Both the position numbers and the translations under genes were made by a program. From a virus: 48,973 nucleotides of DNA. Positions 1 to 48,973 of this stretch are shown piece after piece. The notes under the pieces are model-generated. The model did not search any database, had not been told where the DNA came from, and worked only from the letters and a program-made list of their open reading frames with translations. The DNA is taken from positions 1 to 48,973 of the IMG/VR virus record IMGVR_UViG_3300044626_001725; one strand, 5' to 3'. Every line of letters starts with the position of its first letter. The stretch's first letter is position 1.

Positions 1-17
1 AGTGCCTTTTCCTAGCG

Positions 18-1316
18 ATGCAAACGCTCATTTTCGAGACCGCTCGTGTCTTCGCACCCTTGCTTGCACCGGCACGCTATAAAGGTGCCTACGGTGGCAG
101 AGGCTCGGGTAAGAGTCACTTTTTTGCTGAGCTTTTGATTGAAGATCATTTGCGACAGCCAGGCTTGCGTTCTGTGTGTATTCGCGAAGTGCAAAAGACA
201 CTTAAAGAGTCAAGCAAGCGCTTGCTTGAAGATAAGCTTGCAGCCTATGCGCTTGATACGCGTCATGGGTTTAAGGTCTACAACGAAGTGATTGCTGCAC
301 CAGGTGATGGGCTCATAACCTTCACAGGCATGCAAGATCACAACGCTGAATCGATCAAATCACTAGAGGGCTATGGAAGGGCCTGGGTTGAAGAGGCCCA
401 AACGCTTTCAGCACGATCGCTTGCGCTTTTGCGGCCAACCATCAGGCAAGAAGCTTCTGAGCTTTGGTTTAGCTGGAATCCAAGAAGAAAGACCGATGCC
501 GTGGATCAACTCTTGCGTGGGGCCACACTTCCAACGGGGGCGGTGGTTGTGCGAGCGAACTGGTCAGACAATCCTAAGTTTCCTTCTGTTCTCTCGCAAG
601 AGCGCGAAGACTGTTTGAGCACGAACCCTGGCCAATACGATCACATCTGGGAGGGCGGCTATGCCACCGTGCTTGAAGGCGCTTACTTTGCCAAGGACTT
701 AAACCTTGCACGAGCACAGGGCCGTATCGGCAAACTTGCCGCTGATCCATTGCTCAGAACGAAGCTCTTTTTAGATCTTGGTGGAACGGGTGCAAAAGCA
801 GATGCCTTTGTGATTTGGGTGTGCCAGTTTGTGGGCCGAGAGATCCGCGTGCTTAACTACTATGAAGCTGTGGGTCAGCCGCTATCGGCACATCTTGCCT
901 GGCTGCATGCACAAGACTTAGGACCTGCCAAAGCTGATATTTGGCTGCCTCATGATGGTTCGACGCACGATCGGGTGTTTGATGTGTCTTATGAGTCTGC
1001 GCTTCGCCAGGCGGGCTTTTCGGTTGAAGTTATTCCCAATCAAGGCCGAGGTGCTGCGATGGCACGGATTGAGTCAGCGAGACGCTTATTTGGATCGATA
1101 TGGTTTAACGAGGCAACGACCACCGCAGGCATTGAAGCACTTGGCTGGTATCACGAGAAAAAGGATGATGTCCGCATTATCGGGCTGGGACCTGAGCACG
1201 ATTGGTCTAGCCACGCTGCCGATGCTTTTGGGCTTATGTGCATCACCGCAGAGAATGGTTTCCGGTCAGCAAGGCCAACGAGCTTTAAGCGCAAGGGCAG
1301 TGCGATGGCGGTTTGA
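18..1316 (+). CDS. terL: Phage terminase large subunit (PBSX-like)
   Basis: ATPase/nuclease motor that cuts phage DNA and pumps it through the portal into the prohead. The 432-residue protein has a Walker A (GGRGSGKS, residues 26-33) and an acidic Walker B-like strand (WVEEAQ, about 123-128). A C-terminal RNase H-like nuclease half shows acidic motifs LDLGG (about 251-255), LPHDG and a late DWSSHAADA. The length is normal for the PBSX/Terminase_3 type. It is read rightward, opposite to the portal and capsid genes, and only 17 bases lie upstream, so its ribosome site and the small subunit cannot be judged. The family is secure; the exact subfamily is inferred. Confidence 0.93.
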   Translation: MQTLIFETARVFAPLLAPARYKGAYGGRGSGKSHFFAELLIEDHLRQPGLRSVCIREVQKTLKESSKRLLEDKLAAYALDTRHGFKVYNEVIAAPGDGLITFTGMQDHNAESIKSLEGYGRAWVEEAQTLSARSLALLRPTIRQEASELWFSWNPRRKTDAVDQLLRGATLPTGAVVVRANWSDNPKFPSVLSQEREDCLSTNPGQYDHIWEGGYATVLEGAYFAKDLNLARAQGRIGKLAADPLLRTKLFLDLGGTGAKADAFVIWVCQFVGREIRVLNYYEAVGQPLSAHLAWLHAQDLGPAKADIWLPHDGSTHDRVFDVSYESALRQAGFSVEVIPNQGRGAAMARIESARRLFGSIWFNEATTTAGIEALGWYHEKKDDVRIIGLGPEHDWSSHAADAFGLMCITAENGFRSARPTSFKRKGSAMAV

Positions 1317-1345
1317 GATGAAAACCACCATCGATCTAGCATCGT

Positions 1346-1759
1346 CTACTTTCTTTTACCTTTACCCCTCATCGCATTAGTTGGAATTTGTTTGTCGACC
1401 TCGCGCGGCAATTGAATCACGTGAACGATGAAGTGAGATTCAATCTCCGAATCGGTCACCCTTGCGTATCCAAGTCGCATTTCGTTCACAAACCAACCCA
1501 CTTTATGATGCGACTTAAATAACCATAACTTATCGTCATCTTTTAAACCTTCTCGAAAATGCTGCCATACCGGGTTTAGAAACCCGAAGGGTTGTTTTGG
1601 CGCGTTTCCTAACGGATCGTCCACCATCTCACGGGATTCGATAGCCGATATTTGGATGCACTTGATGAGATCCGACGGTTTGACACGAAACGGAGGGTGA
1701 CTATCAGAGAATGGCTTATTGACCGGTTGAAGTGCTTCAAGTGCTTTCTGATCCAACAT
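1346..1759 (-). CDS. Hypothetical protein, 137 aa
   Basis: I do not recognise this family. The protein is soluble and charged, ends in a basic tail (GKGKRK) and has no signal peptide or membrane segment. The ATG is preceded by TAAGGTG at a good distance, which supports this start. It is the last of three leftward genes (2742 to 1346) that converge on the terminase gene, with about 30 bases between the two stops. The position beside terL suggests a phage accessory gene, but nothing in the sequence shows its function. Confidence 0.6.
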   Translation of the reverse strand: MLDQKALEALQPVNKPFSDSHPPFRVKPSDLIKCIQISAIESREMVDDPLGNAPKQPFGFLNPVWQHFREGLKDDDKLWLFKSHHKVGWFVNEMRLGYARVTDSEIESHFIVHVIQLPREVDKQIPTNAMRGKGKRK

Positions 1760-1806
1760 GGGTTCACCTTATCGGTTAGTAGCTATAGAGACGCCGTGCT
1801 TTTGCG

Positions 1807-2273
1807 TTATGGCTGCCACCAGGCAGCTACTTGAAAGGGATCGTGTGCGCCTTCGGGCGCTTCACCGTTGTGTCTGATGATTGTTTTTGTAACAACGCCG
1901 TTTTCGAAGTAAATCAAACGATCGCGCTCATACTTTGCTTCGAATTCACTGTTCTCATGTTCGATTTCTTTTCCCTCAGGAATTGTCAGCGTGCCGCAGT
2001 ACCAATGGGCAAAGACGCGATCGGGATAGCCAGGAAAAGGTCACCTAGGTTCCCAAACTCTCCGTTCTTTAGAGAGGCCCTAATCTTGATCAGATAGAGA
2101 CGCTCGTCGATGATCTGCCATGTGCCGACATAACCACGGCGATGTGCGGAGGTCCAAAAATCGTTGAGTTCGGGAAGTTGACCCCCAAGCCCGATGTAAG
2201 TCTCTAGTGGCCACTCAGATAGTCCCTGCGTATCGCCATTGATGAGGATTCGTTCTGGTGCTTGCGCAGTCAT
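1807..2273 (-). pseudogene. Frameshifted conserved hypothetical protein
   Basis: The N-terminal part (RRGYVGTWQI, then DERLYLIKIR) belongs to a common small bacterial family whose members continue with a Phe-Pro-x-Tyr-Pro-Asp-Arg-Val-Phe-type stretch. In the starting frame the protein ends early at 1986. The expected continuation is in another frame: from about position 2036 it reads GYPDRVFAHWYCGTLTIPEG and runs open to a TAA at 1807-1809. One missing base in the TTTTCCTGG stretch (about 2033-2042) explains the break. It may be a real mutation or a sequencing error next to the short homopolymer. The start ATG follows AGGAAG and lies 4 bases after the stop of the upstream gene, so the two are an operon. 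Confidence 0.72.
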
Positions 2274-2277
2274 GGGC

Positions 2278-2742
2278 TTATCTTCCTAGTTGAAAAGTCG
2301 TTGTACGCATGGCATCGGAGCGCTCTTTGGCAATTGAATGTGCACAAAGTGCACGGCCAATCACAGCTTCTGTACGCCTAATCAATGCGCAGATTTCTTT
2401 GCCGCCTTCTTTGGAAAGAATGAATCCGATCAGGCGTCTAAGCTCTGCAATGCGCGCCTCCCATTGCTCTTCCGAGAACTTTGCCGTGTTTGCTGCCAGC
2501 GTCATGCAGTGCTGGCGCAAGAGGTTCTTCGCAGCGGCGAGTTGGGGCATTGAGCGGGATGCTTCGAATGTCGGTATCTGTGAACCTTTTGATGAGGGCA
2601 CTGCATGTTTTGGATGGCTTGCGGGCTCGCACTGCATGTAACGGCGGCGATCTGCATAAGAGCCTGTTCGCGGCAGATCTGAACCGTCGTAATCTGATGT
2701 TTTATTCATAAACCGAAGCCGTTCGAAGTTCAATTTGGACAT
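2278..2742 (-). CDS. Hypothetical protein, 154 aa
   Basis: An unrecognised basic protein. The first 70 residues are probably disordered; the rest looks helical (LAAAKNLLRQHC, then EARIAELRRLIGFIL). There is no membrane segment. It is the first gene of the leftward set 2742-1346 and is followed after 4 bases by the frameshifted gene, so the two are cotranscribed. Its start faces the divergent promoter region shared with the rightward gene at 2923. The function is unknown; the link to the phage is positional only. Confidence 0.6.
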   Translation of the reverse strand: MSKLNFERLRFMNKTSDYDGSDLPRTGSYADRRRYMQCEPASHPKHAVPSSKGSQIPTFEASRSMPQLAAAKNLLRQHCMTLAANTAKFSEEQWEARIAELRRLIGFILSKEGGKEICALIRRTEAVIGRALCAHSIAKERSDAMRTTTFQLGR

Positions 2743-2860
2743 GACGAGTCCTCCAGACTTGGATTCTCAAAAGAGAAAAGTTGATCAGGAAAAGTTACCG
2801 ATTTGATACGCGCTACGGGCGAAAGCTCTTGCGGTTGCCTTGCATTTGGCTGGGTGGTGT

Positions 2861-2895
2861 TTGGTTGCCCGTATGAAATCTATTATAAGATTTCA
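2861..2895 (+). promoter_or_regulatory. Promoter with -10 inside an inverted repeat
   Basis: TTGGTT (2861-2866), then 17 bases, then TATAAG (2884-2889) form a sigma70-like promoter pointing at the gene starting at 2923. The -10 lies between perfect 7-base inverted arms TGAAATC (2874-2880) and GATTTCA (2889-2895). A protein bound to this palindrome would block RNA polymerase, so it looks like an operator. The downstream gene encodes a helix-turn-helix protein, which makes autoregulation plausible. This is inferred from sequence only. Confidence 0.55.
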
Positions 2896-2922
2896 GGACT
2901 TCTTACTTGCTAAAGTTTTGTA

Positions 2923-3861
2923 ATGGCGGCAGTCAATACTGCAAAAAGTGTGCGTAAAGCTCGATGGCAACTGGGTCAAGGCCAAAGCGAACTTCTTGCC
3001 CAATGGATGGGTGGGGCCGCTGGTCTTCGTCTTGCCAGGAGAGCCTGGTTCATTCTCTCCGAGCAAGAGGGCTTGGCCGTCCATCGATATTTTCAGGCAA
3101 CGCCTGTTCCGAGTCGAAGGATTCAGGCGCTTGTGCAGCGCTTTGATCAATTAGGACCGTTTGGACTTATTGAGCGTTCACGATCAGGTAGACCGTCGCT
3201 TTCAACAGAGCGTTGGACAGCAAGACGCACGGCAGCGGGCGAGCACTGGACCCTCGTGCGAAACCTAGCCCTCGATGGTGGACGCAAAAGGCGAAGAACC
3301 CTGTCATTAAAAATGCCAAGACATCGATCAAGCGCACCCATACTTGCCCTAGCACTTGACCATGACGTTTTGATTGTTGTTACGCAAACACAAGCAAAGC
3401 TTCGAGTCGACTTACCCATGGTCGGTCAGTGCCTAACAATGGGAGAGAACGCGCTGGGTTCGCAAGGAGACATGGGTGCAATGATGGACTGGCGAGCGTA
3501 CCTGCTAGATCTTGCTAAGCCCGAGTGCCAGCAACTTGGCGAGCGCGTTAGCGTCGAGCAACGAAAGCCTTTCGTAAGCATCCTAAAGCGCTTACTAAGC
3601 ACCACAACTGGAGTCAGGATTCATTTCATTGGTGATGCGGGATCAACTCGACTCGTTAGCTGGATGGCTGTTTTTAGCGAGTACTTTGACTCGGTCGACC
3701 AAAGGGCATTGCTGCGTGCAGCAACGTTCTCATCAGCACCGTCATCTTTAAGGCCTGGCCTTGATGAGTATTTTGACGTTGAGCTTTCTGATGCGCTTGA
3801 GGGAATGCTTCAAGGAGCAAAGAGCACTCTCTATTGGGTGAGACAAGTTGAGGTTACCTAA
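2923..3861 (+). CDS. Protein with IS630-type helix-turn-helix
   Basis: 312 residues. Around residues 62-92 the sequence RIQALVQRF, then GPFGLIERSRSGRPSL, resembles the helix-turn-helix and linker of IS630/Tc1-type transposases. These typically read FreeGlaGLldrpRsGRP. The rest of the protein shows no DDE catalytic core that I can identify, so it is not a complete transposase. It is more likely a domesticated DNA-binding protein or a hybrid. No good Shine-Dalgarno precedes the ATG. A promoter embedded in an inverted repeat lies directly upstream, suggesting that the protein may control its own transcription. It stands alone on the plus strand between two leftward groups. The HTH call is moderately sure; the function is not known. 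Confidence 0.55.
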   Translation: MAAVNTAKSVRKARWQLGQGQSELLAQWMGGAAGLRLARRAWFILSEQEGLAVHRYFQATPVPSRRIQALVQRFDQLGPFGLIERSRSGRPSLSTERWTARRTAAGEHWTLVRNLALDGGRKRRRTLSLKMPRHRSSAPILALALDHDVLIVVTQTQAKLRVDLPMVGQCLTMGENALGSQGDMGAMMDWRAYLLDLAKPECQQLGERVSVEQRKPFVSILKRLLSTTTGVRIHFIGDAGSTRLVSWMAVFSEYFDSVDQRALLRAATFSSAPSSLRPGLDEYFDVELSDALEGMLQGAKSTLYWVRQVEVT

Positions 3862-3987
3862 CCCAAAATTGAATGACTGATACTTCCTGCAACACACGAG
3901 AGCTTTTAAGACTTACTTCTAGAAATACGCACTCATTTATTTCGATTTAAGACAAAGCCGTCTCTAGTAACAGCCAGTCCAGCCCTA

Positions 3988-4230
3988 TTATTCCTTCGTC
4001 TTCAGCTCGTGGTCATGCTCGCGAATAAAGCGCTCAATGTCACCCGACATGCTAATTAGCTTTGTCCACTGCTCTTTGTAAAGCGTCACTGGGAAGCGCC
4101 CTAACCCGTATACAGACAGACCGCCCTTGTCGCTCACCTTCATAGTGACGCGACTTTTGGGCGCTTGCTTGAGCGCTTCATTTTCCTTGCGCAAGCGCTC
4201 GAGTTCGGCTCGAAGGTCTTCATCAGCCAT
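3988..4230 (-). CDS. Small coiled-coil protein, conserved C-terminal motif
   Basis: About 80 residues. The N-terminus is a short coiled coil (DEDLRAELERLRKENEALK), followed by a compact beta-rich segment, SVYGLGRFPVTLYKEQW. I know this motif from small proteins in phages and integrative elements that have no assigned function. The start at 4230 is preferred because AGGA lies about 9 bases upstream; an ATG at 4257 would add nine residues. It follows the gene at 4265-4906 and is probably cotranscribed with it. The coiled coil suggests a dimer or a partner-binding protein. Confidence 0.65.
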   Translation of the reverse strand: MADEDLRAELERLRKENEALKQAPKSRVTMKVSDKGGLSVYGLGRFPVTLYKEQWTKLISMSGDIERFIREHDHELKTKE

Positions 4231-4264
4231 GTCATTTATCCTCACCGTTGATGTCAATCACTGT

Positions 4265-4906
4265 TTATACGGCACATTTGTTTAAGATTGCTCGCTCAAC
4301 TTCATTCGCCAATACCTGGAGTTCCTTCAGAGGCTTCACTCTCAGCGCCTTTATGAACTCGGTCAAATCCAGAGACCGTTCTTCAGACATCGAAATGAAA
4401 TCTTCAGCAGACTCAGCTGCGTAGGAAACGCTTTCGCGCGCCTCTGGGTCGACAAATTCGAAGTTTATGCCCCACTGCCCAGCTGACCCGCTTAAGTACA
4501 CCTCAACCGGCCAGGCTATAACTGAACCCAATATTTCGTAATTCATTACGTGTCTGAGATCAATGCCAGTGGCGTCTACCTGTTTCGCAAAATAAAAGCG
4601 GTCGCTGTATGGGTTGTACGAACCCCCACATACAAGCCTGACTCGCTTGCCACGAAACTTCGCTAATGCCCCACGCTGCTTGAGTGGTACATCGTAAAGA
4701 CAACTCTGCCCTTTCCTCTCCAAGTGATAGTCTCGGCAATCGCCAGTGAAGAATAAGTACTCCCGACTCTTTACAAGCCTTTCAAACTCGGCATAAATCG
4801 CGTGCTTAGCATCGGTCCAAGTCGGGATAGTGTGCAATTCTCTAAGCAAAATTCCGACATCGTCATGGATGTCATCGGGAGTTTGGAGGTTATGGCTTAA
4901 GGTCAT
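4265..4906 (-). CDS. Hypothetical protein, 213 aa
   Basis: I do not recognise this family. The protein is soluble and mixed alpha/beta, with aromatic and Gly-rich stretches (VRLVCGGSYNPYSDRFYF) and an acidic helical C-terminus. The ATG at 4906 is chosen because GGAG lies 6 bases upstream; the open frame extends to a TTG at 4918. It is followed by the small coiled-coil gene at 4230, so the two form a short leftward operon. It sits between the HTH gene and the defence island and could be an accessory of either, but nothing visible links it functionally. Confidence 0.62.
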   Translation of the reverse strand: MTLSHNLQTPDDIHDDVGILLRELHTIPTWTDAKHAIYAEFERLVKSREYLFFTGDCRDYHLERKGQSCLYDVPLKQRGALAKFRGKRVRLVCGGSYNPYSDRFYFAKQVDATGIDLRHVMNYEILGSVIAWPVEVYLSGSAGQWGINFEFVDPEARESVSYAAESAEDFISMSEERSLDLTEFIKALRVKPLKELQVLANEVERAILNKCAV

Positions 4907-4918
4907 TAGTTGCTCCAA

Positions 4919-5443
4919 GCATCAAATTTCACCAAGGATCTCACTCGACTGGCTCGCCTGGTGAGCCTTTGAGGGTTCATCATCGTCGCAAAGTCTGCTG
5001 TACACCTTCACACGGGCGAAACATTTTTGATGTCAAAAGCCGAGCCGATGAACGAAATGACACGCTTTTAATGTACTTTTAGGTGACTGACGTTCTGATT
5101 TCGAATTCCTACAAATTGAATCAACAAACAGTAACGGGCCAAAGGTATGCCTACCAACACACCATAACCAAATGTTCAGGTTCGCCCTAGGGGAATAAAC
5201 CAGATGAAGCAACCCCACAATTTTCTAGCTTAGCGGGAGAAAGACAACGAGTTAAAGGGGTCGAAAGGCAAAGCCTAATGCTTAGACAGATCCAGAGAAT
5301 TTGAATGTTGAGACTTGCTAATGTTTGGGTCTGAGGGCAATGATCAAAGCAAACCAATCAACCGGAAAGTGTCAACCTTCTACCGCTCTAATGAGCTTAA
5401 ATTTCCTCATTGAAGCTTAATAATTTTTAAACGCCCGAATAAC
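4919..5443. other. Gene-free 525-bp stretch before the defence operon
   Basis: No open frame with coding character, tRNA fold or IS end was seen. It must contain the divergent control region for the leftward gene at 4906 and the rightward defence operon at 5444. Near the operon there is a short inverted repeat, AATGAG (about 5390-5395) and CTCATT (about 5406-5411), followed by an A/T-rich segment (TTAATAATTTTTAAA). This segment could hold a -10 element. These marks are weak and no promoter is called. Confidence 0.5.
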
Positions 5444-8400
5444 ATGACGCTAAAAGCATTTTGCACCCCGCGCGACTCCGTTTTCGTCGCAGATCGCCGC
5501 GCAACAGTCCTTAGCCTAGATACCTTTCTGAAAGGTAAGGTACATGGTGGCGAGTTTTTCGACGAGAACTACTTCACCAATGGCATGTCTACGCTGGTTG
5601 ACCGTGCGTTTCGGCACCTTTCGGGCTCTGGAGCAGGATCCTCCGTTTTCTTGCTCTCCCAGGCTATGGGCGGCGGCAAAACGCACAGCATGATCGGGTT
5701 GGGCCTCTTGGCAAGGGACCCCGAGCTCCGCAGACGGGTGCTCCGTGAAAATGATCCTGCGCCAAAACTCGGACGCTGTCGCGTGGTGGGATTTAATGGC
5801 CGCAGTACCGATGCGCCAGGCGGCATCTGGGGCTCCATCGCAGAACAGTTGGGCAAGGCCGATCAGTTCGCCAGGTATGTCTCGCCACTGCTAAACGCGC
5901 CTGGCCCCGAGGCCTGGAAGCAACTCCTTGGTGGTGACCCTCTGGTCTTGTTCTTGGATGAACTGCCCCCTTACCTTGAGTATGCAGTGGCCGTGCCAGT
6001 GGGTAACGCTGATCTCGGCGTAGTCACCACCACGGCACTGGCCAACCTCTTCGTAGCGGTCGCCGAGATGGATAACGTCTGTCTCGTGCTGTCCGATTTA
6101 GCCGGCACCAACTTCAGCATCGGCCAAAACAATCTACAAGCGGCCTTCGACCGTGCAGTGCAAGGCATCACCTCTGAGTCCAAACGCATTGCGGTGCCCA
6201 TCACACCGGTCAACCCAAACGGCGATGAGCTCTACCATATCCTGCGAAAGCGTTTGTTTTCGGAAGTGGCACCTCAGGCTGAAATCGACCGAGTTGCGGC
6301 AGGCTATAGGGAAGCCCTTCGTGAGGCAGGCCAAATGAATCTAACAGGTACCACACCGGAGTCGCTCTACACACGGGTGCTGGATGCCTACCCGTTTCAT
6401 CCCGATTTACGCGAACTCGTCGGCAAGTTCAAGGAAAACGACGGCTTTCAGCAAACCCGAGGCGTTATCAGACTAATGCAGATGGTCGTGGCAGATCTTT
6501 GGAAATCAGATAAGGCTGCTGTCAAAGATCTCATTGCGCCATTCGACATTGATCTAAACGTCGATGAGATCGCCTCTGAGGTACGAACTATCAACCCATC
6601 GTTAAGCGAGGCCATTGCACACGACATTGCTCATGGGGGCGACGCCGAAGTGGAGCAAATCGACGTGGCTAACGGAAACGCTGACGCATCAGAGGCTGCT
6701 CGAGTCATCCTTGTTGCGTCGCTATCAACAACACCTGGTGCCATTCACGGCCTGCGTGAGTACCAACTCGTTGATTGCCTGCAGCGCCCGGGGCGAGATC
6801 TATCCACCTTTAAAGCCAACGTGCTGGACAAGCTGGCCACTCGAGCCTGGTATCTGCACAATTCGGCTGATGGGCGGCTGTACTTTAAGAATCAGCAAAA
6901 CCTTGCCGCAAAGCTTCGTTCAACGGCGCTTTCTCTGCACACCGAAACAGTAGACCGAATGCTGCGCGAGCACCTCGAGCAACACTTTGCGCCCAGCCTT
7001 CGGGACTGCTACCAGTCCGTTAAGGTTCTGCCACCGCTCGACGAAGTGCAGATTGAGCTGGAAAAGACCACCCTCGTGGTGGTGAGGCCTGGCGGTCAAG
7101 CCAATCAACTGCCAATCTCTGGGGACTGGCAGGCCTGGTGGGCCCAGCAGCAATACAAGAATCGTGTGCTATTCCTTAGCGGCTCGCGCGACACCTTTCA
7201 GAAGGTAATTGACGCTGCTCGCCAAACGCGGGCCCTGCAGAACATCGAAGACGAGCTACGCAGCGAAAACACTCCTTCGGATGACCCTCAATGGCGGGCA
7301 CTTGACACACTTCGCGATCGGATCGCGCTGCAATTCAGCGCTGCGCTCAAGGAAGCTTTCGATCAAATCGTCTACCCATCCATCAACGCCGCTCTTCGCG
7401 CCAGTGGGGTTGACTTGGCATTTGCAGGCAACCGCAGTGGCGAGGCAACCATCCGCCAAACGCTGGAAGGCGCACAAAAGTTCACGACCAAAATCGACGA
7501 CGACGCGTTCCGCGCCCGCGCCGAGGCCAGGCTTTTTGGTTCGGCAGACACTAGGGTCGTCCTGTGGTCAGATTTTAAACGTAATGCCGCTGTAAACACT
7601 GGTTGGCCGCTCCATAAATCCTCAGCTCTAGAAGACTTAAAGGTTGATTGTGTTCGCCGAGGACTTTGGCGTGAAGAAGGCAATCACATCCGTCGAGGGC
7701 CCTTCCCACCTCCCACGCCCTCGGTGGAAGTTCGCGAACTATCGATGGAAGAAGACGGTGACGGTCGCACCTACCTGAAGATCGAGCCGCTGCACGCGCC
7801 CGCTGTGGTCTACGAAACAGGCGATACCGACCCCACGCCGTCATCGAGCCCCGTGCCTACCCCTGCGCGATTCGAAGCCACCTCGCTTCGCTACCGATTC
7901 CTAGCGCACGACCCGGCCGACATCACGCGCATCAGCCAGGTCAAAGAATGGACTGCCAAGATCAGGCTGAAGTATCAGCTACACAACCGGGGCGACCACT
8001 ACGAAGTTGAACTGCGCGCTCTGCCACGTGCCAATGGCGTCACCATTCGCTACACGACTGACGGCTCCGCCCCAACCCATGTGGGCGCTGCCACCTACGA
8101 CGGCGCCCTTCGTGTTCCTAATGGCACCCGCACCGTTTTAGCAATCGCAGTTGCTGCAGCTTTCGGACTTAACTCCGAGGTAATGCGTATTCCAATTCCT
8201 CAGCCGGGGTCCGAAGGCCCCAAGCTCGATCCGAATACGCCTGTGCTGTGGACTCAGCGGGTCAAACTCGATGACTCCGGCGCTGTTTGGGATTTCATAC
8301 GTCGCCTTGATGAGGCCGTGACAGTCATTGCCTTTGACCTGGAGTTGACCGCTGAAAGCGCTGATGGCTTACAGCATGTGGACTTTTTTGGTGCTCTTGA

Positions 8401-8584
8401 GTCGGGCTACACGGCAGCCAGCATCAAGTCTGTGGCTGACCAATTACAGGCCATCGTGGGCAGTGGCTCACTGCGAATGGCGGTGGGTTCACTCCGGTTC
8501 ACAACGGGTCAGGCTCTTCTTGATTGGTTAAAGGCCAGCGGCCAACCATTCGATATGGCCAAAGTTAAACAAGTCGCGCAGTAG
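5444..8584 (+). CDS. DUF499 ATPase, defence operon gene 1
   Basis: A 1,046-residue P-loop ATPase of the DUF499 family, the ATPase member of helicase-methylase-ATPase (Hma) type defence loci. Walker A is MGGGKTHS (residues 75-82), the GGGKTH form typical of DUF499. Walker B is LVLFLDE (about 167-173). The C-terminal third, after a Pro/Ser/Thr linker (about 800-810), contains a chitobiase/Fn3-associated-type beta domain with the hallmark TIRYTTDGSAPT (about 867-878). No Shine-Dalgarno is obvious before the ATG. The gene is 3 bases from the DUF3780 gene, so the products are made together. The exact role is unknown; ATP-driven sensing or loading of the other subunits is an inference. Confidence 0.9.
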   Translation: MTLKAFCTPRDSVFVADRRATVLSLDTFLKGKVHGGEFFDENYFTNGMSTLVDRAFRHLSGSGAGSSVFLLSQAMGGGKTHSMIGLGLLARDPELRRRVLRENDPAPKLGRCRVVGFNGRSTDAPGGIWGSIAEQLGKADQFARYVSPLLNAPGPEAWKQLLGGDPLVLFLDELPPYLEYAVAVPVGNADLGVVTTTALANLFVAVAEMDNVCLVLSDLAGTNFSIGQNNLQAAFDRAVQGITSESKRIAVPITPVNPNGDELYHILRKRLFSEVAPQAEIDRVAAGYREALREAGQMNLTGTTPESLYTRVLDAYPFHPDLRELVGKFKENDGFQQTRGVIRLMQMVVADLWKSDKAAVKDLIAPFDIDLNVDEIASEVRTINPSLSEAIAHDIAHGGDAEVEQIDVANGNADASEAARVILVASLSTTPGAIHGLREYQLVDCLQRPGRDLSTFKANVLDKLATRAWYLHNSADGRLYFKNQQNLAAKLRSTALSLHTETVDRMLREHLEQHFAPSLRDCYQSVKVLPPLDEVQIELEKTTLVVVRPGGQANQLPISGDWQAWWAQQQYKNRVLFLSGSRDTFQKVIDAARQTRALQNIEDELRSENTPSDDPQWRALDTLRDRIALQFSAALKEAFDQIVYPSINAALRASGVDLAFAGNRSGEATIRQTLEGAQKFTTKIDDDAFRARAEARLFGSADTRVVLWSDFKRNAAVNTGWPLHKSSALEDLKVDCVRRGLWREEGNHIRRGPFPPPTPSVEVRELSMEEDGDGRTYLKIEPLHAPAVVYETGDTDPTPSSSPVPTPARFEATSLRYRFLAHDPADITRISQVKEWTAKIRLKYQLHNRGDHYEVELRALPRANGVTIRYTTDGSAPTHVGAATYDGALRVPNGTRTVLAIAVAAAFGLNSEVMRIPIPQPGSEGPKLDPNTPVLWTQRVKLDDSGAVWDFIRRLDEAVTVIAFDLELTAESADGLQHVDFFGALESGYTAASIKSVADQLQAIVGSGSLRMAVGSLRFTTGQALLDWLKASGQPFDMAKVKQVAQ

Positions 8585-8587
8585 TCC

Positions 8588-9214
8588 ATGACATCTACAA
8601 ACAACACTACGAAACGCCGCGTGGTTGGCCTGGGTTTTTTGCCCGATGAGGCACGGCATGGCTTTTTGGTCGATGTTCCGAAGGGTACAAGCAATGACGA
8701 GCGTATCTGCATCACAGAGCATCGGGGAGACGATTTAGATCACCTCGGTGCGCGAGACAGCGCAGCGCCCAACCCGAAGGATCCAGGACTGCGCGTGATG
8801 ATTGACCGCGGGCGTTGGCTGGCGCTAGCGCCCGAATTCTGGGACGAATCGAACCGCCGTCTGCGCGCTAACGGCCTGCCGACTTCCAAGTTCGTCAAGA
8901 ACCCCTCCAAACCGGTGCCGGTGCATCCGTCGTTAGGGAAGGAGCTGTGCGTGTTGTGCTGGGCGGTGGAAGACGCGCCGCCCGATGACATTCCCAACGC
9001 CCTTCGCAACTGGGAAGCTCTAGCCCCCGAGGAGCGCTGGTGGCTCTTCACCATGACGGTGGCCACCACCGGCCAGGCGATGCAAAAGGGCCTGGGCTGG
9101 CGAAAGGCCTTGCGCGCCGCACTGGCCGACAACCCATTCGTCAAAGGCGAGGGCATGTCGCCCCGCGCGCGCCGTGAGCTGCTGGGTCACTCCCAACTGT
9201 CGCTGAACCTCTAG
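8588..9214 (+). CDS. DUF3780 protein, defence operon gene 2
   Basis: 208 residues with the signature of DUF3780. It carries a conserved GKELCVLCWAVEDA segment in the middle, then LAPEERWWLFTMTVATTG and GWRKALRAAL near the C-terminus. This family occurs almost only between DUF499 and DUF1156 genes, and that context is reproduced here (3 bases after DUF499, 12 before DUF1156). There are no nuclease or ATP motifs, so it is probably a structural or adaptor subunit of the complex. Composition is rich in G and C, like the following gene. Confidence 0.88.
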   Translation: MTSTNNTTKRRVVGLGFLPDEARHGFLVDVPKGTSNDERICITEHRGDDLDHLGARDSAAPNPKDPGLRVMIDRGRWLALAPEFWDESNRRLRANGLPTSKFVKNPSKPVPVHPSLGKELCVLCWAVEDAPPDDIPNALRNWEALAPEERWWLFTMTVATTGQAMQKGLGWRKALRAALADNPFVKGEGMSPRARRELLGHSQLSLNL

Positions 9215-9226
9215 AGCCCCGATTCC

Positions 9227-12049
9227 ATGCCTGCATTCATCGAAACCCAGTTCCCCATCGCCCGTCTCTCGGCAGAGTCCTACAAGGAACGCAAAGCGGG
9301 TGCCAGCCAGACACTCACCGGCCTGGGCAAGTGGTGGGGCCGCAAGCCGCTGGTGCTAGTGCGCGCATCCATCGTTGGCATGCTGATGCCAGCCTCGAAT
9401 GACCCAAAGCGGGATCGCGAGGTGTTCCTGAAGATCCTGACCATGGACGACGAGGGCGCCTGGGCGCGTTGCAAGCCGCCCGTGCAGCGAAAGCTCGGCC
9501 GCACCGGGTTCGACACACTGCCCTACGCGGAACGCATCGCCGAGTGTGAGCGGCCCGAGAACGTGCTTGGCCCAACTGAGCAGGCCTGGACCGACATCAA
9601 CGCCCACCTGGGTACCACCGCCACGAACCTGCCCGAGCTCATCGACCAGCTCGGTCAACGCGCGTTTGGTCATCGGCCGCGAGTAGGCGACAGCTTCTGC
9701 GGCGGAGGGTCCATCCCCTTCGAGGCCGCACGCATAGGATGCGACGCCTACGGCTCCGACCTCAACCCCGTGGCCGGGCTGCTCACCTGGGCCAGCCTGA
9801 ACTTATTGGGCGGCGGACCAGAGGTGCAGGCCGAAGTGGCGCGAGTACAGACGGAAGCCTTCGCCGCTGCAGACCGGCAAGTCATCGAATGGGGGATCGA
9901 GTACAACTCCCGCGGCGAGCGGGCTGAGGCATTCCTATACAGCGTTGAAGTTAAGCCCGAGGGCTGTGACTACTTCATTCCACTAGCCCCGAATTGGGTG
10001 GTGGCAGAGAAATACCGTATCGTCACCCGCTGGACGCGAGTTGGCCAGGCCGAACGCCTGACGCCTGAGGTTTTGGCAGTATCCGAGGCCGAACTCAAAC
10101 TGTACAAGGACAAAAAGGGCGCCACCATAGTGGACGGTCGGGTGGTGGACCCGCTAAACCCGAGCCGCACCTGGAGCGTGGAGGCACTGCGCGGCCCGGA
10201 AGGTCTGCGCCGCTGGAGCAGCGATGACGTGGTGCCGCGTCCAGGCGACGTATTCCAGGAACGGCTGTACTGCATTCGCTGGGTCGATGCCGAAGGCAAG
10301 CGCCGCTACGCCGCGCCAGACGCCGACGACCTGGCGCGCGAGGCGCACGTGCTGGCGCTTCTCAGGGAGCGGTTTGCAGGTTGGCAGCACGAGGGATTTA
10401 TTCCGTCATTGGCCGTTCCAGAGAGCGGCGCCGAGACCGATCGTCTGTTTCGCGAGCGAGGCTGGACGCACTGGCATCATCTGTTTACGCCGAGGCAATT
10501 GTTGGTGCATGGGACTATCGCTGAGAAACTCTCGACGCTAGGCGGGGCAGAGGTGGCGGTTAAAGCTGCATCTTTCCTAACAATTGCAATGCTTGCCAAC
10601 TGGGATTCAAAGCTTTGTATTTGGAATAAAAACATGGCGAAGAGCGGGGGAATTGGCGCATTTGAGCAGACCTTTGCTAACCAAGCATTGAACACCTTGT
10701 TTAATTTTGGATCCCGCGGCTTCTCCGGACTTGAGGGGTTCAATTTATCGAGTCTGCAAACCATTGAGGCTGGTGGGCAGGCATGCATTTGTGACGCCAG
10801 GGACATTACAAACGACTGCGACTTTTGGATAACTGACCCCCCGTACGCGGATGCTGTCAACTACCACGAGCTTGGCGACTTTTTCCTCGCCTGGTATGAC
10901 AAGCAACTCGCTTGCACCTTCCCGGAATGGACGCCAGACGCCCGCGCCGAACTGGCCGTGCGTGGCGACGGCGACGACTTCCGCCGGTCCATGGTCGACA
11001 TCTACCGCAACCTCGCCCGTCACATGCCCGACAATGGCTTGCAGATGGTGATGTTCACACACCAGAACCCGGCCGTTTGGGCCGATCTGGGCATGATCCT
11101 TTGGGCCGCGGGCCTGAAGGCCACCGCCGCCTGGACCATCAGCACTGAGACCGCAGCTGTCGGACTGAAGAAAGGAAACTACGTACAAGGAACCGTGTGC
11201 TTAGTGCTGCGCAAGCGCGTGGGCGACGAGCCCGGCTTCCTCGACGAGGTCTACCCGCTGGTGGAAGACGAGGTGAAGCGCCAGATCGCCAGCATGCAGG
11301 CGCTGGACGATGGCAGCGAGCCCAACTTCAACGATGCTGACTACCAACTCGCCGCCTACGCCGCCGCGCTGAAGGTCCTGACGCAGTACGGCAACCTCGA
11401 CGGCCGCGATGTGGAACACGAGGTGTTCGCTGTGCGGGGCAAGGGCGAAAAGAGCGAGTTCCAGGCCGTGATCGAACGTGCGCTGGGCATCGCCTGTGAG
11501 ACGCTCATACCGCGCGGGCTGGACGCGATGTGGCGTGATCTGTCGCTGGTGGAGCGCTACTACCTGCGCGCGTTGGACATTGAAAGCCGTGGCGAGCGCC
11601 GCCAAGGCATGTACGAGGAACTGGCGCGCGGCTTTGGCCTCAACGACATCAAGCCGCTGCTCAAGAGCGACAAGGCCAACGGTGCCCGCATGCACACGGC
11701 CAGCGGCTTCGCTGCGGCGACGCTGGCGGGGGCCTCGGGTGGTACTGGCGCCGCACCTGCGCGCCGTGGGCGAGCGGCAGCCAGCGGAGCGCATCCATTT
11801 GCCGAGGCACCGCTGCGCCACCTGCTGTTTGCAGTGCGCGAGACGGCCGCCGCCGACAACAGCCCCGATCTGGGCCGTCAATACCTGCGCGACACCTTCG
11901 GACAGGGCTACTGGCAGCTTCGCGAGCGCTTCGTGGGACTGCTGGAGTGGCTGGCTGCACTTGGCAACGCCACCGACATGGGCGAGTGGGCGACCGACAG
12001 CGAAGCCGCACGCATCCTCGCAGGCCGCCTACGTAACGATCACGCCTGA
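9227..12049 (+). CDS. DUF1156 adenine-type DNA methyltransferase
   Basis: A 940-residue methyltransferase. The DUF1156 N-terminus shows GLGKWWGRKPL (residues 32-42). A SAM-binding segment follows at about 154-185 (SFCGGGSIPFEA, then GSDLNPVAG). The catalytic DPPY is at about 536-539 and indicates amino methylation of adenine (N6) or cytosine (N4). The long spacer between SAM site and DPPY gives a permuted or split arrangement usual for this family. In Hma-type loci this enzyme is thought to mark host DNA while the helicase and ATPase act on unmarked DNA. The gene is very rich in G+C (about 68-73% in sampled lines) except for a patch at about 10,540-10,870 (38-52%), which suggests recombination inside the gene. 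Confidence 0.9.
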   Translation: MPAFIETQFPIARLSAESYKERKAGASQTLTGLGKWWGRKPLVLVRASIVGMLMPASNDPKRDREVFLKILTMDDEGAWARCKPPVQRKLGRTGFDTLPYAERIAECERPENVLGPTEQAWTDINAHLGTTATNLPELIDQLGQRAFGHRPRVGDSFCGGGSIPFEAARIGCDAYGSDLNPVAGLLTWASLNLLGGGPEVQAEVARVQTEAFAAADRQVIEWGIEYNSRGERAEAFLYSVEVKPEGCDYFIPLAPNWVVAEKYRIVTRWTRVGQAERLTPEVLAVSEAELKLYKDKKGATIVDGRVVDPLNPSRTWSVEALRGPEGLRRWSSDDVVPRPGDVFQERLYCIRWVDAEGKRRYAAPDADDLAREAHVLALLRERFAGWQHEGFIPSLAVPESGAETDRLFRERGWTHWHHLFTPRQLLVHGTIAEKLSTLGGAEVAVKAASFLTIAMLANWDSKLCIWNKNMAKSGGIGAFEQTFANQALNTLFNFGSRGFSGLEGFNLSSLQTIEAGGQACICDARDITNDCDFWITDPPYADAVNYHELGDFFLAWYDKQLACTFPEWTPDARAELAVRGDGDDFRRSMVDIYRNLARHMPDNGLQMVMFTHQNPAVWADLGMILWAAGLKATAAWTISTETAAVGLKKGNYVQGTVCLVLRKRVGDEPGFLDEVYPLVEDEVKRQIASMQALDDGSEPNFNDADYQLAAYAAALKVLTQYGNLDGRDVEHEVFAVRGKGEKSEFQAVIERALGIACETLIPRGLDAMWRDLSLVERYYLRALDIESRGERRQGMYEELARGFGLNDIKPLLKSDKANGARMHTASGFAAATLAGASGGTGAAPARRGRAAASGAHPFAEAPLRHLLFAVRETAAADNSPDLGRQYLRDTFGQGYWQLRERFVGLLEWLAALGNATDMGEWATDSEAARILAGRLRNDHA

Positions 12050-12073
12050 CTTTCTTTAAATATGGGAGCAACC

Positions 12074-12442
12074 ATGGCAAAAAAGAAACAATTAATCCAA
12101 CGCGTAGAGGTGTCAGAGACCGGTTCGGGGCTCTTTTGTCCGTTTTGCGGCGCACGGGCATTACCCCCAAGTGAAGAGTGGGGTGCGGCGGAGTTTGAAC
12201 CCTGTAGGCATGTACTGTTTATCGCACACGATATGCAATTTGAATATCGGTCTAATCGATTTGACGCACTCATGAACATTGAAGGCGTAGAGGAAGATGA
12301 TTTGGAGTTGCCCGATCAGAGTGGAATCGATGGCTTTACTGATCTCACGCCGCTTGCTGGCGCCGTGAAGTTTGCTAGCTATCAAGGTGCACCTTCCTTC
12401 TACGGTACCTATGCCGGGTTTGCGCAGACCGAGGGCGACTGA
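12074..12442 (+). CDS. Small Cys-rich protein within the defence operon
   Basis: 122 residues, unrecognised. Near the N-terminus a knuckle CPFCG is followed 20-odd residues later by CRH, enough for one zinc site. The rest is acidic (EGVEEDDLELPD) with a Gly/Tyr-rich end. The ATG at 12074 is chosen because GGGAG lies 5 bases upstream; the ATG at 12062 is inside the ribosome-binding region. It lies between the methyltransferase and the helicase in the same direction, so it is cotranscribed with them. It is lower in G+C than the methyltransferase, so it may be a later addition. Possible roles are an adaptor, an inhibitor that limits self-damage, or a passenger. Confidence 0.68.
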   Translation: MAKKKQLIQRVEVSETGSGLFCPFCGARALPPSEEWGAAEFEPCRHVLFIAHDMQFEYRSNRFDALMNIEGVEEDDLELPDQSGIDGFTDLTPLAGAVKFASYQGAPSFYGTYAGFAQTEGD

Positions 12443-12470
12443 ACCTGTTGAGTAATAACTCGCTCACCAA

Positions 12471-15263
12471 TTGATTAATAGACACTCCAGCCGACGCATC
12501 CGTCTCGACCAGTCGGTGCTGAGCCAGCGACTGGCCGGAGCGGTGTCCTACGACCGCATCGCGGGTTATTTCCGCAGCAGCCTTTTTGAGGTGGCGGGTG
12601 AAGCGCTCACACAAGTGCAGGGGCCGATCCGCATCTTGTGCAATTCCGACCTCGATCCCCAGGACGTCGTTACCGCTGCAGCTGCGCAGGCTGCACTACG
12701 TCGCAGTTGGTGCGCCGGCCAACCTGAAGCGGCACCACCTTTAGCAGTTCCACGATATAGAGCACTTTTCGAGGCCTTAACTTCGGGTCGCGTAACGGTG
12801 CGCGTTTTACCTGACACTGCATTTGGCTTGATTCACGGCAAAGCCGGCGTAGTGCGCCGAGCGGACGGCACTGCGACGGCGTTTCTGGGTAGCGTGAATG
12901 AGAGCGCCTCAGCCTGGAAGCTGAATTACGAGTTGCTTTGGGAAGATGATTCGCCAGACACGGTTGCCTGGGTCCAAGAAGAATTCGACGCGCTCTGGAA
13001 CGATCCGCGCGCGATGGACTTGAGCGTCTGCCCGTTCATTGTGCAAGATGTGCAACGAATCATTAACCGTCGGGTGGTAGAGCCCGCTGACTGGAAGTCG
13101 ACCGAGGATCCAACCACTGCTGCCGCAGCCGCAGCGGTTGAAACACCGGTCTATCGCCGTGAGCAAGGGTTGTGGCCACATCAGAAATACTTTGCTCGAT
13201 TAGCACTGGAACGCCATCGTCTAGGTGGTGCTCGACTTGTCTTGGCCGATCAAGTCGGTCTGGGTAAGACTATTCAACTAGCGATGGCAGCGCTGCTCAT
13301 GGCACTCGATGATCCCGAGGGCGGCCCTATTCTTGTGCTTGCTCCAAAGCCATTACTGCAGCAATGGCAAGGTGAGCTAATGGAGTTGCTGCAGCTCCCG
13401 TCAGCGCGATGGAACGGCCGAGCATGGGTTGATGAGAACGATCTTGAGTACCCCTCTGATGGGGTGAAATCGCTCAGCAAATGCCCCCGCCGGATAGGTC
13501 TTGTCTCGCAAGGTTTGGTGGTTCGTGGACTAACGGAAACGCTTCAGCAACTATTAAGTCGCAGATATACCTGCGTAATTGTTGACGAGGCGCACCGAGC
13601 AAGGAGGAGGAAGGTTCCAAAAGTAGACGCAAGCGCTGACGAAGTGGATGAGCGTGCCGTTCCAAATAAGCTTATGGCTTTCTTGAGGCAGATTGGCGAG
13701 AAAACCAAAAGCATGCTGCTTGCCACCGCGACTCCGGTGCAGCTGCACCCCGTGGAGGCTTGGGATTTGCTAGAAATTCTGGCCCAAGGCAATGACGGTG
13801 TGCTTGGTGGTTGGACACGAACAAGTCCATGGTTTCAAGCAAGTCACTGTTTAGCCATTGCGAGTGGAAAGATCGCTGTTCCAACGGATCAGCACGCTGG
13901 TTGGCAATACGTGCGAGACCCTCTTCCCTCCAGACACGAAGGAGCACCCTTTGACCGGATCCGTCGTAACCTGAATGCAAGCGACAGTTCGTGGCAGTTC
14001 ACGCCAGAGACATTAGAACGCGTCTCGCCCGCAATCCGTCGTGTTCAGCTACAAAACAACTTGTTGCCTGGCTATGGCGAGCAATTCAACCCAATGCTGC
14101 GCTGTATTGTCCGACGTACTAGAGGTTACTTAGAGTCGACGATCAATCCCGCGACTGGTGGTTACTACCTGCCGAAAGTCACTGTCCGATTATTTGGCGA
14201 GGACGAGCATGGCGCGCTTACCTTGGGCGGATACTTACGCGAGGCCTACCAGGAGGCTGAGGAGTTTTGTCGTTTGCTGCAACTCCGGGTGAAAGGGGCC
14301 GGTTTTTTTAAGACTCTGCTACTGCGGCGACTTGGCAGTTCAATGGAGGCTGGCCGTAAAACGGTGCTAAAGCTGCTTGGAAACGCACCTGATGAGTTAA
14401 GTGACGAGGATGACGACGACATCGAAGATGATGATGTAGCGCAAGTTGGGCGCAACATCAACGCCGACTCAGATTTCAAGAACTTCACGCCCGCCGAAGT
14501 GGCATCGCTTAACCGCTGCCTTGAACTGCTGAGGCAGGGTGGGAATAACGACCCAAAGCTGGAGGCAGTGCTCGCCTACCTTCTGGGTCAGCGAGGCGAC
14601 GTTGAACAACGCTGGATGGATTTGGGTTGTATCCTTTTTTCCCAGTACTACGACACGGTTCGGTGGATCGGAGATGCACTTGCGACGCATCCAGAGTGTT
14701 CCAATCTTGAGATCGGTCTATATGCCGGAAGCAATCGCTCTGGCATCTGGAGCGGTGGCGTTTTCCGTAGATGTGATCGCGACAATCTCAAGGCACGTGT
14801 AAGAGCTGGAGAGCTCAAGCTACTGCTCGGAACGGATGCGGCCTCCGAGGGGCTTAACCTTCAGCGGCTTGGTACTTTGATCAACATTGATCTACCCTGG
14901 AACCCTACCCGATTAGAGCAGCGCAAGGGCCGTATTCAACGGATCGGCCAAGTACGCAGTGAAGTCTGGATCGCTAACTTGCGCTACCTAGGATCAGTCG
15001 AAGACCGGGTACATCAGGTGCTTGCAGATCGACTAGAGTCTATCCACGAACTTTTTGGACAAATCCCCGACACGCTTGAAGACGTCTGGGTAAAGATTGC
15101 GCTGCAAAACGAACAAGAAGCCTTGCAACTTATCGACCGAACCACAGCGACCCAGAACCCATTTGATGCAAAGTACAGTGTGGTGGAAGATGCCGACTGG
15201 GAGACATGCGCTTTGGTGGTAGACCCAATTGCAGTTAAAGAGCAACTTTCACGCGGGTGGTAA
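12471..15263 (+). CDS. PLD-like/SNF2 helicase, defence operon gene 5
   Basis: A 930-residue fusion. The N-terminus is phospholipase D-like, with a variant HKD region HGKAGVV (about 122-128) followed by FLGSVNESASAW (about 138-149). An SNF2-type superfamily 2 helicase follows: Walker A DQVGLGKT (about 261-268), DEAH (about 372-375), LLGTDAASEGLNL (about 785-797) and the arginine finger region RLEQRKGRIQRIGQ (about 814-827). An acidic insert (DEDDDDIEDDD) lies near residue 645. It probably moves on and damages unmodified DNA. The start is a TTG, the first start after an in-frame stop at 12456, with no clear ribosome site. Translation may be coupled or weak. It closes the Hma-type operon. Confidence 0.88.
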   Translation: MINRHSSRRIRLDQSVLSQRLAGAVSYDRIAGYFRSSLFEVAGEALTQVQGPIRILCNSDLDPQDVVTAAAAQAALRRSWCAGQPEAAPPLAVPRYRALFEALTSGRVTVRVLPDTAFGLIHGKAGVVRRADGTATAFLGSVNESASAWKLNYELLWEDDSPDTVAWVQEEFDALWNDPRAMDLSVCPFIVQDVQRIINRRVVEPADWKSTEDPTTAAAAAAVETPVYRREQGLWPHQKYFARLALERHRLGGARLVLADQVGLGKTIQLAMAALLMALDDPEGGPILVLAPKPLLQQWQGELMELLQLPSARWNGRAWVDENDLEYPSDGVKSLSKCPRRIGLVSQGLVVRGLTETLQQLLSRRYTCVIVDEAHRARRRKVPKVDASADEVDERAVPNKLMAFLRQIGEKTKSMLLATATPVQLHPVEAWDLLEILAQGNDGVLGGWTRTSPWFQASHCLAIASGKIAVPTDQHAGWQYVRDPLPSRHEGAPFDRIRRNLNASDSSWQFTPETLERVSPAIRRVQLQNNLLPGYGEQFNPMLRCIVRRTRGYLESTINPATGGYYLPKVTVRLFGEDEHGALTLGGYLREAYQEAEEFCRLLQLRVKGAGFFKTLLLRRLGSSMEAGRKTVLKLLGNAPDELSDEDDDDIEDDDVAQVGRNINADSDFKNFTPAEVASLNRCLELLRQGGNNDPKLEAVLAYLLGQRGDVEQRWMDLGCILFSQYYDTVRWIGDALATHPECSNLEIGLYAGSNRSGIWSGGVFRRCDRDNLKARVRAGELKLLLGTDAASEGLNLQRLGTLINIDLPWNPTRLEQRKGRIQRIGQVRSEVWIANLRYLGSVEDRVHQVLADRLESIHELFGQIPDTLEDVWVKIALQNEQEALQLIDRTTATQNPFDAKYSVVEDADWETCALVVDPIAVKEQLSRGW

Positions 15264-15424
15264 AACCTAAGGTAAGAGTTGGATGTTGAATCGCCTGTGC
15301 CTCGATTACTTCTTCGGTTGACTAATCCGTGGGGAGTAGGTAGAGCAACGCCCGAACATAGTAAGATCTTGATTTCAACAAACCATTGGCTTGAAGAAAA
15401 ATAACGGGGAGAATTTATAAATCG

Positions 15425-15949
15425 CTACGCGAACTCAAGCCATCGATGCGCACAAACCTCGCACCGATAACGAATAAAAAACTCCGACTCGGCTGCTTGA
15501 AATAGATCCGTATGATTTGAAGGCTGATAAAGACCAACGGCTCTACCCTTCCTCGCTGCGCAATTGCTACAAACCCTATCAGGGATCTTTTTCTCCCCTG
15601 CCGTCAGGTTGATTGTTGGAACATGGACCTTGATTGAATCCCAAGTCGCAGGAACTTTCAGGTTACCAATCGCCAGTCGTTTACCATCAAACTGAATTTC
15701 CACAACATCGGTCTCAGGAGGAACCTTCTTGAATGCTGCAATTACATTCAATGGAGCGACAACCTCACCCTCCCAATTCGATTCGAGATAAAAGCAACTT
15801 TGCTCACGCTTATCAGTTGCAAACAATGCGTTTTCATTCCATGCCCAAAGGCGAAAGTGTGAGCCCATCACCTTTGTGTTGAAGCGCGCAAATACAAGGT
15901 GCTTAACAGCCTTCATAAACTCAGCTTTTGTGACGAGCAGACGGTACAA
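15425..15949 (-). CDS. Small protein with C-terminal zinc ribbon
   Basis: 174 residues. The C-terminus has CSNC and CEVC pairs about 35 residues apart, a zinc ribbon. The N-terminal 110 residues alternate short strands and helices (MKAVKHLVFAR, APLNVIAAFKKVPPE, VVEIQFDGKRLAIG), resembling one half of a DNA sliding-clamp domain. This resemblance is only by eye. The start is probably a TTG, 20 bases downstream of the polyvalent gene stop and behind GTGAGG; an internal ATG at 15916 is the alternative. It is the last gene of the leftward phage operon before the defence island. A DNA-binding or clamp-like role is a guess. Confidence 0.65.
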   Translation of the reverse strand: MYRLLVTKAEFMKAVKHLVFARFNTKVMGSHFRLWAWNENALFATDKREQSCFYLESNWEGEVVAPLNVIAAFKKVPPETDVVEIQFDGKRLAIGNLKVPATWDSIKVHVPTINLTAGEKKIPDRVCSNCAARKGRAVGLYQPSNHTDLFQAAESEFFIRYRCEVCAHRWLEFA

Positions 15950-15969
15950 GGTAGGGCCTCACTCACGAA

Positions 15970-18900
15970 CTAGGTTATGGAATTAATTACCAACGACAAT
16001 GGTACACGTTTAAGGTAATTTTGAACTCTCACCCCCCGATTCACCTCCCGCATCACGCCCTCAATCTGCTGATCGATGCGCTTCACGCGTTCCTGCCAGC
16101 CGGGATCGGCGCGCAATTGCTCTTCCCTCCTCAGTCTCCGTAGTTTGCTCACTGCAGCTTCAGCCTGATTGCCAAGTCCGATGTGATCAACAAGCGGTTC
16201 TTGTTGTCTAAAGCTTTTAGCGTCTTCACCAGCTTTCATGCGTCCTTTGTATTCGTTCTCGATCTGATTCAAGCGCTTGATGTTCTTGTAAAAGAGCTCG
16301 GACTCAGCCGCTACGCCCTGTGTGCTGCCATAGAGCCGCCCGAGTAACGGTATCTTGTGCGCCGGTAACTCATCGCCTGTGAAGGGTGCCGAGATCGTTT
16401 GAGCTAACTTTCCAATCTCGCGCCCTACCCCGCCTGTGAGTTGACCGATCACATAATCGATTTGATCAGGCGTTGGACTCCATGCACCGGGCTGATAAGC
16501 CGTACCGCCTGAGATTCGGTTGAGTGCTTGGGCGATTATTTTGGACCAAGGCGTGGCTGAGTCTTTCACAAGAGCGGTGCCTGGCTGTGGGTTAAGCGGG
16601 TTATGGTTCTCACGGTATATCGGCCGACCCGTCCAGTCCTGGTTTTGAGCGAGAGCGACTGCTGGATCAGCAACGGTCGGCGTGACAAGTTGCGAGAAGC
16701 TTTGGGTGCCACCAAGCGGATTAAAAGCATCAAGCAATACTTGGAGCAGGTTGCCCAATTGCTTTGCCGGTGTGTTGTCTTTGCCACCAGCCATCATTTC
16801 AACCGAGAGCCTTCCGATATTGGGTAAGAAGTGAAAGCCTAAGGGCAAGGGAAGCGATAAGTACTCGGTTGTAGAGATTGGAATGATGAGATTCTTTTCT
16901 TTGACAAATTCTGGAATCTTCTCCCAGGCATCATCACCATCATCACCATCATCACCACCGCCCATAATCGCCATGGCAAGCAAGGTGTTCACAGCACCCA
17001 GCATCACCCCACCCAACATGATCTTGCGACCAAGCGGGCCTTTGAGTGTTTGCGCCATACGCGCTGTGCCTTGGATTGAGGCGTTAAAGAAGGCATACAG
17101 CGCACCGATCTCGCGCGATTGCCTGCCCTTGCGATTAAAGTTAACCGTCAGGTTCTTAGCAAGGCTTGCAGCACGCTCTTGGCTTAGTCCCGAGTTCAAT
17201 GCCACATCAAAAGCTGAAAGACGCACGGCGTTTTCCATGGCTTCGTTATAGTCTGAGAGCCAATCAAGTACTGCATGAGCAGCTTTGCTTGCCGCCCCTC
17301 GATCAAGCGCTGCGAGTTCACGAGCGAGAGCATCGGCGCGTTCTTTGGCATCGGCAAAAAGATCGCGATAGCCTGTGGTGCCACCTGCCGCTTGCAGTTG
17401 CTGCCAACGATTAGCCCAGTTAGTAGCGCTCTGATCTTGCGACGCGACTGAGACACCACCACGCTCGGTGCGATAAATCGCTTTGAGTGCAGGCCAAACG
17501 TTTGCTGCGACTTCTTTTTCCTTACCTGCAATCGCTGTCGTGCTGAGATTTAAGAGACCCGATTGCAGATCACGTGCAAAGTTAATAATTCCAAAGATCG
17601 GGTTGTATTGGGTGTTAATGGATGCAAACCAACGTGTGCCTTTTGCGATGAGGCTAATGGCTGCATGTAAATCACCCACATCTAAGTTTTTAATTGACTG
17701 GGCAACTCTTAAAGCTTCAGGGTTTCGCTCATTAAACGTGATCGCTGCATCTTTGCCGCCAATGCGCAGCATCACCACATAGGGCAAGTTTCTATAGTTT
17801 GGATCTACTATCGTACGAGCAGTGTTCGTCATCGGATCAAGCACACGCGCAGTCGGCGGCTTATCCACGGTCCAAAGTGAGCTATCTGGGTTTTGTGCAG
17901 CCATTAAGTAGAGCTTTTTAGTCACCCGGTCTTTTTCACCGCGGGTGAGTGCCGTTTCGCGCTGCTGCGCGATATGACCCAAGATGTTGGTGACTTGCTC
18001 TTTACTACCCACACGTTGTCTTGCCGCAGCACCGTTCACACTAAAGCCAAGTCCTACAGGGTGTGCGGTGCTTGTGGGGTGTGCCTCATCGCGATGTAAT
18101 GGCACGTAGTAGTCATAGGCTTGGCGCCAGGCTACAAGCGTTTCAGCATCCATGAGGCCATAGGCATCTAAAAGCGTCAGTGTCTTCTCATTGATGGCAT
18201 CAACACGTGCTGCAGCTGCCTCAAAGCTTGGTAGGTTCGAATTGTCAATGCCAGCAATGACTTGCGCCGCTTCAGTATCTGACATCCCAGAAAGCGCTAA
18301 GCGCTCATCTTCGGTACCTTTAAAGGCTTGTGCCAGCGACCAGCGTTGTTGGCGCTCATAGGCAAGCGTTAATGACTCTTCTATCGCTTGGGTGGTCGCC
18401 CCTGAGCTTTTAGCTGCTTGCAAGGCACGCTCAAGCGAAGCAACGTTGGCTGCGGCTTCTTTTCGATAAGCATCAAGCTCGGCTTCTGAAGGATTGCGCT
18501 TAGCCATGGCAGCATTAGCTTCGGGTGCATGCCGAGCGTGTAAGTAGCGCTCAAAGTCTTTCAAAGCAATACCTGCGTCATGCAAGCTTTGAAGCAATGG
18601 TTTTAGCTCATGGCTTAAAAACTGCTGCGTTCTGAAAGCGACCCGCTTGTGAAAGAGCTCTTCGCCCAAGTAGGCATCATTAAGATCAGTGATCACACCA
18701 CCCAACGCATGAATTCGATCTCGGATGCGTTTTAGATCGATGTACTTGTCTTGAAACTCATAAAGCAGTGCATCAATCACTTGGGGGCTTATCAGATTGG
18801 AAAGGCGCGTCTTAAGCGCTTGCCAGCGATTGGGCGAATTGGGTGTTGGTGGGTTTGGTCTTGGTGACTTTAGGCCTGGTGTGTTCGGTTGATTCGGCTC

Positions 18901-21900
18901 AGGTGCTGGTGAGTTCTTTTCTGGCCCCTTGCTCGATTCATCGCCACCTGAGCGATCTAAATCGTTGAGCGTGGTGTTCGGGAAAGCGATCTCACTCGTT
19001 GAAAAGTCCATCAGCATGCGAGACGATAAAAAGTACGCACCCTCCCCGTTTGTTTTCGATGGATCAAGAATCTGCTTGAGTGCTTTTAAAAGCGCTGCAT
19101 TCGACTCAAGTCCTAAGATGCCTTTGACCTTCTCTATCATCTCAGAAAGCCACACAGCGATCTGTTTAAAGATACGGTCTTTGGCATCAAAGCGTCGTGC
19201 AAGAAGCGCTGAGGCGTTCACGGCCCAGTACTCAGAAGGGTTTACAAGCTGATAGTGATCAGCATAGTTAAGCGGCCCATCAAGAATAGCGGCTTGTAAT
19301 TGCGCATGTGCACTGCGATCACCGGCAAGTGCCAGAGGGACAAGCGAGAGCGCCTGGCGCTCTTCGCTACCAGCCACTTCAAGTGCTCGGGTGTAGGCTT
19401 GAGCCCAAGCTTTTCTAATGCCCTCTTGCATCGCTTTGGGCATCATGCGCTCGGCGTGATGTAAGAGCTCATGCACGGCAGTCTCTCTTGCATCAGCGCC
19501 CTTAAAGAGCCGCATGAGTTCTGCTGTCGGGTTGTATTGGCCTGCCGTGCCGTCCGATTTTGGCGTTTGAATGCTGATCGCAAGATTCGTTGCAAGCGCC
19601 GGGTTTTGATCAAGCGCCCAAAAGGCAAAAGCCACCGTTTCGGGTTCTAGATCACCTTGGCGTTGGGCGCGAATCAATCGCTCACGTAATTGCTGCTCAC
19701 CGCGCTGGCGAGGCTTAACCGCGCGCTTATTTGCCTTGGTCTGCACGACCTCATCAAGCTCACCTGCAAGCCGTCTGATCTTGACTTCAAACTCCTCGGG
19801 GCTCAGTGCGCCATCATCAAGCTTGGCAATCAGACCTTGAAGACGTCTTGCCGCTTGCACTTTGGGGGTGGGCTTTTCTTCATACCCATCAAAGAGATGA
19901 CGCATGCGCCGCTCAAGTGCTTTTCTCGATAAGTCATTGACCGTGCCTTGATCGCGTGGCATGTGGCCTTGATTCACAGCACTGGTTCTTGATGCAACAT
20001 CAATCACATCAAGCAAGCGAATATCGAGTCTTGCAAGTGCGCTGGCAAGATTCGACTGCCCATCAAAGTCAATCGATGCATTGGGATTGGCAATGATGGC
20101 CGCACCCGCGCCTGCCTCTGATGCCGCATTGACCAAGCGATCAAAGCGCTGATCGATACGAAGCGAGTTTGCCTCTTCAGGTTTGATCGGTACAAAGGCT
20201 GACACACGCTGCTGGCTGTCGGTAAAGAGAATGCCTGGGGTATCAAGTGGTGCGATCGAGCGCATGATCGACATGGCACTATCAGGACTTGTAATCGCAG
20301 GCATCAGTGCGTTTTGCCTAAGAATGGTGCGCTCAACAATCGGCACATTCACGGGTGTCTTACCTGTGATCAGTGCGCCTTCAAGCGGATTGCCTTTGTC
20401 ATCAACCGCTTCAAAGCGGCCTTGATCGTTAGTGCCAGGTTCTACACCGATGGCAGCCACCCCTTGCCATTGCACGCTCGATGCATCAAAGGTTGAGCTG
20501 ATTGCGCGACTGAGCTGTTGATCGGCTCGTGATAGCGTTGAGATTCCACTGGGGTGATTGTGTACACCCCAAGCCTTTGCAGCGCCTTCAATGCGCAAGG
20601 CCTCAGCAAGTAGCGTGTTGGGATAAACGGATGCTTGATTAAAGGCCCCTTTAAAGCTTCCGATGACCGCAAGTGGCTTTCCGCCTTGATCAGTAATAAG
20701 CACATCAAAGTGCTCTACCGCATACTGGCCAAGCGCTGCGAGTGCAGAGGCTGCATCGACCCAGTTTTGAATGCGATCAACAGGTAAGCTTCTTGTACCG
20801 ACTTGTACAAGTTGAGAGCTGTAGTGATAAATGCCAGGCAGGTAGGGGTCAGGGCGAAGACTAAGGCGGGGTTCAATGCTCGAGCGTGGTTCACCACTTT
20901 TCTCTGCGCTCGCTTGATTCGATCCAGACTTTGGATCGTTATCGCTTCGTTTTGATGATCGCTTTACCCTGCCCTTAACTGCCACGGGCAAATCTTGCTG
21001 TCCACTGAGCGAATCAGGAAAGAGATCCGCAGTAACGCTTTCTGGCGACAGATCAAAACCTGCTAAGGCTTGGTCAGGCCCATCGGGTTGGCGCACCTTA
21101 TAGACCGATTCTTCTTCTGATACACCTGGCTGATCTTCTGTCGGTAGCGCAATGCTCTGAAGATTATCAAGCGCACTGGGTGCATCACCAAAAATGCCAG
21201 GCTCAGGCTTGGTTTGCATCGCTTGATCCACAAAGGCTTTAAGCTTTGCAGCGGCTTTGTCTTTGGCAACAGGTCTTGTTAGAAATTCACCTTGATAAAA
21301 GACTTTAACGAAGGCCTGCACCGACTCACTGGGGGGTTGGCCGGTTTGTAGATCAGGCTGGCGAAGTAATTCATAAAGCGATCGGCGCTCTTGCCTGGCA
21401 CGCTTAATCAGTCCCACCGCATCCATTAAGTCCTTGGTGACATCTTGCTGCGGATCTATCGCCCCTATTCTTGCCGAATCGCGCATGTTGGCCCAGTGCC
21501 CTGCTACTTGCTTTAGGGCTTCACCAATCCCTTTGATATCGGTCTCCATCGCATCGAAAAGCTCAGCCACCAAATCACTATCATCAAAGGCGGCTTGGGC
21601 AAGTGCTGCTTGAATACGTGTTCGGCCAGCTGGCGATAAGTGGCCTTGCGCTGTCATGAGGGTTGCAATGTCTTGACCAGAACCCGCAAGTTTGCCCACA
21701 AAGGCGCGCACAAAGTCTCGGTTATCAGCACTTGATACATCACCCTCTTCATAAGCCGATAAGACACCTGAGTCCATCAGCTTGGCATCTTGCCTTGCAA
21801 GTTCAACAGGCGACATCCCCAATCCCTGGCCTTGGCTTTTTCGTGCCATGTTGGCGGTATTGCTCTGTTCGCTATAAACACGGACAAGCACAGGGTTGGG

Positions 21901-23526
21901 TGTAAGTGCAATGGCTGCGGGGTCAATCCCGTGATTGGCAGCATCTGAGACAAGTTCTGCTTGATAGATTGCGGCTTTGCCTTGCTCATAGGCACCACGC
22001 AAACCAGCTACACGGCCATTGTTAAGCGCTTTAAGAGTGCCTGGCTGCTCGGACGAAAAGCCCGCATTCACCGAGCCATCAAGATTATGTGAGGCTTGCA
22101 CGGCATCGGCTGAGACCACGGCATACTGAAAAGGCACACGCTGGCCATCGGCCATCACTGCCACATCGGATTTGCCAAAATGTTGCTCGGGAATCGCACT
22201 TAAATCGTCACCTTGAGCAAAGACCATCGGTGCACCAGAATCAGGTGTACGGCTTGGTCCTAAGCGCATGTAATCGGGTGCTCTTGCGATTGATTGCATT
22301 TGAGCCACGGATGCAAGCCGCGATCGATCTCGATTTTGTAGATTCGGATCGGCCGTGTCGGTTTGGTTAGTTTGACGCTGGTCCGCTTGACCACCATCAG
22401 TCCTCGCATCTAGAGCATCGCCTTCAATGGGCTGAGTCGGTAGAACGCTCTGATCGTTGGTACGTGTATTCTGATCGATCGAATCTTGTCGACTAAGACT
22501 TGCTGAACGGTTCTGCGTGTCGACACTCGGTTGCGGTGCATTCACCGAAGCAGAAGTTGCTTGACCGTCTACCGACTTCTCATTTGCTCGCCTTACCGAC
22601 CACAGCGCTTGCGGCACACTTTGCGATAAACCTGCAGCGGATTCAAGCACGGCATCGTAGATATCAGGCTTACCCGTTGCGGCAAGCTCACCTAAGTATT
22701 CGCCTGTTCCCTCGCCTACGGTTTCAAGCGCAACACCAGTGCCGAGCTGAGCCGCACGCGTTCCAATACCTGGCGCCGATCGACCTGCAGCAGCGCTTGC
22801 TCGATTTAAAGTCTTTGCGAGTTTGCCGCCAAGCCCTAGCGTGGCTGCATCGATACCTGTAATCACACCGCCTTTGATGGCACCTTCTCGAAGTGCGTCG
22901 GTACGCTCGGCATCTGTAAACCCATCAGCGGCTTTATCGATCGCTTTGGAGCCTGTCTCAATCGCTGTGTTGCCAAGAAACATACCTCCGAGAAAGCCAG
23001 CCGTACCAAGTACGGGGACTGCAATAGGTGCAAATGGGCCCGTTAGTGCGCCAAGTGCTGCACCGCCTTTAGCGCCTGCAATCCCAGTACCTAGCGAGAC
23101 GGCAGTATTGGGTAGCTGACTTGCTACAAACTGTGCACTGCCAGATTTGTTATTCAGCATGGCAGCGCCCACATTACGTATTGCTGAGAGCACGCCTGGA
23201 TCCGTATCAAGCGCTTTGCGTCTGGCAATCTCATCCATCAGAGCGCGCTGCGCCGAAGGCTGCTCAGTGACGGCCGCTCGCTCAACGCCCGCCGTTTGCT
23301 CAACAGCGGCACGATCATCTAAGGCGGTATCAAGCGATGCTGAAAGTGTGCGGCCCGTGCTCTTAGCACCTTGCCAGAGAGCAGTGCCCAGATCGCTTAC
23401 TTCATCCGTAAAGCTGCGAGTCTTTGGCGCAATCGAAATGCCCGCTTCAGCGAAAAGATCTCGACCGCCTTGCGCATCGCGGCGAGAAGGTGTGATTCCG
23501 GCTTCTTGAAAGAGATCGCGAGGCAT
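15970..23526 (-). CDS. Giant polyvalent protein (ParB-like, MPN, zincin, LPD38)
   Basis: A 2,518-residue phage polyvalent protein, probably packaged and injected with the DNA to blunt host defences. Order of parts (approximate residues): two RDLF-EAGI repeats (3-10, 22-29); Gly/Ala-rich hydrophobic segments (110-320) suited to membrane passage; a disordered linker; a ddrB-like ParB-type domain (455-740, VMADGQRVPFQYAVVSAD). Then an MPN/RadC-like domain (910-1110) with complete HNHPSG-S-D, a zinc peptidase with HELLH (about 1353), a long helical region, and an LPD38-type domain (about 1850-2350). A membrane-like segment lies near 2170 with a GGGDDGDDGDD turn. The ATG start is normal. It follows two internal virion protein genes, as ejected proteins do. 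Confidence 0.85.
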   Translation of the reverse strand: MPRDLFQEAGITPSRRDAQGGRDLFAEAGISIAPKTRSFTDEVSDLGTALWQGAKSTGRTLSASLDTALDDRAAVEQTAGVERAAVTEQPSAQRALMDEIARRKALDTDPGVLSAIRNVGAAMLNNKSGSAQFVASQLPNTAVSLGTGIAGAKGGAALGALTGPFAPIAVPVLGTAGFLGGMFLGNTAIETGSKAIDKAADGFTDAERTDALREGAIKGGVITGIDAATLGLGGKLAKTLNRASAAAGRSAPGIGTRAAQLGTGVALETVGEGTGEYLGELAATGKPDIYDAVLESAAGLSQSVPQALWSVRRANEKSVDGQATSASVNAPQPSVDTQNRSASLSRQDSIDQNTRTNDQSVLPTQPIEGDALDARTDGGQADQRQTNQTDTADPNLQNRDRSRLASVAQMQSIARAPDYMRLGPSRTPDSGAPMVFAQGDDLSAIPEQHFGKSDVAVMADGQRVPFQYAVVSADAVQASHNLDGSVNAGFSSEQPGTLKALNNGRVAGLRGAYEQGKAAIYQAELVSDAANHGIDPAAIALTPNPVLVRVYSEQSNTANMARKSQGQGLGMSPVELARQDAKLMDSGVLSAYEEGDVSSADNRDFVRAFVGKLAGSGQDIATLMTAQGHLSPAGRTRIQAALAQAAFDDSDLVAELFDAMETDIKGIGEALKQVAGHWANMRDSARIGAIDPQQDVTKDLMDAVGLIKRARQERRSLYELLRQPDLQTGQPPSESVQAFVKVFYQGEFLTRPVAKDKAAAKLKAFVDQAMQTKPEPGIFGDAPSALDNLQSIALPTEDQPGVSEEESVYKVRQPDGPDQALAGFDLSPESVTADLFPDSLSGQQDLPVAVKGRVKRSSKRSDNDPKSGSNQASAEKSGEPRSSIEPRLSLRPDPYLPGIYHYSSQLVQVGTRSLPVDRIQNWVDAASALAALGQYAVEHFDVLITDQGGKPLAVIGSFKGAFNQASVYPNTLLAEALRIEGAAKAWGVHNHPSGISTLSRADQQLSRAISSTFDASSVQWQGVAAIGVEPGTNDQGRFEAVDDKGNPLEGALITGKTPVNVPIVERTILRQNALMPAITSPDSAMSIMRSIAPLDTPGILFTDSQQRVSAFVPIKPEEANSLRIDQRFDRLVNAASEAGAGAAIIANPNASIDFDGQSNLASALARLDIRLLDVIDVASRTSAVNQGHMPRDQGTVNDLSRKALERRMRHLFDGYEEKPTPKVQAARRLQGLIAKLDDGALSPEEFEVKIRRLAGELDEVVQTKANKRAVKPRQRGEQQLRERLIRAQRQGDLEPETVAFAFWALDQNPALATNLAISIQTPKSDGTAGQYNPTAELMRLFKGADARETAVHELLHHAERMMPKAMQEGIRKAWAQAYTRALEVAGSEERQALSLVPLALAGDRSAHAQLQAAILDGPLNYADHYQLVNPSEYWAVNASALLARRFDAKDRIFKQIAVWLSEMIEKVKGILGLESNAALLKALKQILDPSKTNGEGAYFLSSRMLMDFSTSEIAFPNTTLNDLDRSGGDESSKGPEKNSPAPEPNQPNTPGLKSPRPNPPTPNSPNRWQALKTRLSNLISPQVIDALLYEFQDKYIDLKRIRDRIHALGGVITDLNDAYLGEELFHKRVAFRTQQFLSHELKPLLQSLHDAGIALKDFERYLHARHAPEANAAMAKRNPSEAELDAYRKEAAANVASLERALQAAKSSGATTQAIEESLTLAYERQQRWSLAQAFKGTEDERLALSGMSDTEAAQVIAGIDNSNLPSFEAAAARVDAINEKTLTLLDAYGLMDAETLVAWRQAYDYYVPLHRDEAHPTSTAHPVGLGFSVNGAAARQRVGSKEQVTNILGHIAQQRETALTRGEKDRVTKKLYLMAAQNPDSSLWTVDKPPTARVLDPMTNTARTIVDPNYRNLPYVVMLRIGGKDAAITFNERNPEALRVAQSIKNLDVGDLHAAISLIAKGTRWFASINTQYNPIFGIINFARDLQSGLLNLSTTAIAGKEKEVAANVWPALKAIYRTERGGVSVASQDQSATNWANRWQQLQAAGGTTGYRDLFADAKERADALARELAALDRGAASKAAHAVLDWLSDYNEAMENAVRLSAFDVALNSGLSQERAASLAKNLTVNFNRKGRQSREIGALYAFFNASIQGTARMAQTLKGPLGRKIMLGGVMLGAVNTLLAMAIMGGGDDGDDGDDAWEKIPEFVKEKNLIIPISTTEYLSLPLPLGFHFLPNIGRLSVEMMAGGKDNTPAKQLGNLLQVLLDAFNPLGGTQSFSQLVTPTVADPAVALAQNQDWTGRPIYRENHNPLNPQPGTALVKDSATPWSKIIAQALNRISGGTAYQPGAWSPTPDQIDYVIGQLTGGVGREIGKLAQTISAPFTGDELPAHKIPLLGRLYGSTQGVAAESELFYKNIKRLNQIENEYKGRMKAGEDAKSFRQQEPLVDHIGLGNQAEAAVSKLRRLRREEQLRADPGWQERVKRIDQQIEGVMREVNRGVRVQNYLKRVPLSLVINSIT

Positions 23527-23557
23527 GGCGTTGGTCTAGACCGAGAGGTCTTAGGTA

Positions 23558-23568
23558 TGCCATGCTTG
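23558..23568 (-). repeat. TGCCATGCTTG junction element, copy 1
   Basis: An 11-base sequence in the gap between the leftward polyvalent gene (start 23526) and the rightward lipoprotein gene (start 23662). Read leftward it is CAAGCATGGCA and ends 31 bases before the polyvalent start codon. The same 11-mer is present at the three other divergent junctions of the phage region. Confidence 0.7.
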
Positions 23569-23661
23569 TTATAAGATTGGCCGTGCTATTGGTTTGGCGA
23601 AAAGATTTATATAGCGAGCTTTACACCCATTGGATGTGCGACTCCTAGTGAACCAACCATT

Positions 23662-24072
23662 ATGAGACCGATCAACCTTTTTGTACTCGTTGCAATGCTG
23701 AGTCTTTTAAGCGCTTGCAGTAAAACACCTATCGAACATTTCGAACAATCAAACGCAGGTAAAGCGCTTGAGGCTTGTGCTAAAACCCGCGGCGAATTGC
23801 GAATAACGGACCTTGGCCCATCTGATGGGAAGGAGCAGGTAGGTGTTGTTCTTAAGAAATTTGAAAAGGAACTTAGTTTTCAGTTCCAGCTAAACCCCTC
23901 AATCAATCATGCGCAGGTTATCGGAGTGCGCCTTAAAGGCGATGACCAATTAAATCGCATGACAGTCATGCGAACGCTTCAAGCGCTTTGTGGCTCAGAG
24001 GCCATGGCAATGATCATGCCGGAAGAATCAAATGCTATGCGAATGCTCGATCAAGGAAAGCAAAAGCGATAA
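23662..24072 (+). CDS. Small lipoprotein, moron
   Basis: 136 residues with a lipoprotein signal peptide: basic start (MRPINLF), hydrophobic core and lipobox LLSAC, with Cys19 as the lipid site. The mature part is small and soluble, with charged alternating strands and three more cysteines. Read rightward against the leftward virion operon, it is a moron, a gene expressed on its own from the prophage. Phage lipoproteins of this size often block superinfection at the host envelope. That role is inferred from class and context; I know no specific relative. It converges with the internal protein gene ending at 24136. Confidence 0.75.
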   Translation: MRPINLFVLVAMLSLLSACSKTPIEHFEQSNAGKALEACAKTRGELRITDLGPSDGKEQVGVVLKKFEKELSFQFQLNPSINHAQVIGVRLKGDDQLNRMTVMRTLQALCGSEAMAMIMPEESNAMRMLDQGKQKR

Positions 24073-24135
24073 CACATACCGACTAAAAGCTTATCCTTAA
24101 CTTCAAAGAAAGCCAGCCACCTTTAGAAATGCGCG

Positions 24136-25509
24136 CTACAACCCCAGCCTTCTCTTCACTTCAGCCTCGCTTATTCCATACTTCTTAGCCGTGGCAGCGA
24201 TATCTTCTGCTGTAACGTTATTCAACTTAGCACCGGGTGATGCGCCGCTTTTGGCTTGATCGGGAAAAAGATAGCGCATAGCTGCATCGGTTGCCTCTTG
24301 CGCCCGTTGTGCGTTGCCCATATTGGCTGCAAGTGCCTTACCGAAAATATCGGCTCGAATGCGCTCAGGCGACTCGGTCTTAAGCGTTGTAGCCATACGC
24401 AAGCCTTCTGCCATATCTTTAGCAAGCCCCGCGCGAATGTAGGCCGCAGCTAAGCGTACTTCGGCAGGTTGATCCTTGCCTGCATCAGGTGTTACGGGAA
24501 TCACGCCGCGTTTGACCGCATCAAGTTCAGCGGGTGTTGCGGTCGGATTCTTTTCTAGATAGTAAAGCGATGCGGCATCTTGTTTGCGCTTGGCATCTGC
24601 GCGATCCTCTTCTTCAAAACGTAAGCGCTTGGCTGCTCGCAGATCGGCGTTACGGTTGATCACAGCGTTTTGCTCTTTAGCTTGCGCATCATTGGCAGAC
24701 GTCACAAGTTGCCCGGTTTGCGTATTGCTTCGAGTTATGAGATCAGCGATCTCCTTATCCACCGAACTCACAAGCGCCATCGACTCCGCACCAAGGCCAG
24801 CGTCAGCCATGCGCTTTGCTGCGACGAGTTGTCTTGCCTGGGACTCGGTAAGCTCAATGGCTTTGCCAGGCTTGCCTTGATGGTCGGTTGTTAGAAACTG
24901 AAAGCCGTTTGTAGTCTTTCCGGTAAAAAGTAATGGGATTTGACTCTGGTTGGTGTTCAGCAGCGCTGCTTGCGCCATCACTTGATCGGTGGGTAAACGC
25001 GCTGCCTCATCCAAATAGCCTTGTTGCTTAATACCTCGTGTTTCGCCTTCAAGTGTGCGCAGAGCATTGACATCGCGGTTAAGAATCGCAGCTTCTATCA
25101 AACGACGATTAAGCCCGAGCCTGTAGTCCGATGAGCCCGCATCGACTGCTTTTCTTACGGTGAGCGCAGCTTCGTTACTTGCTGCCGACCCACCTAGTGA
25201 AGGTGGTAGTGGTTGCCCATTAAGCGCTGCAGCATTTGCTGCTTCAAAGTCAGCGTCAAGTGCAGCGTTGGTTGCTCCTCGATCAATCCCTTGGGTGTAG
25301 TCACGAATGCCAGATAAGACGGTTGAGAGATCGCCTTGACGCTTTGCTTCACTTCGCGCCTGATCGAGTTGAAGCTGCAAGCCTTCTCGCTGCATTGCCC
25401 AGCGTTCATCGTCACGCTTGCGTTGTGCTTCGCGCTCAGCTTGTGCAAGTGCTTGGTTATAGGCTCCCTGGCCAAAGGCAAAGCCTGATTGAAACGCCGC
25501 CATCACCAT
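24136..25509 (-). CDS. Internal virion/ejection protein
   Basis: 457 residues, largely helical and coiled-coil, rich in Ala, Gln, Arg and Glu (AEREAQRKRDDERWAMQREG near residues 25-44; a second charged helix near 290-310). The C-terminus TAKKYGISEAEVKRRLG looks like a small helical LysM- or HTH-like end. No catalytic motif is seen. Its place between another internal protein gene and the giant polyvalent gene matches the ejection-protein cassette of short-tailed phages, where such proteins form the channel or accompany DNA into the cell. ATGs at 25509 and 25503 are both possible starts. Confidence 0.72.
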   Translation of the reverse strand: MVMAAFQSGFAFGQGAYNQALAQAEREAQRKRDDERWAMQREGLQLQLDQARSEAKRQGDLSTVLSGIRDYTQGIDRGATNAALDADFEAANAAALNGQPLPPSLGGSAASNEAALTVRKAVDAGSSDYRLGLNRRLIEAAILNRDVNALRTLEGETRGIKQQGYLDEAARLPTDQVMAQAALLNTNQSQIPLLFTGKTTNGFQFLTTDHQGKPGKAIELTESQARQLVAAKRMADAGLGAESMALVSSVDKEIADLITRSNTQTGQLVTSANDAQAKEQNAVINRNADLRAAKRLRFEEEDRADAKRKQDAASLYYLEKNPTATPAELDAVKRGVIPVTPDAGKDQPAEVRLAAAYIRAGLAKDMAEGLRMATTLKTESPERIRADIFGKALAANMGNAQRAQEATDAAMRYLFPDQAKSGASPGAKLNNVTAEDIAATAKKYGISEAEVKRRLGL

Positions 25510-25520
25510 CTACCCATGAT

Positions 25521-26339
25521 CTATCGTCTCGGCGGCATGAGGCTTCCCAGTGCCCAGCTCGTGCCAACGCCTGCTGCCGCACCAAGGATCGTATTTAATG
25601 GATTACTCGATGCAGCGATTTGGTCCTGAGCACTTTTGAATTGCGCTTGAGCGTTAAACATCCCCGTGGCATTCGCACCCATGCGCCCAGCAACATCCGA
25701 GGCCATGCCATAGCCTGCATTCATCCCTGAAGCACCCACATTGGCAATGTTCACCCCATTGGCTGCAAAGCCTGCACCAGCACCCGTTGCAGCCATCCCC
25801 ATGGCGGGGTAGCCCGCAAGTGCATTGGTTGCTCGATCGGTCAGCGCGAAGCCCTCTTGTCTGGCACTTCGCCTTGCCATGTTCTTTGAACCCGCTAAAA
25901 GTGCAGCAGCACCAAGCGCTGCCCGTGGATCATTGGCCTGGTTGGTAAAGGGCGATATGCCACGCCTTGCCTGCATGCGCGCGGTTTGATCTTGTGCAAG
26001 CGAAATCGCCGACTGCGCATCGGCGCCTGCTTCAGCTGCAAACTGATCCGTGCGCTGCTTGGCATTAAAGCCTGTTGCATCGGAGACCAATTGATCCTGA
26101 GCGTTCGATAACAGATTGCGCCTTGTGAGCATCCAGCTGCGATCAGCTTGAGAATCCGTGACCGCCTGCCTTGCCGTATCAAGAGCAAACTGGGTTTGCT
26201 CTTTTTGTAGCGGTAGCATCTCATTGGCGTTCGACATGATTTGCTTAATCACATCGTCTTGGACACCCAATGAACGTATCTGCGCTTCGATCAAACGCGG
26301 ATCGGGCGGAGGCGCTGACGATGAGCTCTTAGATCCCAT
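25521..26339 (-). CDS. Internal virion/ejection protein
   Basis: 272 residues. It starts with a low-complexity stretch (GSKSSSSAPPPDPRLIEAQ), then a helical segment that resembles the N-terminal region of podovirus ejection proteins. A Gly/Ala/Met/Asn-rich C-terminal half follows (AAGVGTSWALGSLM at the end) that could insert in membranes. Start ATG 26339 follows AGGTGAGG at a good distance and overlaps the GNAT gene stop by 11 bases. The following gene begins 11 bases after its stop. Role inferred: part of the DNA ejection apparatus. Confidence 0.72.
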   Translation of the reverse strand: MGSKSSSSAPPPDPRLIEAQIRSLGVQDDVIKQIMSNANEMLPLQKEQTQFALDTARQAVTDSQADRSWMLTRRNLLSNAQDQLVSDATGFNAKQRTDQFAAEAGADAQSAISLAQDQTARMQARRGISPFTNQANDPRAALGAAALLAGSKNMARRSARQEGFALTDRATNALAGYPAMGMAATGAGAGFAANGVNIANVGASGMNAGYGMASDVAGRMGANATGMFNAQAQFKSAQDQIAASSNPLNTILGAAAGVGTSWALGSLMPPRR

Positions 26340-26766
26340 CACTTACCTCACCTGCAATAAATCGGCAGTCACGCTTCCAAAGTACATACAGCACAACATC
26401 ACCGCCATCGGCTGCAGCACCGGTAAGTCTTGCCTCTTCGCGAAAGCCCAAATGTTCATTAAAGCGTCGTGCCTCGAGATTCGATGCATCCACATAGCCC
26501 GAAACCCGTTCGACACCACAAATCAAAAAGGCATAGGCAAAGACAGCAAGTAGGTAATCTCGGTGGAGCCAACGCCTGCCAGGTCTTGCAGCCACATGCA
26601 TCCAAAGGTTCTTACCGTTATAGCCTTCAAAGAGCACACCTGCCACGAGCTCGCCATCGCGTGTAAGTCCTAGGGCAATCATATCTTCAGCAAGCTTTAA
26701 GCCTGGCAGATAGCTGCGCATAAAGGCAGCAACGCGTGTGAGCGAAAAGTCAAAAGCATGGGTCAT
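26329..26766 (-). CDS. GNAT-fold acetyltransferase
   Basis: 145 residues with a GNAT-like pattern. A strand with ALGLTRDGELVAGVLFEG and a WMHVAARPGRRWLHRD segment correspond to the acetyl-CoA loop region, and FNEHLGFREEARLTG is the typical GNAT end. The canonical Q/RxxGxG/A loop is degenerate (RPGRRWLHR), so activity is uncertain. Similar small GNAT proteins are encoded just before ejection protein genes in other short-tailed phages. The gene overlaps the next by 11 bases, so the two are translationally coupled. A role in modifying a virion or host protein is inferred. Confidence 0.75.
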   Translation of the reverse strand: MTHAFDFSLTRVAAFMRSYLPGLKLAEDMIALGLTRDGELVAGVLFEGYNGKNLWMHVAARPGRRWLHRDYLLAVFAYAFLICGVERVSGYVDASNLEARRFNEHLGFREEARLTGAAADGGDVVLYVLWKRDCRFIAGEVSDGI

Positions 26767-26776
26767 TCGCTCACAT

Positions 26777-26787
26777 TGCCATGCTTG
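26777..26787 (-). repeat. TGCCATGCTTG junction element, copy 2
   Basis: The same 11-mer between the leftward GNAT gene (start 26766) and the rightward MORN gene (start 26925). It ends only 10 bases before the GNAT start codon, too close to be a promoter -35/-10 for that gene. Confidence 0.7.
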
Positions 26788-26834
26788 TCCACCAAAACAA
26801 GCGTTCGGAAGACAACCCTGAGCGGCGTTCTATC

Positions 26835-26864
26835 TTGAATGTAAGTATACTTTCTATCTATAAC
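26835..26864 (+). promoter_or_regulatory. Sigma70-like promoter of the MORN gene
   Basis: TTGAAT (26835-26840), 18 bases, then TATAAC (26859-26864). It lies in an A/T-rich gap and points at the gene starting at 26925. Having its own promoter fits a moron that is expressed from the prophage, independent of the late operon. Confidence 0.5.
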
Positions 26865-26924
26865 AACTAGATATTCTTAATCTTAATGATTAATAAAACT
26901 TATAGTTACAGTTAGAGAAATGAG

Positions 26925-27497
26925 ATGCTCCCACGAATTGGATCTGTCATGCCGCTGATTTATAAACCCTCGACCGCAAAAACGCTCATCAACTTTGGAT
27001 GTGGACTCATTACTTTCACGATCTCCACATTTTGTTATTCACAATCCAACCTGCCAGCCTGCCCAGATACAGGTGAAAAAAATCAATGCTTCGGTCGGGA
27101 GTTTTATTCGTGGACCAAAGCAACTTACGTGGGGGAGTTCAAGTCTGATAAGCCTGACGGAAAAGGTATTTACTGGAGAAGCGTTGTTCAGTATGAAGGG
27201 GAATTCAAAGACGGTGAGTACGATGGAGAAGGCGCCCTTTACATTCCACCTACAGGTTTGGGTTCCAACATAATCGGATCCTTCAAGAACGGAAAACCAT
27301 ACAATGCTGTCTCTTATGTGTTCAACCGTCTCTACAAGGTAGTAATTGACGGAAAGGCTCGAGACATCGAGCAGAACAATGGCGTCTTCGTAGGTCTCAC
27401 TGATCAGACCTCTTCGACTGAATTGACCAATAGAGCTCTAGATTTGATTGCAAAGTATCCCTACCGACCAGCAACCCGCCCAGATTGGGTTCGTTAG
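26925..27497 (+). CDS. Secreted MORN-repeat protein, moron
   Basis: 190 residues. The hydrophobic stretch LINFGCGLITFTISTFCYS (about 22-40) after basic residues is a signal peptide or anchor. At least two to three MORN repeats follow: TYVGEFKSDKPDGKGIY, QYEGEFKDGEYDGEGALY and GSFKNGKPYNAVSY. MORN repeats bind membranes or partner proteins. An upstream ATG pair makes the start uncertain; an in-frame ATG at 26949 would shorten the N-terminus to a better signal peptide. The gene is A/T-rich and lies alone on the plus strand, ending 20 bases before the convergent tail chaperone gene. A role in the envelope, such as prophage-conferred exclusion, is inferred. Confidence 0.78.
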   Translation: MLPRIGSVMPLIYKPSTAKTLINFGCGLITFTISTFCYSQSNLPACPDTGEKNQCFGREFYSWTKATYVGEFKSDKPDGKGIYWRSVVQYEGEFKDGEYDGEGALYIPPTGLGSNIIGSFKNGKPYNAVSYVFNRLYKVVIDGKARDIEQNNGVFVGLTDQTSSTELTNRALDLIAKYPYRPATRPDWVR

Positions 27498-27516
27498 GCA
27501 CCCTGGTAGTTATCCC

Positions 27517-28002
27517 TTAACCTGGTTGATCACATGGTATTGGCCACTCGATGTCATATGGATTGGATTGACGAGTGACATCACGAAGTGCTTGCCTGTA
27601 TTGCTGCCAGGCGTTGAATCGCTCAACCCCTAATCGGTCGATGGCAGACATCGTATCGGTCCAATCGGAGCTTCGAAGCTTTTCATCGCGCACCTGGCGC
27701 ACCATCCACCAAGCAAGAGCGTCATCCTGCACCCAAGACTTTTGCCCATAATCGAACCGCATCATGGGACCAGGCGCATCGCCTTTATCGATCACCACAC
27801 CGTCTTGCACGTAGGACGAAAAGGCAACGATGGGCCGATCGCATTCAAGTCTTAAAAGACCCGCAGGCGTTGGTTGATCCTCACACTGCGCGCTTGTGCC
27901 CACAAAGGCAAAGCGAATACAGCCCTGATCATCATAAAAGACAACACTTTGGGGTTGCTCCATAGACGTCTCGCTTATCGCATCGCTCTTTGCATTACTC
28001 AT
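27517..28002 (-). CDS. Tail assembly chaperone-like protein
   Basis: 161 residues. The C-terminal third fits the Phage_tail_APC pattern: VRDEKLRSSDWTD, then WQQYRQALRDVT, then PYDIEWP. Proteins with this module are usually encoded right after a tail fibre gene and help the fibre fold or attach. Here the ATG overlaps the stop of the large fibre gene by 4 bases (ATGA), so the pair is coupled. The N-terminal half carries a beta-rich segment (VVFYDDQGCIRFAFVG) that may touch the fibre. Confidence 0.82.
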   Translation of the reverse strand: MSNAKSDAISETSMEQPQSVVFYDDQGCIRFAFVGTSAQCEDQPTPAGLLRLECDRPIVAFSSYVQDGVVIDKGDAPGPMMRFDYGQKSWVQDDALAWWMVRQVRDEKLRSSDWTDTMSAIDRLGVERFNAWQQYRQALRDVTRQSNPYDIEWPIPCDQPG

Positions 28003-30638
28003 CGCATCGCTCCTATGGCAAGCAAGATGATGTCGTAGTATGCGCCGTTAGCTGCACCCCCTGCGAAGGTGATCGGGGTGCTGGCGGGCGGCGTAAAGTG
28101 CGCCACGCACACCAGTTGCTGACTGGTATTGGGGTTATAACTTGCCAGCCGATAGAGCCAGGTAAATTGACCATTAAGCGAGTAGCCAATCCCTGCGTCT
28201 GTTAACGGCAACGGACCAATAACACCTGATGACCACTTCATCGCCATCCAAAGCATCACAGGAGATGCCACCGGTAAATTCATATCAAGGCTTGCAAACA
28301 CGACCTGGGTGCCAGAGGCCATCACGGGAATCGTGACCGCATTACCCTTGATGCGAAGCGTATCAATAGCAGCATCGGCAATCTTGGCCGTTGTAATACT
28401 CGCCTGACCAATCCTTGCAGCATCGAGTGTTCCCGAGCCAATGACCGCTGCACTTAGGTTTGCAATCTTGGCATCAAGCGAACCCGATGAGATCCGATCG
28501 GCACTGAGTGTCCCTGCATTGATCTTATCGGCACTAAGGCTTGCGATCTTCGCATTATCAATGGCAGCATCAGCGATTTTTGTATTCGTGATCGTGCCGT
28601 TCTTTATATAGCTACTCTCGATATAAACACCAGCAGGAACCGAAACGCCATTAATGGTCTGCGCGCTGGTTGTTACGCTAAAAGGAACGATGGGGGTAAG
28701 CGCTGGTCCGCCCGGATTGGCAATTGAGAAGCGATCGGCACGAACGATAAAGTCTGAAACCGTTGCCCCATTCACTTCCGTTGATGCAAGACCAAAGCCT
28801 GCCACATACCCATTGGCATCGATCTTAACGGTGTACTGACCCTTAAGACCTGTGATGCTTGAGGCAGAAGCCGATAACGATTGCTCAACCGTAACGCCAC
28901 TGCCCCCTGCACTATTAAGCCTTGCCGTGACCGCGCTATAGTCCTGTGCCGCAGCAGCAGCCGCGTTTGCAGCATGGGTTGCAGAAACCGATGCTTGATT
29001 TTTATAGCTAGATGCGTTGGCTTCACTGGTTGAGGCTTGCGTTGCTGCATTGCTTGCACTGATGGCCGATTGCCCAGCTTCTGTGGCTTTGGTGCTTGCA
29101 CTACTTGCCGAGGTGGCTGCAGCGCTTGCAGAAGACTGTGCGTTATCGCGTGCTGATTGGGAAGCAACCTTGGCAGCGTTGGCAGCAGTCGATGCCACTT
29201 CGGCACTCGTGGCATAACTTGAAGCATTCGTAGCTGCGCTTGCTGCCGCGTTGGCAGAGCCCCCAGCACTACTTGCCGCCTGAGAGGCAGTTGTTGCACT
29301 GCTTGCCGCTTGAGAGGCAGAGCCTTCAGCGCTTGTTGCACTCGTTGCAGCTTGCGTGGCACTTGTTAGGGCTTCAGCAGCTTTGGTTGCAGCACTGCTT
29401 GCACTGGTCTGCGCCGATGCTGCACTTTGAGAAGCTTCCGTTGCCTTTGTGGTGGCCGTACCTGAAGCACTAATGGCAGCTTGCGCTTTAGCACTTGCCT
29501 CATCGCGCGCTGACTCAGCAGTGAGTCTTGCTGTTTGCGAAGCACTCGAGGCACTTTCAGCTTGCGTTGCGAAGCTTAAAGCCTGCGTGGCTGAGCTTGC
29601 AGCCGCACTTGCACGTGTTTGAGCAAGTGATGAAGAATCGCTTGCAAGCTGAGCACTTTGCGTTGCACTTGATGCAGAGCCTGCAGCACTGGTCGCAGCG
29701 TCTGAAGCTTGATTAGCAAAACCTGAAGCACTCGATTGCGCAGTCTGCGCTTGGGTTTTATAGACTTGCGATTCGTCTTTAGCCAATTGCGCACCACTTT
29801 GTGCGGCAATAGCTGCAAGCTTTGCACTGACCGCATCACTGGCTGCTTGAATCGCTGAAACGTTGGCTGACGCAGCACCGGCTGCAGCAAGTAGCGCCTC
29901 GCTTGCCGCTTGTGCCGAGGCGGCTGCACTCGTTGCTGATGAGACGGTTGATCCAAGCGCTGATTGCACATCGCCAAGCTGCTTGACAAGTCCTGAGGTG
30001 GGATCATCAATCAGATCAATGCGTTGGCCTAGACTTTGAAACAACTCAGTTTCTGTAATCGATCCATGCAGCACTTCAAGTAACGCTTGAACATCTTCAC
30101 CCGTGCGTGCTTCTAGCCCGTTCGTGCCCCCTGCTGGTTGCGACTGCACCCCATCAACGCTCTCCCACGTAATCCATAGTCGCCACGTCGTTGCCGGGTT
30201 CGAAGCAAGTGCAAAGACAGCACCCGAAAATTGGGCAAGCGCTTTGGCTTCTGCAAAAGTTGGTAAAGGGTCGTTATCTTCTATAACACTGCCAAAAAGA
30301 TGGGTGCGCAAATGCCCATGCCCTTGGGTGTAGGTGGGAAGGTCATGTTCAACCAACACATGGCTAATGGCGGCACTCACCTTAAAGCCTGTGGGTATGG
30401 GCGGTGGTGAGCGATCTAGGGGTTCTTGGGTGGGCTTTAATTCAATGGGGGGACTATCTTTGGCTGACCATTGAAAGCCTTTTTTAAGCGTCACAATCCC
30501 TGCATCAACAAGATCACGAATCGTAAGTCCCCGATCAAGCGGATCGCCTTGCCTTCCCAAATAAGTCATCAGCGTCTCACGCACACGCTGCGAAAAATTA
30601 GGTGCTGTGGTTGCGGGCAAATCCGTACGTTGATTCAT
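27999..30638 (-). CDS. Large tail fibre with DUF1983-like region
   Basis: 879 residues. After an N-terminal attachment part (1-210) comes a long Ala/Ser/Thr-rich helical region (about 215-600) with heptad-like repeats such as SATQAASSATTASQAAS, which should form a trimeric coiled-coil shaft. A DUF1983-like segment follows (ITGLKGQYTVKIDANGYVAG and DFIVRADRFSIANPG), as in the C-terminal part of lambda J-type tip proteins. Short repeats with TKIADAAI and SADKINAGTLSAD come next, then a beta-rich tip (about 770-879) likely to contact the host receptor. It is coupled to the chaperone gene downstream and 14 bases after the nozzle-like gene. Confidence 0.85.
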   Translation of the reverse strand: MNQRTDLPATTAPNFSQRVRETLMTYLGRQGDPLDRGLTIRDLVDAGIVTLKKGFQWSAKDSPPIELKPTQEPLDRSPPPIPTGFKVSAAISHVLVEHDLPTYTQGHGHLRTHLFGSVIEDNDPLPTFAEAKALAQFSGAVFALASNPATTWRLWITWESVDGVQSQPAGGTNGLEARTGEDVQALLEVLHGSITETELFQSLGQRIDLIDDPTSGLVKQLGDVQSALGSTVSSATSAAASAQAASEALLAAAGAASANVSAIQAASDAVSAKLAAIAAQSGAQLAKDESQVYKTQAQTAQSSASGFANQASDAATSAAGSASSATQSAQLASDSSSLAQTRASAAASSATQALSFATQAESASSASQTARLTAESARDEASAKAQAAISASGTATTKATEASQSAASAQTSASSAATKAAEALTSATQAATSATSAEGSASQAASSATTASQAASSAGGSANAAASAATNASSYATSAEVASTAANAAKVASQSARDNAQSSASAAATSASSASTKATEAGQSAISASNAATQASTSEANASSYKNQASVSATHAANAAAAAAQDYSAVTARLNSAGGSGVTVEQSLSASASSITGLKGQYTVKIDANGYVAGFGLASTEVNGATVSDFIVRADRFSIANPGGPALTPIVPFSVTTSAQTINGVSVPAGVYIESSYIKNGTITNTKIADAAIDNAKIASLSADKINAGTLSADRISSGSLDAKIANLSAAVIGSGTLDAARIGQASITTAKIADAAIDTLRIKGNAVTIPVMASGTQVVFASLDMNLPVASPVMLWMAMKWSSGVIGPLPLTDAGIGYSLNGQFTWLYRLASYNPNTSQQLVCVAHFTPPASTPITFAGGAANGAYYDIILLAIGAMR

Positions 30639-30652
30639 AGGTCGGTGCCTTG

Positions 30653-32374
30653 CTAGACCTGAGCGAGTTCTTCCACGCTTGAAGCAAGTGCGACGGACTG
30701 CACGGGCGCTGTCCCTTCAAGTTCTACTTGCCAGTGCTGGGCCATAAAGCCTGCAGGTAGTCGTTGTGCCTCTGGGCCAGGTACTGAGACGGTGTACCGA
30801 AGCGACGTTGGGGTAGGTGCTGAAAGACGGCTGCCCAGTCGTTGGATCAAGGCATTGACGGTTGCCGAGGGTAAATCAAGTGCCTCGACTTTCACAATTA
30901 CGGGATAAGCATCGGCTTGTACTTCCAGGCATGAAAAGTTAATGGGCTGCGGCGCTCGAAACACTTTGGAGCGAAAGCGATAAGTCAGTGGCGTTTGGCT
31001 GCCATCAAAGCGTTGAACGTATACGCCTGAAAGCCCATAGAGTTGATCTTGAATCGGATCGACATAAAGGGCGCTAAAAGCTAGATCAAAAAAGTACACG
31101 CCCGTACTTGATGCTGGATCGATTAAAAAGCCTCGACGACCCGAGCCGTCATCAAAGCTGCCCAGATAGAGCCCCTCGTAGTAAGCACCCATGATGCTTG
31201 CTGGCTTTAATGCCTGCCAATCAGCGCGGGTTAAAAGACCTGCGGTTAATAGCCTTGCACCCCCGCTCCCAAGCCAACATAGACCATCTTCTGAAGCCCA
31301 GGCAACCCCTGAGCCCATACTGACGACCGAGCGTGGCGCCACACAGGCTTGCGGCAGATCAATGAGTTGTTGATCAAGCGAATCAGGACTTGACCCAGAG
31401 ACCACAAGGGGTCTGCCATTGGTAAGCACCACAAGTTGCTGACCAAAAACACCCAGTGCTACAGGCTTTGAATCAGGCGGAATCACATCGTAGTTTTCTG
31501 GCCATGCATAAGCGACATAGGGTTCACAAAAGCGAATGCGATTGCCCGATATCCCTGCAAGCATGCCGTTCCAGAGTGCGCTTAAGTGCGTTAAGTTTTC
31601 AGGTGGCATCGCCCAAGCAACCGTGGGGCAGACTTCGCCAAGATCGCGCAAATCATCGGTTGTACTTGGCGTGCCGATTGCAATCTCACGCAAAAAGAAA
31701 AAGTCCGTTGCACCACTTGATCCGGTTGCCGTGCGATAAATCCTAATACGATTAATGGCATAGTTACCCGCTGGCGGTAGTGCAAAGCCAGAAAGGGTTG
31801 CTTGGGCATCACTGGGTCGGTTGTTCTCCGTACTAACGGGACTTGGTGCGCTTTCCCAACCCCAATCGTTCACATAGGTATAAACGTAATAGCTTGAAGT
31901 AAGCTCCCCTGTTCCACCTGCTAGCGTTGAAACGCTAAGGGCCGCAGTGGGCGCTGGTAGTCCAAGTGGTCTTGATACGGTGGGATAGTTTGAAGTTGGT
32001 GAGGTTGATGAGCTTGATGAGGTTGTTGATGTCGCCGTAGCTAGGCCCATCACATTATCCGTCACTTTCGGTGTCCCATCACCACTATAGTAAGTGCGCT
32101 CCGTGGTATCGCCTGTATCAAAGCCTCGCACGGCATGAACAACACTCGCCCAAGAGAGCCAATAGGTGCTGTCCGATGCAACATCGCGTCCCATGCGATA
32201 CATGCTTTGGCGCCCAATCGGAACGTTCGCTACCGTTAGTGGTGCGTTCCAACTTCTTAGATCACCACGGCCTGGACGTTGATTGCGGCTGAGTGTGCCT
32301 TGATGCTCGGCAAGTAAACTTGGATGAGGCGCTTGTACTTCGCCACTAAAGCCTGCAATCCGTATGAGTGCCAT
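30653..32374 (-). CDS. Tail nozzle/stabilisation-like structural protein
   Basis: 573 residues, mostly beta strands with repeated aromatic-Gly motifs (VYTYVNDWGWESAPSP, GLCWLGSGGARLL, GVYFFDLAFSALYVD), suggesting a beta-propeller like that of podoviral tail nozzle or gp10-type proteins. A Ser/Thr linker lies at about 112-127. Translation start overlaps the stop of the halogenase gene in TAATG, which couples the two. It precedes the large fibre gene, as expected for a distal tail piece that carries fibres. The propeller assignment is by eye. Confidence 0.7.
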   Translation of the reverse strand: MALIRIAGFSGEVQAPHPSLLAEHQGTLSRNQRPGRGDLRSWNAPLTVANVPIGRQSMYRMGRDVASDSTYWLSWASVVHAVRGFDTGDTTERTYYSGDGTPKVTDNVMGLATATSTTSSSSSTSPTSNYPTVSRPLGLPAPTAALSVSTLAGGTGELTSSYYVYTYVNDWGWESAPSPVSTENNRPSDAQATLSGFALPPAGNYAINRIRIYRTATGSSGATDFFFLREIAIGTPSTTDDLRDLGEVCPTVAWAMPPENLTHLSALWNGMLAGISGNRIRFCEPYVAYAWPENYDVIPPDSKPVALGVFGQQLVVLTNGRPLVVSGSSPDSLDQQLIDLPQACVAPRSVVSMGSGVAWASEDGLCWLGSGGARLLTAGLLTRADWQALKPASIMGAYYEGLYLGSFDDGSGRRGFLIDPASSTGVYFFDLAFSALYVDPIQDQLYGLSGVYVQRFDGSQTPLTYRFRSKVFRAPQPINFSCLEVQADAYPVIVKVEALDLPSATVNALIQRLGSRLSAPTPTSLRYTVSVPGPEAQRLPAGFMAQHWQVELEGTAPVQSVALASSVEELAQV

Positions 32375-33846
32375 TAGGGTGTGAGCGCTTGATGCCGTGC
32401 GGCAGGCTTTATCCCATAGCCATAAAACATCATGGCGTAGGACAAGTTACAAAACATCCCAAACTCACCAAAGACTTGTTTGATATCGGCAAGCTCAAAT
32501 CGCTTGCCTTTGGGCGCTTGGCTATAGCGCTCGATCCACGCCTTTTGGTGCTCGGTAAGGCCCTTGGCCTGGTAGTCGCGCCAAAAGGACGAATCAGAAC
32601 GTTTGCTGAGCGTATAGTGCATCTCCACAAACTCAAGCACGCTTTGGGCAAGTTGTCGTTGGGAGCGATTGAGGCGATCGCGCAAAAGCTCAATTGAGAC
32701 ATGCTGGTTTTGCAAGGCCTCGCGCAAACAAAGCGCCGTTGAGTTGGCCATGGCAATCGCAGTGCTCTCAAGTGGCTCACAAAAAAAGCTGCTCATCCCC
32801 ACCCCGATCACATTCTTCACCCATTGCTGCTTTCGGTAGCCTGTGGCAAATCGCAAGCGGCGAAACGAAAGCGATGCGGGCTCATAGCCGTAGTGTTTTT
32901 GCAGATGCAAGGCAAACTCGCGAGCAGCCGCATCATCACTTTGATGCGAGGATGAAAAGATATAACCCGTACCGATCCTCGATTGGAGCGGGATGTTAAA
33001 GACCCAACCACTAGAGAGCGCATGACAATAGGTGGTGTTGCGAAGCTGGGTGCTGCGATCCCGATAAGGCAATTGAATCAGCCACGCCCCATCAACAAAA
33101 AGCCTTTCGTGGGCACTGACCCATGGCTCATCGAGCGCATGTAAGAGCATGGCGCTGGATCCCGTGCAATCGACATAAAGATCAGCGGTAAGGCTTGCCC
33201 CTGATCTGAGTATGAGGCTTTCAATAGAACCATCCGCTCCTTGCGTGACAGCGCCGATCGCATCATCGAGCACTTGAACCTGTGGTCTTTGAAGCGTCAT
33301 CGCTTTTAAGCTTTTCGCGTAGGCAAGCGCATTCATGTGAAAGGCTGCCTCTTTGCTGCATGCCGCCTGACTAAACCAGCTTGCGTTATCGATAAAGCCG
33401 CGCATCCTGCGCCTGCCCGCTGAGGTGTGCGCAAACATGAAGCTTGCCTGCGCTTGCTCGGTATCGCTTGGCAGCCCCCTCAGTAAGCGATCAGTGAGCC
33501 AGCCTCGATCTAGCCCATAGGCATCAAAAAAGGGGTGAACCCAAAGCTTATCTTTGGCCTCAAACTCGGCAAACTCAATGGTCAGTTTGATCGTTCCATC
33601 CACGCTATCGAGCCAATCGGCGCTCTTAAACACCTCAAAGCCCATCTTTTGGTGCGCAAGGTGAATATGCGGCAGCGTGCTTTCGCCCACCCCAATCGTT
33701 GGGATATCCGAAGGTTCAAGCACCGTGATGCGAAGACCAGGCAGTGAGGAGAGGATCGCAGCCGTAGACCACCCCGCCGTACCACCGCCTGCGATGACAA
33801 GATGACTGATGGGCTTTGCTGACCCGTCCAACGATTGAGGTGTCAT
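32374..33846 (-). CDS. Flavin-dependent tryptophan-halogenase family enzyme
   Basis: A 490-residue member of the flavin-dependent halogenase family (PF04820 type). The FAD site GGGTAG is at 20-25 (GxGxxG), followed by IPTIGVGES (48-56). K87 in TIKLTIEF matches the catalytic lysine, and the EPLESTAIA stretch carries the matching glutamate. The diagnostic WxWxIP reads WVFNIP (about 281-286), with Phe for the second Trp, followed by RIGTGYIFSS as in known halogenases. Such enzymes use FADH2, oxygen and halide to halogenate aromatic rings. No flavin reductase is seen, so the host must supply FADH2. It lies between tail genes and is coupled (TAATG) to the nozzle gene. The target is unknown; the Trp/Tyr-rich tail protein two genes upstream is a candidate. 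Confidence 0.9.
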   Translation of the reverse strand: MTPQSLDGSAKPISHLVIAGGGTAGWSTAAILSSLPGLRITVLEPSDIPTIGVGESTLPHIHLAHQKMGFEVFKSADWLDSVDGTIKLTIEFAEFEAKDKLWVHPFFDAYGLDRGWLTDRLLRGLPSDTEQAQASFMFAHTSAGRRRMRGFIDNASWFSQAACSKEAAFHMNALAYAKSLKAMTLQRPQVQVLDDAIGAVTQGADGSIESLILRSGASLTADLYVDCTGSSAMLLHALDEPWVSAHERLFVDGAWLIQLPYRDRSTQLRNTTYCHALSSGWVFNIPLQSRIGTGYIFSSSHQSDDAAAREFALHLQKHYGYEPASLSFRRLRFATGYRKQQWVKNVIGVGMSSFFCEPLESTAIAMANSTALCLREALQNQHVSIELLRDRLNRSQRQLAQSVLEFVEMHYTLSKRSDSSFWRDYQAKGLTEHQKAWIERYSQAPKGKRFELADIKQVFGEFGMFCNLSYAMMFYGYGIKPAARHQALTP

Positions 33847-33866
33847 GGGCTTAAAGGGCGATCCAC

Positions 33867-34253
33867 TTAAAGCGCGTGAATCGCAGCACGTGCGCTTGCA
33901 CGAAGCTCCAAGATATCAGCCGGTATGGCAACACCGGTTTCTGCATGCCTCACCACATACCAATCGGTGTCGTTCAAAAAGCGGCGATTGCGCTGATTCT
34001 CAGCCACCTTCAGGCTAAGCGTCTCATCGGGTTCAACACCTGCTAAAAAGGCTGCAACCTCGTCGCGCTGCGCGTCTGTCATGGCAATCGACTGGCCATC
34101 GATCAGAATCTCTTGCACGGCTTGGATGTATTTGATGGCGTGATAGGCAAAGGAAAACTGGGGCCTTTCAATGGCAAGCACATGTCTGCCGTCGGCTTTA
34201 AGGATTGAGATGTTGCCGCTTGGCGGAATGATCATTTGATCGGTGACGGGCAT
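33867..34253 (-). CDS. Tail fibre assembly-like protein
   Basis: 128 residues. The C-terminal segment NRRFLNDTDWYVVRHAETG, then ADILELRASARAAI, resembles the R-xxL-xxTDW-xx-R-xx-LR pattern of tail assembly chaperones, though weaker than in the protein at 27517-28002. The N-terminus is beta-rich. It lies between the aromatic-rich tail protein and the halogenase gene, 20 bases from each neighbour, so all are cotranscribed. It could chaperone the short fibre proteins upstream. A second chaperone in the operon suggests two separate fibre systems. Confidence 0.6.
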   Translation of the reverse strand: MPVTDQMIIPPSGNISILKADGRHVLAIERPQFSFAYHAIKYIQAVQEILIDGQSIAMTDAQRDEVAAFLAGVEPDETLSLKVAENQRNRRFLNDTDWYVVRHAETGVAIPADILELRASARAAIHAL

Positions 34254-34274
34254 GGCGTCCTCTTTGAAAAGATG

Positions 34275-34742
34275 CTAGTAGTAATAAGCCCAGTAGGAGT
34301 TATCGTTGGTGACGGTGACCCAGTTGTCCTGCCAGTAAGGGCCTGGGTCGACGTACCGGTCATAGCCTGTGTGCTGATAGGCATCAAAGAGCCAGTAGTG
34401 ATAACCATCGCCATTGGTATAGGTGCCAATCTGCACCCAGTTATAGCCCCCGTGACCGCTATAAAACGACTCAGGACTGCCATCGGGCCACATGGGTAAA
34501 TTGGGATTCGCATTACCACCCACATTCCAGCGACCCGAACCCACGAAGTACTGACCGGTGTAGACCCATTCCCAGTACGGATCAGGATCAACCCAATAGC
34601 CATAGTTAACCTGGGTCTGATACGTCGAAGGCACCCACACACGCTCCCACCAACGGGTGCCCGCGCGCTGCAGCTTATTGATGTCTGCGCCGTTAAAGCG
34701 AATCAGCGTAACGCCCGCAAAGTTAATCGACTGCGTAGGCAT
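34275..34742 (-). CDS. Trp/Tyr-rich tail protein
   Basis: 155 residues with 13 Trp and 19 Tyr, about a fifth of the chain, plus many Gly, Asn and Asp. Aromatic motifs recur: WERVW, NYGYW, PYWEWVY, GYHYW, GPYWQDNW and NSYWAYYY at the very end. No signal peptide or membrane helix. Such composition suits a beta-structured fibre tip or carbohydrate-binding surface. It follows the collagen-like fibre gene and precedes the chaperone-like and halogenase genes, so it is probably a virion protein. It is not a family I can name. Being two genes from a tryptophan-halogenase relative makes it a possible substrate; that is speculation to test. Confidence 0.72.
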   Translation of the reverse strand: MPTQSINFAGVTLIRFNGADINKLQRAGTRWWERVWVPSTYQTQVNYGYWVDPDPYWEWVYTGQYFVGSGRWNVGGNANPNLPMWPDGSPESFYSGHGGYNWVQIGTYTNGDGYHYWLFDAYQHTGYDRYVDPGPYWQDNWVTVTNDNSYWAYYY

Positions 34743-34768
34743 GGCTTAAGTGCGTTTCCAAGAACGAT

Positions 34769-35392
34769 CTAGGTGTTGATCGTGAGTACGCCACCGGAGA
34801 CCGAAAAGGTGGCACCGACCGGACCCTGTGGGCCTTGAGCGCCTTGGGGCCCCTGAGGTCCTGCAACACCTTGTGGGCCTTGAATCCCTTGAGGGCCCTG
34901 TGCGCCATTAGTGCCGTTTGCACCATTCGCACCTGCCACACCTTGTGGCCCACGGATCTGGGCAACAACCGCAGCAGGAATTTGCTGAGAGCCATTAAGC
35001 CATGCAGCCCCTGCGTTATTCACCGCTGTGACTTGTGTGGTGCCTGCGCTATTAACCTCACCGACCTTCGTTGAGCCTGCGCTATTTACGGCAGTAACTT
35101 GGGTGGTGCCAGCTGTATTGACTGCGTTCACTTTTGCAGTGCCTGCGTCATTCACCGCAGTGACTTGAGTAGTGCCTGCTGTATTAACCGCATTCACTTT
35201 GGCAGTCCCCGCATCATTGACCGCAGTCACTTGCGCAGATCCCGCGGCATTCACGGCCGACACATTGGCATTACCAATGGAGGACTCTGACGCTTTGGCA
35301 AGCAGCAAGAGCTCCGTGGCAGTCGTTGCCCCGGAGACGCTATTTAACCGCGCCTGAAGCGTATTGCTATAGGTTGTAAAGTCAACGGGCAT
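34769..35392 (-). CDS. Collagen-like tail fibre protein
   Basis: 207 residues in three parts. A short head is followed by about eight 11-residue repeats of the type AVNxAGTxxVx (residues 46-130) and then 16 perfect Gly-X-Y triplets (148-195), ending in a short beta segment ([10 protein letters not shown]). The Gly-X-Y block should form a collagen-like trimer and the 11-residue repeats a helical or beta stalk. Such proteins are common in phage side fibres. It is next to another short fibre-type gene (35401-35751) and the aromatic-rich protein gene. Confidence 0.85.
34808..34951 (-). repeat. Gly-X-Y (collagen-like) coding repeat
   Basis: Sixteen consecutive Gly-X-Y codon triplets, mostly GPQ, GAN, GVA and GAQ, inside the fibre gene. 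The DNA is a 9-base tandem repeat, likely to vary in length by slippage. Confidence 0.85.
35003..35257 (-). repeat. 33-bp tandem repeats in fibre gene
   Basis: About eight 33-base units coding [11 protein letters not shown]- and [11 protein letters not shown]-type repeats that alternate in pairs, so a 66-base higher-order unit is visible. Recombination between units could change the fibre length. Confidence 0.82.
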
Positions 35393-35400
35393 GGCTTAGC

Positions 35401-35751
35401 TCAAAGTCCAGCAAGTGCAAGCGCCTGGGTTTCAGCAAGCTGCGTTTGAAGGGAAGCAATCGTTGCGCCATCAGCAAAGCCTTGCGGGTTTGCAGCGCTG
35501 TAGGGTGTGTAGCCAAGCGCTTGGGTGATATTGCTTGATGTGAGTTCTGCGCGAATCGCAGCACTTGATTTGTTTTCAACCGCACTTAAGCCCAGATTGC
35601 TTCGAGCACTTGTTGGATTGGCTAGATCGGCAAGGTTTGCACTAGCTATAAGCTTTTGAGCAAGCTCGCCATTCAGTCCAACAAAGTTGGCATCAAGCTC
35701 TGCATTGGTAAGCGGTGCCCCTTTAGCCTGGCGTGTCGTAATGCTTGCCAT
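35401..35751 (-). CDS. Short tail fibre protein
   Basis: 116 residues with the common fibre motif: ARSNLGLSAVENKSSAAIR, then ITQALGYTPYSAANPQGF. The LGYTPY segment is a hallmark of phage tail fibres and pyocin fibres. The end is a short coiled coil (IASLQTQLAETQALAL). It is too short to be a full fibre, so it probably acts as a linker that joins a larger fibre, or is one of several small fibre pieces encoded in a row here (35764, 35401, 34769, 34275). It starts 12 bases after the upstream gene stop. Confidence 0.8.
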   Translation of the reverse strand: MASITTRQAKGAPLTNAELDANFVGLNGELAQKLIASANLADLANPTSARSNLGLSAVENKSSAAIRAELTSSNITQALGYTPYSAANPQGFADGATIASLQTQLAETQALALAGL

Positions 35752-35763
35752 CGCCTGCGCTCA

Positions 35764-36222
35764 TTAAACGGCACTAACCGTGATGGTCCAAGTCACCGTC
35801 ATAGTGTCATCGGCTGCCTTATTCACCACGGCAAACACCGTTCGGCAAAGCATATCGCCACCGGTTGCAGCGTTAAATAAGCCCGCTTCAGTCACAGCGC
35901 CTGTGGCATCACCCGCTTCAAAACTTGCCACATACACAACCTTCTCGCTATTGGAGCCCGTAATCGTTGTGGAATCCAGTGCCTCGCGCGCACCGAGCAT
36001 GGCAATCAGATCGGTTTGGGCGCTAGCTGCAGCAGTCGTTCCCGCGCCCAGTGCCATATGGCTGATAGCAGGTTTTGCTGTACCCACCATGCGCGAGATG
36101 ATGTAGGCAAGCCCAGCGTTGACCACAAGATTTTCAATCGTTCGGTCTTCTTTAACCAAGCCATCTGCGCCTCGCACGCACAAGTGAACAGTGCCTTTAA
36201 GCTTTAAGCGTTCGTTGATCAT
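35764..36222 (-). CDS. Phage tail/fibre structural protein
   Basis: 152 residues. The pattern ENLVVNAGLAYIISRMVG, then ISHMALGAGTTAA, is shared with many small phage tail proteins, usually next to fibre genes. Beta-rich throughout, with Val/Thr-rich strands at the end (MTVTWTITVS), compatible with an Ig-like or jelly-roll virion domain. It lies between the repeat-helix protein gene and the short fibre gene. Function inferred from family and position. Confidence 0.75.
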   Translation of the reverse strand: MINERLKLKGTVHLCVRGADGLVKEDRTIENLVVNAGLAYIISRMVGTAKPAISHMALGAGTTAAASAQTDLIAMLGAREALDSTTITGSNSEKVVYVASFEAGDATGAVTEAGLFNAATGGDMLCRTVFAVVNKAADDTMTVTWTITVSAV

Positions 36223-36250
36223 CCCTTTGCCCTGCCCTCACCCTGATCAA

Positions 36251-37882
36251 TCAAAAGAATTGGCGCTTACCTACATAGTCGGCTGCAAAAAAGGCGGGGT
36301 CAGCGGCATAACTTTGTTGATCCCAATAGCCACTATCTGTCATCGTGACCGCATCGTTTAACCGCTTACCCGCAAATCGCTCCACGCGATCCAAGAAGGA
36401 AGTACCGTGCCTGAGCAACACATTGCCATGCTTGGCGAGTTGCTCAATAAGAACGCTTCGCTCTGAAAGTGCGGCACCAAGTGCCCGTTGCATGTGATCG
36501 GTCAAGGACAGCTGATCGCCCTGCACGCGGGAGAACAAGCGCATCAGCGAATCGCTTGCACCAAGGGCGTCAAGCGTCAGACGACGCTCTAAAAACCGTA
36601 CCGCTACACTTGATATCAAAGCGGACTCAAGCGCTGTACGGATGAGATCCCGCCGAGAAGCATCAGCAATTAAGGCTTGCTCACTCGAGGTCTTTTCACT
36701 TTGCCGCTGTGCTCGGTCTGTGAGAAAACTGCTATCAGCACCAAGCTTTGTTGCACTTAGTGCGATAGCATCAAGCAGCTGGGCACGCTCTTCAAACAGA
36801 CGGATAAAGCCAATGGATCGAACGATTTGATCGACAAAGCTCGCTGTATCAATAGAGCCCTTGGCAGGTTTGATGGCAGCCATATCGCTAACGGAGGTCG
36901 CATCACCCACTTGCTTTAAAAACGCAATATGACGGGCCTCATGAACCGCAAGCGATTCAATGCTCGCTTTATCGAGTTGCTTCACGGGGCGATCAGAGGC
37001 GGTGCTGTTTTCACGAAGCATGCGAGATATCGCTTGAGCCATCTCGTCAGACCAGAAGACAAAGTCCTCCTGCGGCTTTTTGGTTTCGTGTGATGCGCTA
37101 TCGGAAAGGATTGCTTGCTCGGCAAGCGCTCGTTCAAGAGCAATGATCAAGCTCATCGCCATAAGGCCTTGCTCAACAAAGGCACGCTCATAGCCTACCG
37201 TCCGCGCCAACTGATCACCGACTGTCACTCGGTGCTGTACTTGTTTGAGGAACGCTATTTCTTGATCGTCTTCTGCAGACGTTGCACCGTCCACATCATC
37301 AGTCACCGTTATGAGGTCTGCTATGCGCTTCCATAGCGCCAGCTGCGTAGATGCCTCGATGTACACTGTGTCGACGATGGCTTTGAGAAAGTCATCTCTA
37401 TGCCGATCCATCGCAAGCGCTGTGTCTTTTGCATCTTTGCCTGTTTGCTTTGCGTTCTCATCAAGCAGCAGGCACGCTTCAGTAAGGGGCTTAGCGATAA
37501 GCCTGTAGGCCCAACTTTCAACGACCGGCTGCTCACTCAGTAGCTTTTGAACCGTGACGTTGGGCTTATCAACTAAGAAAACCGCCTCATGACTTTGTTT
37601 ACCAAGCGCTTGAGTCGAGTGATCATCGAGCGCCGCTTGATCATCGGCATAGCGATCTAATTGCCAAAGATAGTGCGCAATGACTGTGGCTTCATCCACT
37701 GAAGGCCTTTGAAGCTCGCGTTTTAGATCGTCATGAAAGCTTGCTTTGTCATCGCGAAAAAGCGCAAGCACAAACTGGCCTACTTCTTGGGTGAGTTTGA
37801 GTAGCGATACCTGCACCTCAAGCGCGAGTTGCTCACTTTCATAAGCAGCCTTTAAGCGTTGCCAGGCTGCACGAAGCTTCAC
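36251..37882 (-). CDS. Repetitive helical virion protein, 543 aa
   Basis: A long protein built of degenerate helical units, many with the pattern RxxGK/A-x-x-x-x-hydrophobic-x-D (for example RSIGFIRLFEERAQLLDAI, RALGAALSERSVLIEQ, RFAGKRLNDAVTMTD). It resembles phage tail proteins made of repeated S/T-D-x-x-x-R segments. The N-terminus is a helical amphipathic stretch; the C-terminus is aromatic (YWDQQSYAADPAFFAADYVG). Its start GTG overlaps the upstream stop (GTGA). I cannot name the family. A long fibre or tail rod is the likeliest role. Confidence 0.65.
   Translation of the reverse strand: MKLRAAWQRLKAAYESEQLALEVQVSLLKLTQEVGQFVLALFRDDKASFHDDLKRELQRPSVDEATVIAHYLWQLDRYADDQAALDDHSTQALGKQSHEAVFLVDKPNVTVQKLLSEQPVVESWAYRLIAKPLTEACLLLDENAKQTGKDAKDTALAMDRHRDDFLKAIVDTVYIEASTQLALWKRIADLITVTDDVDGATSAEDDQEIAFLKQVQHRVTVGDQLARTVGYERAFVEQGLMAMSLIIALERALAEQAILSDSASHETKKPQEDFVFWSDEMAQAISRMLRENSTASDRPVKQLDKASIESLAVHEARHIAFLKQVGDATSVSDMAAIKPAKGSIDTASFVDQIVRSIGFIRLFEERAQLLDAIALSATKLGADSSFLTDRAQRQSEKTSSEQALIADASRRDLIRTALESALISSVAVRFLERRLTLDALGASDSLMRLFSRVQGDQLSLTDHMQRALGAALSERSVLIEQLAKHGNVLLRHGTSFLDRVERFAGKRLNDAVTMTDSGYWDQQSYAADPAFFAADYVGKRQFF
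36426..36436 (-). repeat. TGCCATGCTTG, intragenic copy
   Basis: A fifth copy of the 11-mer, inside the coding region of the 543-residue virion protein. It shows that the sequence is not strictly intergenic and serves as a caution for the junction-element reading. Confidence 0.6.
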
Positions 37883-38217
37883 CCCAAATCCTCTCGAAGC
37901 TTAAAGCGCATCAACTCAAACACCGTTTGCCTAAAGCCCGTTGAGGGATTCACGACTTCAAGCTCTGCCTCATACTCACCGGCTTCGCGATCCCAATCGC
38001 CTGGCCTGAAAATCGCAATCGCTTGCCCAAACGGTGCTGACTCAGGGTTGATGTAAAGCGGCAATGAAAAGGCAAGTACCTCGTCGCCCACCTGCCGCAC
38101 ATGCATAAAGGCTTGCGCACCTGTGAGATCGATGGGCTCAGCCGTTGTGGCATCAGTGAAGCTGCACCGAATCTGAGGCCCTGTATCGCCTTGAACGAGT
38201 TTGATGCGATCAACCAT
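37879..38217 (-). CDS. Beta-sandwich tail protein (BppU N-terminal-like)
   Basis: 112 residues. The order KLVQGDTGPQIRCSFTD, then PIDLTGAQAFMHVR, then PGDWDREAGEYEAELEV resembles the N-terminal Ig-like domain of BppU-type baseplate proteins and similar small virion proteins. It probably attaches fibres to the tail or sits on the capsid or tail surface. It is coupled to the next gene through a GTGA overlap and follows the adaptor gene by 30 bases. Confidence 0.68.
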   Translation of the reverse strand: MVDRIKLVQGDTGPQIRCSFTDATTAEPIDLTGAQAFMHVRQVGDEVLAFSLPLYINPESAPFGQAIAIFRPGDWDREAGEYEAELEVVNPSTGFRQTVFELMRFKLREDLG

Positions 38218-38247
38218 TAAGCGTAGCCTTAAAGGCCCCTATGCAGC

Positions 38248-38934
38248 CTATGCAGCCTGCTGATTGGGATTACCCACCGATTGAGGGGCAACCGCAACCG
38301 TCGCTTTAATTTCAATGCCAAGCGCATTGGCAAAAGCGGCATAACGTGCCTGCGCCCGTGCTTCATTGCCTGCGTATTGACTGTCTTTGGTATAGGCTCT
38401 ATAGAGCACATAGTCTTGCAAGGCGTTGCTATAAATATCAGGAACACTGATGGCACCTGCAACCGCCGAATAATCAGTTCCTGCTGCAGGCTCAGCAATA
38501 TCGGTGGGAAGTGCTGAATAGACTAAATCAACCGATGCCCCAGCGCTTTGCGCAGGCGGATAGACGTAAAACACTTTGGGGTCGCGCGGATCAAACATAA
38601 AGTGCACGATCTCAGTCACCCCGGATAGATTGTGCCAACCCGGTGATTGCGCATCGAGTATTTCTCTTGCGCACATGCGAATGGCGCGCTTGGTACCTGC
38701 ACTGTTTCGAACGACATCGATGAGCTTGGCACCATTAGACGGCAGGCTTTGTTTGGTACCTGCAGTCAATGTCAGACTTGCATTAGTCACCATCGCATCG
38801 GGTCTGTGCACAATAATTTCGCGCTGACCGTCATTTAAATAGCGCACAAGCTCTGCCACAGGCCATCGGATGGAGGTCGTATCTTGAAGCGTTTCAACCA
38901 CGCGTCTGATTAAGGCTTGCGCTGCAATGCTCAT
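38248..38934 (-). CDS. Head-to-tail adaptor (DUF6682-like)
   Basis: 228 residues with the segment SIRWPVAELVRYLNDGQRE near the N-terminus and FMFDPRDPKVFYVYPPAQ in the middle, a pattern I know from podoviral adaptor proteins (DUF6682 type). These form a ring below the portal that joins the tail. The ATG follows AAAGGAAA, a good ribosome site. Position between capsid-proximal genes and tail genes supports the role. Confidence 0.8.
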   Translation of the reverse strand: MSIAAQALIRRVVETLQDTTSIRWPVAELVRYLNDGQREIIVHRPDAMVTNASLTLTAGTKQSLPSNGAKLIDVVRNSAGTKRAIRMCAREILDAQSPGWHNLSGVTEIVHFMFDPRDPKVFYVYPPAQSAGASVDLVYSALPTDIAEPAAGTDYSAVAGAISVPDIYSNALQDYVLYRAYTKDSQYAGNEARAQARYAAFANALGIEIKATVAVAPQSVGNPNQQAA

Positions 38935-38978
38935 GAGGTTTCCTTTAAACGACCGTTTGGTAGCGTTTAGTCAGTGAG

Positions 38979-39593
38979 CTAACACCAACCAACAGCCGCA
39001 CGCGGCATTTGGCCTGGTGCGCCTTGAAAGCTTTGGGTTTGCTCGCGTGCCGTCGATTGCTCAAAAGCTTGAAGTGCATCCTTAGCAGCTTGTGGGTTAA
39101 AGAAGGGGCCTGGCACACGCCATAAGCGATGTAAGGCACCAGCCACAATCGGTTCGCGATAAAAGCTGGCATGAAGATCGGGTAGCCCCTTTGCGTCTTG
39201 GGAAACCGTGATCACCGCTTGGATTTCAAGCTTTGTCTTGGCACCTTGAACCTGTAAAACACTCACCGTGCTGCGATCTGTGCTAATGAGCGCGCGCTCA
39301 CGCAAACTTTGACTTTGCGGGTTATTACCTAAAAGTCGAAACGCAGCAACAGGCAATGCATGGCCGTTAAGCGTTGCTTTTTGGATTGATACGATTGCCG
39401 TATCCTCAGGTGGCTCAAGCTCATAGCTCTGAAGGCTTGCAGCCATCGTGATGGGTTCAAGCCATGCAGTCCAGGCTTTGGTGCGTTTGAAAAACTCAGA
39501 AGCCGAGCGGCAAAGCGCTTGATCGATCAGCGGGTTGGGACATGCTGACACGTGAAGCGCCACATCGCTGTGAAAATCAGACCAAATCGCCAT
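38979..39593 (-). CDS. Head-to-tail connector-like protein
   Basis: 204 residues. The N-terminal helical part IWSDFHSDVALHVSACPNPLIDQ, then CRSASEFFKRTKAW, is typical of phage adaptor/connector proteins that pack helices around the portal. The beta segments in the middle and a Gln/Ala-rich C-terminus (STAREQTQSFQGAPGQ) fit as well. It overlaps the upstream small gene by 17 bases and precedes the second adaptor gene by 44 bases. Two adaptors in a row is common in short-tailed phages. Confidence 0.75.
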   Translation of the reverse strand: MAIWSDFHSDVALHVSACPNPLIDQALCRSASEFFKRTKAWTAWLEPITMAASLQSYELEPPEDTAIVSIQKATLNGHALPVAAFRLLGNNPQSQSLRERALISTDRSTVSVLQVQGAKTKLEIQAVITVSQDAKGLPDLHASFYREPIVAGALHRLWRVPGPFFNPQAAKDALQAFEQSTAREQTQSFQGAPGQMPRAAVGWC

Positions 39594-39876
39594 CGCTTGG
39601 CTTTACATCGCTTTTATCGTGTTGCACTTGATCGATGTGCGCCCGACCTACTACCGCTTTACTTGGCTTTACCCGAAGCTTGCGCTCAGGCTCTGTACCT
39701 GCATCAAGCACGCAAAAATTACCTGTTCGCAAGAGCGTTTGAATCAAGAGCGAATCGGCAATCTCACACACAAGTGCGCCGTGAGCATCCGCCTGAAAGA
39801 CAAAGGCCTCACCGGCACTTGAGCGCACGCAAACGGTCCCATCGCGACGAGCAGCAAGCGTTGTCATTAAGCGCAT
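39577..39876 (-). CDS. Small virion-operon protein, 99 aa
   Basis: 99 residues, unrecognised. Beta-rich N-terminal half (TVCVRSSAGEAFVFQADAHG) and a charged C-terminus. It lies between the capsid-associated protein gene and a connector gene and overlaps the latter by 17 bases, so it is probably made during head assembly. A head-closure or minor virion protein is a reasonable guess, nothing more. Confidence 0.6.
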   Translation of the reverse strand: MRLMTTLAARRDGTVCVRSSAGEAFVFQADAHGALVCEIADSLLIQTLLRTGNFCVLDAGTEPERKLRVKPSKAVVGRAHIDQVQHDKSDVKPSDGDLV

Positions 39877-39916
39877 GGCGCGTTTACCTTGACTCGTTGC
39901 GCTTTCAGTCTTCTCA

Positions 39917-40363
39917 CTACGCAGCTTTATAAAAAAGCGTCATACCGATCTGACCCGCTTGCTTGGTTGCTGCAGCCGTTGTGACTTTAAGCCCCAAGAT
40001 GCGATCCACTGAAGACGGTGTAAGTCGCATCATCGCAAGCGATTCAATCACTTTGGCTGCAGGCGACTGACCAAGCGTGACACCGCTTGCAAAGCTCACC
40101 TGGATATCCGTTTGACTGGGATTAAGTAGTCCAACCGTGGTTAAAAGGGTTGGTGTTGCGTGCGCATCAAGATCATCAGCATCAAGCGTTAACCCAACCG
40201 GTATGCAGCCTGCAGGCAGTATGCCCACAGCACCCACATCATTGAGATCAAGATCACTTGTGGTGAGGTCAATCGCATAGCGAACAGAAACCACTTCGGC
40301 GCCCGCCGGAAAGACCGTGGGCTTATAGCCCAGCAAATAGTCATTGGTGTGTTGAAAGCTCAT
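39917..40363 (-). CDS. Capsid-associated protein
   Basis: 148 residues, beta-rich with Thr/Ser/Asp-rich loops (AIDLTTSDLDLNDVGAVG, then VGLTLDADDLDAHATP) and a C-terminal GQIGMTLFYKAA. Genes of this size directly after an N4-gp56-type capsid gene are usual and often encode a decoration protein. The ATG at 40363 is preferred because AAAAGGA lies 9 bases upstream; the frame extends to a TTG at 40369. The decoration role is inferred from position. Confidence 0.68.
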   Translation of the reverse strand: MSFQHTNDYLLGYKPTVFPAGAEVVSVRYAIDLTTSDLDLNDVGAVGILPAGCIPVGLTLDADDLDAHATPTLLTTVGLLNPSQTDIQVSFASGVTLGQSPAAKVIESLAMMRLTPSSVDRILGLKVTTAAATKQAGQIGMTLFYKAA

Positions 40364-40418
40364 CGTCAAAATCCTTTTAAATCGCGTATTCGATGGGTGC
40401 TGTCATGGGACCATGCCC

Positions 40419-41537
40419 CTATCGATTTGCAGCAGCAGTGTCGAGTGAGAAAAGTCCAAAGTCCTGTGCCCCAACACCATCGTGGGTAAAGGTGACTTTC
40501 TTAATCCCAAAGATTGAGCTCGTGGTAATGACGACCTTATCGCCGTTATCACGCGTCTCCTCATGCCAATCAAAGCGCATGTTGGTGCCTGGCGAACCAA
40601 AGGCAACGACGGCTGCCTGCGAACCCATAAAAAGTGCTCGGGCCGCTTCAACATTGCCTGCAGCACCGGCATTACCAAAGCGAATGACGTTGCGATGCGA
40701 ATGCAAAATCACACCGCGATACATACCCAAGGAGCCCTTAAAGAGCGGATTATTTTTACCTTCCGCTGCAGCGGCTGCCTTTTGAATATCGAGCCACTGA
40801 CCGGTTTGCACATTGGCCCTTAGGTCATCTTCTTGAAAGGTGTGCATCACACACACAAAGGTTTCATGCCCATCGATCTTGCAAGGCTGTAACACTGGAA
40901 TGTTGGTTGCACCCCCGCCTTGGCTATCTGCTTTAGTCTTTGCTCGATCGATTAAGCGTAGATCAAAGGTATCGGCTGCATCAAGATTGGCAAAGCTTGT
41001 GGCATCACCCCCGTAAAGTGCATGCTGCGCATCGGGTGAAACAAGACCGTTATTGGCCCGTCCCGCATAGCCAAGTGGAAGGAGAAAATTAGGGTTTACA
41101 CCGCGTGCACCCGATAAATAGATGAAAAGCAACTCATCCATCAAACGCGCCCACCAGCTTGATTGCTGCCGCTTAGCTTTTTCTCGAAGATCGTGCAGCG
41201 TGCGCTTTCGCGTCATCCGCCCGCCGGTATTCACACCACACCGTGCCTGATCGATGTAAATCGTATCGGTATAGAACTTTTGACCTTCTTCTTTACCCTC
41301 AAGAATGTCTTCGCCTTCAACCGGTGCCATCTTAAGCTCAGCGAGTAAGTCATAGCTGATTTGCTCCCCCGCATCCGATTCAAGATCGGTGAGGATCTGG
41401 ATGGGTACCTCGGCTTCTGCGCCACGCGCCATAAAGCGCTGGTTAAAGTAACTCTTATGCGAGGTGTCGTAGGCCAACATCCCACTCCACTTCTTAATCG
41501 CTTTGGCGTCATTCACACCAATGATCGTTCGCGCCAT
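40419..41537 (-). CDS. Major capsid protein (N4 gp56 family)
   Basis: 372 residues, HK97-fold major capsid protein of the N4-gp56/DUF4043 type. It starts MARTIIGVNDAKAIKKWS. Conserved middle features are the region YDTSHKSYFNQRFM, YLSGARGVNPNF and VCVMHTFQEDDLRAN, and the late strand segment MYRGVILHSHRNV. No N-terminal scaffolding extension or protease domain is seen, so the scaffold is the separate gene upstream. The ATG at 41537 is chosen because GGGGAG precedes it by 5 bases; the open frame runs back to 41585 without a better site. Confidence 0.9.
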   Translation of the reverse strand: MARTIIGVNDAKAIKKWSGMLAYDTSHKSYFNQRFMARGAEAEVPIQILTDLESDAGEQISYDLLAELKMAPVEGEDILEGKEEGQKFYTDTIYIDQARCGVNTGGRMTRKRTLHDLREKAKRQQSSWWARLMDELLFIYLSGARGVNPNFLLPLGYAGRANNGLVSPDAQHALYGGDATSFANLDAADTFDLRLIDRAKTKADSQGGGATNIPVLQPCKIDGHETFVCVMHTFQEDDLRANVQTGQWLDIQKAAAAAEGKNNPLFKGSLGMYRGVILHSHRNVIRFGNAGAAGNVEAARALFMGSQAAVVAFGSPGTNMRFDWHEETRDNGDKVVITTSSIFGIKKVTFTHDGVGAQDFGLFSLDTAAANR

Positions 41538-41619
41538 GCTCACTCCCCATGTAAGGCGGCTCATTAAGGCTTCACGAGAGCACATGCGCTTCGTGAACTA
41601 ATTGCTATGGGAAGAAGCC

Positions 41620-41630
41620 TGCCATGCTTG
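41620..41630 (-). repeat. TGCCATGCTTG junction element, copy 3
   Basis: The same 11-mer in the gap between the leftward capsid gene (start 41537) and the rightward pair of unknown genes (start 41709), 82 bases before the capsid start codon. Confidence 0.7.
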
Positions 41631-41708
41631 GCGGGGCTGTAAATGGTAGGGAAACACTAAACAACAATCGGCTAACTTCCGCCGACTTTTTGCGCCGTTA
41701 TCCAATCC

Positions 41709-41933
41709 ATGGACGATTTCACCGACGCGCTTATGATTGCGCTACATGCCGGCGCTGACGATCCCGATCGAAGCGCCATGGGCTCGCGCATGAAAGCACT
41801 TGTGGGTGAAATTACAAACAAAAGCGCTTCTGCGCCCAAAAAGGCTACGGCTTCAAAGGAGCTTGCCAAGCTTCGGGAAGCGTATCGTGCGTCCCTTTTA
41901 AAGTCTTCTGGGGCTCATCTCTCACATCGCTAA
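41709..41933 (+). CDS. Small hypothetical protein, moron pair gene 1
   Basis: 74 residues, helical and mostly basic in the second half (KKATASKELAKLREAYRASLL). I do not recognise it. It is read rightward between the scaffold and capsid genes, against the operon, and is followed within 15 bases by the second gene, so they form a two-gene unit. A toxin-antitoxin or a regulatory pair would fit the layout, but there is no motif to support either. Confidence 0.5.
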   Translation: MDDFTDALMIALHAGADDPDRSAMGSRMKALVGEITNKSASAPKKATASKELAKLREAYRASLLKSSGAHLSHR

Positions 41934-41947
41934 GATTGCTTTTGGCT

Positions 41948-42310
41948 ATGGCATTGAACCTTTCAACCCAAGACCTCGATGTTGTTAAGCGTGCAACGCA
42001 TCTTGATCAGTCGATGGTCAATCACTTTCTGGCCGATCAGAGTAACGAGCTTCGATCCAAGATCGTTGCTGCCTCTTACATAGCTGTCGCGCTAGGGCGC
42101 GACGACGAATTGCGAGATCCGTTTGAGGACGACCCTAAGTGGGTCAACAAAATTCACGAAGCTGGGCAAGCGGCGGCGGCTGAGATTAAGTTTGAAGGCA
42201 TGGGCCGGTGTCATATGATCTGGAAGCGTCAAGCCGAAATGCTCAAGGAGAAGTATCAAATTAGCTGGTACTCACCCGCACAGATGAATCCATGGATGAT
42301 GTTCGATTGA
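41948..42310 (+). CDS. Hypothetical protein, moron pair gene 2
   Basis: 120 residues, mixed helical, ending in an aromatic segment (ISWYSPAQMNPWMMF). Not recognised. ATG at 41948 is taken as the start; a TTG at 41936 would add four residues. It converges on the scaffold gene with no gap (stops at 42310 and 42312). Together with the previous gene it is a rightward insertion in the head operon. Function unknown. Confidence 0.58.
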   Translation: MALNLSTQDLDVVKRATHLDQSMVNHFLADQSNELRSKIVAASYIAVALGRDDELRDPFEDDPKWVNKIHEAGQAAAAEIKFEGMGRCHMIWKRQAEMLKEKYQISWYSPAQMNPWMMFD

Positions 42311-42311
42311 C

Positions 42312-43316
42312 TTATGCCGCACGCAAAAAGCGCTCACGCTCAGTGGGGCTCATACGCGCAATCGCTTGCTCATAAGCCAGACCCTCTAATGCCAAGACGT
42401 CCGCAAATTCACCATCCACGTCACCTGGCCCCTCACCGCCTGGCACAAGCGCAAGCGTTTTGGGCGCGATGTCGAGAGGGGGTTTGCGATCAAGCGGTTT
42501 TCGATCCATAGCCTTCATCACTGGTTTGGCCTCAGCCGAGCTTTCAGCATCTGACGTCTTTGCTGCTGACATGCCATGTAGAGCTAAGACACGTTTATGC
42601 GCCTCTTCTAGGAACCAATCCATGCTTTGATGAGCGTGTTCACTGCGTGCTGCAAGACTTCTCACAAAGCCATCAAGATCGCTCCACTTTTCAGTATCTT
42701 TACGATAGTCAATGCCACCTGCTGCTTCGCTGAGTCTTGCCGTTGAATCCATAAATTGATTTACGGCATAGGTCCAGAGTTGCTCAGCCGTTTGTGCATT
42801 CATCTCTTGGCTGATTTCAGCCTTGGTCCGCGCAATGGTTAGCAGCTCCCGCTCACTTTGAAGGGCTGTGCGTGCAACGTCGAAGTCATCAAACTCAAGC
42901 TCACCTGCTTTGAACTGGCGCTTAAGTTCTGTCTCTTTGTCCGAAAGCGATTTGACCTGAGCATCAAAATCTTCGGGAAGTTTTGAGTCGTAGCGCGGAA
43001 TGGGTTGAGTGCGTGGCTGCGGCGGATCGGTGTCAGGCGCAACAACTTCAACCTGCGTACTTTCTTGCGTTAATTGCTCGGTATCTGAGGTTTGCTCAGA
43101 TTTTGTATCGACCGAACTCGCCTCACCCGCTTCCGGTGCTAGCCCGTTACCAGCTACTTCGTCACTAGTTGCTTCATCGACGGGCTGTTCGCTTGAGTCA
43201 ACCGACTCAGTCGTTGTGTCGTCTTCTTTCATCGCGTCACGCTCTTCTTGCGTGAGCGTTGCCATTAAGCCTTCATCGAGCGTACTCATGCGCGCATCCT
43301 TGAGGGGTTGATTCAT
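42312..43316 (-). CDS. Scaffolding-like protein
   Basis: About 334 residues, acidic. The first 110 residues are disordered and rich in Ser, Asp, Glu and Thr. A charged helical core follows (DAQVKSLSDKETELKRQFKAGELEFDDFD split by a short loop), then a helical C-terminus ending in MSPTERERFLRAA. This composition and place, just before the capsid gene, are typical of phage scaffolds that guide prohead assembly and then leave. A later start at 43289 (MSTLDEG, behind AAGGA) is also possible. No protease motif is seen. Confidence 0.78.
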   Translation of the reverse strand: MNQPLKDARMSTLDEGLMATLTQEERDAMKEDDTTTESVDSSEQPVDEATSDEVAGNGLAPEAGEASSVDTKSEQTSDTEQLTQESTQVEVVAPDTDPPQPRTQPIPRYDSKLPEDFDAQVKSLSDKETELKRQFKAGELEFDDFDVARTALQSERELLTIARTKAEISQEMNAQTAEQLWTYAVNQFMDSTARLSEAAGGIDYRKDTEKWSDLDGFVRSLAARSEHAHQSMDWFLEEAHKRVLALHGMSAAKTSDAESSAEAKPVMKAMDRKPLDRKPPLDIAPKTLALVPGGEGPGDVDGEFADVLALEGLAYEQAIARMSPTERERFLRAA

Positions 43317-43327
43317 ACTCGGCAAGG

Positions 43328-43338
43328 TGCCATGCTTG
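43328..43338 (-). repeat. TGCCATGCTTG junction element, copy 4
   Basis: The same 11-mer between the leftward scaffold gene and the rightward zinc-ribbon gene, 11 bases before the ATG at 43316. It lies next to a 14-base palindrome. Confidence 0.7.
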
Positions 43339-43346
43339 GTCTTTCC

Positions 43347-43360
43347 CTAACAATTGTTAG
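43347..43360. promoter_or_regulatory. 14-bp perfect palindrome, operator candidate
   Basis: CTAACAATTGTTAG is perfectly palindromic and lies between divergent start codons at 43316 and 43381. Symmetric sites of this size usually bind a dimeric regulator. No clear -35/-10 is seen around it, so the role as operator is an inference. Confidence 0.5.
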
Positions 43361-43380
43361 ATCGCAAAGCTTTCTTCTAA

Positions 43381-43683
43381 ATGTCGAGAATCGCCCACTA
43401 CGTCATCCTTGCTTGCCCGCACTGTGGTCAGAAGCACGTACGGGCCGAGTTTGCATCAGTCAGCGATCCCGTCCTTTCACACGCCCTAGACGGGCTAGAT
43501 GCAGAGCGCGAGTGCCACGGCTGCGACAAAGTCGTAAAGCTCGGTGAGTTTCACCGGGTTGAGAAACTATCGGTTAAAGAGCGCTTTGAGCGCTATCCAC
43601 CAATGGCCCAAGAAATTCCAAGCTTTTTGAAGCCACATAGGCCAAAACAAAGATCAGGTGCACATTTGCCAGAATTATCCTAA
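43381..43683 (+). CDS. Zinc-ribbon protein, moron
   Basis: 100 residues. Two knuckles, CPHCGQ (about 12-17) and CHGC (about 45-48), form a zinc ribbon; the rest is basic and charged (KLSVKERFERYPPM). Small zinc-ribbon proteins of phages often bind host RNA polymerase or DNA. It is read rightward against the operon and converges with the coiled-coil gene, with 8 bases between stops. No ribosome site is obvious before the ATG. Confidence 0.65.
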   Translation: MSRIAHYVILACPHCGQKHVRAEFASVSDPVLSHALDGLDAERECHGCDKVVKLGEFHRVEKLSVKERFERYPPMAQEIPSFLKPHRPKQRSGAHLPELS

Positions 43684-43691
43684 AGGACCCG

Positions 43692-45335
43692 TTACGAAGG
43701 CCATGAGAAACGCTTCAGAGGGCTGTAAAAATTGTCTTTGAGCCACTTAAGATCTTCCAGCCATTTGTCTACTGCTTGCTTGTGCTGACGATGAGATCGC
43801 GTCAAATAAAAGATGTGCCAGGCCATTCGATGTAAACGATTGCGGGTTGCCGACTGCCCCCAGGCATCCATGTAGGGCTGAGACACACAAAAGGTCAAGT
43901 CATCTGAATTATAGAAATCAGTCAAAAGTAACTGTCGCTGCTCTGCCACAAGACCTGCTTGCTTTGCAACTGAGTATCCGAATTTAAACAACGGTGAATT
44001 ATCGACCAAGCCTTTAATGTCACCCTTTTGCGCGCTGGTTGGTTCCAACAGAATCTCTGAATCTGGCCACGGAAAGTCAAGCGAAAGAAGGTACTCAAAT
44101 GCAGGATGACCTTTCACAAAAAGTAAAAGATCATCAACTGAAACAGTGGCTAACGGATCACGCTTTAGCGCAAGCATTAGGAGAAACAATTCCTGGGAAT
44201 AGATTTTGAGTCTCTTCCCATCACGCTGCTCAATCTGTTCTAATAAATCTTGACGATTCCAAGTTTCTGAACCCACCACCAAAACTTCGATTGAGTGATC
44301 GTAACCTCGATGAAATGGTTCAAAGTCCAACTCAGTAATGAAATTAATAAACTCACCCTCTGGGTAAGGCCCATCCCCATTTAATAGGACCTTTTTGCAT
44401 ACAAGTTTCTCACCAGGGTCCTTAAATTTTTCGATCATCCATCGCATCGTTTCTGTGTGACGAACTCTCACCTCTGTATCGAGCAATTTTTGAAGGTTTG
44501 AGATCTCCTTAAAGCATTTCGACTTATCGCTCTTAAGTTTTTTAGTCTCTGCTGCGCTTGATCTCACAGAATCACTGAGATCAGAAATCTGTACTTTGAG
44601 ATTTTGGTTACTAAGTTTGATACGATTTACTGACTTCGCAACTTGCGCTGCCCGCTTTGACTGTTCGTCGATAGTTTGGATTTTGCTCGCCAGATCGGCT
44701 TTAAGGATGTCTACAGTTGACTGAAGATCACGCACTCTACTTTTGAGTTTTAATATAGGTTCTGTAATTGCTCTGAGTTCTGTAAGCGCTTCAATTTCTT
44801 TTTTACATGCTTCTCTGCTTTCCGAAATCGCGATCGAATCATCCTGCAACTTTATAAACTTCTCGTTTAGGGCGGCTTGCATTTGATCCATTTGATAGAG
44901 TCGCTCAAGGTCACGGTAGAAGTCCTGTTGATCGGTCGCGAGCTTATCTTGATCTATTCGTATCTTTGCCTTTTGCTCTTCGAGATTGGCTAAAGACGAT
45001 TCGGCGGACTCGAGGGCTCCCCTGAGTTTTTCAGATTCACTTGTGAGGTCGGAAACCCTTTGTCGTAGGAGATCACTTTCTTCTCGAAGTAGCTTAACCT
45101 CGTCGCGTAAGTCTTCAGCCAAGTGATTTGGATGTGCTGGCTCACTTACAATTACCGGTAGACCTTGATCCGGCAATACATCGCTTCCCGACTCATTATC
45201 CATACCAGCAAGGTTTGGGTTTGGATCATTGGGACGAACCTTCTCGAGCATCAGTTGTGAGCTAGCCGAATTGAGTTCAATCTTCATTCGGCTAAGTTGT
45301 TGGGCCATTAGCTCGGGCTGCCGCTTTTCACTCAT
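43692..45335 (-). CDS. Long coiled-coil protein with BRCT-like C-terminal part
   Basis: 547 residues. Residues about 70-300 are a long coiled coil (heptads such as LREESDLLRQRVSDLTSES). The C-terminal 200 residues start with a strand-helix unit, IEVLVVGSETWNRQDLLEQI, followed by RLKIYSQELFLLMLALKRDPL. This resembles a BRCT-like region that I have seen at the C-terminus of bacterial proteins of unknown or defence-linked function. The end, FKFGYSVAKQAGL and WLEDLKWLKDNFYSP, is conserved in the same group. The gene is richer in A+T than its neighbours. It is placed between the spanin and scaffold genes, an unusual site for a virion protein. Likely an accessory gene; role unknown. Confidence 0.68.
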   Translation of the reverse strand: MSEKRQPELMAQQLSRMKIELNSASSQLMLEKVRPNDPNPNLAGMDNESGSDVLPDQGLPVIVSEPAHPNHLAEDLRDEVKLLREESDLLRQRVSDLTSESEKLRGALESAESSLANLEEQKAKIRIDQDKLATDQQDFYRDLERLYQMDQMQAALNEKFIKLQDDSIAISESREACKKEIEALTELRAITEPILKLKSRVRDLQSTVDILKADLASKIQTIDEQSKRAAQVAKSVNRIKLSNQNLKVQISDLSDSVRSSAAETKKLKSDKSKCFKEISNLQKLLDTEVRVRHTETMRWMIEKFKDPGEKLVCKKVLLNGDGPYPEGEFINFITELDFEPFHRGYDHSIEVLVVGSETWNRQDLLEQIEQRDGKRLKIYSQELFLLMLALKRDPLATVSVDDLLLFVKGHPAFEYLLSLDFPWPDSEILLEPTSAQKGDIKGLVDNSPLFKFGYSVAKQAGLVAEQRQLLLTDFYNSDDLTFCVSQPYMDAWGQSATRNRLHRMAWHIFYLTRSHRQHKQAVDKWLEDLKWLKDNFYSPLKRFSWPS

Positions 45336-45529
45336 CGCTTGATAACCATTGGCGTGCTGTTTGTTTCCGTAGTCCCTGTGAATGTCATGTTAGTGACTAA
45401 GAAATGCTAAATCAACCAATTTGTATTACGCTCTGTCTAGGAAAAGTTGACTTACGCTTAAAGAGCCTTAATAGTACCTAGTCCTTAATAGCGACGTTGA
45501 GGGGGCTCCGCCCAATTGAGAAATTTGGA

Positions 45530-46003
45530 TCAATCAGGGCTAAAGTGTCTGAGCCTCACCGCCAACTCATCACCTCTTTGCTGACCCTCTGCAACCAGGC
45601 TTGCGCCTTCTGCGAGTAGTGCTGCCAGGCGGTCACGCTCTCCTCGGACATCACCACAGCCGGCATTGGCATCTGGGGTATTGGCTCGCACATCGGTGTG
45701 GCTAAGTGCTGAGAGCTTGTTGCGCAGGCGTTCAAGATCATCGCGAGAAGCAGCGGCGCGCTCACGCGCAAGTGCCAAGGCACGTTGGGTTTCATGATCG
45801 ATCCTTTTGTGTTTATCTATTTGTGCTTGTATGAGCTTTGCACTCATGGTTCGAGCCTGCTCTTTGGCTAGAAGCTCGCGTACTTGTGCTTCTTGTGCTG
45901 CAGCTTGGAAGCCGGCTTGGTAGATGCGCTGTGCACCGACACCGATTGCCATGAGTGATGCCACCACCGCACCCACTTTGAGCGCTAAGCCAAGCGCAAT
46001 CAC
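45530..46003 (-). CDS. Rz: i-spanin (Rz-like)
   Basis: 157 residues with one N-terminal membrane segment (LGLALKVGAVVASLMAIGVG) and a long periplasmic coiled coil (ALALARERAAASRDDLERLR). It spans the periplasm with Rz1 to fuse inner and outer membranes in the last step of lysis. The start is a GTG that overlaps the endolysin stop by 4 bases. A complete lipoprotein gene (45556-45795) lies inside it in another frame, the usual Rz/Rz1 arrangement. Confidence 0.85.
   Translation of the reverse strand: MIALGLALKVGAVVASLMAIGVGAQRIYQAGFQAAAQEAQVRELLAKEQARTMSAKLIQAQIDKHKRIDHETQRALALARERAAASRDDLERLRNKLSALSHTDVRANTPDANAGCGDVRGERDRLAALLAEGASLVAEGQQRGDELAVRLRHFSPD
45556..45795 (-). CDS. Rz1: o-spanin lipoprotein nested in Rz (Rz1-like)
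   Basis: 79 residues, read from a different frame entirely within the i-spanin gene. The signal peptide ends in a lipobox, AMILNAC (Cys about residue 24), and the mature part is short and Pro-rich at first (TPMCEPIPQMPMP), as in other Rz1 proteins. After processing it is anchored in the outer membrane and binds Rz. Gene prediction programs usually miss it. The nested layout and the lipobox make the call strong. Confidence 0.82.
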   Translation of the reverse strand: MKPNVPWHLRVSAPLLLAMILNACATSSQHLATPMCEPIPQMPMPAVVMSEESVTAWQHYSQKAQAWLQRVSKEVMSWR

Positions 46004-46500
46004 AATCGCCCCTCACACCGTGCTCGCTGCCTTGCGCGTCTTAAAACGAGCCCTGAGCACTTGTTTTCAGCAAGCCGACAGTCTTTACCTTGAAAGTAAG
46101 TCCAGCGATCAAATTGCGCACAGGCCTTTTCATAGTCTGATGCGTTTAAAAGCTTAACCATCGTCGAAGAGCAAAAGGCTTGGCCGCCCACGTTATAAGC
46201 ATGCTCAAGATAGGCGTCATATTCGTGCTGATGTAGCGGTACATGCACACAAGCTTTAAGCGCTGTATCAAAGCGTTCAATGTCCCTTAATGCGCGCTCA
46301 AGGGCTTTGGATGGCGTTGTTCTGTCACCTAAACGCACTGCACTCCCATCGGCCTTGGTGGTTGATCCAAAACCTATCGTTGGCCGATCACCGGGCATAG
46401 GAACAATGGCCTGATCGCTATAGCCTTCATGTAAAGCGATTGAAACAAGCCCTGCAGCAGAAAGACTAAGCGCTGCAACGGCCACTCGGGTGTTCTTCAC
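46000..46500 (-). CDS. SAR-type endolysin, GH24 lysozyme
   Basis: 166 residues. The N-terminus is a weakly hydrophobic Ala/Ser/Val/Gly segment (about 6-23), typical of signal-arrest-release endolysins, which are exported and wait tethered in the membrane. The GH24 catalytic region follows at once: HEGYSD gives the Glu, GDRPTIGFGST the Asp and Thr. It cuts the glycan strands of peptidoglycan. Start is a GTG overlapping the holin stop by 4 bases (GTGA), and its stop overlaps the Rz start the same way. Confidence 0.9.
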   Translation of the reverse strand: MKNTRVAVAALSLSAAGLVSIALHEGYSDQAIVPMPGDRPTIGFGSTTKADGSAVRLGDRTTPSKALERALRDIERFDTALKACVHVPLHQHEYDAYLEHAYNVGGQAFCSSTMVKLLNASDYEKACAQFDRWTYFQGKDCRLAENKCSGLVLRRARQRARCEGRL

Positions 46501-46721
46501 AACAGTTCATCACCATTGGCTTGAGGTGCTCGAGCATTATGGTTTGCCGTGTGCATCTGCCACCAGCGATAAAGTAAAAAACCAATTTGAAGCACCAGGT
46601 ACAAAAGCGTTGCCCAAAGAATCAGATCGTTCAGTGGCACGCCTGCAATCGTGGCACCGGCAACGGTTACGGGCGGTGCAGCACGAAGCGCTTCGGCTGT
46701 AAGTTCAGATCGCTGGGTCAT
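46497..46721 (-). CDS. Holin (possible pinholin)
   Basis: 74 residues. A strong membrane helix (NDLILWATLLYLVLQIGFLL, about 31-50) is followed by a basic and polar tail (RWWQM, then NHNARAPQ). Before it, TVAGATIAGV is a weakly hydrophobic stretch that could be a first, releasable segment as in S21-type pinholins. A pinholin would match the SAR-type endolysin that follows, since only depolarisation is then needed. The ATG lies about 30 bases after the portal stop and behind a duplicated 13-base sequence. Confidence 0.78.
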   Translation of the reverse strand: MTQRSELTAEALRAAPPVTVAGATIAGVPLNDLILWATLLYLVLQIGFLLYRWWQMHTANHNARAPQANGDELL

Positions 46722-46752
46722 GGTGATGTCTTTTGTTGTGGTGATGTCTTTT
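46722..46752. repeat. Duplicated 13-bp sequence before the holin gene
   Basis: GGTGATGTCTTTT occurs twice with an 18-base period, at 46722-46734 and 46740-46752. The second copy reaches into the portal stop codon and the first touches the holin start. It doubles the holin leader and may affect its translation. Confidence 0.6.
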
Positions 46753-48973
46753 ACGGTGGCGATTGCTCACGCGGCTTAGGCTTTGCCTTTTCCGCTTTGG
46801 GCTTTTCTTGCGCTTTCTCGCCGTGTCCGCCCTCACCTTCTTTCAGCCGCTCAGAAAGCTCATCAAGTTGCGCTTGAAGCTTGGCAAGCTTTTCGTCTGA
46901 TACCGCTTGAATCTGCGCAACACGCTCCTTGGAATCTGCATCAATGCGAGCCACTTCAAGTTTGGTGTTGGCATCTTCTCGAATCTGTAGCGTTCGACTG
47001 GCAAGATCCATTTGCGCTTTACGCAATGCCTCTGATACGCGATCAATCTCAGTGGCAGCTTCTGCCTTAATGGTTTCGATGTCTTGCCTCAGTGCCTGTT
47101 CGCGCATCGCTACTTCCTGGGGATCTAGACCTTGTGCTTGAAGGGTTGCCCCCATCGCTGCAACTTCGGCTTCAAGCTTTGCAGCTTTCGCATTGGTCTC
47201 ACGCACCTTGGCGCGTTGCTCATCAAGTGCAGCAAGCGCCATGTGACGCTGTAACTCGAGAGCCTGGGCTTGTTGCATGGCCTGCGCTTGGGCTTGTGCT
47301 TCTTCCTCAGCACTCGGGGGTTTACTTGGGTCGCGCTCGCCCGTGAGCTTTCTAAACTGATTCGCGATCTCATCCTTATTGGGAAGATCAGAAAAGTCCA
47401 TGGCAATGGTCATCACCCGTAGACCAATCTCTGGTGGAAAGCGTGCGGCAAGCTGATTTAAGTTTTCAAACATCACCTGACGCAACGTGCCTGCGTAGTC
47501 TTGCTCACTCACCACAAAATCAGCCATCGAGGCTGTGATGTCATTCAGTACGCGCACCGAACCATCGGCTTGCACTTCAGGGGTGTTGACCTTGACCCAT
47601 TCGATGGCGTTTTTGGCACCCGTAAGCCGTATGACTTTGGCATCGGTGTACCACTGCTCAATAAGGCTTAGCTGCTTTTCACCTTGCACTTGGGTGGCTA
47701 AGCGCAAATTATCAAAGGGCTCGGTGGTCACCACACTACCCTGCAGTTGCCTTGCTTTGATGGCCTCACCCGATACAGCATTGGTTTGCCTGCCCATATT
47801 CTCTTGGGCAACACCCGCGGATTTTTGAATCGAGGTTGCCGCAAGCTGCATCATCTCGATTTGCCCATTGGCAGCTTCGGTGTCGCGCCTGATTTCAAGC
47901 TCACGGCCAGGCTTTTTAATGATCACCCCATCAGGGCGATCCACCTCATCGCGCATCACATCCCAGTCATCGACTGCACCCTCATCGGCAATGACTTGGT
48001 TGGTGTTAAGCATAAAGAGCGCCTTCGAAGCGCGCTTATTTAAGTCTTGCTGCACATCGCGCACACGCCGAATAACGCCATAGGGCAGACGATCACGGCC
48101 TTTGCGATAGCACCAAATCGGCGTTAACGTGAAGCGGTTGTGCCGATAAGGGCTTACCTGGTGGGCTAAGAGCTTTGATGGGGTGAAAACGGCCAGATGC
48201 ACCCGCATCATGACGCGTTCTATAATGTGGCAGCTGGCCAGATCGAGTGTGTGTTGTAGGACGGTATCGCGTGGGTGAAGGATTGAACCTTTCCACGGGC
48301 CTTCGGCAACCACCTTGACCTTGGCGGGCGCCCGGTACTGGGCTTCAATGAGTTTTACGCGCCGCCTTTTGGCATCGGCTAACTCACCCACCCCTAAAGC
48401 GTAGAGCGTTCCAGATCGCACATGCGATGGATCCTGATGGCTTTGCCAGTTTTCCTCTTCCCAGCCATCGCTATCTGAGTGCGCAGCCTCTTCAATGGCT
48501 TGCGCAATCACATCGCCCCGGTCTGGGAACATCAAGCGCGCGACATCCTCATCCACCCAGCGCCAGCGAAACAAATACCTGGCGTCTGACAAATCAAGCT
48601 CATCACTTGAAGCATCCCAAAGCACATGGCGCCAGTCTTCGTAGCGCGAATACAAAATATCTTGCGTGGGGTCATCCCGTGCCCCATCATCCATCCAACC
48701 CACACCGGCCTTAATCGCATCGGCAAATGCCCTTGAGCGCAAAAAGCTCACCCGGTTGATGTCTGAGACGTACTTTAAAAGCTTCGTTTTAACGTCAGCC
48801 GCTTCAACATCGTCCTCGGACCTAGGCAACACCCGCCAATCCACGCGTGAGCGGCGCTCAGTACCGATAAGCCAATCAACCATGGGTGCCACTTCGTTAT
48901 AAACCAGTGGCATTTGGCCGCGATCACGCAAAATCGCTGCATCTTGCGCATCCCATTGCAAGTTATCGTAAAA
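46751..48973 (-). CDS. Portal protein, N-terminus cut by window edge
   Basis: At least 740 residues of a P22/N4-type portal, the dodecameric ring through which DNA enters and leaves the head. Hallmarks: FYDNLQWDAQD at the very edge, RDRGQMPLVYNEVAPMVDW, then LIGTERRSRVDWRVLPRSE, and the later MGRQTNAVSGEAI. The C-terminal 180 residues are a long Ala/Gln/Glu/Lys-rich helix and coiled coil, likely the barrel inside the head. The frame is open to the last base and a TTG at 48961 is not a convincing start. Portals of this type have several tens of residues before the first motif seen, so the true start is outside. Confidence 0.9.
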   Translation of the reverse strand, partial: FYDNLQWDAQDAAILRDRGQMPLVYNEVAPMVDWLIGTERRSRVDWRVLPRSEDDVEAADVKTKLLKYVSDINRVSFLRSRAFADAIKAGVGWMDDGARDDPTQDILYSRYEDWRHVLWDASSDELDLSDARYLFRWRWVDEDVARLMFPDRGDVIAQAIEEAAHSDSDGWEEENWQSHQDPSHVRSGTLYALGVGELADAKRRRVKLIEAQYRAPAKVKVVAEGPWKGSILHPRDTVLQHTLDLASCHIIERVMMRVHLAVFTPSKLLAHQVSPYRHNRFTLTPIWCYRKGRDRLPYGVIRRVRDVQQDLNKRASKALFMLNTNQVIADEGAVDDWDVMRDEVDRPDGVIIKKPGRELEIRRDTEAANGQIEMMQLAATSIQKSAGVAQENMGRQTNAVSGEAIKARQLQGSVVTTEPFDNLRLATQVQGEKQLSLIEQWYTDAKVIRLTGAKNAIEWVKVNTPEVQADGSVRVLNDITASMADFVVSEQDYAGTLRQVMFENLNQLAARFPPEIGLRVMTIAMDFSDLPNKDEIANQFRKLTGERDPSKPPSAEEEAQAQAQAMQQAQALELQRHMALAALDEQRAKVRETNAKAAKLEAEVAAMGATLQAQGLDPQEVAMREQALRQDIETIKAEAATEIDRVSEALRKAQMDLASRTLQIREDANTKLEVARIDADSKERVAQIQAVSDEKLAKLQAQLDELSERLKEGEGGHGEKAQEKPKAEKAKPKPREQSPP

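Follow-up and report, generated by a model that had tools for sequence, protein, structure and literature searches.

An intact Type-2 BREX-related operon on a viral record, probably the cargo of a temperate podovirus

Defence systems centred on DUF499 ATPases have been split into three BREX-related (BR) types, of which Type-1 BR is Hma (Rakesh & Krishnan, NAR 2026, PMC12839542). Type-2 BR, named as such only in 2026 from the comparative genomics of cellular genomes, is marked by a standalone DUF3780 gene (98% of the published loci), by an N-terminal HKD motif on the helicase and often by FnIII-like domains in DUF499; these domains, which lie before the C-terminal RRM of that protein, are optional and occur in 53% of taxa (PMC12839542). 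A single four-cysteine zinc finger in the target-recognition domain (TRD) is usual in BR methyltransferases (MTases) and is not given as defining (PMC12839542). Models for the set already exist in PADLOC (DUF499, DUF3780, DUF1156_MTase and PLD_Helicase) and in NCBIfam (NF042961–NF042964). In a limited literature search, we found no experimental test of any Type-2 BR system.

The window analysed here spans the full length of a metagenomic IMG/VR virus record (48,973 bases; linear by its classification). An operon of five intact, closely spaced ORFs occupies positions 5444–15263, all on the + strand. A preliminary description had spoken of five rightward genes lying 3–28 bases apart, and the ORF coordinates agree: the intergenic gaps are 3, 12, 12 and 28 nt. 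Scans for terminators and promoters in the window yielded nothing beyond chance. The features of the operon, together with those of the divergent gene upstream of it, are as follows.

4265–4918, − strand: gene upstream of the operon and divergent from it; best relative among 399 Burkholderiales genomes beside a Polynucleobacter kasalickyi operon
5444–8584, + strand: DUF499 AAA+ ATPase (BR ATPase), 1046 aa
8030–8182, + strand: Fn3-like beta-sandwich segment in the C-terminal part of DUF499 (residues 863–913; CHB_HEX_C_1 / Fn3_assoc)
8588–9214, + strand: standalone DUF3780 gene, 208 aa
9227–12049, + strand: DUF1156 adenine-N6 methyltransferase, 940 aa
9797–10801, + strand: target-recognition region of the MTase (residues 191–525), hypervariable between otherwise near-identical operons
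10505–10774, + strand: TRD segment of foreign base composition (residues 427–516; GC3 of 0.51 vs. 0.75 for the whole gene)
12062–12442, + strand: small protein gene, 126 aa
12471–15263, + strand: PLD(HKD)-SNF2 helicase, predicted nuclease effector, 930 aa, TTG start
12834–12899, + strand: HKD motif (HGK...GSVN; helicase residues 122–143), with HGK...GSVNE conserved

All four large proteins were assigned by the Pfam and PADLOC searches that the preliminary description had proposed. PADLOC E-values ranged from 1e-36 to 1e-246, with scores of 599 bits for DUF499, 123 for DUF3780, 818 for DUF1156_MTase and 774 for PLD_Helicase. Pfam placed DUF499 in PF04465 (E 3e-23, above the cut-off), DUF3780 in PF12635 (147 bits, E 7e-43, cut-off 27) and residues 8–70 of the MTase in PF06634 (DUF1156; E 1.5e-21); in the helicase it recognized PLDc_2 (residues 53–176), SNF2 and Helicase_C. 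Against NCBIfam, the MTase (NF042963, 1199 bits) passed its cut-off of 1000 and the helicase (NF042964, 1177 bits) its cut-off of 1100; DUF499 (NF042962, 742 bits) fell under a strict cut-off of 1200, as did DUF3780 under its own strict cut-off. The catalytic motifs of the large proteins are all present, and they are invariant or nearly so across 68–82 homologues. DUF499 has a Walker A-like QAMGGGKTH and a Walker B LFLDEL, with LDELPPYL conserved. The MTase has the alpha order, with motif I (FCGGGS, residue 153) before the TRD and DPPY (residue 537) after it, and the helicase carries GLGKT, DEAH, TATP and RKGRIQRIGQ. Family assignments and motifs together thus support the earlier view of a complete defence-type operon with its catalytic motifs intact.

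To which type does the operon belong? It had been described as Hma, and in favour of that reading the three large proteins share ancestry with those of Hma and do give weaker matches to the Hma models. In PADLOC, however, HmaC scored 166 bits against 599 for DUF499, HmaB 74 against 818 for the MTase, and HmaA 99 against 774 for the PLD-helicase model; moreover, DUF3780 and the N-terminal HKD motif are Type-2 features. With both model scores and architecture against it, the Hma assignment has next to no chance of being right and was discarded. Because the standalone DUF3780, the N-terminal HKD motif and the Fn3-like domain in DUF499 are all present, we assign the operon to Type-2 BR, the sister of Hma. 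Helicases of Type-2 BR lack a TUDOR domain at the N-terminus; in the present helicase, PLD is the first recognised domain, and a Pfam search of the sequence gave no TUDOR match. Neither Foldseek nor VIA-align matched the AlphaFold model of DUF3780 (mean pLDDT of 85) confidently to a PDB structure, in agreement with the published statement; we therefore take its role as a reader solely from the published proposal.

How might such a set of proteins work? We infer a methylation motif, a division of labour, restriction activity and expression from a prophage, as well as protection of the host and self-methylation of the phage DNA. The internal TRD of the DUF1156 MTase would read a short motif, and the enzyme would methylate adenines within it and thereby mark the DNA of both host and prophage. 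On unmarked incoming DNA, the DUF499 ATPase and DUF3780, a probable modification reader or adaptor, would assemble, and the HKD-SNF2 helicase would then translocate along that DNA and cut it. The lysogen would in this way exclude other phages, the phage’s own packaged DNA would bear the mark, and exchange of the TRD would re-set the specificity. The operon could also be imagined to serve the infecting phage rather than the lysogen; the MTase would then shield phage DNA against restriction by the host, and the remaining genes would be passengers. Orphan MTases are often carried by temperate phages, and an MTase by itself would give anti-restriction. Nevertheless, the helicase, nuclease and ATPase motifs are all intact, and the whole core set is kept both in the window and in a T7-like lineage described below, unlike decaying passengers; a benefit to the infecting phage is accordingly a highly improbable explanation. 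An orphan MTase or a decayed operon was likewise discarded as a description of the locus, all motifs being intact.

Evidence on specificity came from 16 operon pairs, not all of them independent, whose DUF499 proteins are at least 88% identical. In these pairs, mean identity was 92% for DUF499, 94% for DUF3780 and 93% for the helicase; within the MTase it was 89% over residues 1–60 and 90% over residues 641–940 vs. 57% over the TRD (residues 191–525). In one pair (L003 and L199), the partner proteins are 96, 99 and 98% identical and the TRDs 55%. Since the other three proteins are nearly unchanged when the TRD changes, specificity appears to be re-set by TRD exchange. These sequence comparisons suggest that the TRD is probably swapped between operons and that the MTase is probably the sole specificity determinant, as with PglX of BREX; the alternative to exchange is that this domain has diverged rapidly in situ. 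In the window, the GC3 dip in MTase codons 427–516 was reached in 0 of 2000 permutations. The best match to TRD residues 401–525 is from Synechococcus lacustris (68%), the bulk of the others being at 31–52%; for the rest of the MTase, the nearest copies are different ones, most of them proteobacterial. Residue 239 (window 9941–9943) is a serine where a cysteine is 96% conserved in homologues, and the zinc finger of this TRD may therefore have been lost. The domain keeps C247 and C349, and the first cysteine of the CPxC pair has been replaced as well, on a four-cysteine assignment that is not structure-based.

Additional genes are common at particular points of such operons. Among 72 complete in-order loci, gaps of at least 200 nt were counted between MTase and helicase in 33, between DUF3780 and MTase in 19 and between DUF499 and DUF3780 in 2. 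Judged by eye, the contents include PIN/VapC-like, Schlafen/AlbA-like, OLD-like ATPase, BRO, DUF1016 and Fic-like genes, and the auxiliary effectors of PMC12839542 match them. The 126-aa gene at 12062–12442 occupies the commoner slot, that between MTase and helicase. It had been called a small Cys-rich protein; small it is, but it contains just three cysteines, and it has a CPFC...C segment. It had no match in PADLOC, Pfam or NCBIfam, no significant match to PDB sequences and no homologue among the accessory-slot ORFs of the other loci. Its single good homologue (40%) is a solitary hypothetical gene on an Azoarcus plasmid, set in a metabolic context, and its single-sequence AlphaFold model (pLDDT 39) was uninformative. 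As for the divergent gene at 4265–4918, its best homologue among 399 Burkholderiales genomes (33–36% over the N-terminal half) is found in P. kasalickyi, in the same position beside a Type-2 BR operon. The best relative is thus co-located with the system, while DUF3780 is found in just 7 of the 399 genomes; for this reason, the gene probably travels with Type-2 BR.

The remainder of the window bears on the carrier, whose features are listed here.

18–1316, + strand: terL, terminase large subunit (Terminase_3 E 2e-23)
1317–4264: accessory DNA after the terL stop codon, with ORFs at 1346–1759 (−), 2278–2742 (−) and 2923–3861 (+)
15425–15949, − strand: small gene in the same direction as the giant gene and 20 nt downstream of it; convergent to the operon
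15970–23526, − strand: giant phage protein (2518 aa) that closes the late module, with relatives in L109, L110 and G017
40419–41585, − strand: major capsid protein (phrog_334)
46751–48961, − strand: portal protein (phrog_156)

The packaging gene said to adjoin the operon is the terL, whose DNA is 94–95% identical to the terL of three phage contigs (L029–L031). The portal, major capsid and internal virion proteins are encoded on the − strand at 30–49 kb; they and the giant protein have matches in contigs among L014–L028, L109 and L110, with nucleotide identity of up to 99.9% over 7.7 kb in L021. In GenBank, relatives of the portal include those of Pseudomonas phages Skulduggery and Itty13 and Serratia phage Parlo (41–46%), with genomes of 61–63 kb. 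The gene set supports the short-tailed phage that had been proposed. Because relatives carry tyrosine integrases (L030/G014 and L018/G013) and a Burkholderiales genome, G299, of the same order as Polynucleobacter, holds an integrated prophage with a capsid protein 85% identical to that of the window, the lineage appears to be temperate, with Burkholderiales as its usual hosts, which agrees with the suggested prophage lifestyle. No integrase was found in the window, the record ending before the integrase arm. A late arm of 33.5 kb, a cargo of 14.1 kb and an early arm of ~15 kb, as in L030, imply a genome of ~62.7 kb; the cargo would fit, since this is the size of the GenBank relatives.

Several other features of these phages were observed. 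A tryptophan halogenase-like gene (phrog_2928; window 32374–33846) lies inside the late structural module. There are two moron-like insertions: one at 43692–45335 (GC of 0.44), with no family match and absent in L014 and L016, and another at 26925–27497, which looks MORN-like by eye and runs against the direction of the genes around it. Upstream of the portal, L018 (record 3300023184_000244) has just a 79-aa C-terminal terL remnant at 4757–4996; the parts of that record examined contained no full terL elsewhere. One IS66 element lies beside the Polynucleobacter operon (L169, 3–1475), and another directly after the giant gene in L110 (17650–20350).

Relatives of the MTase were found on 157 plasmids and in none of 50,697 GenBank phages; two scans of 2.9 million viral contigs returned 18 loci. 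On three viral contigs (G002, G003 and G018), the operon is accompanied by terminase/portal-type genes and the gene of a major capsid protein of T7-like type (phrog_212), and in G002 it follows the capsid gene. On a 195-kb contig of Aphanothece saxicola, the operon (37.1–46.6 kb) lies between a portal (28.6–30.2 kb) and capsid-side genes (56.2–58.1 kb). The stretch at 22.5–58.1 kb of this contig (G025:C7; L205–L207) is a T7-like prophage in a cyanobacterium, with the operon amid its structural genes. Over the stretches compared, viral record G019 is identical to the Aphanothece contig and adds no independent evidence. These T7-like carriers, cyanobacterial viruses, belong to a lineage unrelated to the window’s phage. 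Because they also hold the operon, phage carriage of Type-2 BR is recurrent, whatever the junctions of the window prove.

Is this particular copy phage cargo? Phage genes lie on both sides of it, terL to the left and the giant gene through to the portal on the right. However, the window’s terL is inverted with respect to the portal arm and points to the end of the giant gene; in every relative showing both genes, terL is upstream of the portal and co-oriented. This leaves two options: an inverted late arm in this phage, or a misassembly at one of the junctions. From this orientation, at least one junction of the record may be false, the contig being rearranged or chimeric, or the operon being host DNA beside a prophage. 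If the error is at 15.3–15.9 kb, the operon still belongs to the terL–portal cargo site; with the error at 1.3–5.4 kb instead, it could be either host DNA or cargo at the end of a prophage. No independent contig was found across either junction, including that at 15.4 kb. Neither ORF 2923–3861 nor the gene at 4265–4918 had relatives in viral contigs, the ORFs within 1317–4264 had no family matches, 1317–5443 had no plasmid match and 15425–15949 had no phage match. No long direct or inverted repeats flank the operon, and no att site could be placed.

The orientation of terL would be explained if the operon were an ordinary host defence island beside the end of an integrated prophage, with the left terL coming from a second prophage or a chimeric join. 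In the G299 prophage, the order is terS–terL–portal–capsid...giant, all co-oriented, and the giant gene closes the late module; DNA beside the giant gene could therefore be host. The 5.4–15.3 kb region is GC-richer than the phage genes, the gene at 4265–4918 and the operon recur together in Polynucleobacter, and the operon’s absence from GenBank phages points the same way. Yet the island would have to be flanked on both sides by phage genes, and the ORFs that flank the operon have a phage-like GC3. Furthermore, the site just past the terL stop codon is variable, with accessory DNA in several relatives, and cargo is therefore expected there. L029 carries IS3, a ClpP/SDH-like (protease-like) gene and Hsp20 (identities by eye) after its terL stop codon (3077–6560), which marks the terL 3′ end as an accessory-gene site. 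In L030, the terL–portal interval (11300–14390) holds minus-strand GNAT and glyoxalase-like genes, integron-cassette-like by eye, in an insert whose flanking repeat is a perfect copy of 11 nt from the terL 3′ end, TGGCGGTTTGA; this repeat occurs a single time in the window. In the T7-like lineage, too, the same operon is found amid the structural genes. We thus regard a host island as rather unlikely, and carriage of this operon copy by the phage as probable. The reading that we favour, with a probability of about 0.62, is that an intact, RM-like Type-2 BR defence, together with the divergent gene at 4265–4918, is the cargo of a temperate podovirus of Burkholderiales-type hosts with a Skulduggery-related portal. 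Besides the orientation of terL and the lack of contigs across the junctions, the DUF499 and DUF3780 scores under strict NCBIfam cut-offs and the partial loss of zinc-finger cysteines in the TRD count against this reading.

The system type itself has already been described; what is new here is the phage carrier, the second phage lineage and the pattern of TRD divergence. Phage carriage is a route for the spread of Type-2 BR, and temperate phages may spread this immunity between bacteria. A broader proposal is tentative: two or more unrelated lineages of short-tailed phages could be vehicles for Type-2 BR, with a swappable TRD cassette alone setting the specificity of both marking and restriction and allowing retargeting between hosts, even across phyla. 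Type-2 BR has no demonstrated specificity determinant, and the natural TRD-swap pairs (L003/L199, L112/L123 and Aphanothece/Synechococcus) bear on whether, as in BREX, specificity comes from the MTase alone. Backup effectors are best sought in the accessory slots that adjoin the MTase.

With the published Type-2 BR systems, the operon shares the four core proteins, the N-terminal HKD motif of the helicase, the Fn3-like domain of DUF499 and an alpha-order MTase with an internal TRD. It differs from them in lying on a phage record, in the extra 126-aa gene between MTase and helicase and in the partial loss of the TRD zinc-finger cysteines; the main text of PMC12839542 does not mention prophages. 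Hma (Payne et al. 2021, PMC8565338) has homologous ATPase, MTase and helicase, but comprises three genes and no DUF3780. BREX type 3 (BrxC/PglXI/BrxHII) and DISARM (DrmD) show remote homology in MTase and helicase (PglXI 33 bits, BrxH 106 bits, DrmD 129 bits); unlike in those systems, no PglZ, BrxA/BrxB or DrmA/B/C partners were recognised in the operon. In prophage-carried defence such as BstA (PMC8585504; reviewed in PMC8791490), the prophage shields its lysogen, as is proposed here. Unlike other prophage defence, the present locus is a multi-gene, RM-like operon of roughly 10 kb, about one-sixth of the estimated phage genome.

Follow-up and report, generated by a model that had tools for sequence, protein, structure and literature searches.

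Gene content of the locus

The window analysed here (the whole stretch of DNA, 48,973 b in length) is an IMG/VR record of a podovirus-like virus whose major capsid protein is at most 50% identical to the capsids of phages with 60-kb genomes, Erwinia phage Pavtok among them. On its minus strand, which carries all of the features described below, genes are found in the following transcription order: a collagen-like fibre protein (34769–35392; PF01391, E = 5.6e-9, with PHROG tail fibre matches), a 155-aa protein referred to here as the tip (34275–34742), a 128-aa protein that is tail-fibre-assembly-like (Tfa-like) and is referred to here as chap (33867–34253), a 490-aa enzyme of the flavin-dependent (tryptophan) halogenase family (32374–33846), and an internal virion protein (30653–32374; PHROG 511, E = 2.4e-135). 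The stop codon of the halogenase gene overlaps the start codon of the virion gene in the sequence TAATG, an overlap that, judged from the sequence, is one of translational coupling. The original prediction had described a halogenase-family enzyme with an FAD site, K87 and a catalytic Glu, its coupling to a tail gene, and a tail protein whose 155 residues include 13 Trp and 19 Tyr. The overlap with the PHROG 511 gene bears out the coupling, the residue counts of the tip are exact, and the family assignment agrees with the PF04820 match and the invariant residues set out next.

The PF04820 match to the halogenase is full-length (residues 16–487; E = 5.5e-92, 309 bits against a cut-off of 21), and PHROG 2928, "tryptophan halogenase", matches the enzyme with E = 4e-95. 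The FAD-binding GxGxxG motif is present as GGGTAGW and is conserved with 14 other enzymes and with the relatives of the enzyme in similar gene cassettes (described below). The catalytic Lys K87 (codon at 33586–33588) and the catalytic Glu E357 (in FFCEPLEST; codon at 32776–32778) are invariant in a 15-sequence halogenase alignment and likewise in the cassette relatives, and the alignment indicates that all core catalytic residues of a PF04820 enzyme are present. The WxWxIP motif reads WVFNIP in the window and WVFHIP in two related viral loci, L002 and L003, so that the second Trp is Phe; its counterpart in the other cassette members is WVWNIP, WVWTVP or WVWNVP. Of the indole-sandwich residues of RebH (H109, F111 and W466), the first two have counterparts in H104 and F106, and the position of W466 aligns, in a gapped part of the alignment, with C467 in the window and with His in L002/L003. 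The pocket may therefore not be built for free Trp.

The AlphaFold model of the halogenase (pLDDT 85) has as its best PDB match by Foldseek 2pyx, a gammaproteobacterial PF04820 protein (E = 1.6e-39, TM 0.82, 26% identity), and aligns with 2pyx, AbeH, PrnA, Thal and the viral halogenase VirX1 with a TM of about 0.8 each. PrnA, RebH, Thal and AbeH have the fold, the FAD site and the catalytic Lys and Glu in common with the window enzyme but differ in sequence, with 24–29% identity in the structural matches. The position of RebH W466 differs as well, aligning with the Cys or His already mentioned, and there is no free-Trp pathway near the window gene. No flavin reductase was found among the window proteins scanned. 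In an unrooted tree the cassette enzymes form one group (support 100) outside both the VirX1-type viral group (support 100) and the bacterial enzymes, the branching order among the three groups not being settled; a sister relationship between the cassette and VirX1 clades, which seemed supported in one tree, was no longer resolved with more viral rows. Bacterial PF04820 genes group apart, none of those found exceeding 33% identity, and we found no bacterial gene close to the cassette clade.

Chap matches PHROG 27919 (E = 2e-14) and, over its C-terminal third, PHROG 4912, "tail fiber assembly" (E = 7.6e-5). A Pfam search with chap gave no match, and hhalign detected no significant similarity between chap and the Phage_tail_APC protein of the window. 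We found about 180 chap relatives in viral contigs. The succession of a tip gene and a Tfa-like gene is that of known pairs of tail fibre and Tfa chaperone, from which the cassette differs in having a halogenase gene directly behind.

The tip is unusual in its composition. Trp and Tyr together make up 20.6% of its residues, as compared to a mean of 3.8% (SD 2.6%, 99th percentile 10.7%) for 1,186 distinct ORFs, each 100 aa or longer, in a set drawn from the window and viral loci related to it. All four of the highest values in this set belong to tips of halogenase cassettes, and the richness of the tip is therefore far beyond chance. Pfam and PHROG searches with the tip gave no match, and a search of two bacterial genomes did not turn it up, which shows little. 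Because the predicted model of the tip is of low confidence (pLDDT 56), it is too poor for a fold search and the exposure of the C-terminus cannot be read from it. Two motifs stand out: WERVW (34635–34649), which is invariant in six cassette tips and whose WER part is retained in a tip from a locus without halogenase (L201), and SYWAYYY at the C-terminus (34278–34298), our candidate for the site of modification.

Tip, chap and halogenase genes recur together

The original prediction had proposed a survey of co-occurrence, and would have taken a lack of it across related phages as a refutation; we carried out the survey, and the proposed link withstood it. The order tip, chap, halogenase was found in all 14 viral contigs in which we detected a halogenase sharing 38% identity or more with that of the window; these contigs include near-copies and represent about six lineages. 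Chap is directly upstream of the halogenase in every cassette, and the order is kept across different phage backbones and through protein identities of 30–45%. We saw no such chap beside any of the 69 viral halogenases that come next in similarity (37% identity and below). Scanning viral contigs with either the halogenase or the tip of the window as a single protein query recovered nothing, the relatives being too divergent, so that alignments were needed as queries. We note that the trios were reached by several routes: L082 and L086 by a search with the C-terminal codons of the tip alone, L182 with the tip alignment alone, L202/L203 by the chap search, and L279, L280 and L281–L284 by a wider halogenase search. 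Chap, the gene between the tip and the halogenase, thus belongs to the conserved cassette as its third gene, one that the original prediction had not included.

Comparison of the window with 80 viral loci that have a related capsid gene gave a similar picture. Only L002 and L003 have a halogenase or a tip, and both have both; 31 other relatives in which the slot could be mapped have different tail genes there, and neither a halogenase nor a tip. Most of the flanking virion genes of L002/L003 are 71–100% identical to those of the window and the collagen-like fibre protein is 60–77% identical, whereas tip, chap and halogenase are only 36–46% identical, with order and place unchanged. The recurrence of the trio in several distantly related contigs suggests that the phage may halogenate its own tail tip.

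The members of the trio are nevertheless separable. Homologous pairs of tip and chap occur with no halogenase in L201 and L204–L210, records in which no PF04820 gene was found and most of which are fragments. The L201 tip resembles the window tip at its N-terminus and in its final AYYY. Since the pair can thus occur on its own, the enzyme looks like an addition to an adhesin module that was probably the older unit. In L204 the place of the halogenase behind chap is taken by two 2OG-Fe(II) oxygenases (PF13640, E = 2e-11; PF13759, E = 3e-17). L082 and L086 are 97–100% identical in DNA over chap and halogenase and only about 65–70% over tip and fibre, with the breakpoint falling between tip and chap; the chap and halogenase pair is retained here while the tip changes. 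For both halogenase and tip, dN/dS is about 0.15–0.18 (L003 against L082/L086), which indicates that both are maintained by purifying selection.

A C-terminal aromatic cluster in halogenase-linked tips

The tips of the window, L002, L003, L082 and L086 all end in SYWAYYY, and the endings of other halogenase-linked tips are similar (SYWTYFY in L281, SVWNYF in L279, DVWDWFG in L280 and SHYVYFY in L182). L202 is an exception: chap and halogenase are present, but its tip is Cys-rich, with 20 Cys, and lacks the C-terminal aromatics. We compared these tips with 46 halogenase-free tips located upstream of chap homologues, a set whose rows are related. The mean number of Trp, Tyr and Phe in the last eight residues is 4.2 with a halogenase as against 1.2 in the 46 tips without one (p = 1.5e-5, with no correction for kinship). 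Trp occurs among the last eight residues in 7 of 9 tips with a halogenase as compared to 8 of 46 without; collapsed to lineages, the counts are 4/6 and 8/46 (p = 0.02), and against the four homologous halogenase-free tips they are 4/6 and 0/4 (p = 0.07).

The original prediction had linked the enzyme to an aromatic-rich tail protein. The pairing itself stands, in 14 of 14 contigs, but high aromatic content is not peculiar to it, since the homologous tips that lack a halogenase are still 11–15% Trp and Tyr. With the exception of L202, the C-terminal Trp/aromatic cluster appears more specific to halogenase-bearing tips than overall aromatic content does, and we regard it as a lead to the site of modification, not proof of it. 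A stronger statement, that Trp content doubles when a halogenase is present, was dropped, as p rose from 0.007 with six tips to 0.054 once L279–L281 were added and near-copies were collapsed. The halogenation of a C-terminal Trp has chemical precedent: flavin halogenases that act on peptides are known, and SrpI, a halogenase of ribosomally synthesized peptides (RiPPs), brominates a C-terminal Trp (PMC12615548). SrpI and the RiPP halogenase MibH act on a ribosomal product encoded next door, as we propose for the window enzyme; the likeness is one of description, and the RiPP substrate is a precursor peptide whereas the candidate here is a virion tail protein.

A putative tail-tip maturation enzyme

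The best explanation for these findings, to which we assign a probability of roughly 0.6, is that the halogenase matures the tail tip by modifying it, perhaps at its C-terminal cluster. The collagen-like protein would form the shaft of the fibre and the Trp/Tyr-rich protein its variable tip, an adhesin that chap would help to fold or mount. With reduced flavin supplied by a host reductase, the FAD enzyme would generate HOX and hand it to K87, according to the HOX/Lys mechanism known for this enzyme family. Halogens would then be added to indole or phenol rings exposed on the tip, those of the SYWAYYY cluster being the likeliest, and this would adjust the hydrophobic or aromatic contacts that the tip makes with the host surface. 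What the sequences show is the genes, the catalytic residues, the operon coupling, the conserved cassette, the purifying selection on halogenase and tip, and the retention of chap and halogenase as the tip changes; that the tip is the substrate is inferred, as are the residue and halide involved and any change in binding.

Several findings sit less easily with tip maturation: the homologous tip and chap pairs that have no halogenase, the L202 tip, the weakness of the C-terminal Trp association and of the difference in Trp content after lineages or near-copies are collapsed, the low confidence of the tip model, the failure to find a flavin reductase among the window proteins scanned, and the halogenases of P-SSM2, S-MbCM6, Syn1 and S-B64, whose genes lie outside tail clusters. 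The usual view of phage halogenases is that they are metabolic genes, and the window enzyme could instead halogenate a small molecule or some compound of the host surface, its place in the tail operon serving only for late expression. Several cyanophage halogenase copies are located in metabolic regions, many small aromatics are substrates of VirX1 (PMC8407142), and antibiotic-mediated protection was suggested for cyanophages (PMC2984593). We consider such an auxiliary metabolic role unlikely here, however, as the cassette contains no other biosynthetic gene, the pairing with tip and chap is invariant across unrelated phage backbones, and the L002/L003 halogenase has diverged along with tip and chap, unlike the conserved flanking genes.

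The presence of 2OG oxygenases in L204, and their clustering with halogenase genes behind cyanophage adhesins, raise the prospect that oxidative tailoring is selected more generally, and that the flavoprotein acts on the tip by hydroxylation, oxidation or cross-linking of Trp/Tyr. The Phe in the WxWxIP motif of the window and L002/L003 would fit a change of chemistry of this kind, but L182, L202 and L279–L281 retain WVW and the catalytic Lys and Glu are the same in all enzymes aligned, and we think such other chemistry on the tip, in place of halogenation, quite improbable. Least of all do we favour a selfish or neutral passenger, a block swapped within a hypervariable tail slot and held together by physical linkage alone. 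The slot is indeed hypervariable in relatives and small adjacent genes transfer together, yet purifying selection acts on halogenase and tip and gene order has been maintained over 30–45% identity. Moreover, recombination between tip and chap shows that the linkage can be broken, and still every close halogenase found follows a tip.

Relation to cyanophage halogenases

Cyanophages frequently encode halogenases, and the structure of one of these viral enzymes, VirX1, has been solved. VirX1 (cyanophage Syn10; PDB 6qgm) is likewise a viral PF04820 enzyme, although it is only about 32% identical to the window enzyme and belongs to a separate clade. The parallel that the original prediction drew with a cyanophage halogenase proved stronger than stated, as the VirX1 gene is also found behind tail adhesins. 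Specifically, in Syn10 and its kin (S-RIM44, P-TIM40, P-RSM6, S-SZBM1, S-CREM1, S-WAM1, Sf-FP1 and Sf-FR1) it lies directly downstream of two or more adhesins and a small PHROG 1787 protein, much as the window halogenase lies behind tip and chap. The VirX1 adhesins are glycine-rich, whereas the window tip is rich in Trp and Tyr. We tested the small PHROG 1787 protein for homology to chap and detected no profile similarity, so that the likeness is one of arrangement only.

The open-access papers searched present the halogenase genes of viruses as metabolic or as related to antibiotics; we found there no report of the native substrate of a viral halogenase and no tail protein named as a halogenase substrate. 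The conserved trio points to one particular protein as the candidate substrate and to a motif at its C-terminus as the candidate site, which makes the question of the substrate testable. If the window enzyme does modify the tip, halogenation would join the means by which phages diversify host recognition, and enzymes of this kind would be a source of halogenases that act on proteins. It is conceivable, and we put this forward tentatively, as something short of an even chance, that the position behind the adhesin is a slot for tip-modifying oxidative enzymes, occupied by halogenases, by 2OG-Fe(II) oxygenases or by none, and that many phages, including the cyanophages with VirX1, edit their receptor-binding tips; tip editing would then be the native role of viral halogenases. 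Some viral contigs repeat the order of adhesins, PHROG 1787 protein and halogenase, and 2OG oxygenase genes are often found within a few genes of it.

Genes beside the halogenase or in its position

Inspection of the compared viral loci indicated that in two unrelated phage groups the halogenase gene is directly adjoined by a gene encoding a small hydrophobic protein of 95-100 aa (L182:8246-8533, in a cassette carrier; L091:5699-5998; L093:5705-6007; also L092). Copies of this protein, which is probably a membrane protein, share 50-53% identity, and the halogenases of L091-L093 are only ~25% identical to that of the window. Searches against Pfam and PHROG returned no match for the small protein, and none was found in the phage records searched.

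Halogenase genes also occur as tandem pairs or triplets in cyanophages and viral contigs (L175:5926-9031, L183:4001-7112, L186:3935-7031, L313 and L308), several of these arrays being directly preceded by adhesin genes. At a locus with the Trp/Tyr-rich tip and Tfa-like chap genes (L204), two 2OG-Fe(II) oxygenase genes (4287-5426) directly follow the pair, occupying the position held by the halogenase in other phages.

The halogenase-cassette tip at L202:3414-3983 (189 aa) differs from the other tips and contains 20 Cys and 9 Trp. In L002 the tip gene carries ACG (14247-14255) at the place of the ATG or GTG of its relatives; the start codon may be disrupted or non-standard, or the contig may be misassembled here.

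Other genes of the window

Carried within the phage record is a candidate anti-phage defence array (5444-15263, plus strand) comprising a DUF499 ATPase, DUF3780, a DUF1156 methyltransferase and a PLD-helicase, each strongly matched by PADLOC models (PDLC02189-02193). The minus strand encodes a polyvalent protein of 2,518 aa (15970-23526), in which ddrB-ParB, RadC-like and LPD38 domains are combined, and, in the late operon, an Acyl-CoA N-acyltransferase-like protein (26329-26766; PHROG 4470) whose gene is present in 18 of the related loci compared.
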